This document shows, one piece after another, positions 1-64,000 of a stretch of DNA of 64,000 nucleotides. The position numbers and the translations under genes are program-made. The stretch's first letter is position 1; each line of letters opens with the position of its first letter. The DNA is from Zygnema cylindricum. Taxonomy: Eukaryota; Streptophyta; Zygnematophyceae; Zygnematales; Zygnemataceae. The stretch is from contig JBBHKE010002952.1 of the NCBI GenBank assembly GCA_037447655.1, forward strand, positions 140,091 to 204,090, read 5' to 3'. Under the pieces are notes generated by a model, which made no database searches, was not told the origin of the DNA, and was given only the letters and a program-made list of their open reading frames with translations.

Positions 1-168
1 AGTGGTTAGTGCGCTGACAGCTCAAGTCAGAGGTCCCAGGTTCGAGCCCTGGCCGGCTCACTTTTCCCTAGTATGGGACATACCGAATCCCGGATTTCAC
101 GGAAATCAACATGGTATCGGAGCCAGCGGGATTGCGGATGGTGTGACCGGCCTTCCCGTGAGGGGGGG

Positions 169-398
169 TGTTGGATTGGCACGTGAATGCCGGTTCAATA
201 CGGGGTAGAATGTGAAGTGTCACACTCGAATCCGCCTAAAAAGAAATAGGTACGGACCCGCCAGGCTCTACATCGAGCTGGTGGCACAGTGGTTAGTGCG
301 CTGACAGCTCAAGTCAGAGGTCCCAGGTTCGAGCCCTGGCCGGCTCACTTTTCCCTAGTATGGGACATACCGAATCCCGGATTTCACGGAAATCAACA
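169..398 (+). repeat. 3' LTR of the TRIM element
   Basis: This 230-bp LTR has short terminal inverted repeats (TGTTG and CAACA). It contains a complete tRNA-like cloverleaf at 275-347 and a T4 run at 349-352. Its last 111 bp are identical to the partial 5' LTR at 1-111, which suggests a recent insertion. Confidence 0.85.
275..347 (+). other. tRNA-like Pol III unit embedded in the LTR
   Basis: These 73 bases fold as a full cloverleaf. The acceptor stem pairs 275-281 with 340-346 (one U-G pair) and A347 is the discriminator. The D stem is GCAC/GTGC, the anticodon stem is CTGAC/GTCAG, and the T stem is CCAGG/CCTGG with loop TTCGAGC. An A box (TGGCACAGTGG, 282-292), a B box (GGTTCGAGCCC, 326-336) and a TTTT terminator (349-352) make a complete type 2 Pol III unit. 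The anticodon loop is AGCTCAA, so position 33 is G rather than the near-universal U and the nominal anticodon is CUC. That makes a decoding tRNA unlikely. A second copy, lacking its first 13 bases, lies at 1-60. Confidence 0.8.
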
Positions 399-564
399 CT
401 CTTTTCCCTCCTCTCCTTCGTTTTCTTCCTTGTGTGTTTCTCTATTACCTAATCCTTCCTCTTTTTCCATCCCCATTTTCGTCTCCCTCTCACTCTCCCT
501 CACCCCCTCCCTCATAGAATAGGAAAGAGAAAAAGAGAGTTTCTGTTTTTAGTTTTCTTTTGTT

Positions 565-588
565 TATATATGTATATACATCCACATA

Positions 589-632
<44 letters not shown>

Positions 633-647
633 CATATATATAAATAA

Positions 648-684
<37 letters not shown>

Positions 685-693
685 AATAAATAA

Positions 694-731
<38 letters not shown>

Positions 732-737
732 TTATAT
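565..737. repeat. AT-rich microsatellite
   Basis: The stretch is nearly pure TA/AT dinucleotide with interspersed TATG and AAAT units. An open frame on the minus strand across it is only a translation of the repeat. Confidence 0.9.
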
Positions 738-1470
738 GCGCGGTATTTATAAAGGTGGTGTTAGATAGTTGTTTGTGGAGGTTGGAAATGCTACTTATTT
801 TAATTAAGTGATTCCTCTTTAACACTGTTTTCTTTTGCCTTTTGTTGTGACTGTTTTTTTTTTTTTTTTTTTAAATTTACTTATTCATGTTTATACATGC
901 ATATATATGTTACGTATTTTCTTTTTGCAGGCGTGGTACAAGACAATGGAGAGGCTATGGCAAAATTTGAGTGATTTTTCACAAAGTTAAGGTTGCAATT
1001 GAATATATTAGTTTTTCTTTTCTTCCAGTTTTATTTTGGTTTTTTCTCTTTCTTATGATTATTATTTTGTTTCCCTAAGACGTCAAAAGGGCAGATTGAT
1101 GGAGATATCAAAATAGAAATACCCTTTTTTTTTTTGAGTGAATCTGTTCTTGGATGTAAAATTTCACTGGGGGGAACTTTTTCTTTTTACATTATTTTGA
1201 TAATTTGATTTCTTGGATACATTTTTGGGGAAGGTTGGCCCAATGATTGCGCCTATTTTTCCGCTAATACAAAAAGTTTCAGTGATTTCTTTTTCTAATA
1301 CAAGTAAAAACCACCATTTTTTTTTATAGCTCAATGAAAACAACACTTATGATTTAGTTGGTAAGCACTTAATTTAAGTATGGTGGTGAAGTGAGTTAAA
1401 TTTCAAGCAATGGTGTTTGATTGTTAATGTTTATATTTTAATATAATCTTATTCATTATAAACTAAAATG
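738..1470. other. no recognised feature
   Basis: The sequence is AT-rich with several T homopolymers. I see no convincing coding region, RNA or terminal repeat here. Confidence 0.5.
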
Positions 1471-1617
1471 AGTGTTGTGTATCGAGAGCCTCTTGTCGGT
1501 ATTCTATAAGTGCCTTTTTTTGACCTACCGATAATCGATACATCGTTTTGGTATATTGATAAAATTACGATTTATCGCAATGAATTATTGGGTCTATAAC
1601 CATCGCGATACTTGTTA
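1471..1617 (+). mobile_element. degraded relative of the hAT-type MITE at 26202-26514
   Basis: The start, AGTGTTGTGTATCGAG, matches the left end of the intact MITE at 26202 with one change. It is followed by similar TATCGAT-rich sequence. No clear right terminal inverted repeat or target-site duplication is left, so this is probably an old, eroded copy. Confidence 0.4.
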
Positions 1618-2499
1618 AAACTCAATTAAAGATTATGTCTAGTTTGACCACCTATTTTAAGTCCTCTACGCTAAAACGCAAGTTAAGTTCTTTATTATAA
1701 AGCGTTACGTACTTCTTTAACTAGTTTTGTATATACCTTTGTTACGCTAAACGATTCTTATGGAGGAATCTCTTCCCTTGAGATTCCTTTTACCGAACCT
1801 AGTTTTACCTTCACTTGTTACGCGTACAAGCAGATCTGCCTTCAAGCGCCCTTCCTGCTTTTATTAGCTGGTATTTTTGAGACAAGATCCAAACATACAT
1901 TTGTACTCAGGGTACGTTCCCATGTGATAAAGTAAGGCAATTTTGCTGTCGTTTTCCTCCAAAACTTAGCCCGCAATGAGAAAATCTACAGCAGTACCAA
2001 AAAGATAAAATTACCACAGTACAAATTGAGTCACCCTGAAACTTTAAATGTACTTCACTTTGTCATCTAGCGCGTCTCGACCCACTTTTGCGTCCCTCCA
2101 ACTCATCTTCAAACTTCGAAGAAAATCACCTTCGAGATGATTTTAATTATAGTTTGAAGATGTGAACGAATAGGCAGATGTTGTCACGCGTCTGAGGTTT
2201 TTGATTTTTTTTTTTGCAATACACGGAGTACCCAAAAAAAAAAAACAGCTTTCCATATCCAGCCTGTACGGACTTTTTTCCCGTGCATGGGCCGTGGAGG
2301 GGTCTTGAGCAACGGAAGCCATTTCACAAAAGCGAAGTCGTGAAGGCGCCTCTTTCTCCCTCCCTCTCCCACTACCGCGTCTATCTAACAATTCTTGCAA
2401 TGAAAAACGACAATAATGGTATCAAATGAAATATCTCAAAAAGAGATTAATTTTGACTATCTTTGGGCGTATTTGATGGCAAGTAGAGTGAGAAAGGAC

Positions 2500-3360
2500 G
2501 AAAAAACAAAATCAAGAATCCATGGCGGAAAGTTTTGGAATTAGTGACAGCGACGCTATCATAAGTGAGTGTGACGTCAAAATGTCACAAACCCTAAACA
2601 TCTACAATATCACAAGAAACTAGATGCCCAACACAATCGTTATTTTGTGAGCGTCGTCAATTGTACGAGTTATGTAGTCGTCTACAACTGTCACAAATTA
2701 CATCCACATCTACATCCGTCACAATAATGATTTCACTGCGTTACAACAGAACACTTCTTACAATTAAACTAATGTTGGGATGTTGTATGAATTGGCAGAT
2801 CAAGAAAAATCGTTTTTTTGTTTAGTTTGCTTTGTTTCAATAGTGTGCTGCATTTCACTTAGGGCCGTCCTCCATCATGCGTTTCCAATAATCGTACGTA
2901 CACGTTTACTGGCATTCATGTTTTTATCACTTATCCATCAGGCCATGCCAGGAAGGCACCTATCGCCTACGTACTTTATTGCAATTTGAACAATGTCTGT
3001 TCACACAACCGAGAACTTTAAAATATTTGAAAAGACCACTCCTCTTTCTCACTTCTCTGAATAAAATACAACAAAAATGATATGAAATAAGAGAGCTTTG
3101 TTATATTTTATTGAATTCCTTTGGTCGTAGTTTGACGTCATATCGAATGATAAAAGATAGGAAAAAAAATTGGAGAAACCATGGTGGAAATTTTTGGTAC
3201 TAGTGACGTCATTGGGTAGCACGACTTCACAATGTCACAAAAAACTTGACGTCTACAGCCGTCGCTGTTTTTGTAGACGTCACCAACGTTCGTAAGTCTT
3301 TAGTCATCTACAATTGTCATAAGTTGTACCCATGTGTACAACAGTCACATTGCAAAGTTA
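2500..3360. repeat. diverged direct duplication (about 2520-2770 and 3175-3360)
   Basis: Both parts share an ordered set of short matches: CCATGG(C/T)GGAAA, a TTTTGG-ACTAGTGAC-like stretch, CAATGTCACAAA-type sequence, ACGTCTAC and CATCTACAA-TGTCA-AA. They are about 655 bp apart and clearly diverged. No coding region is seen in either copy or in the spacer, so the origin is unknown. Confidence 0.45.
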
Positions 3361-3601
3361 CAATTGTTGTTGGACATGGGAAAACTTCGAAAAGTACTAT
3401 TGAGAATCTTCGATAAAATCCTAAGTTTCATTCCAAAAGTTTCGATTATATGGGCATACTGCCTTAGTATCGTGTTAAAGAATTTGTGCTGGGATTCGCG
3501 ATGACACATATTTTTCACGGTAAAATTTGCAATCATTAGGTTCTTTGTCTTCTTCCACCATACCATGAGTACAAATTACGATAATGTTCAATAATATAGA
3601 C

Positions 3602-3775
3602 ACTACATCACGAATCGTTATTAGCGTTAATAACGGTGATTCGACGTCCCCAAATTTTGACCCTCGAACATAAAGTGGAATTAATAGCTCCAGTTGTTCT
3701 TTTACGTTAATACAAGTACTGTTTAATTAACATTAATAACACCAATTTGGACAATTTGTAAATAGTGTATTGTAC
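3602..3775 (+). mobile_element. fragment related to the MITE at 53176-53376
   Basis: The left part contains GAATCGTTATTAGCGTTAAT followed by CCCCAAATTTTGACC. This parallels the start of the small MITE at 53176 (GAATCGTTATTAGCC, then CCCCAAAATTTTGAC). The right end is not clear, so the fragment is probably degraded. Confidence 0.4.
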
Positions 3776-3984
3776 AAAATGTGTTATCTTGTCTTTACAT
3801 TGTTCATTATTTCGTACAATCGTTTAGAAAGACCGTCAGATAAAGGCGTGGACATGCCAAAGTGAGTCGTAGATGTAATTGTGTGACCTCGATTGGCCCA
3901 CAGAATGTTCAGCCTATATGAAGCCTCTAGGATAATATTAGCCCTTTTGAATTTTCCACTGAATAAATACCGCCCAGGCACACA

Positions 3985-4190
3985 ATTATAAGGACCAACT
4001 TCACCCTTGTGAAGGCCCTAATCCCCTGAGACTAATGCAAAAAGAATCACTAGATTTGCTCCCCGGAGCAGTAAGTTATGGCTGGCCAAAGATGGCCTAC
4101 AAATAGAAAAGGTCTCTCAAAGAGAGGTGCCTCAAAAATGTCCAAGTCCTAATTCCCTCTCTAAACCCCCTACTACTAGTGTACTCAATG
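3985..4190 (-). repeat. LTR-like repeat, family B, minus-oriented copy
   Basis: Read on the minus strand, it matches the plus-strand sequence at about 34930-35290 in order. Shared pieces are GGGTGAAGTTG, AGTGATT-TTTTTG, CTCAGGGGA, the GCCTCTCT/GAGAG region, a TATA-like stretch and TTAGGACTTGGA. This order suggests the R/U5 part of an LTR, but ends, primer site and target duplication were not found. Confidence 0.45.
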
Positions 4191-4559
4191 TCATGCCGTA
4201 TCACGTCGTCGCATTTTAACCGCATTTAAACCGTATTTTAATCATATATAAACGGTCTGTAAGATTTACGCCACACTAATTTGTATCGTGGTATGTTTCG
4301 GTGGCGACAGGACCGTACAAATTGTCGTTGACGCCGTGAAACCCGCGGACAGTTTCAGTTTCTGTACGCGAAGTCGTCTGTCCGGGAATTTTGGCGAACC
4401 GACATATCTCGTCGGCCGGAATTTCCGCGACCAGTTTGGATCGATGTACGGACGATCGCGAACCGAAACATCAACTCCAAGTGATGTCGACGCCAGCGTG
4501 GATTCGAACGCGAATCTACGGCCACGAAAGATGCAGACGAATGGACGGTCCAGATGCGA

Positions 4560-5345
4560 ACTGCACGCAGGACCATTTTAAGTCGTGGACCCTTGGAGGT
4601 CTCACGCATTCACATGTAGTGTAGGAAGGGTTTTTATCCGTAGGCTGTAGATTTTGTAACGTAAGGCAGACAATTCTGGTCGCCTATTGGCCAAAATCCA
4701 AACTAAGCGCAGACAACTACATAGAACGCATGTAGTCTTAGTAAGGTAGACTCTCACCTGTAGACTTTGTACTTAGCGAATTTTGGGTGAATTCTGTGCT
4801 GACAATTTCAAGAGCACAGGAATTCTAATTTTGGAAGATTTGACCTAAACTTTGAGTATTTTTCTTGTGAAATTGTCAGGATAGTTTTAGTGACTATTTT
4901 TCTGGTCATTAAGCGTTTTACTGCCTAGCTCTTACTTTCTTTCTCTGTAAACCTGCCCTACAAATTAATCTACGCGGCTCACGCCGAGGCCTAACCGGTT
5001 TCCCTTCACTTCTTCTCGCGCCCTATCAAGTGGATTTTTGCTTGGCCTTCTTTCTCAGGCTGTTGCTGAACTTTGGTTTGTGATTGGACATTTTTTGGTT
5101 TGCTTGTGTGGTTTACTGCGTGATAGTGGATTAGGGTTGGCTCTCCTAGTATGTTTTGTGTGTGTGACTAAATCTGGTTATCTCAGATTTGCTCGCAGGT
5201 TGCTACATTTTCAGTTTGTGTTGTGATATTGAGTCGAATCTTTATTTATTGAACTCCTGTAAGGAATATAAACTGACCAGGGAGCCTAGTGGCTATCCGT
5301 TGGCATAATAAATAAACTGAGCCTCCCAACTTCCTCTCTCACTCT
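4560..5345 (+). repeat. dispersed repeat family A, copy 1
   Basis: The order of matches is the same as at 37440-38160: GTCGTGGACCCTTGGAGGTC, then GTAGG-AGGGTTTTTATCC, later a TCTAC-CGGC-C-GCC-AACC-GTTTCCCTT block, then ACTCCTGTA-GGAATAT and CCTAGTGG. Spacing is similar but the sequences are well diverged. No coding domain was recognised. It may be a non-coding LTR-type element. Confidence 0.45.
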
Positions 5346-5349
5346 ACCT

Positions 5350-6200
5350 TTATCTTTCTTATGATATGTTTATTTGCTGCTTGTACATAATTATTCTCAC
5401 TCGTTTTCTGAGATGTTCATGATTTTCTCGCTTATTTGTTTATTATTTATTTTGCAGCTGATTGTGTTGCATGTTTACCATCGCTTTTTGTCACATGCAC
5501 GACACCCTCCAGTGACGAGGAGGTATATGTTTCACTGTTATTTGTCTCTCCATTACTGTATGGGTGTATCGGTGGTCCGATAATCGGTGGAGCTTCACTT
5601 ATTTGAAGCACTTTGATATGGGCTTAATTTGTAGGCGTGATTTGTGTTAGGATTGGGTTTTTCTCTTGTTGCTTTGGGTTATATTTGTAGTGTTCAATAT
5701 GATAGGGAACAACCAGTTTTACATGCATTTCTCCTAGTTTGCGATTTTTTAGCATAGGGATATACTTGTTGCAATGTTAGCAATGCTTTCCGGTCTGACA
5801 CTAAATGTTTAAAGAATACATAGCAAGTAACATTGTTTTTCTTTTTCCAATACTATCAATGTAGGGCTTTTCATTTTGTGTACATGTACTCGCACTGCGA
5901 GTTTGAAATAAAATCAGGATAATCAAATTATGCAAAAAAACGTAACCTCTATCACGCTCTCTATTTCTCTCTTCTAATGTCCTGAATTGATTTTTCTGGG
6001 TTAAATAAAAAATTATTTTGGTTAATTTCCAATGTCAATGTTTACTTTTCGAGTGCAAATATTTGCATCATCAACTTATATTTTATTTCTAATGTTTGAA
6101 GTCAAAGTTCTATAGTTCATAATCTAAATTGGGCACCTTTTCATAAATCAAAAAACATGACGTCAATTTATTTTATAAATATTTATTTTATTTTTTATTT
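5350..6200. other. no recognised feature
   Basis: The sequence is AT-rich. Short open frames are present but none shows a recognisable domain or convincing splice context. Confidence 0.45.
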
Positions 6201-6219
6201 CTTTCGAAAGACCTCTACA

Positions 6220-6420
6220 CCAATAGCAGCACCAGCCGCACAGCAGCAGCTGTCTTGCAACTGCACCAGTAGCACTAGCTGCAGCACCAGCACCAGCAGA
6301 AGCAGCTGAACAGTTGCAACAGTTGTCAGCAGCAGCAGTCTGCCCAGCGAAGTGCAGCAGTCTGCCCAGCGAAGTAGCAGTAAACATCAGCAACAGCTGT
6401 TGCGCAGCAAGAGGAACAGC
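6220..6420. repeat. imperfect CAG/GCA-rich tract
   Basis: The tract is full of CAGCAGCAG, CAGCACCAG and CAGCAAC units and holds a 19-bp direct duplication around CAGTCTGCCCAGCGAAGT. A minus-strand frame translates to Ala/Cys-rich low-complexity sequence and is probably not a gene. The style resembles the CAGCGCAGCATAG units in the solo LTR at 44393-44903, so it could be LTR debris. Confidence 0.6.
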
Positions 6421-7077
6421 AACATAACAATAACCAGAGCTTCATGAACAAGATAAAATTATGTCATATCAGAAGTGTACAACAAAGTTTCCGATAACAC
6501 TTTGCGAAAAAGGGTCGCAAGCCATGTTTGGTGAAAAATTATGCCATATCACACTCGAAATTTGAAATACAATGGATAATGTATAAACTTAAAAAATGTA
6601 AAACTCACTAAATTCAGCCACCCTTCTCTACTTTCCACAGTAATTTCCCCTTTCATTCTTTCTCAGCTAAGCATATAAAGAGAATAAAAGAAACCCAAAA
6701 ACAAAACACAAAACAATAATCATTACCCTCGATTATTGTGCTAATTCTACGCTAAACTGTAATTCAGAAAAAACCATTCACAAAAATTGGAAAGAGTTGT
6801 CGATGAAGAACATATGGGAAAAAATGTTAAAGTAATGCCGAGTATTTGACCATTTTCCCTCACTAATCGGATAAGTCATGTGCATGTTCCACGTTTCCTA
6901 CGGAAAATCCGCAAGCCTGAATGAAAAGCTTAATTGTGGAAGAAAAAATGACAACAAGGAGGAAAGTCAGCACATTAAATCAAAAAATAAATGTTCACGC
7001 GAAGAAATAAGTACGGAGAAGAATCCGGATAAAATGCCAAAAATTGAAATAACATGTGTACCTCACAATTTGCGTCT
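6421..7077. other. no recognised feature
   Basis: This is AT-rich DNA downstream (on the minus strand) of the trihelix pseudogene. A 67-codon Lys-rich frame at 6878-7081 has no recognisable domain. Confidence 0.4.
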
Positions 7078-7853
7078 TTAGTTGAATGTGTCGCGACGAT
7101 CCCCTCGCTCTGCGAGTTTGCACACGACATCGATTAGACGGAGTCTTCCTTGTTCTGTCTTTTCCCAGTTTGCAGCGAGCATGTCCTTGAACTTGTTAAT
7201 GGTGTTGTTTTTTTCCTTCACAATCATCGCATGAATATCTACAGCGATTTGTTGAAATTATTCTTTCACTTCTAACGATCGTGCAGTGGCTGCCTCCTTC
7301 TCAATTCTACGACGTTTTCCCGAACTATTAGAGAATATGTTATCGGTTGTTTCAGTGTCGGGTGGTGACTCCTCAACACTAATTGACTCCTGTTGATTAT
7401 GCGCGTAAGTGTCCCTCACATGTGTAGGTTGTATGTTTTCGTTCCCAATTGTTCCCTCACTTATAATGGAATGAAACCTCTCGTCAAAACTTCCAGGTAA
7501 TTTTTTATCTGTCCTACTGTCCATTCTCATCCCTCAATAATCTAAAGCCCCACTAGGTATCTTACATTGATAGTCCCTAACTTTTTTAAAATCCCGAAAT
7601 ACATTCTCCCATTTTTGTTGACATGTCTTACCGGGTTTGTACACACCTCCTCGTTCTAGGTGCTCATTGATTAATCTCCATTTTTCTTCAGATGTGCGAT
7701 GTATGGCCTGCATGCCGTTCATCTTCTCGCTTCGCATCTCCTCCACTTTCAATGTAATTAGCTTTATCGCTTCAGCTTTATCGCGGCTGGCAGAGGTCGG
7801 TGGGACTGGAGTCTAGCGCCTTGCTTTTGACCTTCCCCCACCTCCATGGTTTC
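7078..7853 (-). pseudogene. trihelix / Myb-SANT-like DNA-binding protein, broken by three stops
   Basis: The minus-strand frame reads through three in-frame stops. After GGGGRSKARR comes a TAG, then TPVPPTSASRDKAEAIKL and a trihelix-like domain: EEKWRLINEHLERGG, KTCQQKWENVFRDFKKVRDY, IPSGALDY. The next codon is TGA where the family usually has Trp (TGG). A Ser/Thr/Glu-rich linker with a basic KRRRIEKE patch follows, then a TAA, then an acidic/basic helix ending ...KLAERGDRRDTFN and a final TAA at 7080-7078. The domain layout (DNA-binding domain, linker, C-terminal helix) fits plant trihelix factors. A Myb-like protein of a Harbinger transposon is the alternative. No introns are needed to align the pieces, so it may be a retrocopy. 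Confidence 0.65.
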
Positions 7854-7859
7854 CGTTGT

Positions 7860-9600
7860 TTTTAGTTTTGAGAAAGTGGATTATTACCACCATCTTGAGC
7901 ACAGATTACAACAACAAAGGATTTTGGAACCAAGGATATTTAGAAAAAGATCGTCACGGTAGAAATAATTTCTAAAGAAAACATTAAATAAGAAAAAAGC
8001 ATTTGAAGATGAAGAATAGAAGAAGGAGAACAAAACGAAGAAAGATTAGATTAATGAAGAATAGATCAGCGCATCAGCCTCAAAATCGCGCTTCCGTCCT
8101 TGCATCAAAATCTTTGCCTCGGATCCAGATCCTTGAGATCCTTTATCAAAATCGAAAATCGGCGCCTTTCAACGCCATAAACTTGGCCATTTTACGCAAA
8201 AATCTTTTTTTTTTTTGCGCTCAATCCTCAAAATCAAGATTCATAAAGGATACATTGAGGAAGGCCAATTGTTGCATGGTGCAAGTGGGATGGTTTGAGA
8301 AAGCGTCACTATATCATTCTGCATGAATTCTTCGTCCTCTTTGAAGGTTTTAAAGGTTCCTCATTATTACGACCATTTTTTCTTGATGTGGCGTATTTAT
8401 TAAGAGGAATTGGAAGGAACATTCTGGGCCGAAACCGAAAGGTTGTACCCACCTAGAGGGAAAGACATTGTGCTGTTGACAGAGGGTACAAAAAGGTAAG
8501 TTTCTTAAATCTACAATGAAAATACATATGTGGTTTGGTTGAATGATGGATTCCATATTCACCTACTTATACAGGCAAATAACCTATTTAAAAAAACTAA
8601 TAAATCGGTGAGAAGTGCTACACTCTGTTGTTCAAACCCTAAAAAATGCTCTAAAATTAAGGTTCAAATTTGAACTAGTGGGTAAAATTTCAAAAATGGA
8701 TTATAAAAAAGGAGCGGCAAAATTGTGAACTTAAAAAAAAAAAAAAAAAAAGGTTAGCAAAAAAGCTCGCAAAGTACGGAAGTAATTGGATCTTGATTAT
8801 AAACGAGAGAGAAACGTGGCAATTTAAGAAATTGTTAAAAATTTGAATGGCAGCGCGGCAAACAGCGAAACCCTAAAAAAATTCAAATGGGTGACATCGC
8901 ATCCTCCAAGGCATAATATGCGACGTGTACCCACGAGGTCGCGCGTTCGTCGTGGAAATTGGTTTACTTTTCCACGAGGCACTATGCTATTCGTTCAGGC
9001 GCTGAAAATTGACCTACTCCGGGTCACTTGTTACGAACTGAAAGTGTCAGACGATGGCGTATCCAATTTGGCATCCGACGGTCCACGTTTACGCCCATAA
9101 ACTTGGAGAATAGAATCCTTCAGTAGGCTTGTTTTTCTGACAATTTTCTTTTTTGGTACGGCACTGTACGAAACAGTACGACTTTCAGTAAAAAACGGCA
9201 TTTTTTCCCTAATGGAACCTCGCCCTTAAGTAAACGTATTTTTGACGTTTCCTGGCACCGCCTAATGGAACCACGGTCTTGTAGCCGTTGAATCATAGAT
9301 GTCTCATGCGCATAAAACGCACGCATGAAACGCCAATAAGTATCCATTTCTGTATGTCAACACTTAATAATGATAAATTCAGAATTGAAGCAAAAAATAG
9401 CCATTTTTGTATTTCAATCTGAATAATGACAAAATCAGAATTGAAAAAAAAAAATCCATCATATCCCTTTAGAGCCCTAAGATGCTCCCACTCTGCTCCT
9501 CGAGGCCTAGACATGGCCGCCTGTGAAGAGGTTCGTGGAAGCTTCAAGTGTGGCTTCAATCGAGCCTTCAATGGCGGATTCAATGGCGGCTTCGTTGTAA
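7860..9600. other. no recognised gene; AT-rich
   Basis: Several open frames of 70-107 codons occur here. They are Lys/Arg-rich or overlap one another and show no known domain. Homopolymer A and T runs are frequent. I support no gene in this stretch. Confidence 0.45.
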
Positions 9601-9607
9601 TGTTGAA

Positions 9608-9910
9608 CCGTACAATTTTTTTTCAAACTTCGCGCGTGGAAATGAATCGTCACATTTAGAATTTTACGTACGTTGTATTCGTACCGTACAAATATCTTTC
9701 AAACTTCGCGCGCCGAAATTAAACGTTACTTTTAGAAATTTCCGTACGCTGTATCCGTACCGTACAAATTTATTTCAGACTTCGCGCGCGGAAATAAAAC
9801 GTCACTTTTAGAAATTTCCGTACATATCCGTACCGTACAAATTTCTTTCAAACTTCGCGCGCGAAAATAAAACGTCTCTTTTTTGAAATTTCCGTACATA
9901 ATATCCGTAC
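9608..9910. repeat. tandem repeat, about 76-bp unit, four copies
   Basis: Each unit starts CCGTACAAAT, continues CTTTCAAACTTCGCGCG, then a GAAAT-AAACGTCAC block, TTTTAGAAATTTCCGTAC and a GTATCCGTAC spacer. Unit starts lie near 9608, 9684, 9760 and 9833, so the period is about 76, 76 and 73 bp. The units are diverged by scattered substitutions. Each has a CGCGCG core and several CGTAC motifs, so CpG density is far above the surrounding DNA. Confidence 0.85.
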
Positions 9911-10289
9911 GTTTTCGTACGAAAAGTATACGCATTTAACGAAAGATTCAAAATCTAAAAAAAATAACGAAATTTCGTAAAAATGTCAAAATCCGTACGA
10001 ATGAGACATCTATGCGTTGAATAAAGCAATTTTATTTATCCAATTCGGGAGTCTTTGGCAAAAACAGAGCCGTAAAAATAAAAATCACATCCTTTTGTTC
10101 CTGAGTTCTTTATGTTATATTGTTTGTTCCGACCTTGCGACGAAATATGAGTGGCCGAGTGAATGACCGTACAATCTATCTTGAAGAGACCGCCTTGAGC
10201 CAGGAAGCGGCGACCTTACGGTACAGTACGGTATTATACTTTACCGTACGTATATTCTGTCCGGAGCCAGGACAGGAAATGGAAATAAC

Positions 10290-10835
10290 CATAGTTCAAA
10301 AGTAGGTGAAAGTAGGCCCATACAATATGCCTATTGTATGCAAAACATACAATATGCCCTTAAGACCCATATTGTATTGGTCTAAAAATGGAAAAAAATA
10401 GTTACAGGGTTGAGTTGCACATCGATCGATAGAGAATTAAACGTCATGTCTAAATTTTGAAAAAAAATCGGACAAAAATAATAATTTCTGTGAGTTTTGA
10501 GGTAAAACTTTTTTAAACCGTCAGATTTAGACGATCGGACGGTCTCTGATCAAAGTAGCGATCTAAGAAGATCACATGAAAAGCCCATAACACAACTTAG
10601 AAAGGACTATCTGTCATATTAGGGTCTGCAAATTTGAACGTCCGCGTGTTTTAGTTCGCTAAAAAATTTCGTCCGTCGGCGTGCGTTGAACTATGATCAT
10701 ACGTCAGATTCGTACGCCCGTACAAGAGTGTCCACAGCACACACCCATACAGTATGCCTACTCTACGCGAGTTTAGTGCCAAGTTTTGTGCACCTACCAA
10801 AGGCCTACCATAAAAACGCCTACTTTTGAACTATG
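10290..10835. mobile_element. hAT-like MITE with 8-bp target-site duplication
   Basis: The left end CATAGTTCAAAAGTAGG is the reverse complement of the right end CCTACTTTTGAACTATG. Both sides are flanked by GAAATAAC (282-289 within the 10,2xx line, and 10836-10843). The 546-bp element has no coding capacity. An 8-bp duplication and a CA start fit the hAT superfamily. Confidence 0.8.
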
Positions 10836-12027
10836 GAAATAACGAATAATCGCTTCACTAACTTGCAGGACCGTAGGTGTCACGGCGGCACATTTTTGCA
10901 AGTACACTACAAAGACTGTACTGTACTGTACAGTACAGTCTTTTGACTCAACCCTACACTTCAAGCCACTTGCGACCTGCAATGTACGCTTTTCCAATGG
11001 TGTGAGTTGATACGGATTGTCCTTTTGGAAATTTTGTACTCAGTGGTATATCCAAATTTTGGATATTTCCGACCAAAGTTGTACGCAGAAAAGGACAAGC
11101 TCCATTGGGCCAATCTGCCCAAAAAAAACGCTCGTTTTGACAAAAGCTATGTCCTACGAAAAAACAAAAATAGAGCTGCAAAAGCCCATAGGGTTCCCAC
11201 ACTGGCAAAAATATATAACAGTATGTACGGATAACACTGCGATTAATTTTTGTACCAGGATTGTACGGCGCCAATTGATCGAACAAAGCGTACATTTTAC
11301 TAAAAATCTATTGGACCAGAGAAAAAAAGAAGGAACTTTTATGGAACAGAGAAAAATGCCTCTAGTACATGTACAATTGCAACAACGTCATCTATGTTGA
11401 CACTTGTACGGAAAGACCGGGAAAGTTCTGCGCACAGAAAAAACAAAAACATGTAAAATTTTTAATTTTCTGGCTGCTTTACTCGACTCAATGAATCTCT
11501 GGCGTTAATCTCAATATCTGGGCGGTTGCGATTCATTTTAGCGACACCTAAATAAGCGCTTCCCAAAATTTAAACGGGCAGTTTCAGTGCATTTTGTTTT
11601 TTATTTCTTCCCTTTGATAATAACACGCGTAATGTAATAATAGGTCGATTTCCACCGATTTCCACTCGATCTCCACCGACTATCTTAGCTTCTGCAGGTT
11701 GATTTTTGAAATCATCAAGATTTTCAAAAAAATCAACGGAAATTGTACGGAAAAGGAGCCCAGCCCTAGCGCACATTATTTTGTGGACAGCAAGCGTCCA
11801 AGTGTTCATATCAATTTGTACGGCTGTCGAACCGTGGGAGGCCTCCGCTTTTCGGGACTAAAAGTTTTAACAATTATTAGTGATATTCCGTGCGGTACGG
11901 AACAGTGCGTTATGTTATATAATTCGACGTACTAAACATTATATGTCAGAAATTTTGAAATCTCACCGAAAGACTGAGGATAAGGGTGAAGTTCCATCAT
12001 ACGTTTCTGTAATTGTACGGCAAACTC
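10836..12027. other. no recognised gene; GTAC-rich
   Basis: A near-palindromic run of ACTGTACTGTACTGTACAGT lies around 10917-10944. Frames up to 127 codons overlap on both strands (11007-11400) and show no known domain. GTACGG and related motifs are frequent. Confidence 0.45.
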
Positions 12028-12647
12028 TACACCGCGAATCGTAATTAGAGTAAATTACTCTAATTCGGTCCCTCGAAATTTCGACTCTATCACATCAAAT
12101 AGAGTAATCGATTCTAATTTTTTCATTATTCTAATTTAGGTGAGGTTTAATTAGCGTAAAAAATTCTAATATATGTTATTTTACATAGTGTGGAGTACGG
12201 ACGACGTCTGACCGTGCAAAACTGTACTTTTATAAGTAAAAAGGTACAAAAAATGAGTTAATAGAATCGCGCTCGCACGTGAAATCGCACTAAACAAAAA
12301 ATCAATCACATCGAAAAAAAGCCGTTCGCATAACTCTCGTCCGTCGACAGCATCGTCGTCAGTGTGAACATTGACTGACATTCAATGCGACAAATATTAT
12401 TAGCGTCATAATGACGTCAATACTATACCGGACTGACACATTTTGTACGTCTACGTAATTTAGTGTTCATAATTATCGCGCACATAATTATCGCCGACAT
12501 AACCCAATATAGAATAACTAAATAAATTAGAGTAAACTTCATAGTTGAAAAAGCTCAATCACATAAATTAGCGTCAATTACTCTAATTGTTTTTTTTTGT
12601 TTTTTTACTCTAATTTTTTCATTACTCTAATTACGATTCGCGGTGTA
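12028..12647. mobile_element. MITE, TACACCGCGAATCG family, copy 1
   Basis: The left end starts TACACCGCGAATCGTAATTA and the right end is its exact reverse complement over about 26 bp. The outermost TA on each side could be a TA target-site duplication, as in Tc1/mariner-type MITEs. The interior is AT-rich and non-coding. A copy of nearly equal length lies at 52554-53172 and can be aligned along its whole length. Confidence 0.8.
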
Positions 12648-13433
12648 CAGACCGGGCCGATTGAGTCGATGTTCCATCACGTAGAGTCTGTAAGCCACGT
12701 GTCTTAAATTGATTGGCGCCACGCAAGCTACGATCCGATATTGAATATCTTTCAGATATTTAGCACCGACAAACTTAACTTCAAATCTTGACTTGCGTAC
12801 CATGTACCTGCGTACGAAGTAATCATACGACAAAACTTTTATACATTTTGCACCAGCTCACTTTTTAGGGTTTCAGTTTTCGAACATAACGAAAGTCCTT
12901 TGAGGGAAATAGTGTGACGAACAAAAGTTACCTAAAATAGCGTGACGAGTGAATGTTACGAAATTTCGTTTTTATTTTCGGTTGTATTTTGGAAACCGCG
13001 TGTCATGTGCAAATCTTAATATTTTTCATTCGTTTTGCATCATGACACGTAGCTTAATCGTCCAGCGTGTCATGATTTTTTTTTTCTGTATCTGTCAACC
13101 CACCTCCTCGAGGTGGGTTGAAAGTTACAGAAAAAAATGAAGCGAACTCCTCACAGATGAACATCCGACGGCTAACATTACCTCCAAGACCTTCGGAGAG
13201 TATCGGCAAGATTCTCTGTAATGTAGTTTTTCGTATAAAAACAAAATAGGCGGTACCACTTGGTACGGAGAGTCGCGGATTTCTGTAAACTACGCCACTT
13301 TTCGCCTGATGGAACGTCACCCTAAGACAACACAAAAATTTAATAATTTAATATTAATATTTAATATTTCTTTTTTTCAAGTCATGTAATCACGTTCTCC
13401 CACGCGGAGATGTTTTTTTCGCTACTGTACTGT
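12648..13433. other. non-coding stretch with a perfect short hairpin
   Basis: The only clear structure is CAACCCACCTC-CTC-GAGGTGGGTTG at about 13098-13122, an 11-bp perfect stem with a 3-base loop. It lies inside longer imperfect arms (TTTCTGTA...TACAGAAA). It could be a tiny foldback element. No gene is seen. Confidence 0.45.
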
Positions 13434-13575
13434 ACTTAAAACATCTTTTCTCCGTACCTACCTGTCGGATTATGGATCTGACGGCTGCGATTGAAATCTT
13501 ACATTCTCACCTTCCGATTGGTGGTCTCCATGTGAAAATTGGACAAATATGTACGGAGAAAAGATGTTTTAAGTT
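13434..13575. mobile_element. small foldback MITE, same core as inside 32561-32782
   Basis: It starts CTTAAAACATCTTTTCTCCG and ends with the reverse complement, with GTAC at the inner end of the arms. The 95-bp middle (CGGAT-ATGGATCTGACGG and ATTGGACAAAT) matches the middle of the element at 32561-32782. Here the outer arms of that larger element are missing. Confidence 0.75.
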
Positions 13576-16430
13576 GCGAATTAATTAATAACACTAATAG
13601 CGATACACGGCGAACTTCGATTATTTGAGGTGGTGCTCCTGCCACGTGTACAATGATTGTATTCACGATTCTATACCCATTTTATGTGAAACTGAACACA
13701 CATGTAAACGCTAAATAATATGTTCACTGTTTTTAACTTTTTGGAAGTTCCAAGCGGCGCTTGGCCGGAATTGCTGAAAGCTTTAATGTACCTGTGTATA
13801 ATTGTATTATTTAACATAATAATATAACATGACAATACATTATATAATACTATATAATATGATATTATTGTAAAATAGGACCTTGGTGGATGTTTTAACT
13901 TCTAGCTGGCTGGCAGACTTGGTGGAGCTTTTTGTGGAGGTGTCGTTTCTGGACGTGGACGCGTGACACCTGCCGCCTGTGCCTACACTAAACGACATAC
14001 AATAAACGACAAACACTAAACGACAAAGAGTTTTTTTTCATGACAAAAAATAGTGTTTTGCTTCCGCTGGCAGCTGACAACCGCGGCCGGTTGCGTCACC
14101 TGCAGATTGCCGCCGTTTAGAGAATCTGCTATGTCGGTCACGCTAATGAAAACAATCCTCCGTAATCGTCCGTACGTACGTAAGAGCAATCAGGCGGATA
14201 TCACGGACCACTGACAAAGTTAGCCCAATCGCCAATAAAATATCAAAAAGTCCCCTTTTTTCTTCTTTGCTTTGTCGTTTTAGCAAGCTATAATTTTAAC
14301 GGTAAATTTCAAGACGTATGCGATAATTTTATTTTTTTACAACTTTTTACAATGTTGCAATGAAAATTTTAAATCTCTTTGCACATTGGATTTTCATCGC
14401 AAGAAACTTACTTTACATTAGTTATTGTATCGAATGCCAAAGTTCTAAATATTTGATCATCAAATGTGGAAATCAAACATCTATTGAAATGACCAATTTG
14501 GAATATTCTTTTAAATAATGTACAACTTTTTTGTGATTTGAAAAAAACCCTAAAAAACCCACGAATTCCAAAGCGACAACCTTCGATATTGAAAATTTTG
14601 TTTGAATTCCACATTGACTAAATTTTGCAAAGACATTTTTGTGACGTTTTTTTTAACTTCAATTATTTAAACTCACATTGTAACCATGTTGAGAGAACAA
14701 AAACAATAATTGTGCCAAGACAAATTTTTAATTGTGCACAGGATGTTTATAGTTTTGTACAAATTCTTGAAACTTGAAAAGATAAAAAATATTTTTGAAC
14801 ACCACGATTATTTTTATCTACCCGCTTAGCTACATTTCCTCATATTTTGTCGTTATTGGTTTGAATTTTCTCCAGGTCCACCTCCACCTGTCAGGTTTTT
14901 ATACTCCACGTAGCGTCACTCATTAACAAATGACGTGGCTGGCCGCGGCCAGCAGGCCTGGAATGTAGAGCTGTCAAGATAATACCGCTACAGTACCAGT
15001 TTAGGCAGTCTATAGATATTTATGTCGTACGTTGACTGTAGCTCACTTCCTGTATATGAACACGTGTCTAAACAAATGACACAGAACGTGAAAACAGCCA
15101 GCGAGGTAACCGAACAATGAATCATGTAACCCAACTATGCTGCTCTGGGAGTCTGTACGAAAGGGTCCGCGGTTGACCGCGTCGACTTCAAAACTTTTAA
15201 CCTTGTCGCCACCCGTTTCTGTGAAATAGGACAGCGAAGTCGGAGATTTGTCGGCTAGTGCGCATGCGTGGCCACACGAATAACCACTCGCAACTAACTT
15301 ACATTTTTCTGTACGATTGCCCGTCTGTAACGCCGGTGAATTATCATTGTTTATAAAGCCCCATATTAGGCATAATTCTCCACGGCTAGACTCGCGTATC
15401 CTTACATTAACGTGCAAATATCTGAAATCTGTATTTTCTGTGATGTGTAAGGATATTACTGGCACCCTGATCGTAGAATGTACTTTTAAGTACATTAAAA
15501 GGACGAAATAACGGCGATTGACTTTCCATTATGTACTAATTCAGAAAGATTGATCACCCCTCTCTTTTATTGTTCTTTGGTGTTTTGCAGCGCCCCATCT
15601 ACCCGCAGTTCGGACAAAACCTCCTTTTCTTGTCCGCCCACCGCCTTTTCTTGGGCGGCACGTGTACTAATAAAGTAATAATGGTCCCCGATCGTTCGCA
15701 CTACGTCTTAGAGCGTTTGAGAAACCGTGTCTCAAGTGTTGTGTTCACACTCAATCCAGAATATCCGGATATTTTGCACGTTAAAATGGTAGAATGTACC
15801 AGTATATTTTCTAACGATCAAGACCCGATCTGTGACATATCTGCTGGCGCTTGCGACAATTCTGCAGGGGATTACTACGAAATTTTACCGATTACAGTAC
15901 TGTACTGGAAAATCACAATCCTTGGAAAATTCTGCTGAAGCTTTGCGGATCTCTGAGCAGGAACTCTTGTGGCAATCAGTGGAAAAGGTCTCTCTGCGCG
16001 CTTGCTCTTTCAGAAACAGAAAATTGATTCTAGGAATTTCCGGAGACCTGTGCTGCTTCTGATCAAGACTTTATTTGAATCATAATTTATATTGAGGTGT
16101 TGCTCATACCTCAACAGCTTGCGAGTGAGACTTCAGTAGTTCGAGCAGGTAGTAGTTGGTAAAAGCCTTTCTTATCACCATATAGTAAAGCAAGTTCCGG
16201 TGAGAATCTTCTAAAACTTTTACCTTTTCTTAGTGTATTCCTGGCCTCTATCTCCTAAGGATAGGCGACTGTGGTAACTGCGAAGATAAAAACCTATATC
16301 AGTACTATCTCACAGGCTGGCTAGATTGCTGGTTTTGCAAAAGGAGTCACTGCCGCTGAAACAAGTAAAAAACCGTGCACAGGATTTGCAAAGATCCTTT
16401 TTGACTATACTCTAGGAGGTAAAGCTTCAA
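13576..16430. other. long gene-poor stretch upstream of the ARGOS-like gene
   Basis: A 150-codon minus frame (15043-15495) and a 122-codon plus frame (15570-15938) are open but show no domain I recognise and overlap other frames. A pyrimidine-rich tract ending TTTTGCAG at about 15590 resembles a splice acceptor. Bases 16060-16430 may be the 5' leader of the ARGOS-like gene. I see no supported gene. Confidence 0.4.
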
Positions 16431-16790
16431 ATGGTTTTGTTCATGGATTCCAAAAATCAAACTGCTGCGTCAATTCGAGCATCAGATGCTTTTGGCATGG
16501 CGAACCATAGGCGCCCCAGCCACACATCTGCTACAGATTCGAGAAGACATTCCAGTGGTCGCCATCATAGAGCTGAAAGAGATGCCGAAGAGATTACAAG
16601 CTTACAGTTGTTTCAGAGTCCAGCAATTTTAGTCACAATCATGTTGCTGATTGTTTTACTGCCTTTGGCGTTACCGACGACCCCAACGCCTCCTATTGAG
16701 TTTATGCTTGTTCCTGTCATCCTAATGATTCTGCTGCTAGGAGTTGCCTTCACGCCAAGAACTGTGGCTTCTTCTGTCCTTATCTGTTAA
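16431..16790 (+). CDS. ARGOS / ORGAN SIZE RELATED (OSR)-like small membrane protein
   Basis: The protein has 119 residues. Residues 1-60 are polar, Ser/His/Arg-rich (for example RRHSSGRHHRAERD) and without a signal peptide. Residues 61-110 hold two hydrophobic segments around a proline-rich turn, LPLALPTTPTPP, followed by MLVPVILMILLLGVAFTP. This matches the OSR domain (LPLxLPPxPPPP, then L-L-VP and AFxPS) of plant ARGOS proteins. In angiosperms these are ER-membrane proteins that promote organ growth and dampen ethylene signalling. The start is set by an in-frame TAG 15 bases upstream. The proline turn is less pure than in angiosperms. Function here is inferred from the domain. Confidence 0.72.
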   Translation: MVLFMDSKNQTAASIRASDAFGMANHRRPSHTSATDSRRHSSGRHHRAERDAEEITSLQLFQSPAILVTIMLLIVLLPLALPTTPTPPIEFMLVPVILMILLLGVAFTPRTVASSVLIC

Positions 16791-17435
16791 TCAAAGTTAT
16801 GAAGTACAGGCAACATTTAGTCTAGTGTTAGTGAGAAACTACACATGTATCGTAGGATTGTAGGCTAAAGTAGCTGGTTTTAGTTTCAGTGTAGGCTTGT
16901 AAATACCTAGCCGGTAGTTTAGTTTAGATTTTACTACTTTCTTCTGATTATTAGTTCTTTTACACATTGGTAGGAATGATCAATTGCCAGAGGCGGCTTT
17001 TCAGCCGGAGGTTCTTCTCCTGTAGTGCAAATGCTCAGTTTTCTCGTGGATTTGGTTCACCTCCTGAACTTCCTCAAGGCGTGTTGTTGTATCTGATAAG
17101 CTGAGATGTATATCTCACAACCAATACAAAGCTGTTAAACACAAGGTCTCTCTTTTGCGACGCACCATGGATGTGTTGGAGACGATGATGTGATAATGGT
17201 ATAGAAATAGTATGTTGCAACTGACTGCTTTAGTTTCCTCATTGGCTCATGAAAAGAGATTCTTTCATATTCTCCTCTTGTGTAATCTTGTTCACGATTG
17301 TCTTTTCAGTTTCAGTAGCCTGTAGATGCATGGCTGTTTCGGTCTTGGTGAATTTTTTGCCTAATGCTTGCTGATACAGTGGTTGATTTTGGTGATTGAT
17401 TTTGGTGTTAGCTGTCGAAAACTGACAGTCAATCA

Positions 17436-20400
17436 GGATTGGGTCTTGTGACCCCTTTGGCCATTGGAGTGGAGTCAACATGGCGATAGTTGATTGGCAG
17501 TAAATGCGGAGTTAAAGCTTGTTGTAGGTGACCTGAAATTTAATAATGAAAACATATCCGCAAAACAGAAGGTTTTTGAGCAGTTGCCTTCACAAGTTGT
17601 TGCTCCAGTGTCTATTGAAGATCACTTGGAAAGCATTCGATTTAATAATTGCTCAACACACAATAGGCTAGCTCCTTTTGTGGCATTTACACTATTGTGC
17701 ACAGCCAAAGAGGCACTGAAGGACGCAAAATGGAAACCAGAGACTGACTTAGAACTGCAAAGAACAATACGACCTGACAGTTATTTTTGTGGCAGTTCTA
17801 TTAGATCTCCAGGTTTTTAGTAATCGATTTTGTTTTAGAGACAGTAGGTTATTTTTTCATGTTCATAGTTATTAGTTTTGTTTTTGAGACGTTTGTTTAT
17901 AATTTCAGGTTTTTTTTTTGCGACAGTCTGATTATTTTTCCAGATTCGTAGTTATTACTCTCGCCTCAGTTTTTCTTCGTTATACTTCACGAGATTTATG
18001 TGCACAGGTTTGTGGTTCATAGTTTGTTTTGCCAATTGAAAGGAAAAGAATGATGTTTATGTAGATTTTTTTTTCATTTGAAAAAAAAAAAAAAAACACG
18101 AAAAAACTAAGAAAAGAATGAAAAGAAAGTAGTACAGTCACTATCCCTTCCAAGGTGTTGCTGTGTGTTTGTGTACCGTTGCCTGAGGCGAATATCTTGA
18201 GGTCATTTCTCTTGTGCTGTAGGGTCCTATTCTTTCTTTCTTTCTTTCTTCCTTTAAAGAATTTATGAGTTTGTTGCACTGAGAATGTTGCAGGCCACAC
18301 AGGCACAGTTAATTGTTTTTTTTTTTTTTCCACTACTTTTTGGCATTTGACAGCATATGCCATTTTGATTTAGGGTGTTCCTATTGGAGGGGGAATCGGC
18401 TGTACAAGCGATTTACTTGATGCCGCACGACTTGTTATTGAACAGGTCAGGATATCATTTTTCCTTCGAGATTTGCGACAAAAACTTTTAACTGTGGTCA
18501 TCACAAATATTGCTTGAAGTTGTGAATGTCGATTTTGGTTGTAGAAACTTGAAGAGTCCGAGAGCTTGTTTTTCTTTTTCTTTGAAAAAACAAATGATTG
18601 ACAAAGAAATAAAGTAAATAGTTTAATGGAGAAGGTTGATTCTAGCACTAAGGCTCTTTACTGTTGTGTTTTGGATTTGGACCTGGTCAATCAGAAAGTC
18701 AGGCGATTAAGCCCTTTTTTTATACCACGAATCTTAATTAACATGGCTGCTGCCACCTTAGTATTCGCCATGGTTTGAAGGTATATTTTTTTTTGGGGGG
18801 TAACTTGTTTTCTGAATCTCAATTGGTCATCAGAGGTCAAATGACTGGAGATTACCCGTGGTTATATTGGCGTACTAAAGAAAAGTTAGAAGCCATATTT
18901 TTGTGTATATTTCTAAGGAAAATTCTGCAATGCAGGGTTATTCTTGCTTCAGTACAAAGTATTTCTATAGCAAATTACGAAATGAACCGCAATCATTTTC
19001 TCTTTAAGAAAGTTCCAGAGAGTAGTAGGTTTGGAGAGCAACTGGCAAATGTGCTGCTTGCATTCTCTCAAATACTTAACTTAGGTTTCGAGGAGCAAAA
19101 GATTCATGTGTTTGATTCTTCCTCGTTAATGCTTTACTTTGGAAAACTATGTTTTTTTCTGCTATTTGCTCTCTTTCCAATACTTTTAAGTCCAGAGAAC
19201 AACAATTTACTGTCTTGGGATTGGCACTCTCTAAAGGAATGCACTCTCTCAAACAGTAAAGCGAGAAATAACGAACATACCCGGACATTGAAGTTGACTT
19301 GATTCATAATGAGATTAGGATAGCAAATGGTTGTCTTCCTAAGTACACTCTCTCAAACACACCAGCAAATTTGTTATTTACAGCGAACATAATTAAATAT
19401 CGAACATAACTTGGTCGCTACCTATAATGAGGTTTGCCGAGCAAATGGTTTTGTTACTACGGCAATCTCTGGAAACGTAGCTGTATCTCTAACCAAAGCA
19501 GCTCCTCTATTTGCTGAAGACGTTTAAGCACTCTTTGTTCTTGTGAAGAATTCAAAAAAAAAAATGTTTCCGCAGTATCCCAATAATGTACCTTTAAAGG
19601 TCGTAAGGTTTACACTTCCTGTCGGTATTAGAGTTAATCACTCTCATTTGAGTGAGTTATTTTTCAACCCAGAATCAAAAGCTAGTGTTAATAGCACAAT
19701 TTGATTTAAGTGGCTGAAAATGAGCCACAAACATTATTTATCCTAGTTAGTTCTATTAAAGTGTCAACACCAATGATTCACTGTTCTGATTGTGATGGGC
19801 AATGTACTAGTAAGGTTGTAAAAAGAGTTCTGCTTTGGTCATTTGGGCCAAACCATGCAGCTTTGATTGCCAGAGTGTTAAACGCTAATAATTGACTAAC
19901 TTTAATAACAATGGACGCTGTGCTTATGGCTGTAATAAGCGTGACTTTTGTGGTTGTTAAGGGGCCAAACAATGTGACTGTGACTGCCTGAGTGTTCAAA
20001 GTTAATAATTGACTAACTCTTTCTTCTTATATTTTTTCTATGCATTAAACAAAGTTACTGCTGGAATAAAATAAAGAAAGAGTCTTAAAAGTGAACTTAT
20101 TTTGAGTGGAATGGAGTAATGTTCTCTGTACATGGAAACTCGTCTTTTTTTTTTGACTATGATGTTGTCCCTTTTTTCTAACAACAATATTGAGAGAAGA
20201 ACCTGTTTTCATATAATCTACCAAATACGATTTAACCTTCTTTTGCTATATTTAAAATTTCATGTCCGTTGTATCCCTCGACTCTCCTTTAAAAAAAACC
20301 TATCTTTTACTTACTCTCTTGTTTTCTTTCGTCCTTTTCTTTATAATCTATTATTTGGTTTACAGGGAATAGTACCACCAACTTTAATTCTTGAGAATCC

Positions 20401-20529
20401 CGATCCAATTTTTTCCAGAAACTTTTCCCCAACTAATTCAAAAAAAAAAAAAAAAATTGAGCCGCAATGACAAACTCTTTTTGTTTTGGAGGTACGAATG
20501 CTTCACTTGCTTTCGCCGAGCCTACTTAA
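17436..20529 (+). pseudogene. mitochondrial-type 3-oxoacyl-ACP synthase (KAS) pseudogene
   Basis: Pieces of a condensing enzyme appear in the right order. At 17436 GLGLVTP is followed by GVESTWR and a TAG, then after a frameshift by VVGDLKFNNENISAK and CTAKEALKDAKWKPE. At 18374-18445, between AG and GT, is GVPIGGGIGCTSDLL. Near 19843 is FGPNHAALIA. At 20366, after an acceptor, is GIVPPTLILENPDPIFS. A run of 16 A shifts the frame, and the C-terminal MTNSFCFGGTNASLAFAEP ends at TAA 20527-20529. The central catalytic exons are missing or unrecognisable. Known KAS enzymes condense malonyl-ACP in fatty-acid synthesis. Stops, frameshifts and lost exons mark this as a pseudogene that kept introns, so it is a decayed duplicate rather than a retrocopy. 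Confidence 0.78.
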
Positions 20530-20596
20530 ATAAATTTCACTTTTTTTGGTATTTTTTCTGAAATTTTTTCTTTCAAATCACTGAGTAAAACATTGT

Positions 20597-21316
20597 AAAG
20601 TTTCTACAAGAGTTGTAAAAAGTATAGAATATTCCATGTAGCCTGTTACAGTTCTCAAGGAGGCTAGAAGAAGTTTTGCCTTTTTTTATGTTTTTCAAAG
20701 TTGCTGAAACTACTGGACAAGTAAATGCAGCTTGTCCCATTAACTGCTTTTTTGGCATTTGAAAATGTCAAAAATGTCATATGCTGTAAAGCAGTTTTTT
20801 GGTATGCTGATTTTGTCATGATGAAAATTTTACAAATATAAAATAACCTCAAATAACCTACAAATATAAAAATTTTATCATGACGAAGCAGCATACCAAA
20901 AAACTGCTTTACAGCATATGACATTTGTGACATTTTCAAATGCCAGAAAAGCAGTTAATGGGACAAGCTGCATTTACTTGTCCAGTAGACGTGTAGCTCC
21001 ATCTAAAATCAGTGTACTGATATTGTAAAGGAAAGCGGATGCAAACACTTTCCCTCTCTCTCTCTGCGTTTTTTCTCTCTCACTCACACGCTTACCTCTA
21101 CTCTTACTTTACTCTCTGACTCTTATTTTACTCTTTGTTTTTATTCTCTTTCTCCGCCACATTATCTCATTTTTTCACTCTTTCACTCAAATTTCCATTC
21201 ATTCTCCAGAAAATTTGAAAAACATAAAAAAAAGGTAAAACTTCTTCTAGCCACATTGAGAACTGTAACAGGCTACATGGAATATTCTATACTCTTTACA
21301 ACTCTTGTAGAACTTG
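20597..21316. repeat. long inverted repeat, right arm interrupted by an insertion
   Basis: The left arm (20597 to about 20840) matches the right arm in reverse: 20862-20989 for the inner part and 21212-21316 for the outer part. Markers are CTACAAGAGTTGTAAAAAG on the left and its complement ending at 21316, and ACAAGTAAATGCAGCTTGTC with its complement near 20965. A CT-rich stretch of about 220 bp (20990-21211) interrupts the right arm. Arms are well conserved and the loop is only about 20 bases. A transcript would form a long double-stranded hairpin. Confidence 0.85.
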
Positions 21317-22150
21317 AACCTGGACACCCAGAAAAGATGAGAATCATGGCAAGAAGAAAATCTGATGTAATAATTCACTTGAGCTTTGGCGCTTCCAATT
21401 CCCACATAGCCAATAGCATTTGCAGAGACTTTGTTCACCTCTACAACCAAACGAATGTTGATAATCTTGACAGAAAGTAGCAGATATATCTATCTGCCAC
21501 CATGTCTAGTTCCCCTATTTAGGAGCAACATTGTTTGTTTTTTTTACCTGGTTCAACAAACACCCACTTATTATTTTGACATTGTAGTTTCACGATAAAT
21601 AACCAATCACTATATCTTTTTAAATATAAGACATTCTTTCTATGCTGTTGCATTGTGGTTTGACCCTTTTTTTTTCTTTTTTTGTACCGTTGTTCGATTT
21701 ACGATTTGAGAATTCGACTCTAGTTCAAAAAGTAGTTTTTCAGTAGTTTTTTTTTTTTTTTTTGTTTTGTTTTTGGTCTCTTTTGGTTCTCCGTATCTAT
21801 ACTAGATATGATATGGGAGAATTTCAATTTTGTAATCTTTAGGGGAAATTTTTCTTTTTAGTACTTAAAAAAATCCCTCACAAAGTTGGGTGAGACATTG
21901 GAAACACTTCAACTATTTATAAAGGAGAAAAAATTTTCAACTTTTTTTTTTTTTTTGGTAACTTAGTCTCAAAAAGGGGCAATATGGTGCATATTTACAT
22001 ATAAAAATATCGTCTCTCATGCCCAATCTTTCCTACAAAAGTAAATTATTGTGATTTTTTTTTTCGGTGACTTTTGAGATTTTCAAGTGATATTATTATT
22101 TTTTTTTCACTTTTGGTGTATTATTAGTTTTTTTACTTTTGATGTTCTTA
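21317..22150. other. no recognised feature
   Basis: This stretch holds many T homopolymers. The first 165 bases contain a short frame (RIMARRKSDVIIHLSFGASN) without a known domain. I see no gene. Confidence 0.45.
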
Positions 22151-22215
22151 AGCGATATGAAGCTTTATTAAAAACGGTTAAACCATCTTTGTATATGTAA
22201 ACAAAAAGGAAAAGA
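22150..22215 (-). repeat. LINE-type 3' tail, minus orientation
   Basis: On the minus strand it reads AGATGGTTTAACC then TTTTTAATAAAGC. That is the same hairpin (GATGGT-ACCATC type) plus AATAAAGT tail seen at the end of the LINE at 25812-25868 and elsewhere. Confidence 0.55.
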
Positions 22216-23263
22216 CAAACCGAAAAAGAAAAAAAAAAATTGAGAAACAAAACATGCCTTGGATTTATAATATATACCTATATGCTTAATTTCCTCCGCC
22301 ACTTCCCCTTTACCAACATCGATGACCCCATGCCGGATCCATGGATTTCCATCCACTATTTCCTCAAGATCCCCCGATCTCCGTTCCAGGACTCCACACC
22401 TGGATCTCGTCGATTTTCCACATTTCTCTGTTTCCTTTCCTCCTTCCCATTCTATCGTCCATGCTTCTCCCTCTAATTCAATGACCATGTCCAGCCGTGC
22501 ATCTTCGCCTCTTCTCCCTTGTTCACCTCCTCCACCTAAACCTCGCACACAAGCCTCGGCACGGATAGAATGTACGGGGTGTCATAACCATTTCGCGACC
22601 GGTGCTGGTATTGCCCGACATACAAAAAGTCGTCAACAAATTTTGGCCTTGAGTGACCCTTCCTCTAGTACCCTTTCTTCCACAACACTCCCGTCCGGAC
22701 CTACGAGCGAAGATTGGGCATTTGTACGCAATTTAGACGTGCTCGGAGCTTATGATTTGGGGCCCCCCCGTCCGCGTTTATACACGCGGATTCCGATGGC
22801 TGTGCGGATTATCGTAACGCACGCCCTCCACCTTCTTTTGTCCCGTATTTATTCAGATCCCACGGATGTTGGACCTTGGCACCTCCTTTTCATGTTTTCA
22901 CTTTGGGTTGTAGTCTTACCTGGCCGTGGCGGTGGTAGCGGGGCCCGAGAAACAATGGCTCGATGTAGACGATTCATTCGAGGCGATTGACAAGCACTTC
23001 ATGCCGAGCACGAGGATCGAGTTGCGAGTGCTTCTTTCACACCACGTCATACCTCTCGGACTTCAGATGTGCCATCCTCCTATCGTCGTGCGGTACATTT
23101 GGGCAGAGTTGGTGAGCTCTCTCAAGCGGTTCGGGCCCTCCAACCTTTTAATCCTGCTCCTCGATCTAGTGCAACTGTTGAGATTCTCTAAGCACTTCAT
23201 CCGCCAGCTCTTTCCCCTCAGTCCCCCTCTAATCACACCTTCGAGCCGATAGAGTGTTTTCTC

Positions 23264-24775
23264 TTGGATCGAGACTCTTTAATTAAAGCCCTTACGACTT
23301 CTCCACATCTTTTAGCAAGGGGTCCTTCGGGCACTGTTTATGAGTTATTTCGCGATGTTTTGACTCCAGAATCTGGTGCACGAGGCTTTGATATGTTTTT
23401 TCGAGTATGTTTCCTTATCCCGGCTGGCACTGTCCCTTCTCGTATTTGCAATCTCCTCACAGCTTCCCGCCTCGTAGCTGTCACCAAACCCAATGGGGGA
23501 ATCCGTCCTATTGCAGTGGGCGAGGTATTGTACCGATTCGTGGCCCGTGCAATCTGCATCCACCTCCAGCCCGCTTTCCATGATTATTTCTCTCCTCATC
23601 TGTTTGGGGTGGCAACCCGGGGGGGTTGTGAGGCCGTGGTCCACGGGATTCGAGCTTTGTTAGATGCCCATCCAGATTGGTTAGTCCTACAGGTGGATGT
23701 TTCTAATGCTTTTAATACAGTGGATCTGAATGCCATTTTTTCGTAGCTTATGGCTGCACTTTCACCGATTGTCCAAATATTTCCTTTTGTGAGAGCCTTT
23801 TATTCTCTGAGCAGTAGCCTCTCTTCCTCCACTGATGATGGTTTGGTCCCACTTTCCTCCACGACTGGCACCCGTCAAGTCGATCCTCTTGGGGGCCCTT
23901 TGTTTGCCCTAGCCCATTACCGCGACCTACGAGCTTGCGCAGTTGCTTTTCCTTCTTGCCTCTTCCCTTCAGTTGCCGATGATGCACACAATATTGGTCC
24001 TTCGAACCAAGTTATACCGGCCTACAACTTTTTCAAGGCTCGCCTGGCCGAACTCAATCTTTTGGTCCAGCCCTCTAAGTGTGTTGTTTGGTCCCCACGT
24101 CCTATTCCTCCTCCTTTCACTCCCCCTACTGGTTTTCAGACTCCTCTTTCCGACGGCATTCGTGTGTTTGGTTGCCCGCTTGGTTCTGCTCCATACGTCA
24201 CAAACTTCCTCGATTCCGCTCTTCACACAGATTTGTCCCACGTGGACGACCTTCCTCACCTTTCTGATCCCCAGGTGGCCTTTGCTCTTCTAACACGGTG
24301 TTTCCCCCACCGACCCTCCTACCTTACTCGCACTTCCCCTCCCACCCCATCCTTTGTGTCCTCACTTTCTGCATTCGACGGTCGTCTTATGGATGTCCTC
24401 CACACTTTCTTTGGTCGTGGAGCTTTTGATCGCGAGTCTGGGCCTGCGGCACGCATCCAAGCCTCTCTCCCTGTCTCGGCTGACGGTTTGGGTTTACTCT
24501 CGACGGCGCGTGTTGCTCCTGCCGCTTATTTGGGAAGTTGGTTCCTTGTTGCTTCTACTATTGTCTCTCGTTTTTTGGTTGTGGACACTCCAATTCTTGC
24601 GGCCGTGGTTCCCCATGTTTCAGATGGTGAGCTCGCCTTTCAACAGTCTCGTTTGGGTGCATCATGTTCTCTTAATCCGGCTCCTATCGAGGACATGCAA
24701 ATATTTTCCACTCTTGTTACGACATCAGTCGCGCGTGTTCAGAATCCATTTCTGATCGGGTTGTCGTCACTATAA
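23264..24775 (+). pseudogene. LINE reverse transcriptase domain
   Basis: Two long open stretches (23264-23746 and 23750-24775) lie in the same frame and are separated only by a TAG. Together they cover the fingers and palm of a non-LTR reverse transcriptase. The catalytic Asp residues of motif A (VDVSNAF) and motif C (ADD) are retained. Motif B reads QVDPLGGPL instead of the usual QGDPLGPLL. Confidence 0.85.
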
Positions 24776-24778
24776 AAT

Positions 24779-25593
24779 CCGAGCTTCTCGAGGCGCTCCC
24801 TTTCGATTCTTCGCGTGTACGCTTCCTGTCTTGTGGCGGACCTGGCTCTGGAGCTTGGCTATTGGCTGTCCCTATCTTATCCACTCTTCGTTTCACCCTG
24901 GCTCAGTTCACGACGGCCCTTAGGTTCCGGCTTGGCCTCCCTCACCCACCTTTGTTTGGCTCACTTGTTTGCTCCTGTGGCCACGTTCTCGAGCCCGACG
25001 GGGTCCATTTGCTTCGTTTCTCCCACGGGGGCGAGTTGATTCAGGCGCACGACTCGATTCGAGACATCATCGCTACTATCGCTTCTGAGGGGGGATTTTT
25101 TGTTCGTCGGGAGGTATCTCACATTATTCCTTTGCGTCGGATTGACCTTGTGTTACTTGATGGTGCGCGTCGTACATTTGGTGACATTGTTTTGGCGAAC
25201 CCTACCTCAACTACAGTCGTCAAACAAGCTGCTCGGCATGTGGGAGTGGCTGCCCGTGACGCGGCAAAAAGGAAGGAGAGTGATTATGCCCGTCGCGACG
25301 CTATGGATGGCTTCATTCCGATGGGGGTCGAGATATTTGGTTGTTTGGGTGTGGCTTTGGATGAGTTATTCCGTACTTGTGGTCGGCACTCTTTCGAGAG
25401 GCGGGGACCTGGGAGCCCTTCTGTTTCAGTCCTTACTTCTTTTTTTCGTCAACGTTTTTCCGTGGCCATACAACGGGTGTTGGCTTCTATGTTACTTCGA
25501 TCGTCTATTGCTGTTATGGAATGCCGGCGTGTTCCGGAACTTCCTCCTCGTGCTCCTCCGGGATTCGGGGACTTACATGGTTGCTTTCCGTAG
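24779..25593 (+). pseudogene. LINE C-terminal restriction-like endonuclease domain
   Basis: This frame (long open part 24862-25593) carries a C-x-C and two-histidine cluster, then an Arg-Arg-x-Asp motif (RRIDLVLLD) and a second Asp (FGDIV) in front of NPTS. The order is that of the restriction-like endonuclease that cuts the target in R2-clade elements. The end GFGDLHGCFP precedes TAG and is also recognisable in the LINE fragment at 36640. Confidence 0.75.
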
Positions 25594-25614
25594 TTATGTT
25601 GGGGTTTTTTTTTT

Positions 25615-25645
<31 letters not shown>

Positions 25646-25897
25646 TACGTGTTAGTTTTTTCCTTTGATGTGTTTTTTGGTGTGTTTTGTTTTTTTGGGT
25701 GTTTTCGATTTCCCTGCCATCCTTACGTATTTTAGTCGGTTTTGCCTTGATTTTCATTTTTGTTTATTCCCTTGTCATGTTATTTTTTCAGTTTTAGCAA
25801 TGCTACTTCCTTTTGTTCTTATGGACTCAGATGGTCTACCATCGCGCTTTTTAATAAAGTCGGCCCCCCCTTTTTTTTATATGCTTAGTACTTATAT

Positions 25898-27436
25898 ATG
25901 GGATTAATCAGATCCGAGCTCTTCTCACTACTTCTAGTTGGGCAACTTTTACCAACCCAGAAGCTCGAGAAAGGTCAATAAAATGCCCGAAATGAACCAT
26001 AGATTTGTTTCCTCTAAAACAAGAGAAAATATTATATATTGTTCTCCTTCACAATACTCGTACTATATGCACAATAGTCATATATACGGATGTTACACGG
26101 TAGCCATATTTAACAATATATAGCGTTTATATTTGCGCATTCAAAAGTAGGAACTTGACTGCATGTGAAAAGGACGAAAGAAAATTTTGTATCATTGTTA
26201 GTAGTGTTGGGTATCGAGGACCTATTGCCGATATTCGATATATATCGAGTTTTAGGTACCCGATAATTGATATATCGAGACCATGTACGCAGAAGCTAAA
26301 TATCCGGGTTTTTTTTTTTTCAAAAAGCCGGGGTCCGTACAATTTTGCGTACGGTTACCGTACGGTACCTGTAAGGACTCCCTTTTTATGCGATATATAT
26401 CGCGATAATTTATGTTGGTCGCGGTACGATATATCGAGGACTTTGCTCGATCGATATTCAATATATCGAATATCAATTTTATTGCGATATGAAACTACCC
26501 GATACCCAACACTAATTGTTAGAGATAGTAGCACTTTAGGTGCCCCTAGATTGTAGCCTTTTGAGCCTAAAATGTTATTAACAATGCTAGTTGTTTCTGT
26601 TGATGATGGAAACACCAACTGTTTTTGAATCAACAACGTCATTCGAAACTTAATTATAACTAATAACACTAATATTATGTTTGATAACATTAATATAGAC
26701 CTCACACTAATAATTTCTCTACTCTAACAACGATTCACAGTGTATACAGTTTAAATAGCTTTCCAATCACCACAAAGAAACCTTCCCTTTAGGCCCTCCT
26801 ATGGCCTATGGGAGTAATAATTGAGGAGAAATAACAAGAGGTCCCATGGTGACACAACTATAGGATCAAGGAGAATGTGTGAAAAGAGAATAGTTTTTTA
26901 ATTGAAAGGTTAAATTAGAGTTTCAGATGGTAAACCATTTTATTAAACTAAGAAAAACTGGAAAATAAATACTAGCCTTATTTAAGTTTAAACACACAAT
27001 TTTGACTTCCCAACTTAAAAAAAAAAAAAGATTTGAGCTCAGAATTGGGACTTTGACAGTAAATCATACCGTCTTTATCAAAAAGCGCGACAGCAAGTCA
27101 TCTGATTTTGTTATTCACATTACCGTTTTTTTTTATAAATTTATTATTTTTTTTTGTTGTTGTTGAGTTTTTTTCATGCCAAGCTGTAGCAGGATTTGAA
27201 AGTACACCGACTATCAATTACAATCAGCGTCAGACATACTAACATTAATCTCTTTACCGTTGAAGTTTTCTAATACAGCTTTCTCACGGGACATGAGTAT
27301 TTCTCAAATTACTCTAATGAAAAATATCAATTTGTAAAAATAAATTACAAAAGAAAAAAAAAAAACGAGTATATATAACAGAATGCACTCAATTAAACAG
27401 ACTAGATTCAAAAAATCCAAAATTTATTCCAGTTTA
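25898..27436. repeat. large direct duplication, copy 1
   Basis: It aligns nearly end to end with 28398-29706, starting at ATCAGATCCGAGCTCTTCTC and ending near AATCCAAAATTTATTCCAG. This copy additionally has a 313-bp MITE (26202-26514) with its 8-bp duplication. Differences are scattered substitutions and small indels. Both copies contain a LINE-tail remnant (AAAAAGCGCGA) and a MITE-like end (ACTCTAACAACGATTCACAG). No gene is recognised in it. Confidence 0.85.
26202..26514. mobile_element. hAT-like MITE with perfect target duplication and known empty site
   Basis: The ends are TAGTGTTGGGTATCG and its exact reverse complement (15 bp). The flanks are ATTGTTAG at 26194-26201 and 26515-26522. The other duplication copy has a single ATTGTTAGAGATA at about 28695 with no insert, which is the intact empty site. 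The interior is rich in CGATAT motifs and has no coding capacity. Confidence 0.93.
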
Positions 27437-27498
27437 CAAAAGAAGGTGGGGATAACAACAAAAAAATAGAGACGATAGTCAATGGGAGACCAACTCTT

Positions 27499-27557
<59 letters not shown>
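27499..27557. repeat. (AT)n microsatellite
   Basis: This is a nearly perfect run of about 29 AT dinucleotides. Confidence 0.95.
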
Positions 27558-27560
<3 letters not shown>

Positions 27561-27647
27561 AAATGGTTCTTGTCATAGGAATCGAACTCATCTTATAGCC
27601 TCTCTCTCTCTCCCTCTCTCCTCCATTTGACTAGTTATCGGTAAGAC

Positions 27648-28069
27648 TTTATTAAAAAGCACGATGGCAAACCATCTGAGTACATGAGAACCAAAAAAAA
27701 AGGAAAGGCAAAAACGAAACTACAAATGGTGTGGACCATGAAATGATCGACCACTTAGATAAAAGTAATGGAGTGAACCCTTTTGTTGGATTCAAGTCTC
27801 TTCTCTCCACTGTCGTGTCACAAAATCTTGGTCTTTCAAACGCATCATTTGCATAATTCTCCTACTCTGCCTGTCTCGATTCACATTTTTGAGACCTCTC
27901 GAATAATACGCCCTTACTACGGTGATATGTAGACCCCAACTCCTTTTCTATGTTGATTGACTTTCTATCATAGAAAATGAAATATTGCCCGATGTTAGAT
28001 TTTCGCCCTTTTTTCTTTTTTGTTCCCATGTACTCAGTATGGTTTACCACCATGCTTTCTTAATAAAGT
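27648..28069. repeat. pair of LINE 3' tails in inverted orientation
   Basis: The left end, read on the minus strand, gives TCATGTACTCAGATGG...TTTTTAATAAAGTC. The right end on the plus strand gives CCATGTACTCAGTATGG...TTCTTAATAAAGTC. Together they form terminal inverted repeats of about 55 bp around 310 bp of non-coding DNA. The left part also shows a GTTCGATTCC-like B box (minus, near 27590), so a SINE origin is possible but unproven. Confidence 0.6.
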
Positions 28070-28397
28070 CAATTTATATACATAATACAATTTATATGAA
28101 ATAACAAGACTTTCTTTATTTAAGGGTTTTTGCTAATACATCTATACATAATAATAATACATTAGATTATTAATTAATGAGATGATAATTAATTAATTAT
28201 AATTAATGAGATTTATCATAGTAGATATATACATAATACAAAAGCTACATGGGAACAAAATTTATAAGGCAACTACGAAAGGGAAAAACCAAATGAAGGT
28301 GGAAGCAACTAGAAGGGAAAACAAGGGGAAAGAAACAACAATAAAAAAGACATTGAAAGGAACAAAAGCACAAAATCAACAACAAAGTACCATACTC

Positions 28398-29706
28398 TAT
28401 TGGATTCATCAGATCCGAGCTCTTCTCACAACTTCTTGTTGGGCAACTTTTACCAACCCAGTAGCTCGAAAAAGGTCAATAAAATGCCCGAAATGAACCA
28501 TAGGTTTGTTTCCTCTAAAACAAGAGAAAACATTATATATTGTTCTCCTTCACAGTACTCGTACTATATGCACAATACTCATGTATACGGATATTACACG
28601 GTAGCCATATATAACAATATGTAGCGTTTCTATTTGCGTATCAAAAGTAGGAAATTGACTGCATGTGAAAAGGAAGAAAAAAAAAATTGTATCATTGTTA
28701 GAGATAATAGCACTTTCGGTGCCCCTAGATTCTAGCCTTTGAGCCTAAAATGTTATTAATAACGCTAGTTGTTTCTGTTGATGATGGAAACACTTTAAAT
28801 GTTTTTGAATCAACAACGTCATTCGAAACTTCATTATAATTAATAACACTAATATAAACCTCACACTAATAACTTCTCTACTCTAACAACGATTCACAGT
28901 GTATACAGTATACACCCTCTTTTTGTTCCCATGGACTCAGATGGTTTTACCATTGCACTTTTTAATAAAGTCAGGCAATTATTGGAAAAAGAGGGTGAAC
29001 AGCTTGTCGTGGTAAAATCACGAAAAACTATGTTATCGAAAAATCGTTTTTGAAGAGCTTTCCTATCACCACAAAGAAACCTTCCCTCTAGGCCCTCCTC
29101 GGTCCGATGGCAGTAATAATTTGGGAGAAATAACAATAGAAGGTCCCATGGTGACACGACAATAGGATCAAAGGGAAAATATTTTTTTCATTGAAAGGCT
29201 AAGTTAGAATTTCAGATGGTAAACAATTTTATTATAATAAGACAAACTGGAAAATAAAGGCTAGTCTTATTTAAGTTCAGATTCGCACATTTTCAACTTC
29301 CCAACTTTCAAAAAAAATGAGATTTGAGCTCAGAGCTGGACTTAAACAGTAGATATCAAAAAGCGCGATGGCAAATAATCTGAGTGCATGGGAATGATTC
29401 TGCTTCTTTACATTAGCGTTTTTTTTTCTAAATTTATTTTCATGCTGAAGCTGTAGTGGCATTTGAAAGTACACCGACTATCAAGTATAATCAGCGTCAG
29501 ACTTAATAACACTAATCTCTTTACCATTGCGGTTATCTAATACAGCTTTCTCATAGAACATGAGTATTTCACAAATTCCTCTGATGAAAAATATCAATTT
29601 GTCAAAAATAATTATAAAAGAATAAAAAAAAAAAATGAGTATATATAACATAATGCAATCAATTAAACAGACTAGTTTCAAAAAAATCCAAAATTCATTC
29701 CAATTT
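28398..29706. repeat. large direct duplication, copy 2
   Basis: This is the partner of 25898-27436, about 2.5 kb downstream in the same orientation. It lacks the hAT-like MITE but carries its own insertion at about 28902-29055 that copy 1 lacks. Confidence 0.85.
28902..29000 (+). repeat. LINE 3' tail inside duplication copy 2
   Basis: It reads TTCCCATGGACTCAGATGG, a TTTTACCATT arm, then TTTTTAATAAAGTC. It is framed by ACACCCTCTTTTT and its complement AAAAAGAGGGTG. It is absent at the matching place in copy 1, so it arrived after the duplication or was lost there. Confidence 0.6.
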
Positions 29707-30573
29707 AAAAAATTGCATAAATTTAAGTTAAAATTAATTAAAATTCTGATTCTTCTGAACCAACAATATTCATATTCACGAGTAAAGCATGATAGAAAAC
29801 CATCTTATTACATTGAAACATAAGGAAAAAAAAAGGAATCAAATTAATTGCACAAGTGGACTAGTATTGATTCATACTGAATGACTCTTTAAATAGTGTG
29901 ATCAAGTATAAATTTCATCTCTATACCAAGTATACTGTTAGATCATATCTCGTTACTATCAACAGAAGTAGATCATCCAGTTTGGGGTTTTGTTGAATAT
30001 TTGTATTTAATATTTTCGAGTACTAAACAAACCAGTACACCCATTCAACACGAGGCTTTAAATGTGGAGAAGAGAATTAGTTTCAAATTGAAATGTATTT
30101 CATTTCACATTCAATGTAAAAATTGATATTTATCCAGCGATGACATTGTCGATTGTTACTCACAAGCAGTCAATGTATCATGATGAAAACACAGATCAGA
30201 GAAGATTGATTGATCCTTCATCCGATATACAACATTTAAATGTCAAAACTCTAGCCTACTTCAATTATTTACGGCACAAAATAACAAAACGCTCCAGTTT
30301 CACAAGCTTCTATTTCAGCCTAAAATTGTTAGCGGTTTCCCACTGTGAATATTGTCAATACAGAATTTAGATTTCCATTCAGTACCATTCTTGCTAATAT
30401 TTTTCTTGGTTGTCTTAAGGCCAACCAACTCACTCTTAGAGCTGACTAGAATGTTCACTGATCAGTTTGGATTCTGGAGAGATCAACAACTCAGATTTAC
30501 CAAATGCTAATAAATTCAAAAAACAGATCCAGAAGAAACAGTATAGGATCTCAACAAAAATCCTTCGACAATC
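29707..30573. other. intergenic DNA and likely 3' UTR of atpC
   Basis: No gene is seen in 29707-30360. The last 200 bases before the atpC stop codon are probably its 3' UTR (minus strand). A LINE-tail-like remnant (GAAAACCATCTTATTA) lies near 29795. Confidence 0.45.
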
Positions 30574-31755
30574 CTAAGCACAAGATCCGGCAACAATCTC
30601 AAGAATTTCACCAGTAATCTTGGCTTGCCTCTGTCTGTTGTAAGACACTGAAAGATTCTTCTTCAACTCCTTCGCGTTATCACTGGCGTTACTCATAGCG
30701 TTCATTCGTGCAGCAAGCTCACTTGCAAGAGACTCCTGGAGAGCTCTGAGAATCTGGCTGTTGAGGTAGAGAGGGAGAAGAGCATCAAGAATCTGGACAG
30801 GCTCCTGTTCAAATATCAAAACTCCCTGGAACTTATCTGCTGGAGTTTCTGTGCGGATTGACTCACGTTCGACCGAAAATTTGCCTTCCTTAGTGGTCAA
30901 TCGAAAGAGCTCATCCTCTGCAGCATCTACACAGGTTCCATTGATGTCACAAACCTCTCCTTGGGGAGACAAAGGCAAAACAGTGTGGATAATGGGGTCT
31001 GATTTGATCAGAGAGACAAACTTCGTGTACAGAAGCTCCACCTTGTCGACCTCCTCAGAAACAAAGAGAGAGAAAACCTCATCAGCGATCGCCTGGGCTT
31101 CCTTCGTGGTTGGTTGATTGCCTGCCTCCAGGAACCTGTCAACATTAATGTACGGGCGCCTCTTGAAGTAGCTGTTTCCTTTCTTTCCGATACTAACAAG
31201 AGTATAATCGACTCCAAGAGCAGTCAGCTCCCTGATCCTCTGCTCCGCCTTCTTAATCACGTAGTTGTTAAACCCTCCGCAAAGTCCTCTGTCACCAGTC
31301 ACAACTACAACAGCAACTTTCTTCACTGGTCGAATGTCGGTCAAAGGAATGTCAACATCCTCACTCTGCAACTGCTCATTCACACTGTACAAAACCTTGA
31401 CAAGGTTTTCTGAGAAGGGACGGCCGTTGACGACAGCTTCCTGAGCCCTTCGGACTTTAGCCGCAGCCACAAGCTTCATGGCTTCAGTAATCTTCTGAGT
31501 TCCTTTCACAGTTTCAATACGGTCACGCATCTCCTTCAATGAGGCGGAGATCTGCTTCTTGACCGCAGATTTGTCGTCGGATTCAGCTTCCAGGGTAAGG
31601 CTCCTGACGTCATTGAAGCGAGAGGGAAGAGATCTGGAAGAAAGTCCGTCAAGAGAAGGAATGATTGACTTCCTGTTGACTGAGACCGACCGCCTCTGAG
31701 TGGTGGCGGCGCCAGCTGCGGCAATGGCTGAACTGCAAGAAATAGCTGTGGCCAT
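30574..31755 (-). CDS. atpC: chloroplast ATP synthase gamma subunit, intronless
   Basis: The 393-residue protein is the central rotor shaft of thylakoid CF1-ATP synthase. Residues 1 to about 65 are Ser/Ala/Arg-rich and serve as the transit peptide. The mature part begins near ASLKEMRDRIETVKGTQKIT and runs through AAAKVRRAQEAVVNGRPFSE, VVTGDRGLCGGFNN, FVSEEVDKVELLYTKFVS and the C-terminal QAKITGEILEIVAG. Residues 269 and 275 are the two cysteines of the redox insert (EVCDINGTCVD), through which thioredoxin activates the enzyme in light. The length and the near-complete match to plant AtpC show an intact gene. The start Met directly opens the transit peptide. Three G-boxes lie 0.6-0.75 kb upstream. 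No introns are present, as in other plant ATPC1 genes. Confidence 0.97.
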   Translation of the reverse strand: MATAISCSSAIAAAGAATTQRRSVSVNRKSIIPSLDGLSSRSLPSRFNDVRSLTLEAESDDKSAVKKQISASLKEMRDRIETVKGTQKITEAMKLVAAAKVRRAQEAVVNGRPFSENLVKVLYSVNEQLQSEDVDIPLTDIRPVKKVAVVVVTGDRGLCGGFNNYVIKKAEQRIRELTALGVDYTLVSIGKKGNSYFKRRPYINVDRFLEAGNQPTTKEAQAIADEVFSLFVSEEVDKVELLYTKFVSLIKSDPIIHTVLPLSPQGEVCDINGTCVDAAEDELFRLTTKEGKFSVERESIRTETPADKFQGVLIFEQEPVQILDALLPLYLNSQILRALQESLASELAARMNAMSNASDNAKELKKNLSVSYNRQRQAKITGEILEIVAGSCA

Positions 31756-32360
31756 GGCTACTGGTTGATAGAGTTACAACAAATAAATAGAGTTAAATGC
31801 TGTCTCTGTGACAGCAATAACAAGAGACTTCCACCAGAGGAGAGTATTAACAAAACAAAGTTTGAGAGAGGTAAAAGCTTCGCTTGGAAAGGATCAAGTT
31901 ACAAGAAGCTGATGTGGATATGGCTGCCTGCAATGCAGTTGAAACATGAGAGGCTCTTGTTTCAGCAGCAACTTTTGCCGCCTTTCCGAACCTACTTCTG
32001 AGCGTCCAGACAAAACCTCTCTGCCGAGCCTGTCACAAAAAGCACGCGGAGCTAAACCCGAACCTCACAAAAGCTTCCCATAGCTAGTTCTACAGCCGCA
32101 TTTGCCACGGGCGGGCCAAAGGTCCCCTTTCAATTCGAGCTTTTACGAAGCTTGAGATCCGGTTCGTCAATGATGGACAAATAGGCTCATGGCAGGGTAG
32201 GGTCAGGTGTGGTCAAGGTTTAAGCAGTGGCTTATACGGAAGATAGTTGATAGACAACTTTCAGTGAGCCGAACCTAGACCGGTCCTATCCACATCCATT
32301 CTAGACGAGCCGAAATGGCAACCCGACATTCTGATTGGCAGTCGCTACGCCGCAGTGACT
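31756..32360 (-). promoter_or_regulatory. atpC 5' leader and proximal upstream region
   Basis: This region precedes the atpC start on the minus strand. I see no clear TATA box at a typical distance; CTATTTATTTG at about 31783-31793 is the nearest candidate and is very close to the ATG. No other gene is present. Confidence 0.4.
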
Positions 32361-32507
32361 GCCACGTGGCATTGAACCGTTCCCGCAGGATGCTCGAGTT
32401 CCTTGAGAACGTGAAAATGGACGGTTGCCGGCGGCTTTACACGTGTGGGTAGGAGTGAGCGGATTTTGAGATTGCATCGTTGTTTTCTGGTCGTTGTTAC
32501 GCACGTG
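32361..32507 (-). promoter_or_regulatory. G-box cluster upstream of atpC
   Basis: Three CACGTG cores occur within 147 bp: GCCACGTGGC at 32361-32370 (a perfect 10-bp palindrome), ACACGTGT at about 32439-32446 and GCACGTGT at 32501-32508. G-boxes are typical of light-responsive photosynthesis genes. The link to atpC is inferred from position. Confidence 0.55.
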
Positions 32508-32560
32508 TGAAAGGGAAAAAGTGGAAGGTTTACCGCACCCTCGCAAAAAGTACAGTACAG

Positions 32561-32782
32561 TACACCGTCGATCGTATTTAGCGTGTATGCTTTTTTTGTG
32601 TCTTAAAACATCTTTTCTCCGTACATACATGTCGGATTGTGGATCTGACGGTTGCAATTGAAAGGTTGTATTTCTCAGCTAACGAATGGCGGCCTTAAAT
32701 TGAAAATTGGACAAATGTGTACGGAGAAAAGATGTTTTAAGAGACAAAAAAAACATACACGCTAAATACGATCGACGGTGTA
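32561..32782. mobile_element. foldback MITE with a nested second foldback core
   Basis: The ends TACACCGTCGATCGTATTTA and the reverse complement form inverted arms of about 64 bp. The inner part of the arms, CTTAAAACATCTTTTCTCCG, plus the middle is the same as the stand-alone element at 13434-13575. The outer arms (TACACCG...GTGTATG) are absent there. The simplest reading is one foldback element inserted at the centre of another, or two versions of one family. Outermost TA bases may be the target duplication. Confidence 0.8.
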
Positions 32783-34929
32783 CTGGCAAATTAGAAAATA
32801 GCGGAAAAGCATATCGGAAACACTATTAACAAAAAGTTAGACGTGGAGCTAGGAACACCACCCATTGTATTTAAATGAATAGACTTGTAAAATTTAGTTT
32901 ATAAAAGAGTCAAAAAATCCTGACCCTGATCTATTGTGGATCGTTTTGTACACTTTAACGTGTCCGTACCGATCCAGATACTCGATTTTATGTCCTAGGT
33001 CGGATCTAGGTACTCGATTTCAAGTGGTGGTGGCAGTGCATGATCCTGGAATCGATGCGATCCGTCCGATTGATTCCAAATTTTATAAATGACCCTGCGA
33101 TAAATGCACCGGGTGCACAGTATATTCTTCGCATATTATCTTATGCTTTCGGCCCATTTCATATCATGGAAAGCCGCCACGTTCGAAACATCGATTCTCA
33201 TGTCTTCTAGTTGACGATACTTCAAATTATCGGAAAAGATCAACGGTCATATCGGATGACGAGAGTACAGTATACTACAGTACAGTACAGTTCAGTACTT
33301 TATATTACTGTACTGTTGCGTCTAGAAGTATGCAGTATGTCATTGTACCTTTCCTATAGTTCGAATGTTCGTATTAAAGCCTAGTTGTTCAAATAGCGCG
33401 ATTTTTTTCATTTTTCTACGTATCGTATGTGACTTCTAAAGAAATCGCAAAATAACGTCTACTGTAAACTGGAACGGGCAATTTACGGAAACCTATAGAC
33501 AAATTACGGTAACTTTACGGTTCTACACGGGAATTGAACGGAAGTTGACGAAAAGATACGATGCACGTATCGGAACTTTCTGTTCTGTAAACTGAACAAA
33601 ATGTTCATGGATACGGACAATTTCAAAAAGAGAAGTTGCGGCGTCACACTATTTGCGCGCAATAAGTTCAAAATGTGTACGGACGTCTTCTTCAATTTTT
33701 TTAAAAGAAGCCGCCATGAAAATTTGAAAGCGAATCTTGAAGGAAGACGACATTCTTGACGCCACGACAATATTATTCTGACAAAAAGGAACCGATGTCG
33801 AGGATTAGAACTTGGTCCTACAAATTATGAAATAAAAGTACCCAGACAAATGTCGTCGGAAGCCAATTGATGTAGATGTTCCTATTAATGCGATGGGTGT
33901 GATAGTTAAATAAAAAATTAAAATTTTATACCACTCGTTTACCGGGAAACGCTCAAACTGTGGTACATGTTCAATTCAATTTTTTTATGTACGGAAATGT
34001 ACATACAGAAAATTCATTAATGATTTTTACGATTTTTCAAATAGACCATTTCATTTTCTACGAATTGTATGTGCTTTTGAATCGTGCATAAACTACGTTT
34101 TTAACAACTATGTATAAAAGTATAAGACTCATCTTTATTGTGCTAATATTTTATAGTCGTTCATTATTTTTAGGGCCTACATTCTGAATTTCTGATCTAT
34201 GTTCTGGAAACAATACGGCGACAATACAGTGGCATGTTCAAATGTATGAATTTTCTAGGTCTTAATAAAGGAAAATTAATAAGAGGAAGTCAACAAAGAC
34301 AGCCTGCCTCTCGCTCCACTCTCCAAACCCCCACACTTATCGCAGTCACTGAAGGTTGGAGAGGAAGCTAGAGCTAAGGCTGCCCATGCTGCCCAAAGAG
34401 GGAGACAGGCTGTAGTTTTTTGTAGGTGTACCAAAATGGTCATGATGTACCTAGGATTTGATCCTAGTATCTGACATCAATCAAGATTTCCGGTAGGCGT
34501 TATCTTTATCCTTTAGTCTACGATGACTGTTGAATATGGTATGATGATTCAATAGAACCGAACGACGCAATATTTTTCATTAAACTACTGACGGAATGGA
34601 CTATACAGGAAAATGGATTAGACCGCACGAACTCCGGACCGCATGGAATTAACGAAACAACACTTTATCTAGACGACCAACATTAAATGTCGGTCTTCAT
34701 CAAACGGCCGTGGTGCGAGCCAGGATTCCGAAATGGACGACTTGGAGTTTACGGGCACCGCTACTCCGGATGACACGTGGCAGGATCCGTGAGGATTGCG
34801 GGATCTCCGGAACGCGAGATGATAATTTCGGATGCGACAAATGTCACATTTTGGCGATGTTGTACATGGACCATACAGAAAGTACGATGGTACCTGTACT
34901 TTCTTGTACAGTACAATCTCACGATTTGT
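32783..34929. other. no recognised gene
   Basis: AT-rich sequence with GTAC-rich patches, for example GTACAGTACAGTACAG near 33280. An imperfect inverted pair around ACAGCCTGCCTCTC (34298) and GAGGGAGACAGGCTGT (34397) frames about 115 bp and could be a small MITE. No coding region is supported. Confidence 0.45.
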
Positions 34930-35440
34930 CCGTACCTCAGAAATAGGGAGCTTAGAGAGGGGTTTTAGGACTTGGATTTTTTTTGGTAGGTAGCTGCCTC
35001 TCTCCTAGAGAGCATCTGTATAAATAGGCAAACTTTGCCATTTAACAACAACTCACTCAGTAGACCATTTTCAGTGATTATTTTTGTTGCGGACTCAGGG
35101 GAGTCCAAGCTACACAGGGGTGTAGTCGGTCAGAGCTTTTGCTTTCCAAGTGGGTGCATTTTTAAGGGAAATTCAAAGTGGGTGAATGTGCTCAAAACTC
35201 ATATAATAACTTTGCATTCTATGGTGGAACTGAGCACACATAAATTCTTATTTCACAGGGGTGAAGTTGTATTGGGTTTTTGATTGTCAAGGGGGCAATC
35301 ATTTGGGTTTGTATCAACTTAGAGTCCGCACTATCTAGATAAGCTTCTTGTGAGCTGCCTATTCTGAGGACCAATGGAGGTCTCAGAGTTACATGACACA
35401 AGATTGTACGGTGATTTAGTGCGAAGTCCATAAACCATTT
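34930..35440 (+). repeat. LTR-like repeat, family B, plus-oriented copy
   Basis: It matches the minus strand of 3985-4190 in order. It has a TATA-like TATAAATAGG at about 35021 followed by a GC-poor leader, which fits an LTR promoter. Terminal TG/CA and target duplication were not identified. Confidence 0.5.
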
Positions 35441-36639
35441 GTGGAAAAGGTGGGAGATGTTTTAGCCTTTTTTTTGCTTTTTTCGCCTTTTTGTAATTCA
35501 TTAACGATTTTTACGATTTTTTAAAAACAGTTAATGCGTTAGTTATGTTTAATTCTTCGCGATTGAATCGTTCGCACTAAACGGTGGTGAACAACAATGT
35601 AAACCACATACCGTAAATGTGCGCACGGACAGCGTCAATTTCATTGTTCGGTTATGAAATTCACACCTTTTTTACTTCTTTGTACATAACACAAAAAAAA
35701 ACAAAAAAAACCAAAAAACGTGTTAAAAAAAAATGCGTACATAGGGTACAAGAACACGGAAATAGCTCACACTGTATAATATATAAAAATCATCGTCATC
35801 AATTCTTTACTAGGATAGATTTAGTGTGCGCATGAATAGTCGCACTAGAATTCACTCGATGGAAGAAAAAATATTAAATAGCAATTTCCACAAAATTTCC
35901 ACACAAGTGCTCCAAAAATAGTTTGCTTAATTAAGAACGCGTGACGAGAAACCATCTTCAAAATTAAAAATTGCTAACAAATTATAAAATAAGTGTCAAC
36001 ACTAAATTTGTTTAATAATAGAACTATTCAAGTGTGGCCAACTGGGCACTCTCTAACCCTAACGAAGTACAATACAATTTTTATACCCATACTTTTTTAA
36101 CTATGTAAACCATAAAATTTTAAGCGTCTATAATTCTTAATTACAATGTTACAGTTTAGAAGCTGATTCATTAACAAAAGAAGAACATGGTCGCCCTATT
36201 TCTCAAATAAAAGCTCATGTGGCTCAAATGTTAGCCTTCTGTACTTTTCATTTTTTTCCATTAAACTGAAGAAAAAAAAAGACATATCATACTTTATTCC
36301 TAACAAAATGGTAGAAATTATTATTACGAATTGTTATTGTTTGAAAATTATTGTCTAAAAACAAACTCATAGGTTGGGAAGATGGCTCTCGACCGGAAAA
36401 CGTTTTAGAGATCATATTAACACGAACCGGGTTTTTTAAGGTAATGTTTTCATGTTTTTTAAGAGCATTTCTTCCAAAAAAATAAGTCTCGTATAGAATA
36501 GATGATAGTAGTGTTTAATTTCAAACTCGGTCCTCAAAACTCGTAAAACAAATTGCGAGAAATATCTATTCAAATGTGATTTTTTTTAAAACAAATGGCT
36601 TGTCAACTGTCTTAGAATCGATTGTTTTGATTTCTCTCC
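35441..36639. other. no recognised feature
   Basis: AT-rich DNA with A-rich runs around 35690-35735. No coding region, RNA gene or repeat structure was found. Confidence 0.45.
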
Positions 36640-37022
36640 CCGTGCTCCCCAGATATTTGGGGATTTACGAGGTTGCTTTTCGTAACATTTTACTTATGTT
36701 GGTTTAGTTGGGTCATTTTGGTCCCCGCACACTCTCCCTCGGCCTCTCTCCCCCCCCCCTCCCTCCCTCTCTCTCCCTCTCTTTTTCCCTCTCTCTCTTC
36801 ACTCTTTTGCTCTTTATTATTGTTGTATATTTAGGTGTTTGTTGCTTCTTCGGGTGTCTTTGTTTTACTTGTCCTTTTTTTTTCGTGTGTTCGTTGCTTT
36901 TGCCTTGCTTATCCTGTTTGTTTGTTTCTCTTCACATTTAGTTTTTTGAGTTTTAGCATTGCTGCCTCCTTTTGTTCCCATCGACTTAGATGGTTTACCA
37001 TCACGCTTTTTAATAAAGTTGG
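36640..37022 (+). mobile_element. 5'-truncated LINE, 3' end only
   Basis: The start matches the last codons and stop region of the LINE at 22320-25890 (GGGGA-TTAC--GGTTGCTTT-CGTA). It continues through a pyrimidine-rich 3' UTR to ATCGACTTAGATGG, TTTACCATCACGC and TTTTTAATAAAGT. Such 5' truncation is typical of LINE insertion. Confidence 0.75.
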
Positions 37023-37222
37023 TATATCTTAACTACAAAGTCTTTAATTAAAAAAATCAATAAATCAAATAAAGGGAAAAGAATATCTCTTAAAGCCACG
37101 CTCATATATAATGATCTAAAAATATATTTGATCCAATTTTCAATGCAAATAGTTATATTTTGAGTACATGAAATGGGATTTATTTTAAAACATTATAAAT
37201 TGATTTGAAACTTTGATATTTG

Positions 37223-38160
37223 TCATGCCGTAAGACGTCGGCGGGTATTATTTATCAAACCCATACTAGTTGTGCCTTTGTGACGTAACAAGTATGTACA
37301 GGAGCGTATATCGCGAAGTACGGACAGGACATGGACCGGATTATGTACCCATGTGTGGTACAGAGTGCACCCTGTACGGAATCCACCTGGAACCGGGATG
37401 TGGTACGGCATTTGGATGCCTAGAACTCAACGGCTGTTAACGGGACGAATGTCAAAGTCGTGGACCCTCGGAGGTCCATGCATTTATTTTTGTTTAGCGT
37501 AGGGAGGGTTTTTATCCTCGAGGTGTAGATGTAAGGCATCCCGAGGCGGCTACGTAGCGATCATCTCTAGGAACAGGCAGCGTTTGAGCATAGAAACCTG
37601 CACGCTCAGAGACACATAGAAATTAGTGTAGCTGTACGGTTAGCACAAAGCATAGGATAAAGGCCAAATGGCATGCTAGGACAAATTGCAAATTTGAAAC
37701 ACGAGAATCCAACATTAGAGCGTTGTCGCTTTCTGACGAGCTTTTTCCTTGGGATTTGTCGAACTTTTCAGATTTAGGGTTTTTGATCTAAATATTAGTG
37801 ACAGGTTAGTTCTGAGTTAGGGTTTTGCTTTCTGGACCATAGGTTATGCGGTTAGCTGTCTCTGAGCTCCTCATCTTTTCTTATATCAAGTCCTTACCTA
37901 ATCTACCGGCGTAAGCCAACCTGTAAGGTTTCCCTTAAGACTGTTGTCTACTTGCCGTGGTGCATGAATTGTTTGTGCGGATTCAGTGTGTTCTTGTTGT
38001 CAGAGTGCGGGCTTTGCGGTCCAGCTCTCCTTTGGTCTGATCTCGTGGAACGCCGGCTATCTCGGTTTCTCCATCTGGATGGAGGAGAGTTGTCGACTTG
38101 TGGTTGGACTCCTGTAGGGAATATTAAAGACTTCAGGACCTAGTGGTTACTGTCGCAAAT
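37223..38160 (+). repeat. dispersed repeat family A, copy 2
   Basis: It parallels 4560-5345. Shared markers are GTCGTGGACCCT-GGAGGTC, GTAGGGAGGGTTTTTATCC and the CTCCTGTAGGGAATAT...CCTAGTGG end. No coding domain is seen. Confidence 0.45.
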
Positions 38161-38446
38161 ATTCCCATGTTAAAAATTTGTGTTTTTTCTATTTTCTAAT
38201 TGGCTTTATCCCTGGTGTGGATTAGTTTCTTTATTTCTAGTTTATTTTAAATTGTTTTCTTGTTAGAGAGTTGTCGTCTTGTGGTTGGACTCTCGTAGGG
38301 AATATAAAAGACTTCAGGACCTAGTGGTCACTGTCGCAAATATTCCCGTGTTTAAAATTTGTTTTTCTTCCTACTTTCTAATTGGCTTTATCCCTGGTGT
38401 GGATTAGTTTCTTTATTTCTAGTTTATTTTAAATTGTTTTCTTGCT
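38086..38446. repeat. 181-bp tandem duplication
   Basis: The unit AGAGTTGTCG-CTTGTGGTTG...ATTGTTTTCTTG occurs at 38086-38266 and 38267-38446 with few differences. It lies at the end of repeat family A copy 2. Confidence 0.9.
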
Positions 38447-39019
38447 ATCTGGTTATTGTTATTGGTTTTCTTTTCTAGTCTGGTGGTTTTCGTTGGATTT
38501 CTTTCATCAGTTTTTATCTTCAATCTTTAGGGTTTCGTCGCTAGTGGGCTGTGAGTTGGATATTTAAATCCGGTATAGTGTCCTCTTTCCTTCCACCTAC
38601 CGGATTAACTCACTCAGAAAACCTAGCAAACCTAAAAGCTTATAAAAAAAAAATCATATCAAAAAACCAAAGAAAAAAAAATATACAATTATATATATTT
38701 AATTATATAAATTAGCTTGCACGAATTATCACATAAAATTATAACTGCTTTAATTGTTGGGTAGAGCGTGGCTTAAAGCTGATACGTTTAACCTAACAGG
38801 CTACTAACCACTTTGGCATTGAGTTGTGGTGTGATTCCGATAACTTGGAACTGGAGCATCGGGGGGGGATATTCAAGGTATCCTACAGAATGCTATCGCT
38901 TCAAGTGAGCAACCAATCCTTGTGGGTGGAGGCGTGTTCTAGGTTATCAAGCGCACTCGGATAGTGGGTTAGATATCTCGCCGAAAGCCACATTTTCTCT
39001 CCGTATAGGACATCATCGT
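38447..39019. other. no recognised feature
   Basis: AT-rich DNA follows the tandem duplication. The last 200 bases before 39020 may belong to the methyltransferase-bearing retroelement, but I could not recognise a domain. Confidence 0.4.
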
Positions 39020-39147
39020 TGCATGGTCCTAGTTTCTTGTTCTATAACATCTGGCATTTTTGGGCCCTGAATAGTTTCTGGTTTTTATTACATCTGCCTG
39101 TATCGGTACCTGAAATCTAGTAGCCGTGTATGCTGGGAGAGACCAAC

Positions 39148-40526
39148 TCATGTGACTAAGTTCCAAAAAATCATAAATAGTGTGATCTTTGTCAGACTTA
39201 GCGGGAAAAGGAAAGAGGGCAAGCTGAAACGTTGTACCCTGAAGAGAAGGTGAGGACTTCGATGCTGTGTGTTTAAATGGTGTATGCCCCCCCCCAGCTG
39301 ATTGAGACGGATTGTTCTGTAAGTATCGACCAGCTGAAATCCCATTCCCAAGACAAATGAAAGTGACTGGGGATCCATGACCCGACCGAGTAAGGTACAA
39401 CGCTGCCGCTCGGTGAGTCCCGGAGCAGCAGTGGTGCCCGGGATAAAATGTAAGAGGTGTTCTCGTTCTGCAGCAGTGGGTTCTTCTAAGCTGCCTGTAT
39501 GAGATTTTTGAAGCATGCTTGGTCCGTTGTGTGAATATGAGTGAGAATGTGGATATGAGACAAGTGTGGGAAGTGCACGTAGTGGTTGGCTAGGAATGTT
39601 GAGACAGAAAGCAGGATGATAGTCTGTCTGAATACAGGTTTGGACTTTATAAAATGGGAGTTGTGCATCCTGAATGGCAAGCTTAGGTGGACAGACAGCG
39701 AGGTTAGCTTCTCGGAGCCGACCTATATCTACCAAGGTAGTCCACCTGGAACGAACCCTGTGAGCCAGCGAACCGTGGCGTGAGGCGTCGATAATTAATG
39801 GTGGTCCAATCAGTGATTCAATGCGTTCGTAATCCGCGAGGACCGTGGGTCGGGGATCATTATAAGCTGCAATATTTTCTAAAATGTATCCAAAGTGACG
39901 GTTCAGTGACTGAAAGAAATGAATAAGACGTACTACCTCAAAGAACAGTTTAGTGCGCGGATCCGCCAAACCTAAACCTTTCCCGGCTCTAGACATTCCT
40001 TGACATTCCCAACCTACCAAAAGAATGTCGATTGGTTCTAACTCAAATGATGATTACCTATCAAACGGATGTCCTGTGGTAAAGCGGAATGCATGATGTG
40101 AAAAGCAGACTGTGGTAAGAGGTGAGGGTATTGTTCATGTAAGATTTGACAGTGATGAAACTGAGCGCGTCTAGCCAAAGGGGCAATATCTACAGAATAG
40201 TATTGCTTGATTAAAATAGCGTTCCTAAGGCAAGAGAGAAGTGTGGTACCTATACCTGCAAAAATGTCTAAGATAACAAGACCGTTCGGGTTAGGTTCTA
40301 AGTTTACTGGTTTCCATTTAATTGGGAAAAACCAAGATCCTAGACCGTTCGGGTTAGGTTGTAAGTTTACTGGTTTCCATTTAATGGGGAAAAACCCAGA
40401 AGGATCCATGGCAATAGCGGGTGGATCTGGAATACTGCATAAAGGAATCGGTACTGTGAGCTTATACAATCTGTCAAAATTTGACGAGTCAATAATAAAA
40501 CCTGTGGTACCAAATAATTTCGGCAT
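39148..40526 (-). pseudogene. cytosine-5 DNA methyltransferase domain in a retroelement, frameshifted
   Basis: Two frames make one domain. Frame 1 (40526-40038) has motif I, VILDIFAGIGTTLL, for AdoMet binding, then YYSVDIAPLARR (motif II) and LPQDIRLIG (motif III). A frameshift near 40040 leads to frame 2 (40020-39148). It begins IDILLVGWECQGMSRAGKG (motif IV, with ECQ where PCQ is usual), then LFFEVVRLI, YILENIAAYND (motif VI, EN-I), SLAHRVRSRWTTLV (motif VIII) and LTERQRCTLLGRVMDPQS (motif IX region). The enzyme class transfers methyl groups to C5 of cytosine. The motif VIII and IX wording looks closest to DNMT3-like enzymes, but I could not align it. Stops in the linker before frame 1 and the frameshift disable it. 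Confidence 0.8.
40281..40406 (-). repeat. 63-bp in-frame tandem duplication before motif I
   Basis: The sequence for FFPIKWKPVNL-PNPNGL occurs twice, 63 bp (21 codons) apart, just before methyltransferase motif I. The units differ at a few bases. The frame is kept. Confidence 0.85.
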
Positions 40527-40716
40527 TCCCAGGGGGTTTGGTAAGATTTCTTCCGTTGTTAACGATTAAAGAATATCAGAACCTATGCTGACTCCAGCAT
40601 AGGCAGCCAAGACAAACGCCGACTGAGCCCTTGTAGGCATGGGTTGTCGGGCTAAGATAAGAGGTAAATAAACTTTGCGGTTTGGAAAATTGTTTGGTCT
40701 ATACGAAAATGTTTGA

Positions 40717-41562
40717 TCATGCATACAACCCCCCCCCCACTCGGAAAATGACGTCTTGGCCGATCAAGCACTCATAATCGCTACACTTGGTGACCAAGGC
40801 GTGGGCGTATATTTCTGCGAAATCGGATTCTGATTGACACTGAAATTGAAAACAGAGGGGTTCTCTTGTCATACCTAAGACAGGTTCTGTGGTTCCTGCA
40901 GATGTCAACAACCGAGTGGTAGTGGGCTGTAGCTTATCTGCAGCCAACCCTAGTTTCTTGGCGAAAGCCGATCCGAGGATAATGGGTTTCGCCCCTGTGT
41001 CCATGAGAGGTAAAGTTGGAGCTACCCCATTCACTGTCAAAACACCTAACTTGTTATCCAGAAAACTGATGTGCGGACTAAGACCAGAACGCTTTTCTAG
41101 AGTAATCGCTTGAAGAGTGAGGGTACTACGATGATTTTGGAGTGCCTGTAATGCATGTGCAGATTTTGTTAAATCTGAGGGTTTAGCCTCACTATTTGGT
41201 TCACGGAGCATGGTTGCCAGTATTGCTAACCGTTCTTTAACCTTATAGGCATCCTGTATACTCCCTTCTAGAATGGTTAAGGCCTCCGCAGTGATGCTGG
41301 AGGCTGTTTCCGAGATAAGGGTTTTAGGTTCTTCAGCGAAAGATAAAGCTATGCGAGTGCTAATGGATTTAGACTCACGATTATGATCGGGGGTCCCTTT
41401 GAAAATAGCTGCCCGTTGTTGAACGGTCGACTCTCTGAGAGACCGCCCCGCAAAAGAGGGTATATGGACTACGGTCTGGGCCATTCCAATTAATTGCGGT
41501 TTGACCTGCGCCATAAGCGCGGCAAACTGCTCCTTCATCATGGCCGCCATGGTTGCCTGCAT
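40717..41562 (-). pseudogene. retroelement gag linker and aspartic protease
   Basis: The 281-codon frame starts MQATMAAMMKEQFAALMAQ. Residues 60-155 are a helical linker (for example SIQDAYKVKERLAILATML). Residues 172-275 form a retropepsin-like fold: LTVNGVAPTLPLMDTGA with the catalytic Asp-Thr-Gly at 188-190, then CLIGQDVIF near 265-273 as the second signature. It is in the position expected for protease, after gag. The frame is open over its whole length. Confidence 0.8.
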
Positions 41563-41759
41563 CTCTGCTCTATCTCGGTCCCTCTTGCTTTATTACATCG
41601 GGTCGTGTTGGCCCTGAACAATTTCCTTCTTATTATATCTGGCCGCAAGTGGCCTTGCATAGATGGCATGAGTTTGTTTGGCATGGCGTGACGTTAGTGG
41701 GATTGGACAAGATAGTTTGCGAATAGACTGACGCCGGTGATACAGGATAGGCTGAACTG

Positions 41760-43802
41760 CGTGGTGTGTCAATCTTGCAGTTATTTGCACATTTTTGCGT
41801 GTGTTTGGCATTTAGCTGCATCCGGATAGGACCGTCTTCGGTATACATGCCAACGGACTGGAATAACTTACAGTTTCCGGCTGGTACCACCAGAAGCTCA
41901 GGTGCTTACCGAGGGCCGCCCAGAGAGTTTGTTACAGCCGGTCCCCCTCCAATATCTTTTCCGAACTTAGCAGTTCAGTCACCATTTTTAGGATCACCGA
42001 GTCAGTCGAGATCTGGACTTTCTTCGCTCAATAGGTCTACGTCGTCGGTTTCTTCATCTTTCACCCACAGTTCGGGGGAAGATTCGGACACCGACTCGCT
42101 TGACATACAGGGTCTAGGTTTACCACCGTCAATTTTCTCAGTGGGCCGTACCATACACACCAATCACACCTCATTTAGTGTGGACATGGCCTCGTCTATT
42201 GACACCTGAGGTAGTAAACATCATTTCTATTTTTCTGGTCTCAAGGACACCATGTCCTTGTCTCACTTTCGCATGCTTTTCAATACCGAAATACGTGACC
42301 TGGCATTTCGGTATCAAGACCGCTACGACCTAAGGGTCGCTTTTTCTTTACTAGGGAGATACCTAAGAGGATCTGCCCTATCCCTTTATACCCGGAAATA
42401 TGAGGAAATTTGTGCTATGACTAAAATAGCACCCGCCTATTCCAGAGCTCCTACCATAATGGGCAGTCCCGAAATTACTTTCCAACCTGCTGAACGGCAG
42501 TTTATGACTCCACAGGCAACGAAGTTTTACCCGCAATACCTGAAGTCCCTCATCAATTTGCAGTGGCAGCTAGGGCTGCAATTCCGGCTAGACCTGAAAT
42601 GTTAGTCCCGCTAAGTGATACAGTCTCATTAATTTTCGATTTATTACAGAACGAGTATCGGATGCAGAATCCTAACCAAGTCAAAGAATTAATGAATTTC
42701 GAGCGCAGACCGGGTGAAACAGCTCGGCATTGCGGTCACGTATGGAAACTTTGCGTGAGGCCTTATCGGATCTCATGTCAAAGGCTGAGGCGGTACAAAA
42801 ACTTGTGGGTCACTTTTCCACACAATCTCGACGGTTCACTTAGAATCGCCTGACCGAAGCATATTGCCTTAAATTCACGTTCGAACAGGCTGCAGAGTAT
42901 GCTGTGAAGTACGAAATGCAGACCAGCTGGTGGGACGCTCACGAGCGGCCGAAACCTTCACCTGAAGATTACACGAATCCAAATCCTTTCCTTAATCCTA
43001 ACCCGCGCAACCCATGGCCCAACCAAAGACCTCCAAGGGCCCCCGCCATGGGATCATTACCCACAACGCCTGGAGCGCGTATATGTTTCCGGTGTGGTCG
43101 TAGTGGACACGACGCACGTAGCTGTCCAGACAAGTCAGCCACGTGTACTCACTGCAATCAAACAGGTCATTACGTACAGCGATTTCATATTAAAAATCCA
43201 GATTTCAGTTATCAAAATCAAATTAAAAACGGCGGTATACCTGCTCGTTCTGCTAAATTGGTCACTCCACCGAAAGGGGAAGAGAAGGACACGTCCCCCA
43301 AAATCAGCAGGAGGGACCGAGATAGGCAAAGATGCAGGCAACCATGGCGGCCATGATGAAGGAGCAGTTTGCCGCGCTTATGGCGCAGGTGAAACCGCAA
43401 TTAACTGGAATGGCCCGGACCGTAGTCCATATACCCTCTTTTGCCGGGCGATCTCTCACAGAGTCAACCGTTCAACAGCGGGCTGCTCTTTTCAAAGGGA
43501 CCCTCGATCATAATTGTGAGTCTAAATCCATTAACACTCGCATACCTTTATCTTTCACTGGAGAACCTAAAACCCTTATCCCGGAAACAGCCTCTAGTAT
43601 CACTGCGAAGGCCTTATCCATTCTAAAAGGGAGTATACAAGATGCCTATAAGGTTAAAGAACGATTAGCAATACTGTCAACTATGCTCCCTGAACCAAAT
43701 AGTGAGGCTAAATCCTCAAATTTAACGAAATCTGCACATGTATTACAGGCACTTCAAAACCATTGTAGTACCCTCACTCTTCAAGCGATTACTCTAGAAG
43801 AG
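41760..43802 (+). mobile_element. gag region of the same retroelement family, opposite orientation
   Basis: On the plus strand a gag-like polyprotein can be followed through several breaks. It starts near MPTDWNNLQFPAGTT (41847) and is Ser/Pro-rich. After an in-frame TGA at 42207 comes FSGLKDTMSLSHFRML...LLGRYLRGSALSLY, a typical gag capsid pattern. After frameshifts come EALSDLMSKAEAVQKLVG and two zinc knuckles, CFRCGRSGHDARSC (intact CCHC) and CTHCNQTGHYVQRF (last Cys lost). The final part (43332-43802) matches the minus-strand copy at 41562-41095. The copy ends abruptly at 43802 against the minus-strand copia fragment. Confidence 0.78.
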
Positions 43803-46800
43803 CTAAGATTATCACTCCTTGTTCTACACTTCCATCACTTACTTTCTTCAAGTCCATGGGAGTGGTACAACTGTTTTTTTTTTTCCATCTTGAATTTCTC
43901 AAGCATATTACCTATTGCTTCTTTCCGAGTAAGTCTAATGATCCTTTTCCCCCTATCTCTCTCCATTTGGGTTCCAAAAATATATCTTGCCTCCCCTAAA
44001 TCCTTCATGTCAAATTTGCTTCTAAGATCTTTCTTTAACTTATTGATCTTTTCCAAAGACTTACTTAACACCAGCACATCATCCACATAAATTGCAATAA
44101 AAATCACACCATTCTCATCTTCAAACATATAGATAGAATGGTCAGAGCTGATCTGGATATAACGCAGACCAGTGAGAAACTCATCTAGTTTGTTATTCCA
44201 CTATCGGGGAGCCTGCTTCAGTTCATATAAGGACTTTATGAGCTTACAGACTTTGCTATCTTCTCCTTCCTCCACGAACCCCTCTGGTTGCCGCATGAAT
44301 TTTTTTTCCTCTAACTCACCATTAAGAAAGGCGATTTTAATATCCATCTAGTGTATTTCCATGTCTTCCGCTGCCGCTAGACTGAGGAGAATTGTAACAG
44401 GGTTACAGAATTGGGTACTTAGTGGCTGAAGCTAGGCTGCTATAGTTGCGATTTCAGAGCAGCGCAGTTGCGGTTCCAGATCAGCGTAGCTGCGATTCCG
44501 GACCAGCGCAGCATAGCAGCATAGCAACTTGGTAGCGGAGCAGCGCAGCATAGCAACTTAGTAGCGCAGCAGCGCAGCATAGCAACGCCGCAGAATGTAG
44601 ATGGAACTGTATAATTCTAGAAGGAAGTTTTGGATAAGTCTCGGTTGGCCGCGAAGGTCCACGTGTACAGTTGTAAAGTACTAGGTTGACTAGCAGTTAG
44701 CTAGTTTAAATAGGCGAGTAGACCTAGTGAATGGGACACCTGAACTAGACCTACACAGCTAGCGCAACCTTGTACTCTCTCTCAAGTAATAAAGCTTAAC
44801 CTTGTCTGTGAGTTCTGTGTATTCATACTGTTGCTACGGAAAGATCCTTGGTGTTTTCCGTTGTGCACTGTAACGTGTTGTGGTGTATCTTGCCCCATTT
44901 ACAAGAATCCTTACTGATGGGAACCGAACAACTAGAGCAAAAGTCTCCTCATAGTCAATAGGACTATGAAAAGTTTCTAGTAGATCTCTTGTATCTCGGA
45001 TCTCCCTTGAATCTGCAATCACTATTTCATTCATGTTCATTTCCAGAAAAACCGAGTTCTCCTCATTGTCGGACTCAAAAGTGATTCTTATCTTCTTGGT
45101 ATATTTAAAAGGGTCAAATGACTTCCCTTCATCCATGAAAACTATGTGCTTGACCAGAATGATATCTTGCTTTGCTAAGTCATAGACTCAATATCCCTTG
45201 AAATCCTCATCATATCCTAAAAAGTATCCAATTTTTCCCTTAGCATCTAGTTTCCAATTTTTCCTATCCGTATCAAGACTGTAAACTTGGCTACCGAATA
45301 CTTTAAGGTGAGAGATATCTAGTTTCCTTCCAACCCATCTCTCATAAGGTGTCATTCCTTTTACGGCTGAGGTTAGGACTCTATTATTAATGTAGTCAGC
45401 ACAGTTCATGGCTTCTGCCCAAAATCTATTTCCTATTTTCTTGTCGGCCAAGATATTGCATACACTATCCCCTAGTGTTTGGTTCAACCTTTCAGCTACC
45501 CCATTTTGTTTCGGGTTATATGGTAAAGTTTTCTGGTGCTGAACTCCCTCATCTCTCAAGCATTCCTCAAAGTGTTTAGAGGTATATTCTCCCATATTAT
45601 TCATCCTTATTCTCTTAATGGGGGTTCCATACAACTTCTCACTCCAGGCTTTAAAGTAAGTTGGTGTTTCAGACTTTGTTTTTAGGAAATATACTCTAGA
45701 GTATCAAGACCAGTCATCAGTTATTGTCAACATAAACCTCTTCCCTCTGATTTAAGGTACTTTTGCATGTTCCCAAATATCTGTGTGGACGAGATCTAGT
45801 ACTTTCTCACCCCTATATGTGGCGACTATGGGAAAGGGAAGTTTGTGAGCCTTACCTTGAGCACAACCAATACAATCCTCCAACATTTAATTATCCCCAA
45901 ATTGAATGCCTTTTACTACACCAAGCTTCTTCATTTCCCTCAGCCTTTCAAAATGCACATGCCCCTACCGCTTATGCCAAATCATCAACTTGGAACACCA
46001 ACATTGTAAGCATTGTTCTTTTCATTACTCGGGTTAAGCCTAAACATTCCTTGGCTACCCTTATCTGCCGTGAAGTAGACTTCATCCCCATACTTAGCTG
46101 TAAAGACTCCCTTTCTAGTAAAGGTATCAAACTCTTTATCATCTAACACAGACGTAGAGACAAGATTTTTACTGAGTTCAGGAATGTATAGTACATCTAA
46201 GAAGGTGAGTATAGAATTCTTACCCTTCACTAAGATTTTCACATCTATTGACCCCACTAGATTTGTAATAACCACTCTCCCATCCCCATAATCTATCTCT
46301 ACAGTAGGGATCTTTCTTAGCTTAGTAATGTGGTGCTTATCACGACACATATGCATAGATGCACCTGAGTCCATGATCCATCCTTCCTGTGGAGCTTCTT
46401 TTATTGCTCCGAGAGCACACTTTTGTTTCCGAGGGATCTCCTTCTCCTGTATACTCTAGTCAAGAAGAAGCTCCCCATCCTCCTCATCAGAGGACTCGTC
46501 CGCGGTCTCTAATTTCACTTTTGTGACCACGAGTGCCTTCTTCTTCCCTCCGGAAGAACCCCCTCCAAGGTGGTCGTGGAGCCTTAGCTCTGACAGCTTG
46601 ACACAATCCGCTATGAACTGTTCCTACTTTTTGCAAAAGTGACAAAGACCTTTTGGGGGCCTCGTTCCTCTAGACTGATCTCTCTCTCCTTTGTACGGTT
46701 TCTTCGGATCCTTCCCTCACCAGTTTGCTCTTGCAGCTAGAGCTTGGATGCTCTTTCCCCCTCTCCTAATCTCAATTGTCTTCTCCTGCACCAGTATCAT

Positions 46801-46880
46801 CCAGACAACTGTGTTCCACTTCCATGAACTGTCAATCATTTCATGTACTCGATACACTATGTTTTCATACTCGTTGATAA
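43803..46880 (-). mobile_element. Ty1/copia fragment, minus strand
   Basis: On the minus strand the order is gag end with a zinc knuckle (CHFCKK near 46650), protease (WIMDSGASMHMC, about 46375), GAG-pre-integrase (CIGCAQGKAHK, about 45860), integrase (45634-45188, with NGVAERLNQTL and FLGYDEDFKGY), then reverse transcriptase (44960-43835, with [20 protein letters not shown] and YVDDVLVLS). This order, integrase before reverse transcriptase, defines Ty1/copia. Stops in several places and the loss of both LTRs make it a dead fragment. A solo LTR splits the reverse transcriptase at 44393-44903. Confidence 0.88.
44393..44903 (+). mobile_element. solo LTR inserted in copia reverse transcriptase
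   Basis: The 511-bp insert begins TGTAACAG and ends ATTTACA. It is flanked by AGAAT at 44388-44392 and 44904-44908, a perfect 5-bp target duplication. Removing it rejoins the copia reading frame. It holds CAGCGCAGCATAG units (44470-44585), a TTTAAATAGG TATA-like box near 44704 and AATAAAGC near 44790. These are what an LTR promoter and polyadenylation site would need. Confidence 0.88.
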
Positions 46881-46922
46881 TCGTCAATATAAGATGGGCA
46901 CCCTATAGGGTGGGCCCAGAAC

Positions 46923-49900
46923 ATGCAATTTTGTGCCCTCCATTGGACTACAAAACTCGAGAGTAAAGCACGTGCTCAATGGAGGGTGAATGATATCGCA
47001 GCAACGACCGGTTTGATGACAAATTGCACTTCTTTCGTGCTTGATCATTTCCTCGCTCACCGCACGGCTTATGAGTGTTGGCAAGCACTTGAGGAGCAAT
47101 ATGAGAAAGGCGTTGAGAACAAGGGTCAATATGTTTATACGGACTTTATGAATTGTAAAATCAAACCAAATGAAGTGATGGATGATGTCGTGAAGCGCTT
47201 CAATTTTATACTCGAGCAATTACTCAACAATGGTCGAGTTATCTTGTATGCGGATAAATAAAGCGTTTTTCTTAACGCTTTACCGGACAAGTTTTTGCAT
47301 CTTAAAGCTATTTTACGAGCGAAGGCGGATAACACCTTTGGATTTACCGCCAATTTTATCAAAATGTCGGAGGGAAATCCATCGACTTCTTCAAGTGGTG
47401 GAGATGGAGTTCTCAACTGTACTACTCCCGAAACCTCGGATCTTTGCTATGCCGGTGGTAGAGGAGGTGGTAGAGGAGGCGGCACGAGAGGTGGTGGCGG
47501 CTGAGGCAACAAGAGGGAGCAAGGCCGTCCACCGAAGGCCCTTTCAGGTCTTTCCAATGTGACATGATACCGATGTAACCGGCTTGGACATTTATCTTCC
47601 TCTTGTCCAGATAAGGACAAGCAATGTCATTTTTATGGTAAGTGGGGGCATACGAGTCCTCAATGTTATGCGAAGAGTGGAGATTCTGGAGGTGGAAGAG
47701 GAGGTAGAAGAGGTGATAGAGGCGGTTGAGGTGACGGCCGAGGAGGAGGCCTCGGTGGTGGTCGTGGTTATGGTAATGCAAATTACTTTGACTATGGCAA
47801 TGAAACCAGTGATGTTTTCCCAGTTGTTAACCTTAGCCTTGATTCGGTGAGAATGAAGGAAATTTGGAGAAAGAGTGGATTATTGATACGGGGGCATCCC
47901 ACCATGTTTGCATGGATGCCACTTTGTTTGATGACATGAAAGAACTTACGGTTCTATAGTTTATTACGATTGCAATCGGCCATGTCATTTCGATTGGAAC
48001 GGTTGGCACTGTTTGGCTTGATCTCCTTTCATGGGATATTGATGGGAAGGAGAAATCGACAGAGTATCGTCTTCAAAATACTCTTTACATTCCGGACGGT
48101 TCGGTCAATTTGTTAAGTGTTCCACAAATCCACCGGATTGGTGGAAGCTTACTTGCGAGAGGTGATCAATCTACAGAGATTTGGTATGAGAATGGGAATG
48201 TAATTGGAGAAAGAGTTGTAACGGATGCGAATCATAGTCGGCTCTTATAAAGGAGGCCGAAATCTAAATTCCCACCGAAGGAATTTCACATCAAATTTCG
48301 GAGTTGAAATGCAATCTTACCTTATGGCATCATCGGATGTGTCAAACATCCGAGGTAAGTTTGAAGAAGATGATTCATCATTTTTCGGTAAGGGGTTTGG
48401 ACCTCGCACCCGGTGAGAAGGTGAACGGATGCGGAGGATGTAGCAGAGGACGTCAAATTCGAAAATCCCATCCGAATAAAGACATCAAGCATCGAGCTCA
48501 AAATCCTTTGGAGGTTGTTCACAACGATCTTTGTGGGCATATTAAACTTGAGACAAATGGAGGTAATAAGTATACTTTGGTGATTGTTGATGGCTTCTCC
48601 CGGAAGTCATAGGTGTATTTATTGAAAAAGAAATCGGATTCATTTGAAAAAATTTAAAGAACGGCATGTATTGGCCGAGAGGCAAATTGATAAGAAGCTT
48701 TAGTCCATTCGGTCGGACAATAGAGGGGAGTTTGTTGTTTTGGAGAGGTATTGTAAGGAGTGGGGGATAAGGCATCAATTCATGGCGCCTTTTTCTCCGG
48801 AGTCAAATGGAGTGGCCGAGAGGAAAAATCGTACCTTACAAGATATGGTCATTGCAATTCGTTCATAGCTCCGGACGAGAGATGTTTTTGTGGGGAGATG
48901 CAATTCTTACGGCCAATTACATTTGCAAGCGGAGACTCACTTCGATTTCTGAAAGTAAAATATCGGAGGAATTGTGGTGTGGAAGAAAGCCCACGGTTCA
49001 TCATTTGAGAATTTGGGGATGTCATGCTACGGTTTATGTGGAATCAATTAAGAGGAACGAGAAATTTGCACAAAGGAGTTGGTTGGGAATTTTTTTTGGT
49101 TATAGTGCGAAGGGGAATTTGTACCGAGTATATGATCCGGCTCGTCACACCGTGGAGGAATCTCGGAATGTGGATTTTCATGAGGATCTCAAATTTGCCA
49201 TGAATTCCGTTGGGAAATTTTAAAAAAAAATGGATTTTTATGAGGAGAGTGAAATTGAGAATTTTCCGTATATTGGGGATTTGAAATCCGATGAAGAACC
49301 GAACCTAAAAACTCAAAAAAAAGAAATTGGGGAAACCGGTTGAGATTCAATTTGAAAGAAAGAGTAACAGATCTTTGGATTCCCGAGTGCCTTCGGATAT
49401 TTGGAATTCTCAAAGCTCTGAATAAATCGAGTGAGAAGGAAATTGAAATTGAATCTGAGGAAGAGAGAGAGGAAAAGGAGGAGGAGCAAGTTATTAGGAG
49501 GAGCTCTCGGAGTACAAAGGGGAAGAAAACGAAGAAACTCACGATCAAAAAGGGGAAAATGCATCAAATTCGCATTATTTTCTTTCCAATGCTAAGGAGA
49601 CGGAGTTTCTTTTGTAGCAATCACTTACGAAAAATATGACCGGCAACCCTTAAATTTATGTCGAGGCTACAAGGCCGGTTGATTGGGAGAGTAAGTGGAA
49701 ACTGGCGTGGGAGAAAGAATTTAAATCGGTGGTTGAAAATCGAACTTTTTAGGAGGTAAAATTACCGGAGGGGAAAAAGGCGATTGATGCAAAGTGGGTC
49801 TTTAAGACCAAAACAGGAGCTTCGGGTGAAATTATTAAGTACAAGGCGAGGCTTGTTTATAAGGGATTCCAACAACGTGGGGGAATTGATTTTAAGGAGA

Positions 49901-51554
49901 CTTATGCTCCCATGGTGAAGTTCTACTCACTATGGATTATTATTGCACTTGCAGCGATGTGGAAAAAGCACGTCCATCAAATAGACGTGGAAACCGCGTT
50001 TTTAAATCGTGAGTTGGAGGAAGAGGTGTATATGAAGGTACCAGAAGGGGTGTCTCCTTTACAGGAAGGAAATGTATGGCGTTTGGGAAAGTCCTTATAT
50101 GGTTTGAAACAGGCGCCACGCACGTGGTATTTGAGACTTCATCAAGTACTATTGAAATTCGGATTTGTACAGACTACGTCAGTTTCTAGAGTTTATATGA
50201 AATTTTGAGGAAGAAGATTTTGTCGACGTTCCATATCAGGAGGAGGTTAATTCACTTATGTACCTTAGCGTTGGTTCTCGTCCAGATATTTGGGCCGCGG
50301 TTTCCATCGTCAGTCGTTATTGTCACGAGCCAAAGAAGGCGCATTGGGAGACCGTACGACGTATCTTTCGATATTTAGTTGGTACGATTGATCTTGGACT
50401 TTTGTTTACTTCTGACAAAAAATCTTTGGAGTGTGTGGGGTATTGTGACGCGGATTGGAGGCGGCGACTTTGATTCAAGTAAGTCCACGTCAGAGTACAT
50501 ATTTATTTTTGGAGGAGCCGTAATCTCGTGGAGTTGTAGGCTACTACCTACGGTTGCGTTGAGTTCCACAAAATTTGGGTATATGGTTGCGTGTCATGCA
50601 GCTAAGGCATCGATTTGGACTAAGGAGATGTTACGTGAGTTAAGCGTTCTTATTGGTTGTATGATGATTTATTCTGACAGCATGAGTTCGATGGCGTTGG
50701 CGAAAATCCAGTGTTTCACAAGAGGACGAAACATATCAAGATCCAATGGCATTTTGTAAGAGATATGGTTACGGCAAACGAGATTGTATTTTTGCGCACC
50801 AACAAAAGAGGAGGCGGCGGATTTTCTGACGAAAGCAGCTACGCATCATGTATTTGAGAGGGGGCGACCAAAATTTGGATTATTTTGAAATGTTTGGCGA
50901 TTCCGACAATAAGAGGAGGATTGTTGGGTTATTATCGTTTCGCGGTATTTTCGCGAAGCGACATACTAACATTTATTTGTTAGACGTGAAGTATCACGTC
51001 ATCATACAAAATGTACGACGTAGTTTCGCGGCGGTACTTTTGTTATCGGCGAACGAAGTGTACTATTTCGTTTCGCGTCACTTTATGTTTTCGTGCGCAG
51101 GTGTCTCATTTTGCTTGTAGGTGTATTCGTGTGACGACACGTGTTTAAGTCAACGTTTGGAGTTTGTCTTTTCGAAGGAAGAAAGTGCATGCTAGTTTCT
51201 TCGTGGAAACGTCGTTGTAGTGTGCACAATCAACTAGAGACAGACTTCGTCGCTACGCTAAGTCTTGCTTGTCTTACCTTGTTGTCTCTTAGTGCAGAGT
51301 AGCGAGTATATAGGCAGCAGTGTACATGTGCAAATATTGTATCTTATCAAATAATTTATCTTAGATGATTAACCTTGGAGTAAGAGATTATTTAAAGAAG
51401 AGAGAAGTGAGATGATGTAAAGAGGCTTCGGCCAAGAACACTTATAAATCTTTTTGGTTGAATATTCCTTTTGTCTTTTATGAGCTTCCGTTGTGTAATG
51501 ATTTATGTTTTGTGATTTTTTTTTGAGTGAATGTCTTTTGCTTAAGATCCAACA
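46923..51554 (+). mobile_element. degenerate Ty1/copia retrotransposon with 3' LTR
   Basis: The plus-strand order is gag (AYECWQALEEQYEKG, 47069), Gly/Arg-rich linker and zinc knuckle region (47450-47720), protease (EWIIDTGASHHVC, about 47873), integrase pieces (NPLEVVHNDLCGHIK, about 48505), reverse transcriptase (IDFKETYAPMVKF, 49889; FLNRELEEEVYMKV; KSLYGLKQAPRTW) and RNase H (VGSRPDIWAAVS, CDADW, about 50270-50460). The stretch with the YVDD box between 50205 and 50225 is deleted. The frame is broken by many stops. The 3' LTR follows at 50922. No 5' LTR or primer site is seen before 46923. Confidence 0.88.
50922..51554 (+). repeat. 3' LTR of the plus-strand copia element
   Basis: A purine tract (AAGAGGAGGAT) precedes TGTTGGGTTATT at 50922. 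The LTR ends GATCCAACA at 51554, so the ends are TGTTGG and CCAACA. The length is 633 bp. A TATATAGG box lies near 51307. Confidence 0.82.
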
Positions 51555-52553
51555 TTAGATGGACGGAAAACATGATTGCATAAGGTAGGCAATGGCCGCA
51601 AGGTTTTTCCTTTTCCAAGTTTGTCAAAGGATGGAAGCGTCTCCTCTCTATTTACCACCTTTCATAGGTGACGTAACATCAATTGCGTCTTGATATACTT
51701 ATTCCAAGAAGCAAAATTACTCCTATTGAATATAACTGTTTCCCCCGATATAGAATGTAAGTTTTTTTGTTGTCCATTTTCTTTATCCAAATCCAAATCG
51801 TTGTCGATGAAGATTGTCCCCTATCTGAAATCTTTATTTGGACCATTATTGTCATCCTTCCCATCGGGATCATCACCATTTGGACCGGGCTCTGGAACTT
51901 CTTGTACATGATATTTGAGAATCGTTGATCCATACAAATGAGTAGCTTATCAAATAGAGAGCTTAAACTCTCATTGGCGACAACGCTTCCTCCATTGTTC
52001 TCTTACTTAGGAGGCACGAGTGAAGGAGGAACATCAAAGCTGAAACCAACTTCAGCTGTGGCCGAGGGGGATCTTGTGGTCCTCGGTTTCCAAAGAAGTG
52101 AAGGAAGATGAGGAAAGAGTGAATGGGGAAGAATGAGAGAAGGGAACAAGTCTTGTAAAAGGCTTTGACCATTTTTGTTGTAAAATATCTTTTTGCCCAT
52201 ATTGTGTTTATTTTGTGTGATTCCGTTGCATACCCTATTTTGGTGTTTCTTTCAAAATTTTGTGGCGATATTAAATTATGTGTATTTTTCTCCATTATAA
52301 CGAAAAGCCTTTGAGTACGGCTACAAGTAAAAAAATCGACCAATATAATCTCGTTATTCGCTCTCATTATTACATACGAGAGAGCTAACGAAGGGCTCGT
52401 CGTTTAGCGTTTTTCTCTTCTTAGGTGTGAAGCATTTTTTAACAGTAAGACCGGTTTTGTACGGCAAAGTTGCATAGGTTTACCGCACTCTTCAAATTTT
52501 ACTTCGAAAGTGCTTCTTCAAATATGTTTCTCCATTTTTCTAGTATGAAACAC
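51555..52553. other. no recognised gene
   Basis: A 134-codon minus frame (51963-52367) has no known domain. The sequence is AT-rich and looks like repeat debris flanking the copia element. Confidence 0.4.
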
Positions 52554-53172
52554 TACACCGCGAATCGTAATTGGAGTAAATAACGCTAATCCGGTTGCCC
52601 TAAATTTCGACTCTATCATCGTAAATAGAGTAAATGATTATAATTTTTTCATTATTCTATTTAAGGTAAGGTTTAATTAGCGTAAAAAAATATAATATAG
52701 CTTCGTTTTAAATAGTGTGGATTACGAACGACGTCCGACCGTGCAAAATTGTACCTTTATAAGTAAAAAGGTACAAATAACGATTTAATAGAAACGCGCT
52801 CGCACGTGACATCGCACTAATCAAAAAATCAATCACATCGAAAAAAGTCGTTCGCATAACTCTCGTCCGTCGAGAGCATCGTCGTCAGTGTGAACATTAA
52901 CCGACGTTCAGCGCTACAAATAGTTATAACGTCATAATGACGTCAAAACTATACGCAGTGACAGATTTTGTACATCTACGCAATTTAGTGTTCATAATTT
53001 CAGCGCAGATAATTATAGCCGACATAACCCAATATAGAGTACTTGAATAAATTAGAGTAAACTTCCTCTGTGAAAAAGTTTTTTCACATAAATTAGAGTT
53101 CATTACTCTAATTGTTTTTTTTTGTTTTTTTACTCTAATTTTTTCATTACTCTAATTACGATTCGCCGTGTA
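52554..53172. mobile_element. MITE, TACACCGCGAATCG family, copy 2
   Basis: It has the same ends and the same internal order as 12028-12647 and is one base shorter. The right end reads CGATTCGCCGTGTA, one base off the consensus. The similar length and alignable interior show that both come from one family. Confidence 0.82.
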
Positions 53173-53175
53173 CTG

Positions 53176-53376
53176 TACACCTTGAATCGTTATTAGCCTT
53201 ATGTACTCTATATAGGCACCCCAAAATTTTGACATTGATACCTTAAATATAATAAAGTACACTATTTAAGGACGTGGACCATGATTTGCCACGTCTTCTG
53301 GCACTAAATTAGAATGAATGGCGCTAATTTCTTCTTTACACTAATATTTTCTATACGCTAATAACAATTCAGTGTA
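53176..53376. mobile_element. small MITE next to copy 2 of the larger family
   Basis: The ends TACACCTTGAATCGTTATTA and GCTAATAACAATTCAGTGTA are imperfect inverted repeats. They resemble the TACACCGCGAATCGTAATTA ends of the neighbouring element. The 201-bp element starts three bases after the previous one ends. Confidence 0.72.
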
Positions 53377-53953
53377 CTACAATGCGAAAAATTACCTTAA
53401 TAAACTTGTGACTTCTACATGTATGTTTGTGCAAACCGTACAACTATAACGTCTGCCTCGAAAGCACAACCATCCAGCTCTAATAGAATCCCATGTGGTC
53501 AATACCGTAACACCCGGAATTACGCAAAGAGCTGTACGAATAGGGCACCTAAAAAGGAGGGGATTTTCCAAAGCGTGGAGAGCATCTTTCTTCGCAGCCC
53601 CATTGGGCCACCTCTGCTGCCCTTTGTATGGAAATCTCAGTTTTGACAGACAGATGCTTTTCTGACGAGAATCGGACGGTTGATGTTAGTATGCACCAAA
53701 AACGCGCGAATGGAGCCGAACTTTTGTCTTCACCAAGCGTCATTTAATAGCCCTCGTAATCTGCAGTGTGACGGCGGAAGAAACAAACCTGTCTGTCCGT
53801 CTAATCTTCCCGTTTTCTTTAATAACCGGCCACCTCGGCACTTGCAAAGTCAGCGCCAGGTCGGACACCTCTTTAACGTACGACAGATGTTTTTGAATCT
53901 CTTCGACCTCGTTCTAGACGCCACCTCACCTTAAAATACGCGTATTACTTCGC

Positions 53954-54074
53954 CACGTGTTCTTGGCACTCGCATATTCTGACGTGGCTTTCACTGCAAG
54001 TAAATGTAACTGCAAAACCACGTCACTGCCGGAGCAAAAAATTGAATACGCTTTCGTACAGCTACGACACGTGG
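53954..54074 (+). promoter_or_regulatory. cluster of four ACGT (ABRE/G-box) elements
   Basis: GCCACGTGTT (53953), GACGTGGC (53981), CCACGTCA (54018) and GACACGTGG (54066) lie within 121 bp and 56-180 bp upstream of the TATA box. ACGTGGC is the core recognised by ABA-responsive bZIP factors. This suggests ABA or drought/desiccation control of the gene at 54318. Confidence 0.75.
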
Positions 54075-54129
54075 TATTTTAGGATTGGCCAAATGCTTGT
54101 AACGTCCCTTGTAGCAATTCTCCAGGATG

Positions 54130-54137
54130 TATATATA
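54130..54137 (+). promoter_or_regulatory. TATA box of the His/Gly-rich gene
   Basis: TATATATA lies just downstream of the ACGT cluster. The start of transcription would be near 54160, giving a leader of about 160 bases before the ATG at 54318. Confidence 0.65.
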
Positions 54138-54317
54138 GCAGGTTCACTCTACAGTATTGCAATATTGCAGCTTTCGTTTTACTTAGTCATTTCAGCAAAG
54201 AAATATCTCCAGGAAAAGCAATTTTTCTGCAGGAAGAGATTATTCCAAGCTTTTGAACCAACAGACAACAGATATTTTGAAAAGGATCTATAAAGGAGAA
54301 GAAGCAGGCATTTAAAT

Positions 54318-56321
54318 ATGGCATCTCAACAGTTGTATCCTCAGATGCAGGTAATTTTTCAGCTGAAAAATAACTTTTGATAGTTATTTTTAAAATAGGT
54401 TAATAGGTCAGTTCCAGAGTTTTTCTTAAGAGGTCAGATTATCATTTTAAGAGATAGTGGCTTTATTTCTTTGCCGCTTTATTTATTTTTATCACTTAAT
54501 CATTTGCTGCACGATAAACTGTTTCGTTTCTGATCTTTATTTACACAAAAGCTCTGTTTTAATTTACTGCTTTGTCATCCTATATTATTCTCTGCTTATT
54601 TACCGGGAAAAATGTATTTATAAATATATATTTACATACACGTGTAAGCATATGATACCGTTATTTTCACATTGTTGTTACTTCAATTTTTCTTCAATTT
54701 CTTTCTTAACTCTTTGACTCTTTTTTTAAACTTTTTGTCCCTTTATCCTTTTTTTTTCCCTTAACTCTTCTTTCCTTTTCTTAACTTCTCCCACAGGTTC
54801 AGCCTCTAGCTGAGCCTCAAACGACCGAAAAACCCCAAGGAGGAAGCCATGGCGACCAATCCTCTAACCACGGGAGCCGATGAAGTGGAAAAAAAGAAGA
54901 GAGGAGAAGGAGGAGAAGGAGGTCACGGCCATGGCCATGGCCGCCGTGACAAGGAAGGTGGCCATAACAACCATGGACATGGCCGCCATGGAAACGACTC
55001 AAAAGAAGGAGAGAGAGAAGGAGAGAGACAGCCTCGAAAAGCTCATGTTCTCGGAAAAGTTATCGATCTTGATGAGAAGGAGGCTCAAAAAGAACATGGG
55101 CATGGACACCATGGCCATGAGAAGGGTCTCAAGGAGCACCATGGAGAGGGCGAGGGAGAGGGAGGGAGGCGTGGAGGCCGTGGAGGCCATGGGGAGCATC
55201 GTGGAGGAAGACATGGAGAAGGGAGAGGCCATGGGAAGGAGGGAGGAGAGGGGAAGGGATGGGGTAAGGAACATAAGGGAGAGCATCACCATGGAGAGCA
55301 TGGTCATGAAGGGGGGAAGAGAGAGGGAAAGGTACACCAGGGAGAGAGAGAACTGAAGGGAGATACTCAGGATACTAGTTTGGTGAAAGATGGAACAGTT
55401 GGAGATCTTGCCGGAGCTACTGGTCATTATGAAGAGGGAGAGGGAGGGAAAGACCTTAAAAATGAGGGAGTTTATCAAGGACTGAAGAAAGATGGAGCCG
55501 TGGGAGATTTAGCAGAAGCCACAGGACTTCTCAGTGAAGGAGGGGGTCGAGGGAGAGGAGAGGGACACAGAGGAGGTCACCGAGGAGGAGGCCGAGGAGG
55601 AGGCCGAGGAGGGAAAGAGAGAGGGTTAGAGGAAGGTGGACCGAGAGAACATGGCCATAGTCATGAGCGTCATGGAAAAGAGGGAGGTCGTGGTGGACGA
55701 GGTAAGGGAAAGCGTGGAGGAGGAGAGAGAGAGAGGGAGGAGAGGGAAATATTTCTATCCCTGATCCCCCTGCCCAGCCTCATGCCTTGGGGCATCACGT
55801 GGGAGAGGAGGAAGCATCTGCTATGAAGGACGCTAACGAAGGAAAACCCACTGTAAGTTTTTGTCTTATCTGTCATTGAAATTGTTTTTGTTTTGTCTGT
55901 CAATGAAATTGATCTGTCATTAAGGTTGTTTTTAATTCGTTTGTTATTTAAACAATTTTTAATTTATCTGTCATAAAGTGTATTTAAATTTTTAGTGTTC
56001 CTTTTTTTGTTTGTTTTTGTTTTTAAGATAAGATTTGGAGGAGAAGGTTGGAGACTTGTATGTTTTCTTAATGTTTGTGGTTTTAATGCTGGTTTTACAT
56101 AATTTCAATCTTTCAAGTTTAATAATTTCTTTCACATTGTGAGAAATTGCATTGTTTCTTTGAAATTTCTTTTTTACGCTTCAGTACATGATAAAAGTAC
56201 TTTTTTAAACTACTGAATGGAAAGAAATGTGTTTAATCTGTGGTGTTTTTTGTTTATTTTGGTACAGCTGGCAGAAGAAATCAAGATAATGGCGGAGGAA
56301 AAACATACAGCTACAGAGTAA
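54318..56321 (+). CDS. His/Gly/Glu-rich hydrophilic protein, probably stress-induced
   Basis: Exon 1 (54318-54350) encodes MASQQLYPQMQ and ends at a GT donor. The main open stretch (54810-55826) encodes about 340 residues rich in His, Gly, Glu, Lys and Arg, with many HGHG and GHHGH units, and holds two related segments, LVKDGTVGDLAGATG and LKKDGAVGDLAEATG. The pattern is that of a disordered, metal-binding or LEA-like protein; no known domain was recognised. The reading is not settled. Acceptor 54796 joins exon 1 to a frame that stops soon, whereas acceptor 54809 (CTCTAG) keeps the long frame. At the end, exon 2 to donor 55853 and exon 3 (56268-56321, LAEEIKIMAEEKHTATE) is in a different frame from the long one. 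So either the stop is at 55826, or a frameshift occurs in the purine tract near 55740. Confidence 0.65.
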
Positions 56322-57679
56322 AAAAAAAAACTTTGTCGTTTTTTTTACAGAGTTTTGACCTAGTTTTGAGTTCTGTTGTAAGATAGTTTTGTACAGTTGA
56401 CAACTGAGGGGATGGGGAAAACCAACGGAATATTTTCTTTTTCTTGTCTTTTTTTTTTCCCGACTTTACTTTATGAGTTTTGTACTTTATTAAGGTAGGA
56501 GTCTTTTTGGAGTTACTTTTGGTCTACAGGTTTTTTTTTGTATAGTTGGTCTTGATTGGTAGAGAGTCAACAAGTTCAGGATCTTTTTGTACTTTTTTTT
56601 GTAGATTGTCTTGGGAACTTGTTTTATGAGTGTATACCGTTTTTATTATCCGATAGATATTGGTGTACAAAAATGGTTTTGTAATTCAAACAAGTTCTAT
56701 GGAATCTTGAGAAGATGAATGACAATTGAATTATATCTCTGGATACTAAAGGTTTGTGTGGGATTTTATATTTTTTAGTACTTGAAATACATATGATGAA
56801 AAGTTAAATTTTAATTGGAAATGGAAAAAAAAACCAAAAAAACCCAAACCCAATTTTTTCTTTTTTTTCTTTCTTTAACAAAATGAAGCTTTAATAACGG
56901 TTTATATGTGTATTAATACACATGTATTCTCTTTTTATTTTGCAAATTCAAGCTTTATTACCAACAACAAATTCCACATTATAGGTTGGACAATGGTCCG
57001 ACGAATATTTAAGTGATTGTTGCATTTCTTGTAAATAAACATTTTGAACAAATAGTTGATAAAAAAATTACTTGCTAAAACATACATATAATAACCTGCA
57101 ATAGTCGTCACACTTTGGGTGAAATTAAACTTCAGTAAAATATCAACTTTTATCCAAACTGTTGGCATTACAATTAATCTTGTTTTACCGAAAGTTGATA
57201 TATATCCCTAAAAAACCCATATATATATATATATTGATGTGGAAGTTAATAATTATATCTCTAATACTCTTTGGTACTTTTTATGAGAAACCAAATAGAT
57301 TAGATGTCTATTTGATGGCCAATTCAAGTTTGGTTTGAAAAAGTTGTAAACATTTAAAATTTTAGAAATCACATTCGGATTGTACATCTTGGTCAGTAAA
57401 ATTTTATCGCTTGTAAAAAGAAATGTTAAATAACCTATTGACCAAAAGAGAATGTGAACTATAATGTTGTAAACACAAATCACGAAGAAATGGTCCGGAA
57501 GAAGTAAAAACAGTTGTGCGCTAAAAGGGGCAAATACAAATCTATGCATATTTAAGTCTACATAAGTACAATGTGTGTCTTTACAAATGGTGGCAAATAA
57601 ACAGTAGATGGTCTCAAATGTTCTCTTCTGATGTTACAATAATTTTTTTTTTCCGGATATATAGTGTATCCAATATATT

Positions 57680-57680
<1 letters not shown>
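56322..57680. other. 3' flank of the His/Gly-rich gene; otherwise nothing recognised
   Basis: The first part is probably 3' UTR (T-rich, several possible polyadenylation regions). The rest is AT-rich without coding evidence. Confidence 0.45.
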
Positions 57681-60182
<2,502 letters not shown>

Positions 60183-63100
60183 TTAGGCAATACCTGAACA
60201 TCCTTCGGTATCACGCCATTTGAGGTATAAGAGAGCTGTATGATAGTGTGTGTAGGCTCCAGCAACAACAAGGACGTGAAAAATCTGATGGGAATGTCCC
60301 GCGATATCAAATTTTCCAGGTAACCATCTTTCCGGTATACGGGAAGCATAAAATATAGCTCCCAAGGCATAAAAAGCTCCCATAAGTAGTTCCAGCAACG
60401 TGGTTTGTACCACAACTGGTTCTCGCCAATAGAAAAAGTAGCTTATGAGCAGTAGGGATTACTCCTGATGCACCCATACAGAAGAAAAGAAACGCTCGAA
60501 ACTTTCGATAACTAGTTTGTTGAAACTTGTCCAAAAGGGAAACCAACAACGTAGCCAATCCAAGCCCTGTGATTGTGATCAGGTAGATGTACCGTGGTAA
60601 AGGGTCGCATAAAAAACCATAATACACAGGTGGGTAAAAAGAGGAAGCGATTAATGTCGCAATTCCGGCATAGTCGAAACGCCAAATCAAACTGTTGAAT
60701 TCCTTGGAATGACAACCGAGAAGATGACACACACTACTGGAAAGAAGGCAAATCATGGCTCCGGAAAGGAATACGAAAAATGGCCATCGACTGACTGGCT
60801 TCTGTGTACTTGATCTTTCCATTAAGGGACGAATAAATAGCATCACATCCTCACTCAGTGTTTGCTGCAACACCAAAAATTAAATACCGAGTCAACAACT
60901 TTGATTAAAACATAGCTTTACTTCCATTCAACGATATTTCAACGCGCCACATGTGGAGCCTAGTAGTCATAGAGTCAACATTTGTGTTAAAGCATCTAAA
61001 CATATTCCACTCTTGTTATTTTCACAAATCTTAGCAATTCTGTTTGTAATAGAAAAGGCCGAAGTAAATAACCAAAGAAAAGGAGGATAAAAATGACTGA
61101 GAAAATATTCAACATGATGGACAAAATTATTAACACATCAAAAGGTAAGAACTACGTTATTCATGAAATAGTCGGTTCATTACCATTTCCAAAGTAACAA
61201 CTGAACTATTGATCCTGCCAATCATCCGGCAAGCGTTAAGTGCAATTCCAAATTCCCAACAAATAACATGCCCATGTAATCAACATGTAAAAAACAAAAA
61301 AAAAACAATACATACAAAGAGGCATTTCTCTGTCTCCCTCTCTCCAGCAAGAGACTGGTTCACCGAATGGTGGAAACAGGATGAAATAGATTCCGGTAAC
61401 TGCAAATGTGGCAAAGCTTTTTGCAAAGATGCAACAGTTGGTAATTCCATACTCCTCAGGGACGAAAATTTTGACCAATGAGGAAGAGTTGGGAGATCAG
61501 CCACAACCGTCGGCAGCTTTGCAATTGTGTAAATTGTAAGGCTAAAAAACAGGAAAAACCCAATGAGATGCCTGCAAGAAAACATACAAAGAAAGTGTAA
61601 GAAGCTCCCTAAAAAACAACTGGTATGCAAATCAAAAATATACTCATTCACAAATTATCATCGAAAATACACAACAAATAATGGAGAGTGCAAGATGTGT
61701 AAGGTATATTCGGTAGCTCACGAAAAAAAACAACGTGTCTCATCAGGTAATGATCAATTTATAAGCCCTAGTTGTGGGCAAGAGGATGACATACTCCGTC
61801 CATATCCTCAATGCAAAAACCCATATGCAAAGTAACAATGAGGATAAAGCTAAACAACTCTACTATTGCTGGAAACCTGAAACTCGATTCATTGACATAC
61901 AATTATAAGAGTAAACTTCTTCTAAACAGAGAAGTAACATCACAAACAGTCACACAATACTCCTAAAATTGAACCAGAAGTCAAACTTCAAGTGCAATCA
62001 TAATCCCTATTGGCCAAAATGGATTCTTCGCAACTGAAAACAACTTTTCTCTGTGCATACGTGTCCAGTTTTCTTTTGGAAACCACCCATCGGAAGGTAA
62101 GAAGCTTACCTTTCCATCACAACCTTCAGATTCATAATCCAAAAAAGTGTGCCAAGTAAAAAATGACTTTAAAGGCCGGAAAGAATTTTAAAACTAATAG
62201 CGGTACAGAGTGTAGTTAAGCAACAACAATTCATCTGTGTAAACAGTGGCTTTATTTTCATTTTAACGACTACCCTCCGGTGAGCAGAGCAATGGACGTG
62301 TCAGCTAAGGAATTAAAACAAACTACATGGTCCATTGTTATTAGAGTTTAATATTTTTCAAGCAGTTTTTTAAAGGCATTAAATTTTCGTTCTGAGGCAA
62401 GCAATCGAAAGGCAACGCTCTTAACTATCGATTGTGACGCCACGATAGAAAACTGGAAAACTGTGTGATAATATAAGTACTTTTGACTGCCCAATAAATG
62501 TTTAGCTCTAATAACAATGGGCGGTGTAGGGGTTTAGTTGCAAACAGAAAAATAAAAATAGATAAAAGAACGGAATACCAAAATGTGGCCACAGCTATAG
62601 CTCACTCCAGCCGGTATTTTCTACAGTTTTATGAAGCTTTAAGGGCTTTATACGGTTTATTTTCCCAGCTTAATTGGTTTTAAGGCTTTCTAGAATTTTC
62701 TACAGTTTTCTAGGGTTAAACACGGTTATTTAGGAGTTATTTTTTTAGTTGTTTACGGTTTCTTCAAGTTCTGTAGGGTTTTCTAGAGTTTTTTATCAAG
62801 TTAAGTGGTATAACTTTTAAAACCATGACTGTGGAACCTTCAATATTTACGTCCAAATATTTCCGTTTCCATTATGGATTCTAAACATGCTTAGGAAAAA
62901 TACCCTCTCCCTCTCCCTCCTCCTCCCCTCCCCCTCCCCCTCTCCTCCCCTCCCCCTCCCCCTCCCCCCTCCCCCTCCCCCTCCCCCTCCCCCTCCCCCT
63001 CCCCCTCCCCCTCTAGGTTTTCAAAAACTTACGTCCAAATGTTTCCGGTTTCATTGTGGATTCTGAAGATGCTGGCGAGCGCGTGCTTCAGCGGCCACTC

Positions 63101-63478
63101 GGACCGATAGCCCCTCAATATATACTCGTTGTCACGTAGATGCTCTGGCAAGGCGCCAAAATCGCACAAATGAAAAGGTTTTTTTACTGCATTCCAAAGT
63201 TTTGCAGTCGGAGACGAGCAATCTTCTGGAAGAAGAAGATTGCTAAGAGAATCTCCAGAAAAATCTCCTGCAGAATCTCCTGCTTGAGGAGGAGGATCGA
63301 CAAAGAGTCTTTTCTTCTCACTCTCTCTCGCTCCCTCTCCCTCTCTCTCCCTCTCTCGCTCCTCCCGCTCTTTCTCTGTCTCAGTTGGCTTCTCTCTGCT
63401 TCGATCTCTCTCTCTTTTTTTCTCTCTACTCTCCTCAGTGGCTCCAGAAGGAATCTTATTGTAATCTACAGATTCCAT
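60183..63478 (-). CDS. heptahelical transmembrane protein (HHP, PAQR / adiponectin-receptor family)
   Basis: There are three exons on the minus strand. Exon 1 (63478-63033) encodes a charged Glu/Arg-rich N terminus, then LPEHLRDNEYILRGYRSEWP and IFRIHNETGNIW. Exon 2 (61571-61316) begins THLIGFFLFFSLTIY. Exon 3 (60864-60183) encodes RWPFFVFLSGAMICLLSSS, CHLLGCHS, RFDYAGIATLI and YALGAIFYASRIPERW, then GKFDIAGHSHQIFHVLVVAG and WRDTEGC. All junctions keep phase with AG/GT. CH-x3-CHS and GHSHQIFH carry the zinc-binding histidines of the family, and seven membrane segments fit. In plants these proteins are linked to hormone and sugar signalling. Near 60431-60440 one extra T in a T5 run breaks the frame between GVIPTAHKL and FYWREPVVVQTT. 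The last exon may continue, because CAGGTATT after GC looks like a donor. Confidence 0.85.
62846..63078 (-). repeat. duplicated exon 1 end flanking a CCCTCC tract
   Basis: The last 48 bases of exon 1 (63033-63078, minus) with the GT donor occur again at about 62847-62895, diverged but still with GGAC|GTAA. Between them lies a pyrimidine tract of CCCTCC/CCCCTC repeats (62905-63014). The duplicate lies inside intron 1. It could act as a second donor or be a remnant of a tandem duplication. Confidence 0.75.
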
Positions 63479-63479
63479 G

Positions 63480-64000
63480 GAATCCTCGAACCAGAAGTTC
63501 TACGTTACACTGTAACAGTTTCAGTTTGGTTGAGTCGCAAGAAATAAATGAACCAGAAAAAAAAAGGGAATCGAACACTTAAAACTTTTTAAATCCAAAC
63601 AGTCACTCTCTATTCATCTAAAAAAAATATACTTATCCTGAGGAGATCTCTGTAGGTATGTTCCAGAAAACCTTAAATTTCAAACTTATTATCTGTCCGA
63701 TCTTTACACTAAAGCGAAGATTCAAAAAGAAAAAACTTAAAAAATCCAATCTAAAATTTAAAAAACCTAAAGTTTCCAGTTACTGCTGCTGCCTTTGGAA
63801 TACTGCAAGCTTGGAAGGCAGCTTCAAAATATCTTGGCAGCTTCCAATACTGAGGCGGTGGCTCCAAGAAGACCTGAACTTGGATAAAAAGACAAACCAT
63901 AAAACCGTAATACGGTATATCAAATTGTGCGTACTAAAACATAGCGTACGGTGGTCGTAAACTTTTTCTAAATTGAAGAGCACGGGAGTACGAAATACCG
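63480..64000 (-). other. upstream region of the HHP/PAQR gene
   Basis: This is the 5' flank of the minus-strand gene and probably contains its promoter. I see no clear TATA box or other gene. A 100-codon plus frame (63658-63960) has no domain. Confidence 0.4.

Follow-up and report, generated by a model that had tools for sequence, protein, structure and literature searches.

The window, a stretch of 64,000 nucleotides, derives from Zygnema cylindricum and contains a damaged retroelement. The host, which could have been a land plant or a charophyte according to the initial annotation, is a streptophyte alga and not a land plant; a tree of atpC assigns it to the Zygnematophyceae. The element is composed of the following parts (L029 is a sister copy).

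37221..38161, plus strand: remnant of the left terminal A repeat (equivalent of a 5' LTR), starting TGTCATGCCGTAAGACG
38162..39031, plus strand: leader between A repeat and gag; L029 and L047 align with 82-86% to stretches of 38282-39031
39104..40326, minus strand: DNMT3-type cytosine-5 methyltransferase (DNMT) domain, frameshifted, 84% identical in DNA sequence to the L029 DNMT
40342..40716, minus strand: spacer separating protease from DNMT, no longer an open frame in the window but open in L029
40717..41589, minus strand: C-terminal gag linker and retropepsin (Asp protease), open frame of 290 aa, PF13650 with E 4.4e-6
41091..41589, minus strand: inverted copy of the gag linker, 92.4% identical to 43306-43803 on the plus strand
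41583..43803, plus strand: end of the leader, followed by gag split into frame pieces; orientation opposite to that of the protease-DNMT block
43081..43179 (about), plus strand: two CCHC zinc knuckles of gag, PF00098 with E 8.8e-6 and PF13696 with E 5.1e-5, in two stretches
43306..43803, plus strand: direct copy of the gag linker, where the element ends abruptly and a Copia reverse transcriptase fragment (minus strand) adjoins

Sequence similarity to L029 extends over most of these parts. In the left repeat, positions 37221-37251 are 97% and positions 37455-38161 79% identical to the 931-bp A repeat of L029, and the leader region exhibits a tandem duplication (38085-38265 / 38266-38447). The gag region 41583..43803 corresponds to L029 1892-4102 with 81% DNA identity, the gag pieces reaching 54-80% at the protein level. 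Window positions 41589-40342 align with 78% identity to L029 3604-4853; the linker-to-DNMT stretch of L029 comprises 414 codons free of stops. On the minus strand, the methyltransferase of the window is distributed over two frames that overlap (40565-40038 and 40053-39148), and a further frame covers the C-terminal tail down to 39029. PF00145 matched the larger frame alone with E 1.1e-7 and the two joined pieces with E 3.5e-9. By eye, motifs I (ILDIFAGIG), IV (GWECQGMS), VI (ENI) and VIII (HRVR) were recognized together with a C-terminal TAAPGLTERQR..LLGR block. With these domain matches and motifs, the proposed position of a cytosine-5 methyltransferase downstream of a retropepsin, on the same strand and in successive frames, was confirmed. 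The second gag linker copy with zinc knuckles is present as annotated initially; its orientation, however, is opposite, the element reaches as far as 37221 and the methyltransferase is frameshifted.

Reverse transcriptase (RT), RNase H and integrase of the family are absent from the window when queried with 93 family proteins and the L029 pieces, the only match being a weak one to a Copia integrase. The left A repeat is the only terminal repeat located there. The window copy is a dead, rearranged and 3'-truncated element with its 5' repeat and leader on the plus strand and the protease-methyltransferase block inverted inside. Template switching, auto-integration or an inversion at a later time may have produced this arrangement.

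Protease and linker scored at 40 places in the genome, including the window's own and the linker copy at 43306, the nearest other copy being 91% identical. In the same genome, L029 forms a single uninterrupted frame of 2395 codons that encodes gag, a CCHC zinc knuckle, protease, DNMT, RT, RNase H, integrase and a PHD finger. The same domain order is spread over two or more frames in L030, L031 and L034-L037. Pfam matches of the L029 pieces comprise RVT_1 (1.3e-30), RT_RNaseH (3e-35), Integrase_H2C2 (2.8e-16) and rve (3e-13). The Ty3/Gypsy Pol order of protease, RT, RNase H and DDE integrase is therefore present in L029, whereas the window retains gag, protease and DNMT only. For the tyrosine recombinase, a hallmark of DIRS elements, zero Pfam matches were obtained in six L029 pieces, which instead carry the rve integrase. 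The RT and integrase sought downstream of the methyltransferase and the paired terminal repeats exist in the sister copies and were not found in the window, which also lacks an intact polyprotein.

A host or bacterial-type methyltransferase gene that came to lie beside a retroelement by chance would agree with the broken frames in the window and the missing RT behind them. The sister copies refute this explanation, to which we assign practically no probability. L029 is open from gag to PHD finger in one frame, flanked by split direct repeats, which places the methyltransferase inside the retroelement polyprotein. Contrary to the case that the initial annotation named as speaking against it, DNMT sequence was found beside the protease in 7 of 9 further protease copies with surroundings from the same genome (one of the seven, at a stretch edge, with only the first 38 residues of the DNMT); the other two had none within the flank examined. 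Proteins from elsewhere also combine protease and DNMT in one frame. Finally, the host-type methyltransferase exon L027 is different in sequence and is not matched by the family profile; its best PDB chains are DNA (cytosine-5)-methyltransferase 1 (E 8.1e-28), including 4fsx, which we take to be maize chromomethylase.

The terminal repeats were compared in three copies. Their A repeats are identical at 931 of 931 (L029) and 1381 of 1385 positions and to 99.5%, respectively, and their B repeats to 99.4-99.6%. These copies were picked from six with repeats, the other three (96-98%) being not very young; 14 of 20 stretches were without repeats, ending too early. All three copies with flanks exhibit the layout A-coding-B-A-B, a DIRS-like arrangement of split direct repeats. 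A reading as plain LTRs was dropped, since the sequence beyond the right A repeat duplicates that on its inner side. The outer ends read TGTCATG...CACGACA, i.e. TG..CA, and are bordered by 4-bp target duplications in two copies, TTGG in L029 (found by script) and AAGG in L034 (by eye from the flanks); the outer end of L036 is outside the stretch examined, so that the target duplications come from L029 and L034 only. Transposition continued until recently, as the insertions with identical repeats show.

To assign the methyltransferase, a profile of 10 family members was compared with the PDB. DNMT3A was the best match (E 3.1e-18), followed by 3C and 3B. Weaker matches were the best DRM-type chain 4onj (2.9e-9, in two stretches), DRM2 (6.4e-8), HhaI (1.1e-7) and DNMT2 (3e-4). 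The chain 4onj, named only "DNA methyltransferase" in the PDB, is presumably tobacco DRM. DRM methyltransferases have a rearranged motif order with VI-X before I-V; unlike in DRM, motifs I, IV, VI and VIII of the family occur in canonical order. A scan of viral contigs with the DNMT alignment gave 20 loci with 22-47% identity over parts, which were taken as phage-type methyltransferases. Altogether, the element almost certainly belongs to a Ty3/Gypsy family of the KnitGypsy-Dnmt3 kind, with a DNMT3-type methyltransferase between protease and RT, a PHD finger after the integrase and the layout A-coding-B-A-B.

Two subfamilies differ in the active site. In subfamily 1, to which the window copy belongs, motif IV has ECQ in place of PCQ at 8 of 8 own-genome loci, placing Glu before the catalytic Cys. 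Subfamily 2 retains PCQ (7/7 rows, 5 loci) and has a stop, UAG-CAA-UUC, between protease and DNMT. Since the Pro preceding the catalytic Cys is replaced by Glu, catalysis by subfamily 1 is unproven. Its enzyme might have been retained in altered form, no longer methylating DNA but binding RNA/DNA or contributing to the structure of the particle. ECQ also occurs in 12 of 17 proteins with the order protease-DNMT or DNMT-RT (the other five do not match the motif pattern), which fits such a loss. The remaining catalytic residues point in the other direction: of 15 full-length open DNMT rows, all 15 preserve the Cys and EN and 14 preserve HRxR, and PCQ is found in subfamily 2 as well as in 11 of 15 elements with the DNMT beside RNase H or integrase.

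The selection data bear on the same question. Of 105 DNMT pairs, 27 were usable and gave a median dN/dS of 0.246 (0.25 for the 18 that remain without loci represented twice), with a range of 0.12-0.43 and some pairs including decaying copies. All 27 values are below 1, which argues against loss of function, and 8 are below 0.2. With a median of 0.065 for the RT (10 usable of 91 pairs), the DNMT is less constrained than the RT, in favor of an altered role; both domains are under purifying selection. As a trace of self-methylation, CpG depletion gave no clear signal in the window element (observed/expected 0.74-0.88 in its parts) and seven other loci (0.64-1.04), compared to 0.90 for the whole window and 0.62 for the atpC frame; this speaks for an altered enzyme and against self-methylation. 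Between L029 and the window copy, C-to-T exchange at CG exceeds that at CHH by a small margin. Overall, we regard a catalytically altered enzyme as quite unlikely.

In the scheme that we propose, the DNMT would be made within Gag-Pol, freed by the protease and packaged with the RT. It could then methylate the cDNA of its own element prior to or during integration, and the new copy would thereby arrive in the genome with the mark by which the host labels silent or self DNA. The integrase may be tethered to histone-marked chromatin by the PHD finger. Drawn from sequence, self-methylation of the cDNA is a tentative proposal. Instead, the enzyme might methylate host DNA or dampen transposition in trans, a temperance for the host's sake, as raised in the Discussion of PMC5890265. 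With at least 123 scored DNMT (PF00145) places in the genome, a spill-over onto host DNA is plausible. The position in Gag-Pol, however, favors action in the particle, and the recent insertions with identical repeats do not suggest restraint, so that this alternative appears unlikely. Taken as a whole, a dead window copy of a Gypsy-DNMT3 family together with the putative self-methylation scheme is the probable explanation.

Relatives were found beyond Zygnema. Closterium-named proteins combine protease with DNMT or DNMT with RT (P0021, P0157, P0158 and P0159 in the DNMT tree), and one protease-DNMT protein, P0160, is named for the liverwort Calypogeia fissa. Since P0160 is of the same make and bears a liverwort name, land plants are probably part of the family range. 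In the DNMT tree, the 62 rows of the family all cluster together against four distant C5-methyltransferases (100/100).

The host silences transposons by DNA methylation, and a transposon carrying a de novo enzyme is therefore a paradox, described so far for two lineages as far as our literature search reached. With the present family, it also occurs in the closest algal relatives of land plants and, probably, in a liverwort. Because many open-frame copies and two active-site versions occur side by side in one genome, the role of the enzyme becomes testable. At least 20 of at least 150 scored PHD places are located 1-7 kb downstream of a listed DNMT place on contigs common to both lists, which partially supports an assignment of the reported PHD expansion of SAG 698-1a to this family. 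With some reserve, the findings may be read jointly: a streptophyte-wide Gypsy lineage, from zygnematophycean algae to a liverwort, would combine PHD reader, DNMT3 writer and split repeats as a self-contained integration kit; one branch would have exchanged Pro-Cys for Glu-Cys under purifying selection; and most host DNMT matches as well as part of the published, at least 9-fold expansion of PHD "transcription regulators" would be retrotransposon. DNMT and PHD gene counts in such genomes should be treated with caution, as they can be retrotransposon counts.

The closest known system is KnitGypsy-Dnmt3 from Klebsormidium nitens (de Mendoza et al. 2018, PMC5890265). Compared by its published description, it shares the DNMT3-type domain in a Gypsy polyprotein, the DIRS-like split repeats with Gypsy domains and purifying selection (Ka/Ks < 0.2). 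It differs in host class and in its key residues, which are reported as conserved, in contrast to ECQ in the window's subfamily; the PHD finger and the protease-DNMT stop of subfamily 2 are not mentioned for it in the main text of PMC5890265. According to that paper, its DNMT exhibited no activity in yeast, in an assay deemed inconclusive by the authors. An independent capture of DNMT3 by the Zygnema family and by KnitGypsy would agree with related environmental elements that carry the DNMT between RNase H and integrase, not between protease and RT, and are deeply separated in the RT tree. The common cluster of the family DNMT rows (a set without KnitGypsy) and the split repeats common to the Zygnema copies and the Klebsormidium element as described in PMC5890265 make this rather doubtful.

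SymbioDIRS-Dnmt3 of Symbiodinium, as described in PMC5890265, likewise has many copies, split repeats and a DNMT3 domain that lies within the Pol frame, and its DNMT3s are reported to perform de novo CG methylation in yeast. It is a DIRS element with tyrosine recombinase, whereas the Zygnema family has an rve-type integrase and 4-bp target duplications. SymbioLINE-Dnmt of Symbiodinium is likewise a retroelement with a C5-methyltransferase; according to the same source it is a LINE with the DNMT in ORF1 and of an orphan DNMT lineage. Chromoviruses, described as Ty3/Gypsy elements with a C-terminal chromodomain (PMC3605345, PMC3350952), also possess a chromatin-reading domain after the integrase; in the Zygnema family this domain is a PHD finger instead, combined with a DNMT and split repeats.

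The cytosine-5 methyltransferase (DNMT) is encoded within the Gag-Pol of a Ty3/Gypsy-type retrotransposon family and is conserved there, and certain copies of the family were inserted recently. In the sister copy L029 of the same genome a single open frame of 2395 codons comprises gag, CCHC, linker, protease, DNMT, reverse transcriptase (RT), RNase H, integrase and PHD, which confirms the initial annotation in placing the enzyme inside a retroelement polyprotein. The same domain order, split over two or more frames, is kept in L030, L031 and L034–L037. A search of the 352.8-Mb assembly (2689 contigs, window included) with PF00145 gave at least 123 scored places, all above the cut-off, out of 782 candidates; some of these scored places may be fragments of one copy, and at least one is of host type. 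The best eight of these places comprise seven element DNMTs adjoining a protease and one host-type methyltransferase exon (L027); the best PDB matches of the latter are 'DNA (cytosine-5)-methyltransferase 1' chains (E 8.1e-28), among them 4fsx, a maize chromomethylase. Twenty places were then examined, a biased sample since they were picked mostly for long open frames. With the protease-linker DNA of the window, 40 places of 457 candidates were scored, two being the window's own; among these the nearest other copy is 91% identical. The expected linkage of protease and DNMT in other genomic copies was found in seven of the nine with surroundings, one of them showing the first 38 residues only, at the edge; in the other two no DNMT occurred within the stretch examined.

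The copy in the window itself is a dead, rearranged element. Its parts, and the host gene used for placement, are as follows.

Features in the window
37221–38161, + strand order: left A repeat (comparison with same-genome sister copies)
up to 39031, after the left A repeat: leader (same comparison)
39104–41589: inverted block of linker, protease and DNMT (same comparison)
40565–40038 and 40053–39148, − strand: cytosine-5 methyltransferase, two overlapping frames (PF00145; larger frame alone E 1.1e-7, both pieces together E 3.5e-9)
41589–40717, − strand: gag linker and retropepsin, 290-aa frame (PF13650, E 4.4e-6)
43306–43803 (+) and 41589–41091 (−): gag linker, two copies, 92.4% identical
41583–43803, + strand: gag with two CCHC knuckles and leader end (alignment to sister copies)
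30574–31773: chloroplast ATP synthase gamma chain (atpC), single open frame

As first annotated, the DNMT lies downstream of the retropepsin on the same strand. A second gag-linker copy with zinc knuckles is likewise present, but in opposite orientation to the protease-DNMT half; by eye, both junctions of the inverted block bear leader repeats. As to the suggested check for RT and integrase, both occur in the open frame of L029, and searches with 93 family proteins and the L029 pieces found no family RT, RNase H or integrase in the window. The element ends abruptly at 43803, where it abuts the first of two stretches of Copia-type pol fragments recognized by eye (43835–46455, −; 46893–50208, +). 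Frames resembling a non-LTR reverse transcriptase were also seen by eye (22271–25593, +), and long TA-rich simple-sequence repeats lie at 57657–58165 and 565–737. Just ahead of DNMT motif I a tandem repeat FFPIKWKPVNLxPNPNGL is located (40420–40300, −).

With a profile of ten family DNMTs (METHYLTRANSFERASE) the best PDB match was DNMT3A (E 3.1e-18), with DNMT3C and DNMT3B next; lower ranks were taken by a DRM-type chain (2.9e-9), HhaI (1.1e-7) and DNMT2 (3e-4), and no DNMT1-named chain appeared in the match list. The motifs follow the canonical order. Motif IV reads GWECQGMS in all eight loci of subfamily 1, the window's own, that keep a complete DNMT within a single frame, and GWPCQGYS in all seven rows (five loci) of subfamily 2 from the same genome; among these 15 rows the patterns left L046 unmatched for motifs I and VIII and L035, whose match begins at profile position 12, for motif I. 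Outside the host genome, ECQ occurs in 12 of 17 proteins of protease-DNMT or DNMT-RT order, the other five having no motif match, and proteins with DNMT beside RNase H/integrase carry PCQ (11/15) or ECQ (4/15). Pairwise NG86 estimates, restricted to pairs with dS between 0.05 and 1.5, gave a median dN/dS of 0.246 for DNMT (27 of 105 pairs usable; 0.25 over the 18 pairs left once the duplicate entries of two loci are dropped) and 0.065 for RT (10 of 91), values that show constraint rather than its exact strength, since the same copies recur among the pairs and certain copies are in decay.

In subfamily 2 a conserved in-frame stop, TAG CAA TTC CC, splits the protease from DNMT-RT-RNase H-integrase-PHD. 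It occurs in seven distinct loci among 28 loci records scanned (C633, C1042, C412, C1374, C507, C544, C2216), for example at L033 4493–4530 (as UAG CAA UUC) and also in L048, L021–L023, L026, L028, L032 and L043; no such site was detected in an eighth locus of the subfamily, C1662. The tobacco-mosaic-type readthrough signal is UAG CAR YYA. The context of the stop is close to this signal, and the stop would be read through.

Two protein searches with the DNMT returned 21 and 74 matches, the weakest being ordinary methyltransferases. Protease-DNMT order was found in environmental proteins, Closterium and one protein (P0160) labelled as from the liverwort Calypogeia fissa, which sits on a 66.6-Mb contig; DNMT-RT order in Closterium; and RT-RNase H-DNMT-integrase order, with PHD in some, in environmental proteins. 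In the DNMT tree of 66 rows, 62 family rows group together against four distant methyltransferases (100/100), and rows with DNMT beside RNase H/integrase share a 23-row clade (95/81) that also takes in rows without an assigned domain order. The Calypogeia protein sits on a long branch, and its placement is uncertain. RT and DNMT trees of 11 common taxa agree in their groups, though the deeper branching within the DNMT tree lacks support. Our literature search, with subscription papers and most preprints outside its scope, listed no account of a retrotransposon with a DNMT from Zygnematophyceae or from a land plant.

The host is placed outside land plants: in a maximum-likelihood tree of 33 proteins the window's atpC falls into a 12-row Zygnematophyceae clade with Mesotaenium, Spirogloea and Closterium (90/88), its nearest neighbour being a EukProt transcriptome protein (97/87). 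An expansion of the PHD family, at least 9-fold relative to other Zygnema strains, was reported for Zygnema cf. cylindricum SAG 698-1a (PMC9915684), in a preprint that does not use the term DNMT. Among the matches listed here, 20 of 150 scored PHD places follow one of the 123 scored DNMT places on its downstream side, at a distance of 1–7 kb. The published expansion may partly consist of retrotransposon PHD fingers. As to function, the DNMT would be released by the element protease, carried in the particle and then methylate element cDNA, and the PHD finger could assist in choosing or reading target chromatin. The mark might serve to hide, to silence or to protect a fresh insertion.

A direct repeat across the element was detected in 6 of 20 examined stretches (identity 96.2–100%); no such repeat appeared in the other 14, a result of little weight given how short the stretches are. 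Flanks were added for the three copies with the most similar repeats. Here the A repeats agree at 931/931 (L029), 1381/1385 (L034) and 99.5% of 1475 positions (L036), and B2, beyond the right A repeat, duplicates B1 ahead of it (99.6%, 99.5% and 99.4%, respectively), so that the layout is A1-coding-B1-A2-B2. At its true outer ends the element reads TGTCATG and CACGACA, and next to them lie 4-bp duplications, TTGG at L029 (found by script) and AAGG at L034 (seen by eye in the flanks, missed by the script). The inner junction CACGACA-GC-TGTCATG (L029 9455–9505, L034 680–730) consists of two element ends and two extra bases and forms a 10-bp palindrome where the ends meet, as expected of a circle junction. 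Elsewhere, window 4269–5295 (+) matches parts of the L034/L036 A repeat at about 80% and is a relict or solo repeat from another copy of the family. According to a figure legend in PMC5890265, KnitGypsy-Dnmt3 of Klebsormidium combines the repeat structure of DIRS with the domains of Gypsy. Unlike DIRS, the present element has an integrase of the rve type in place of a tyrosine recombinase.
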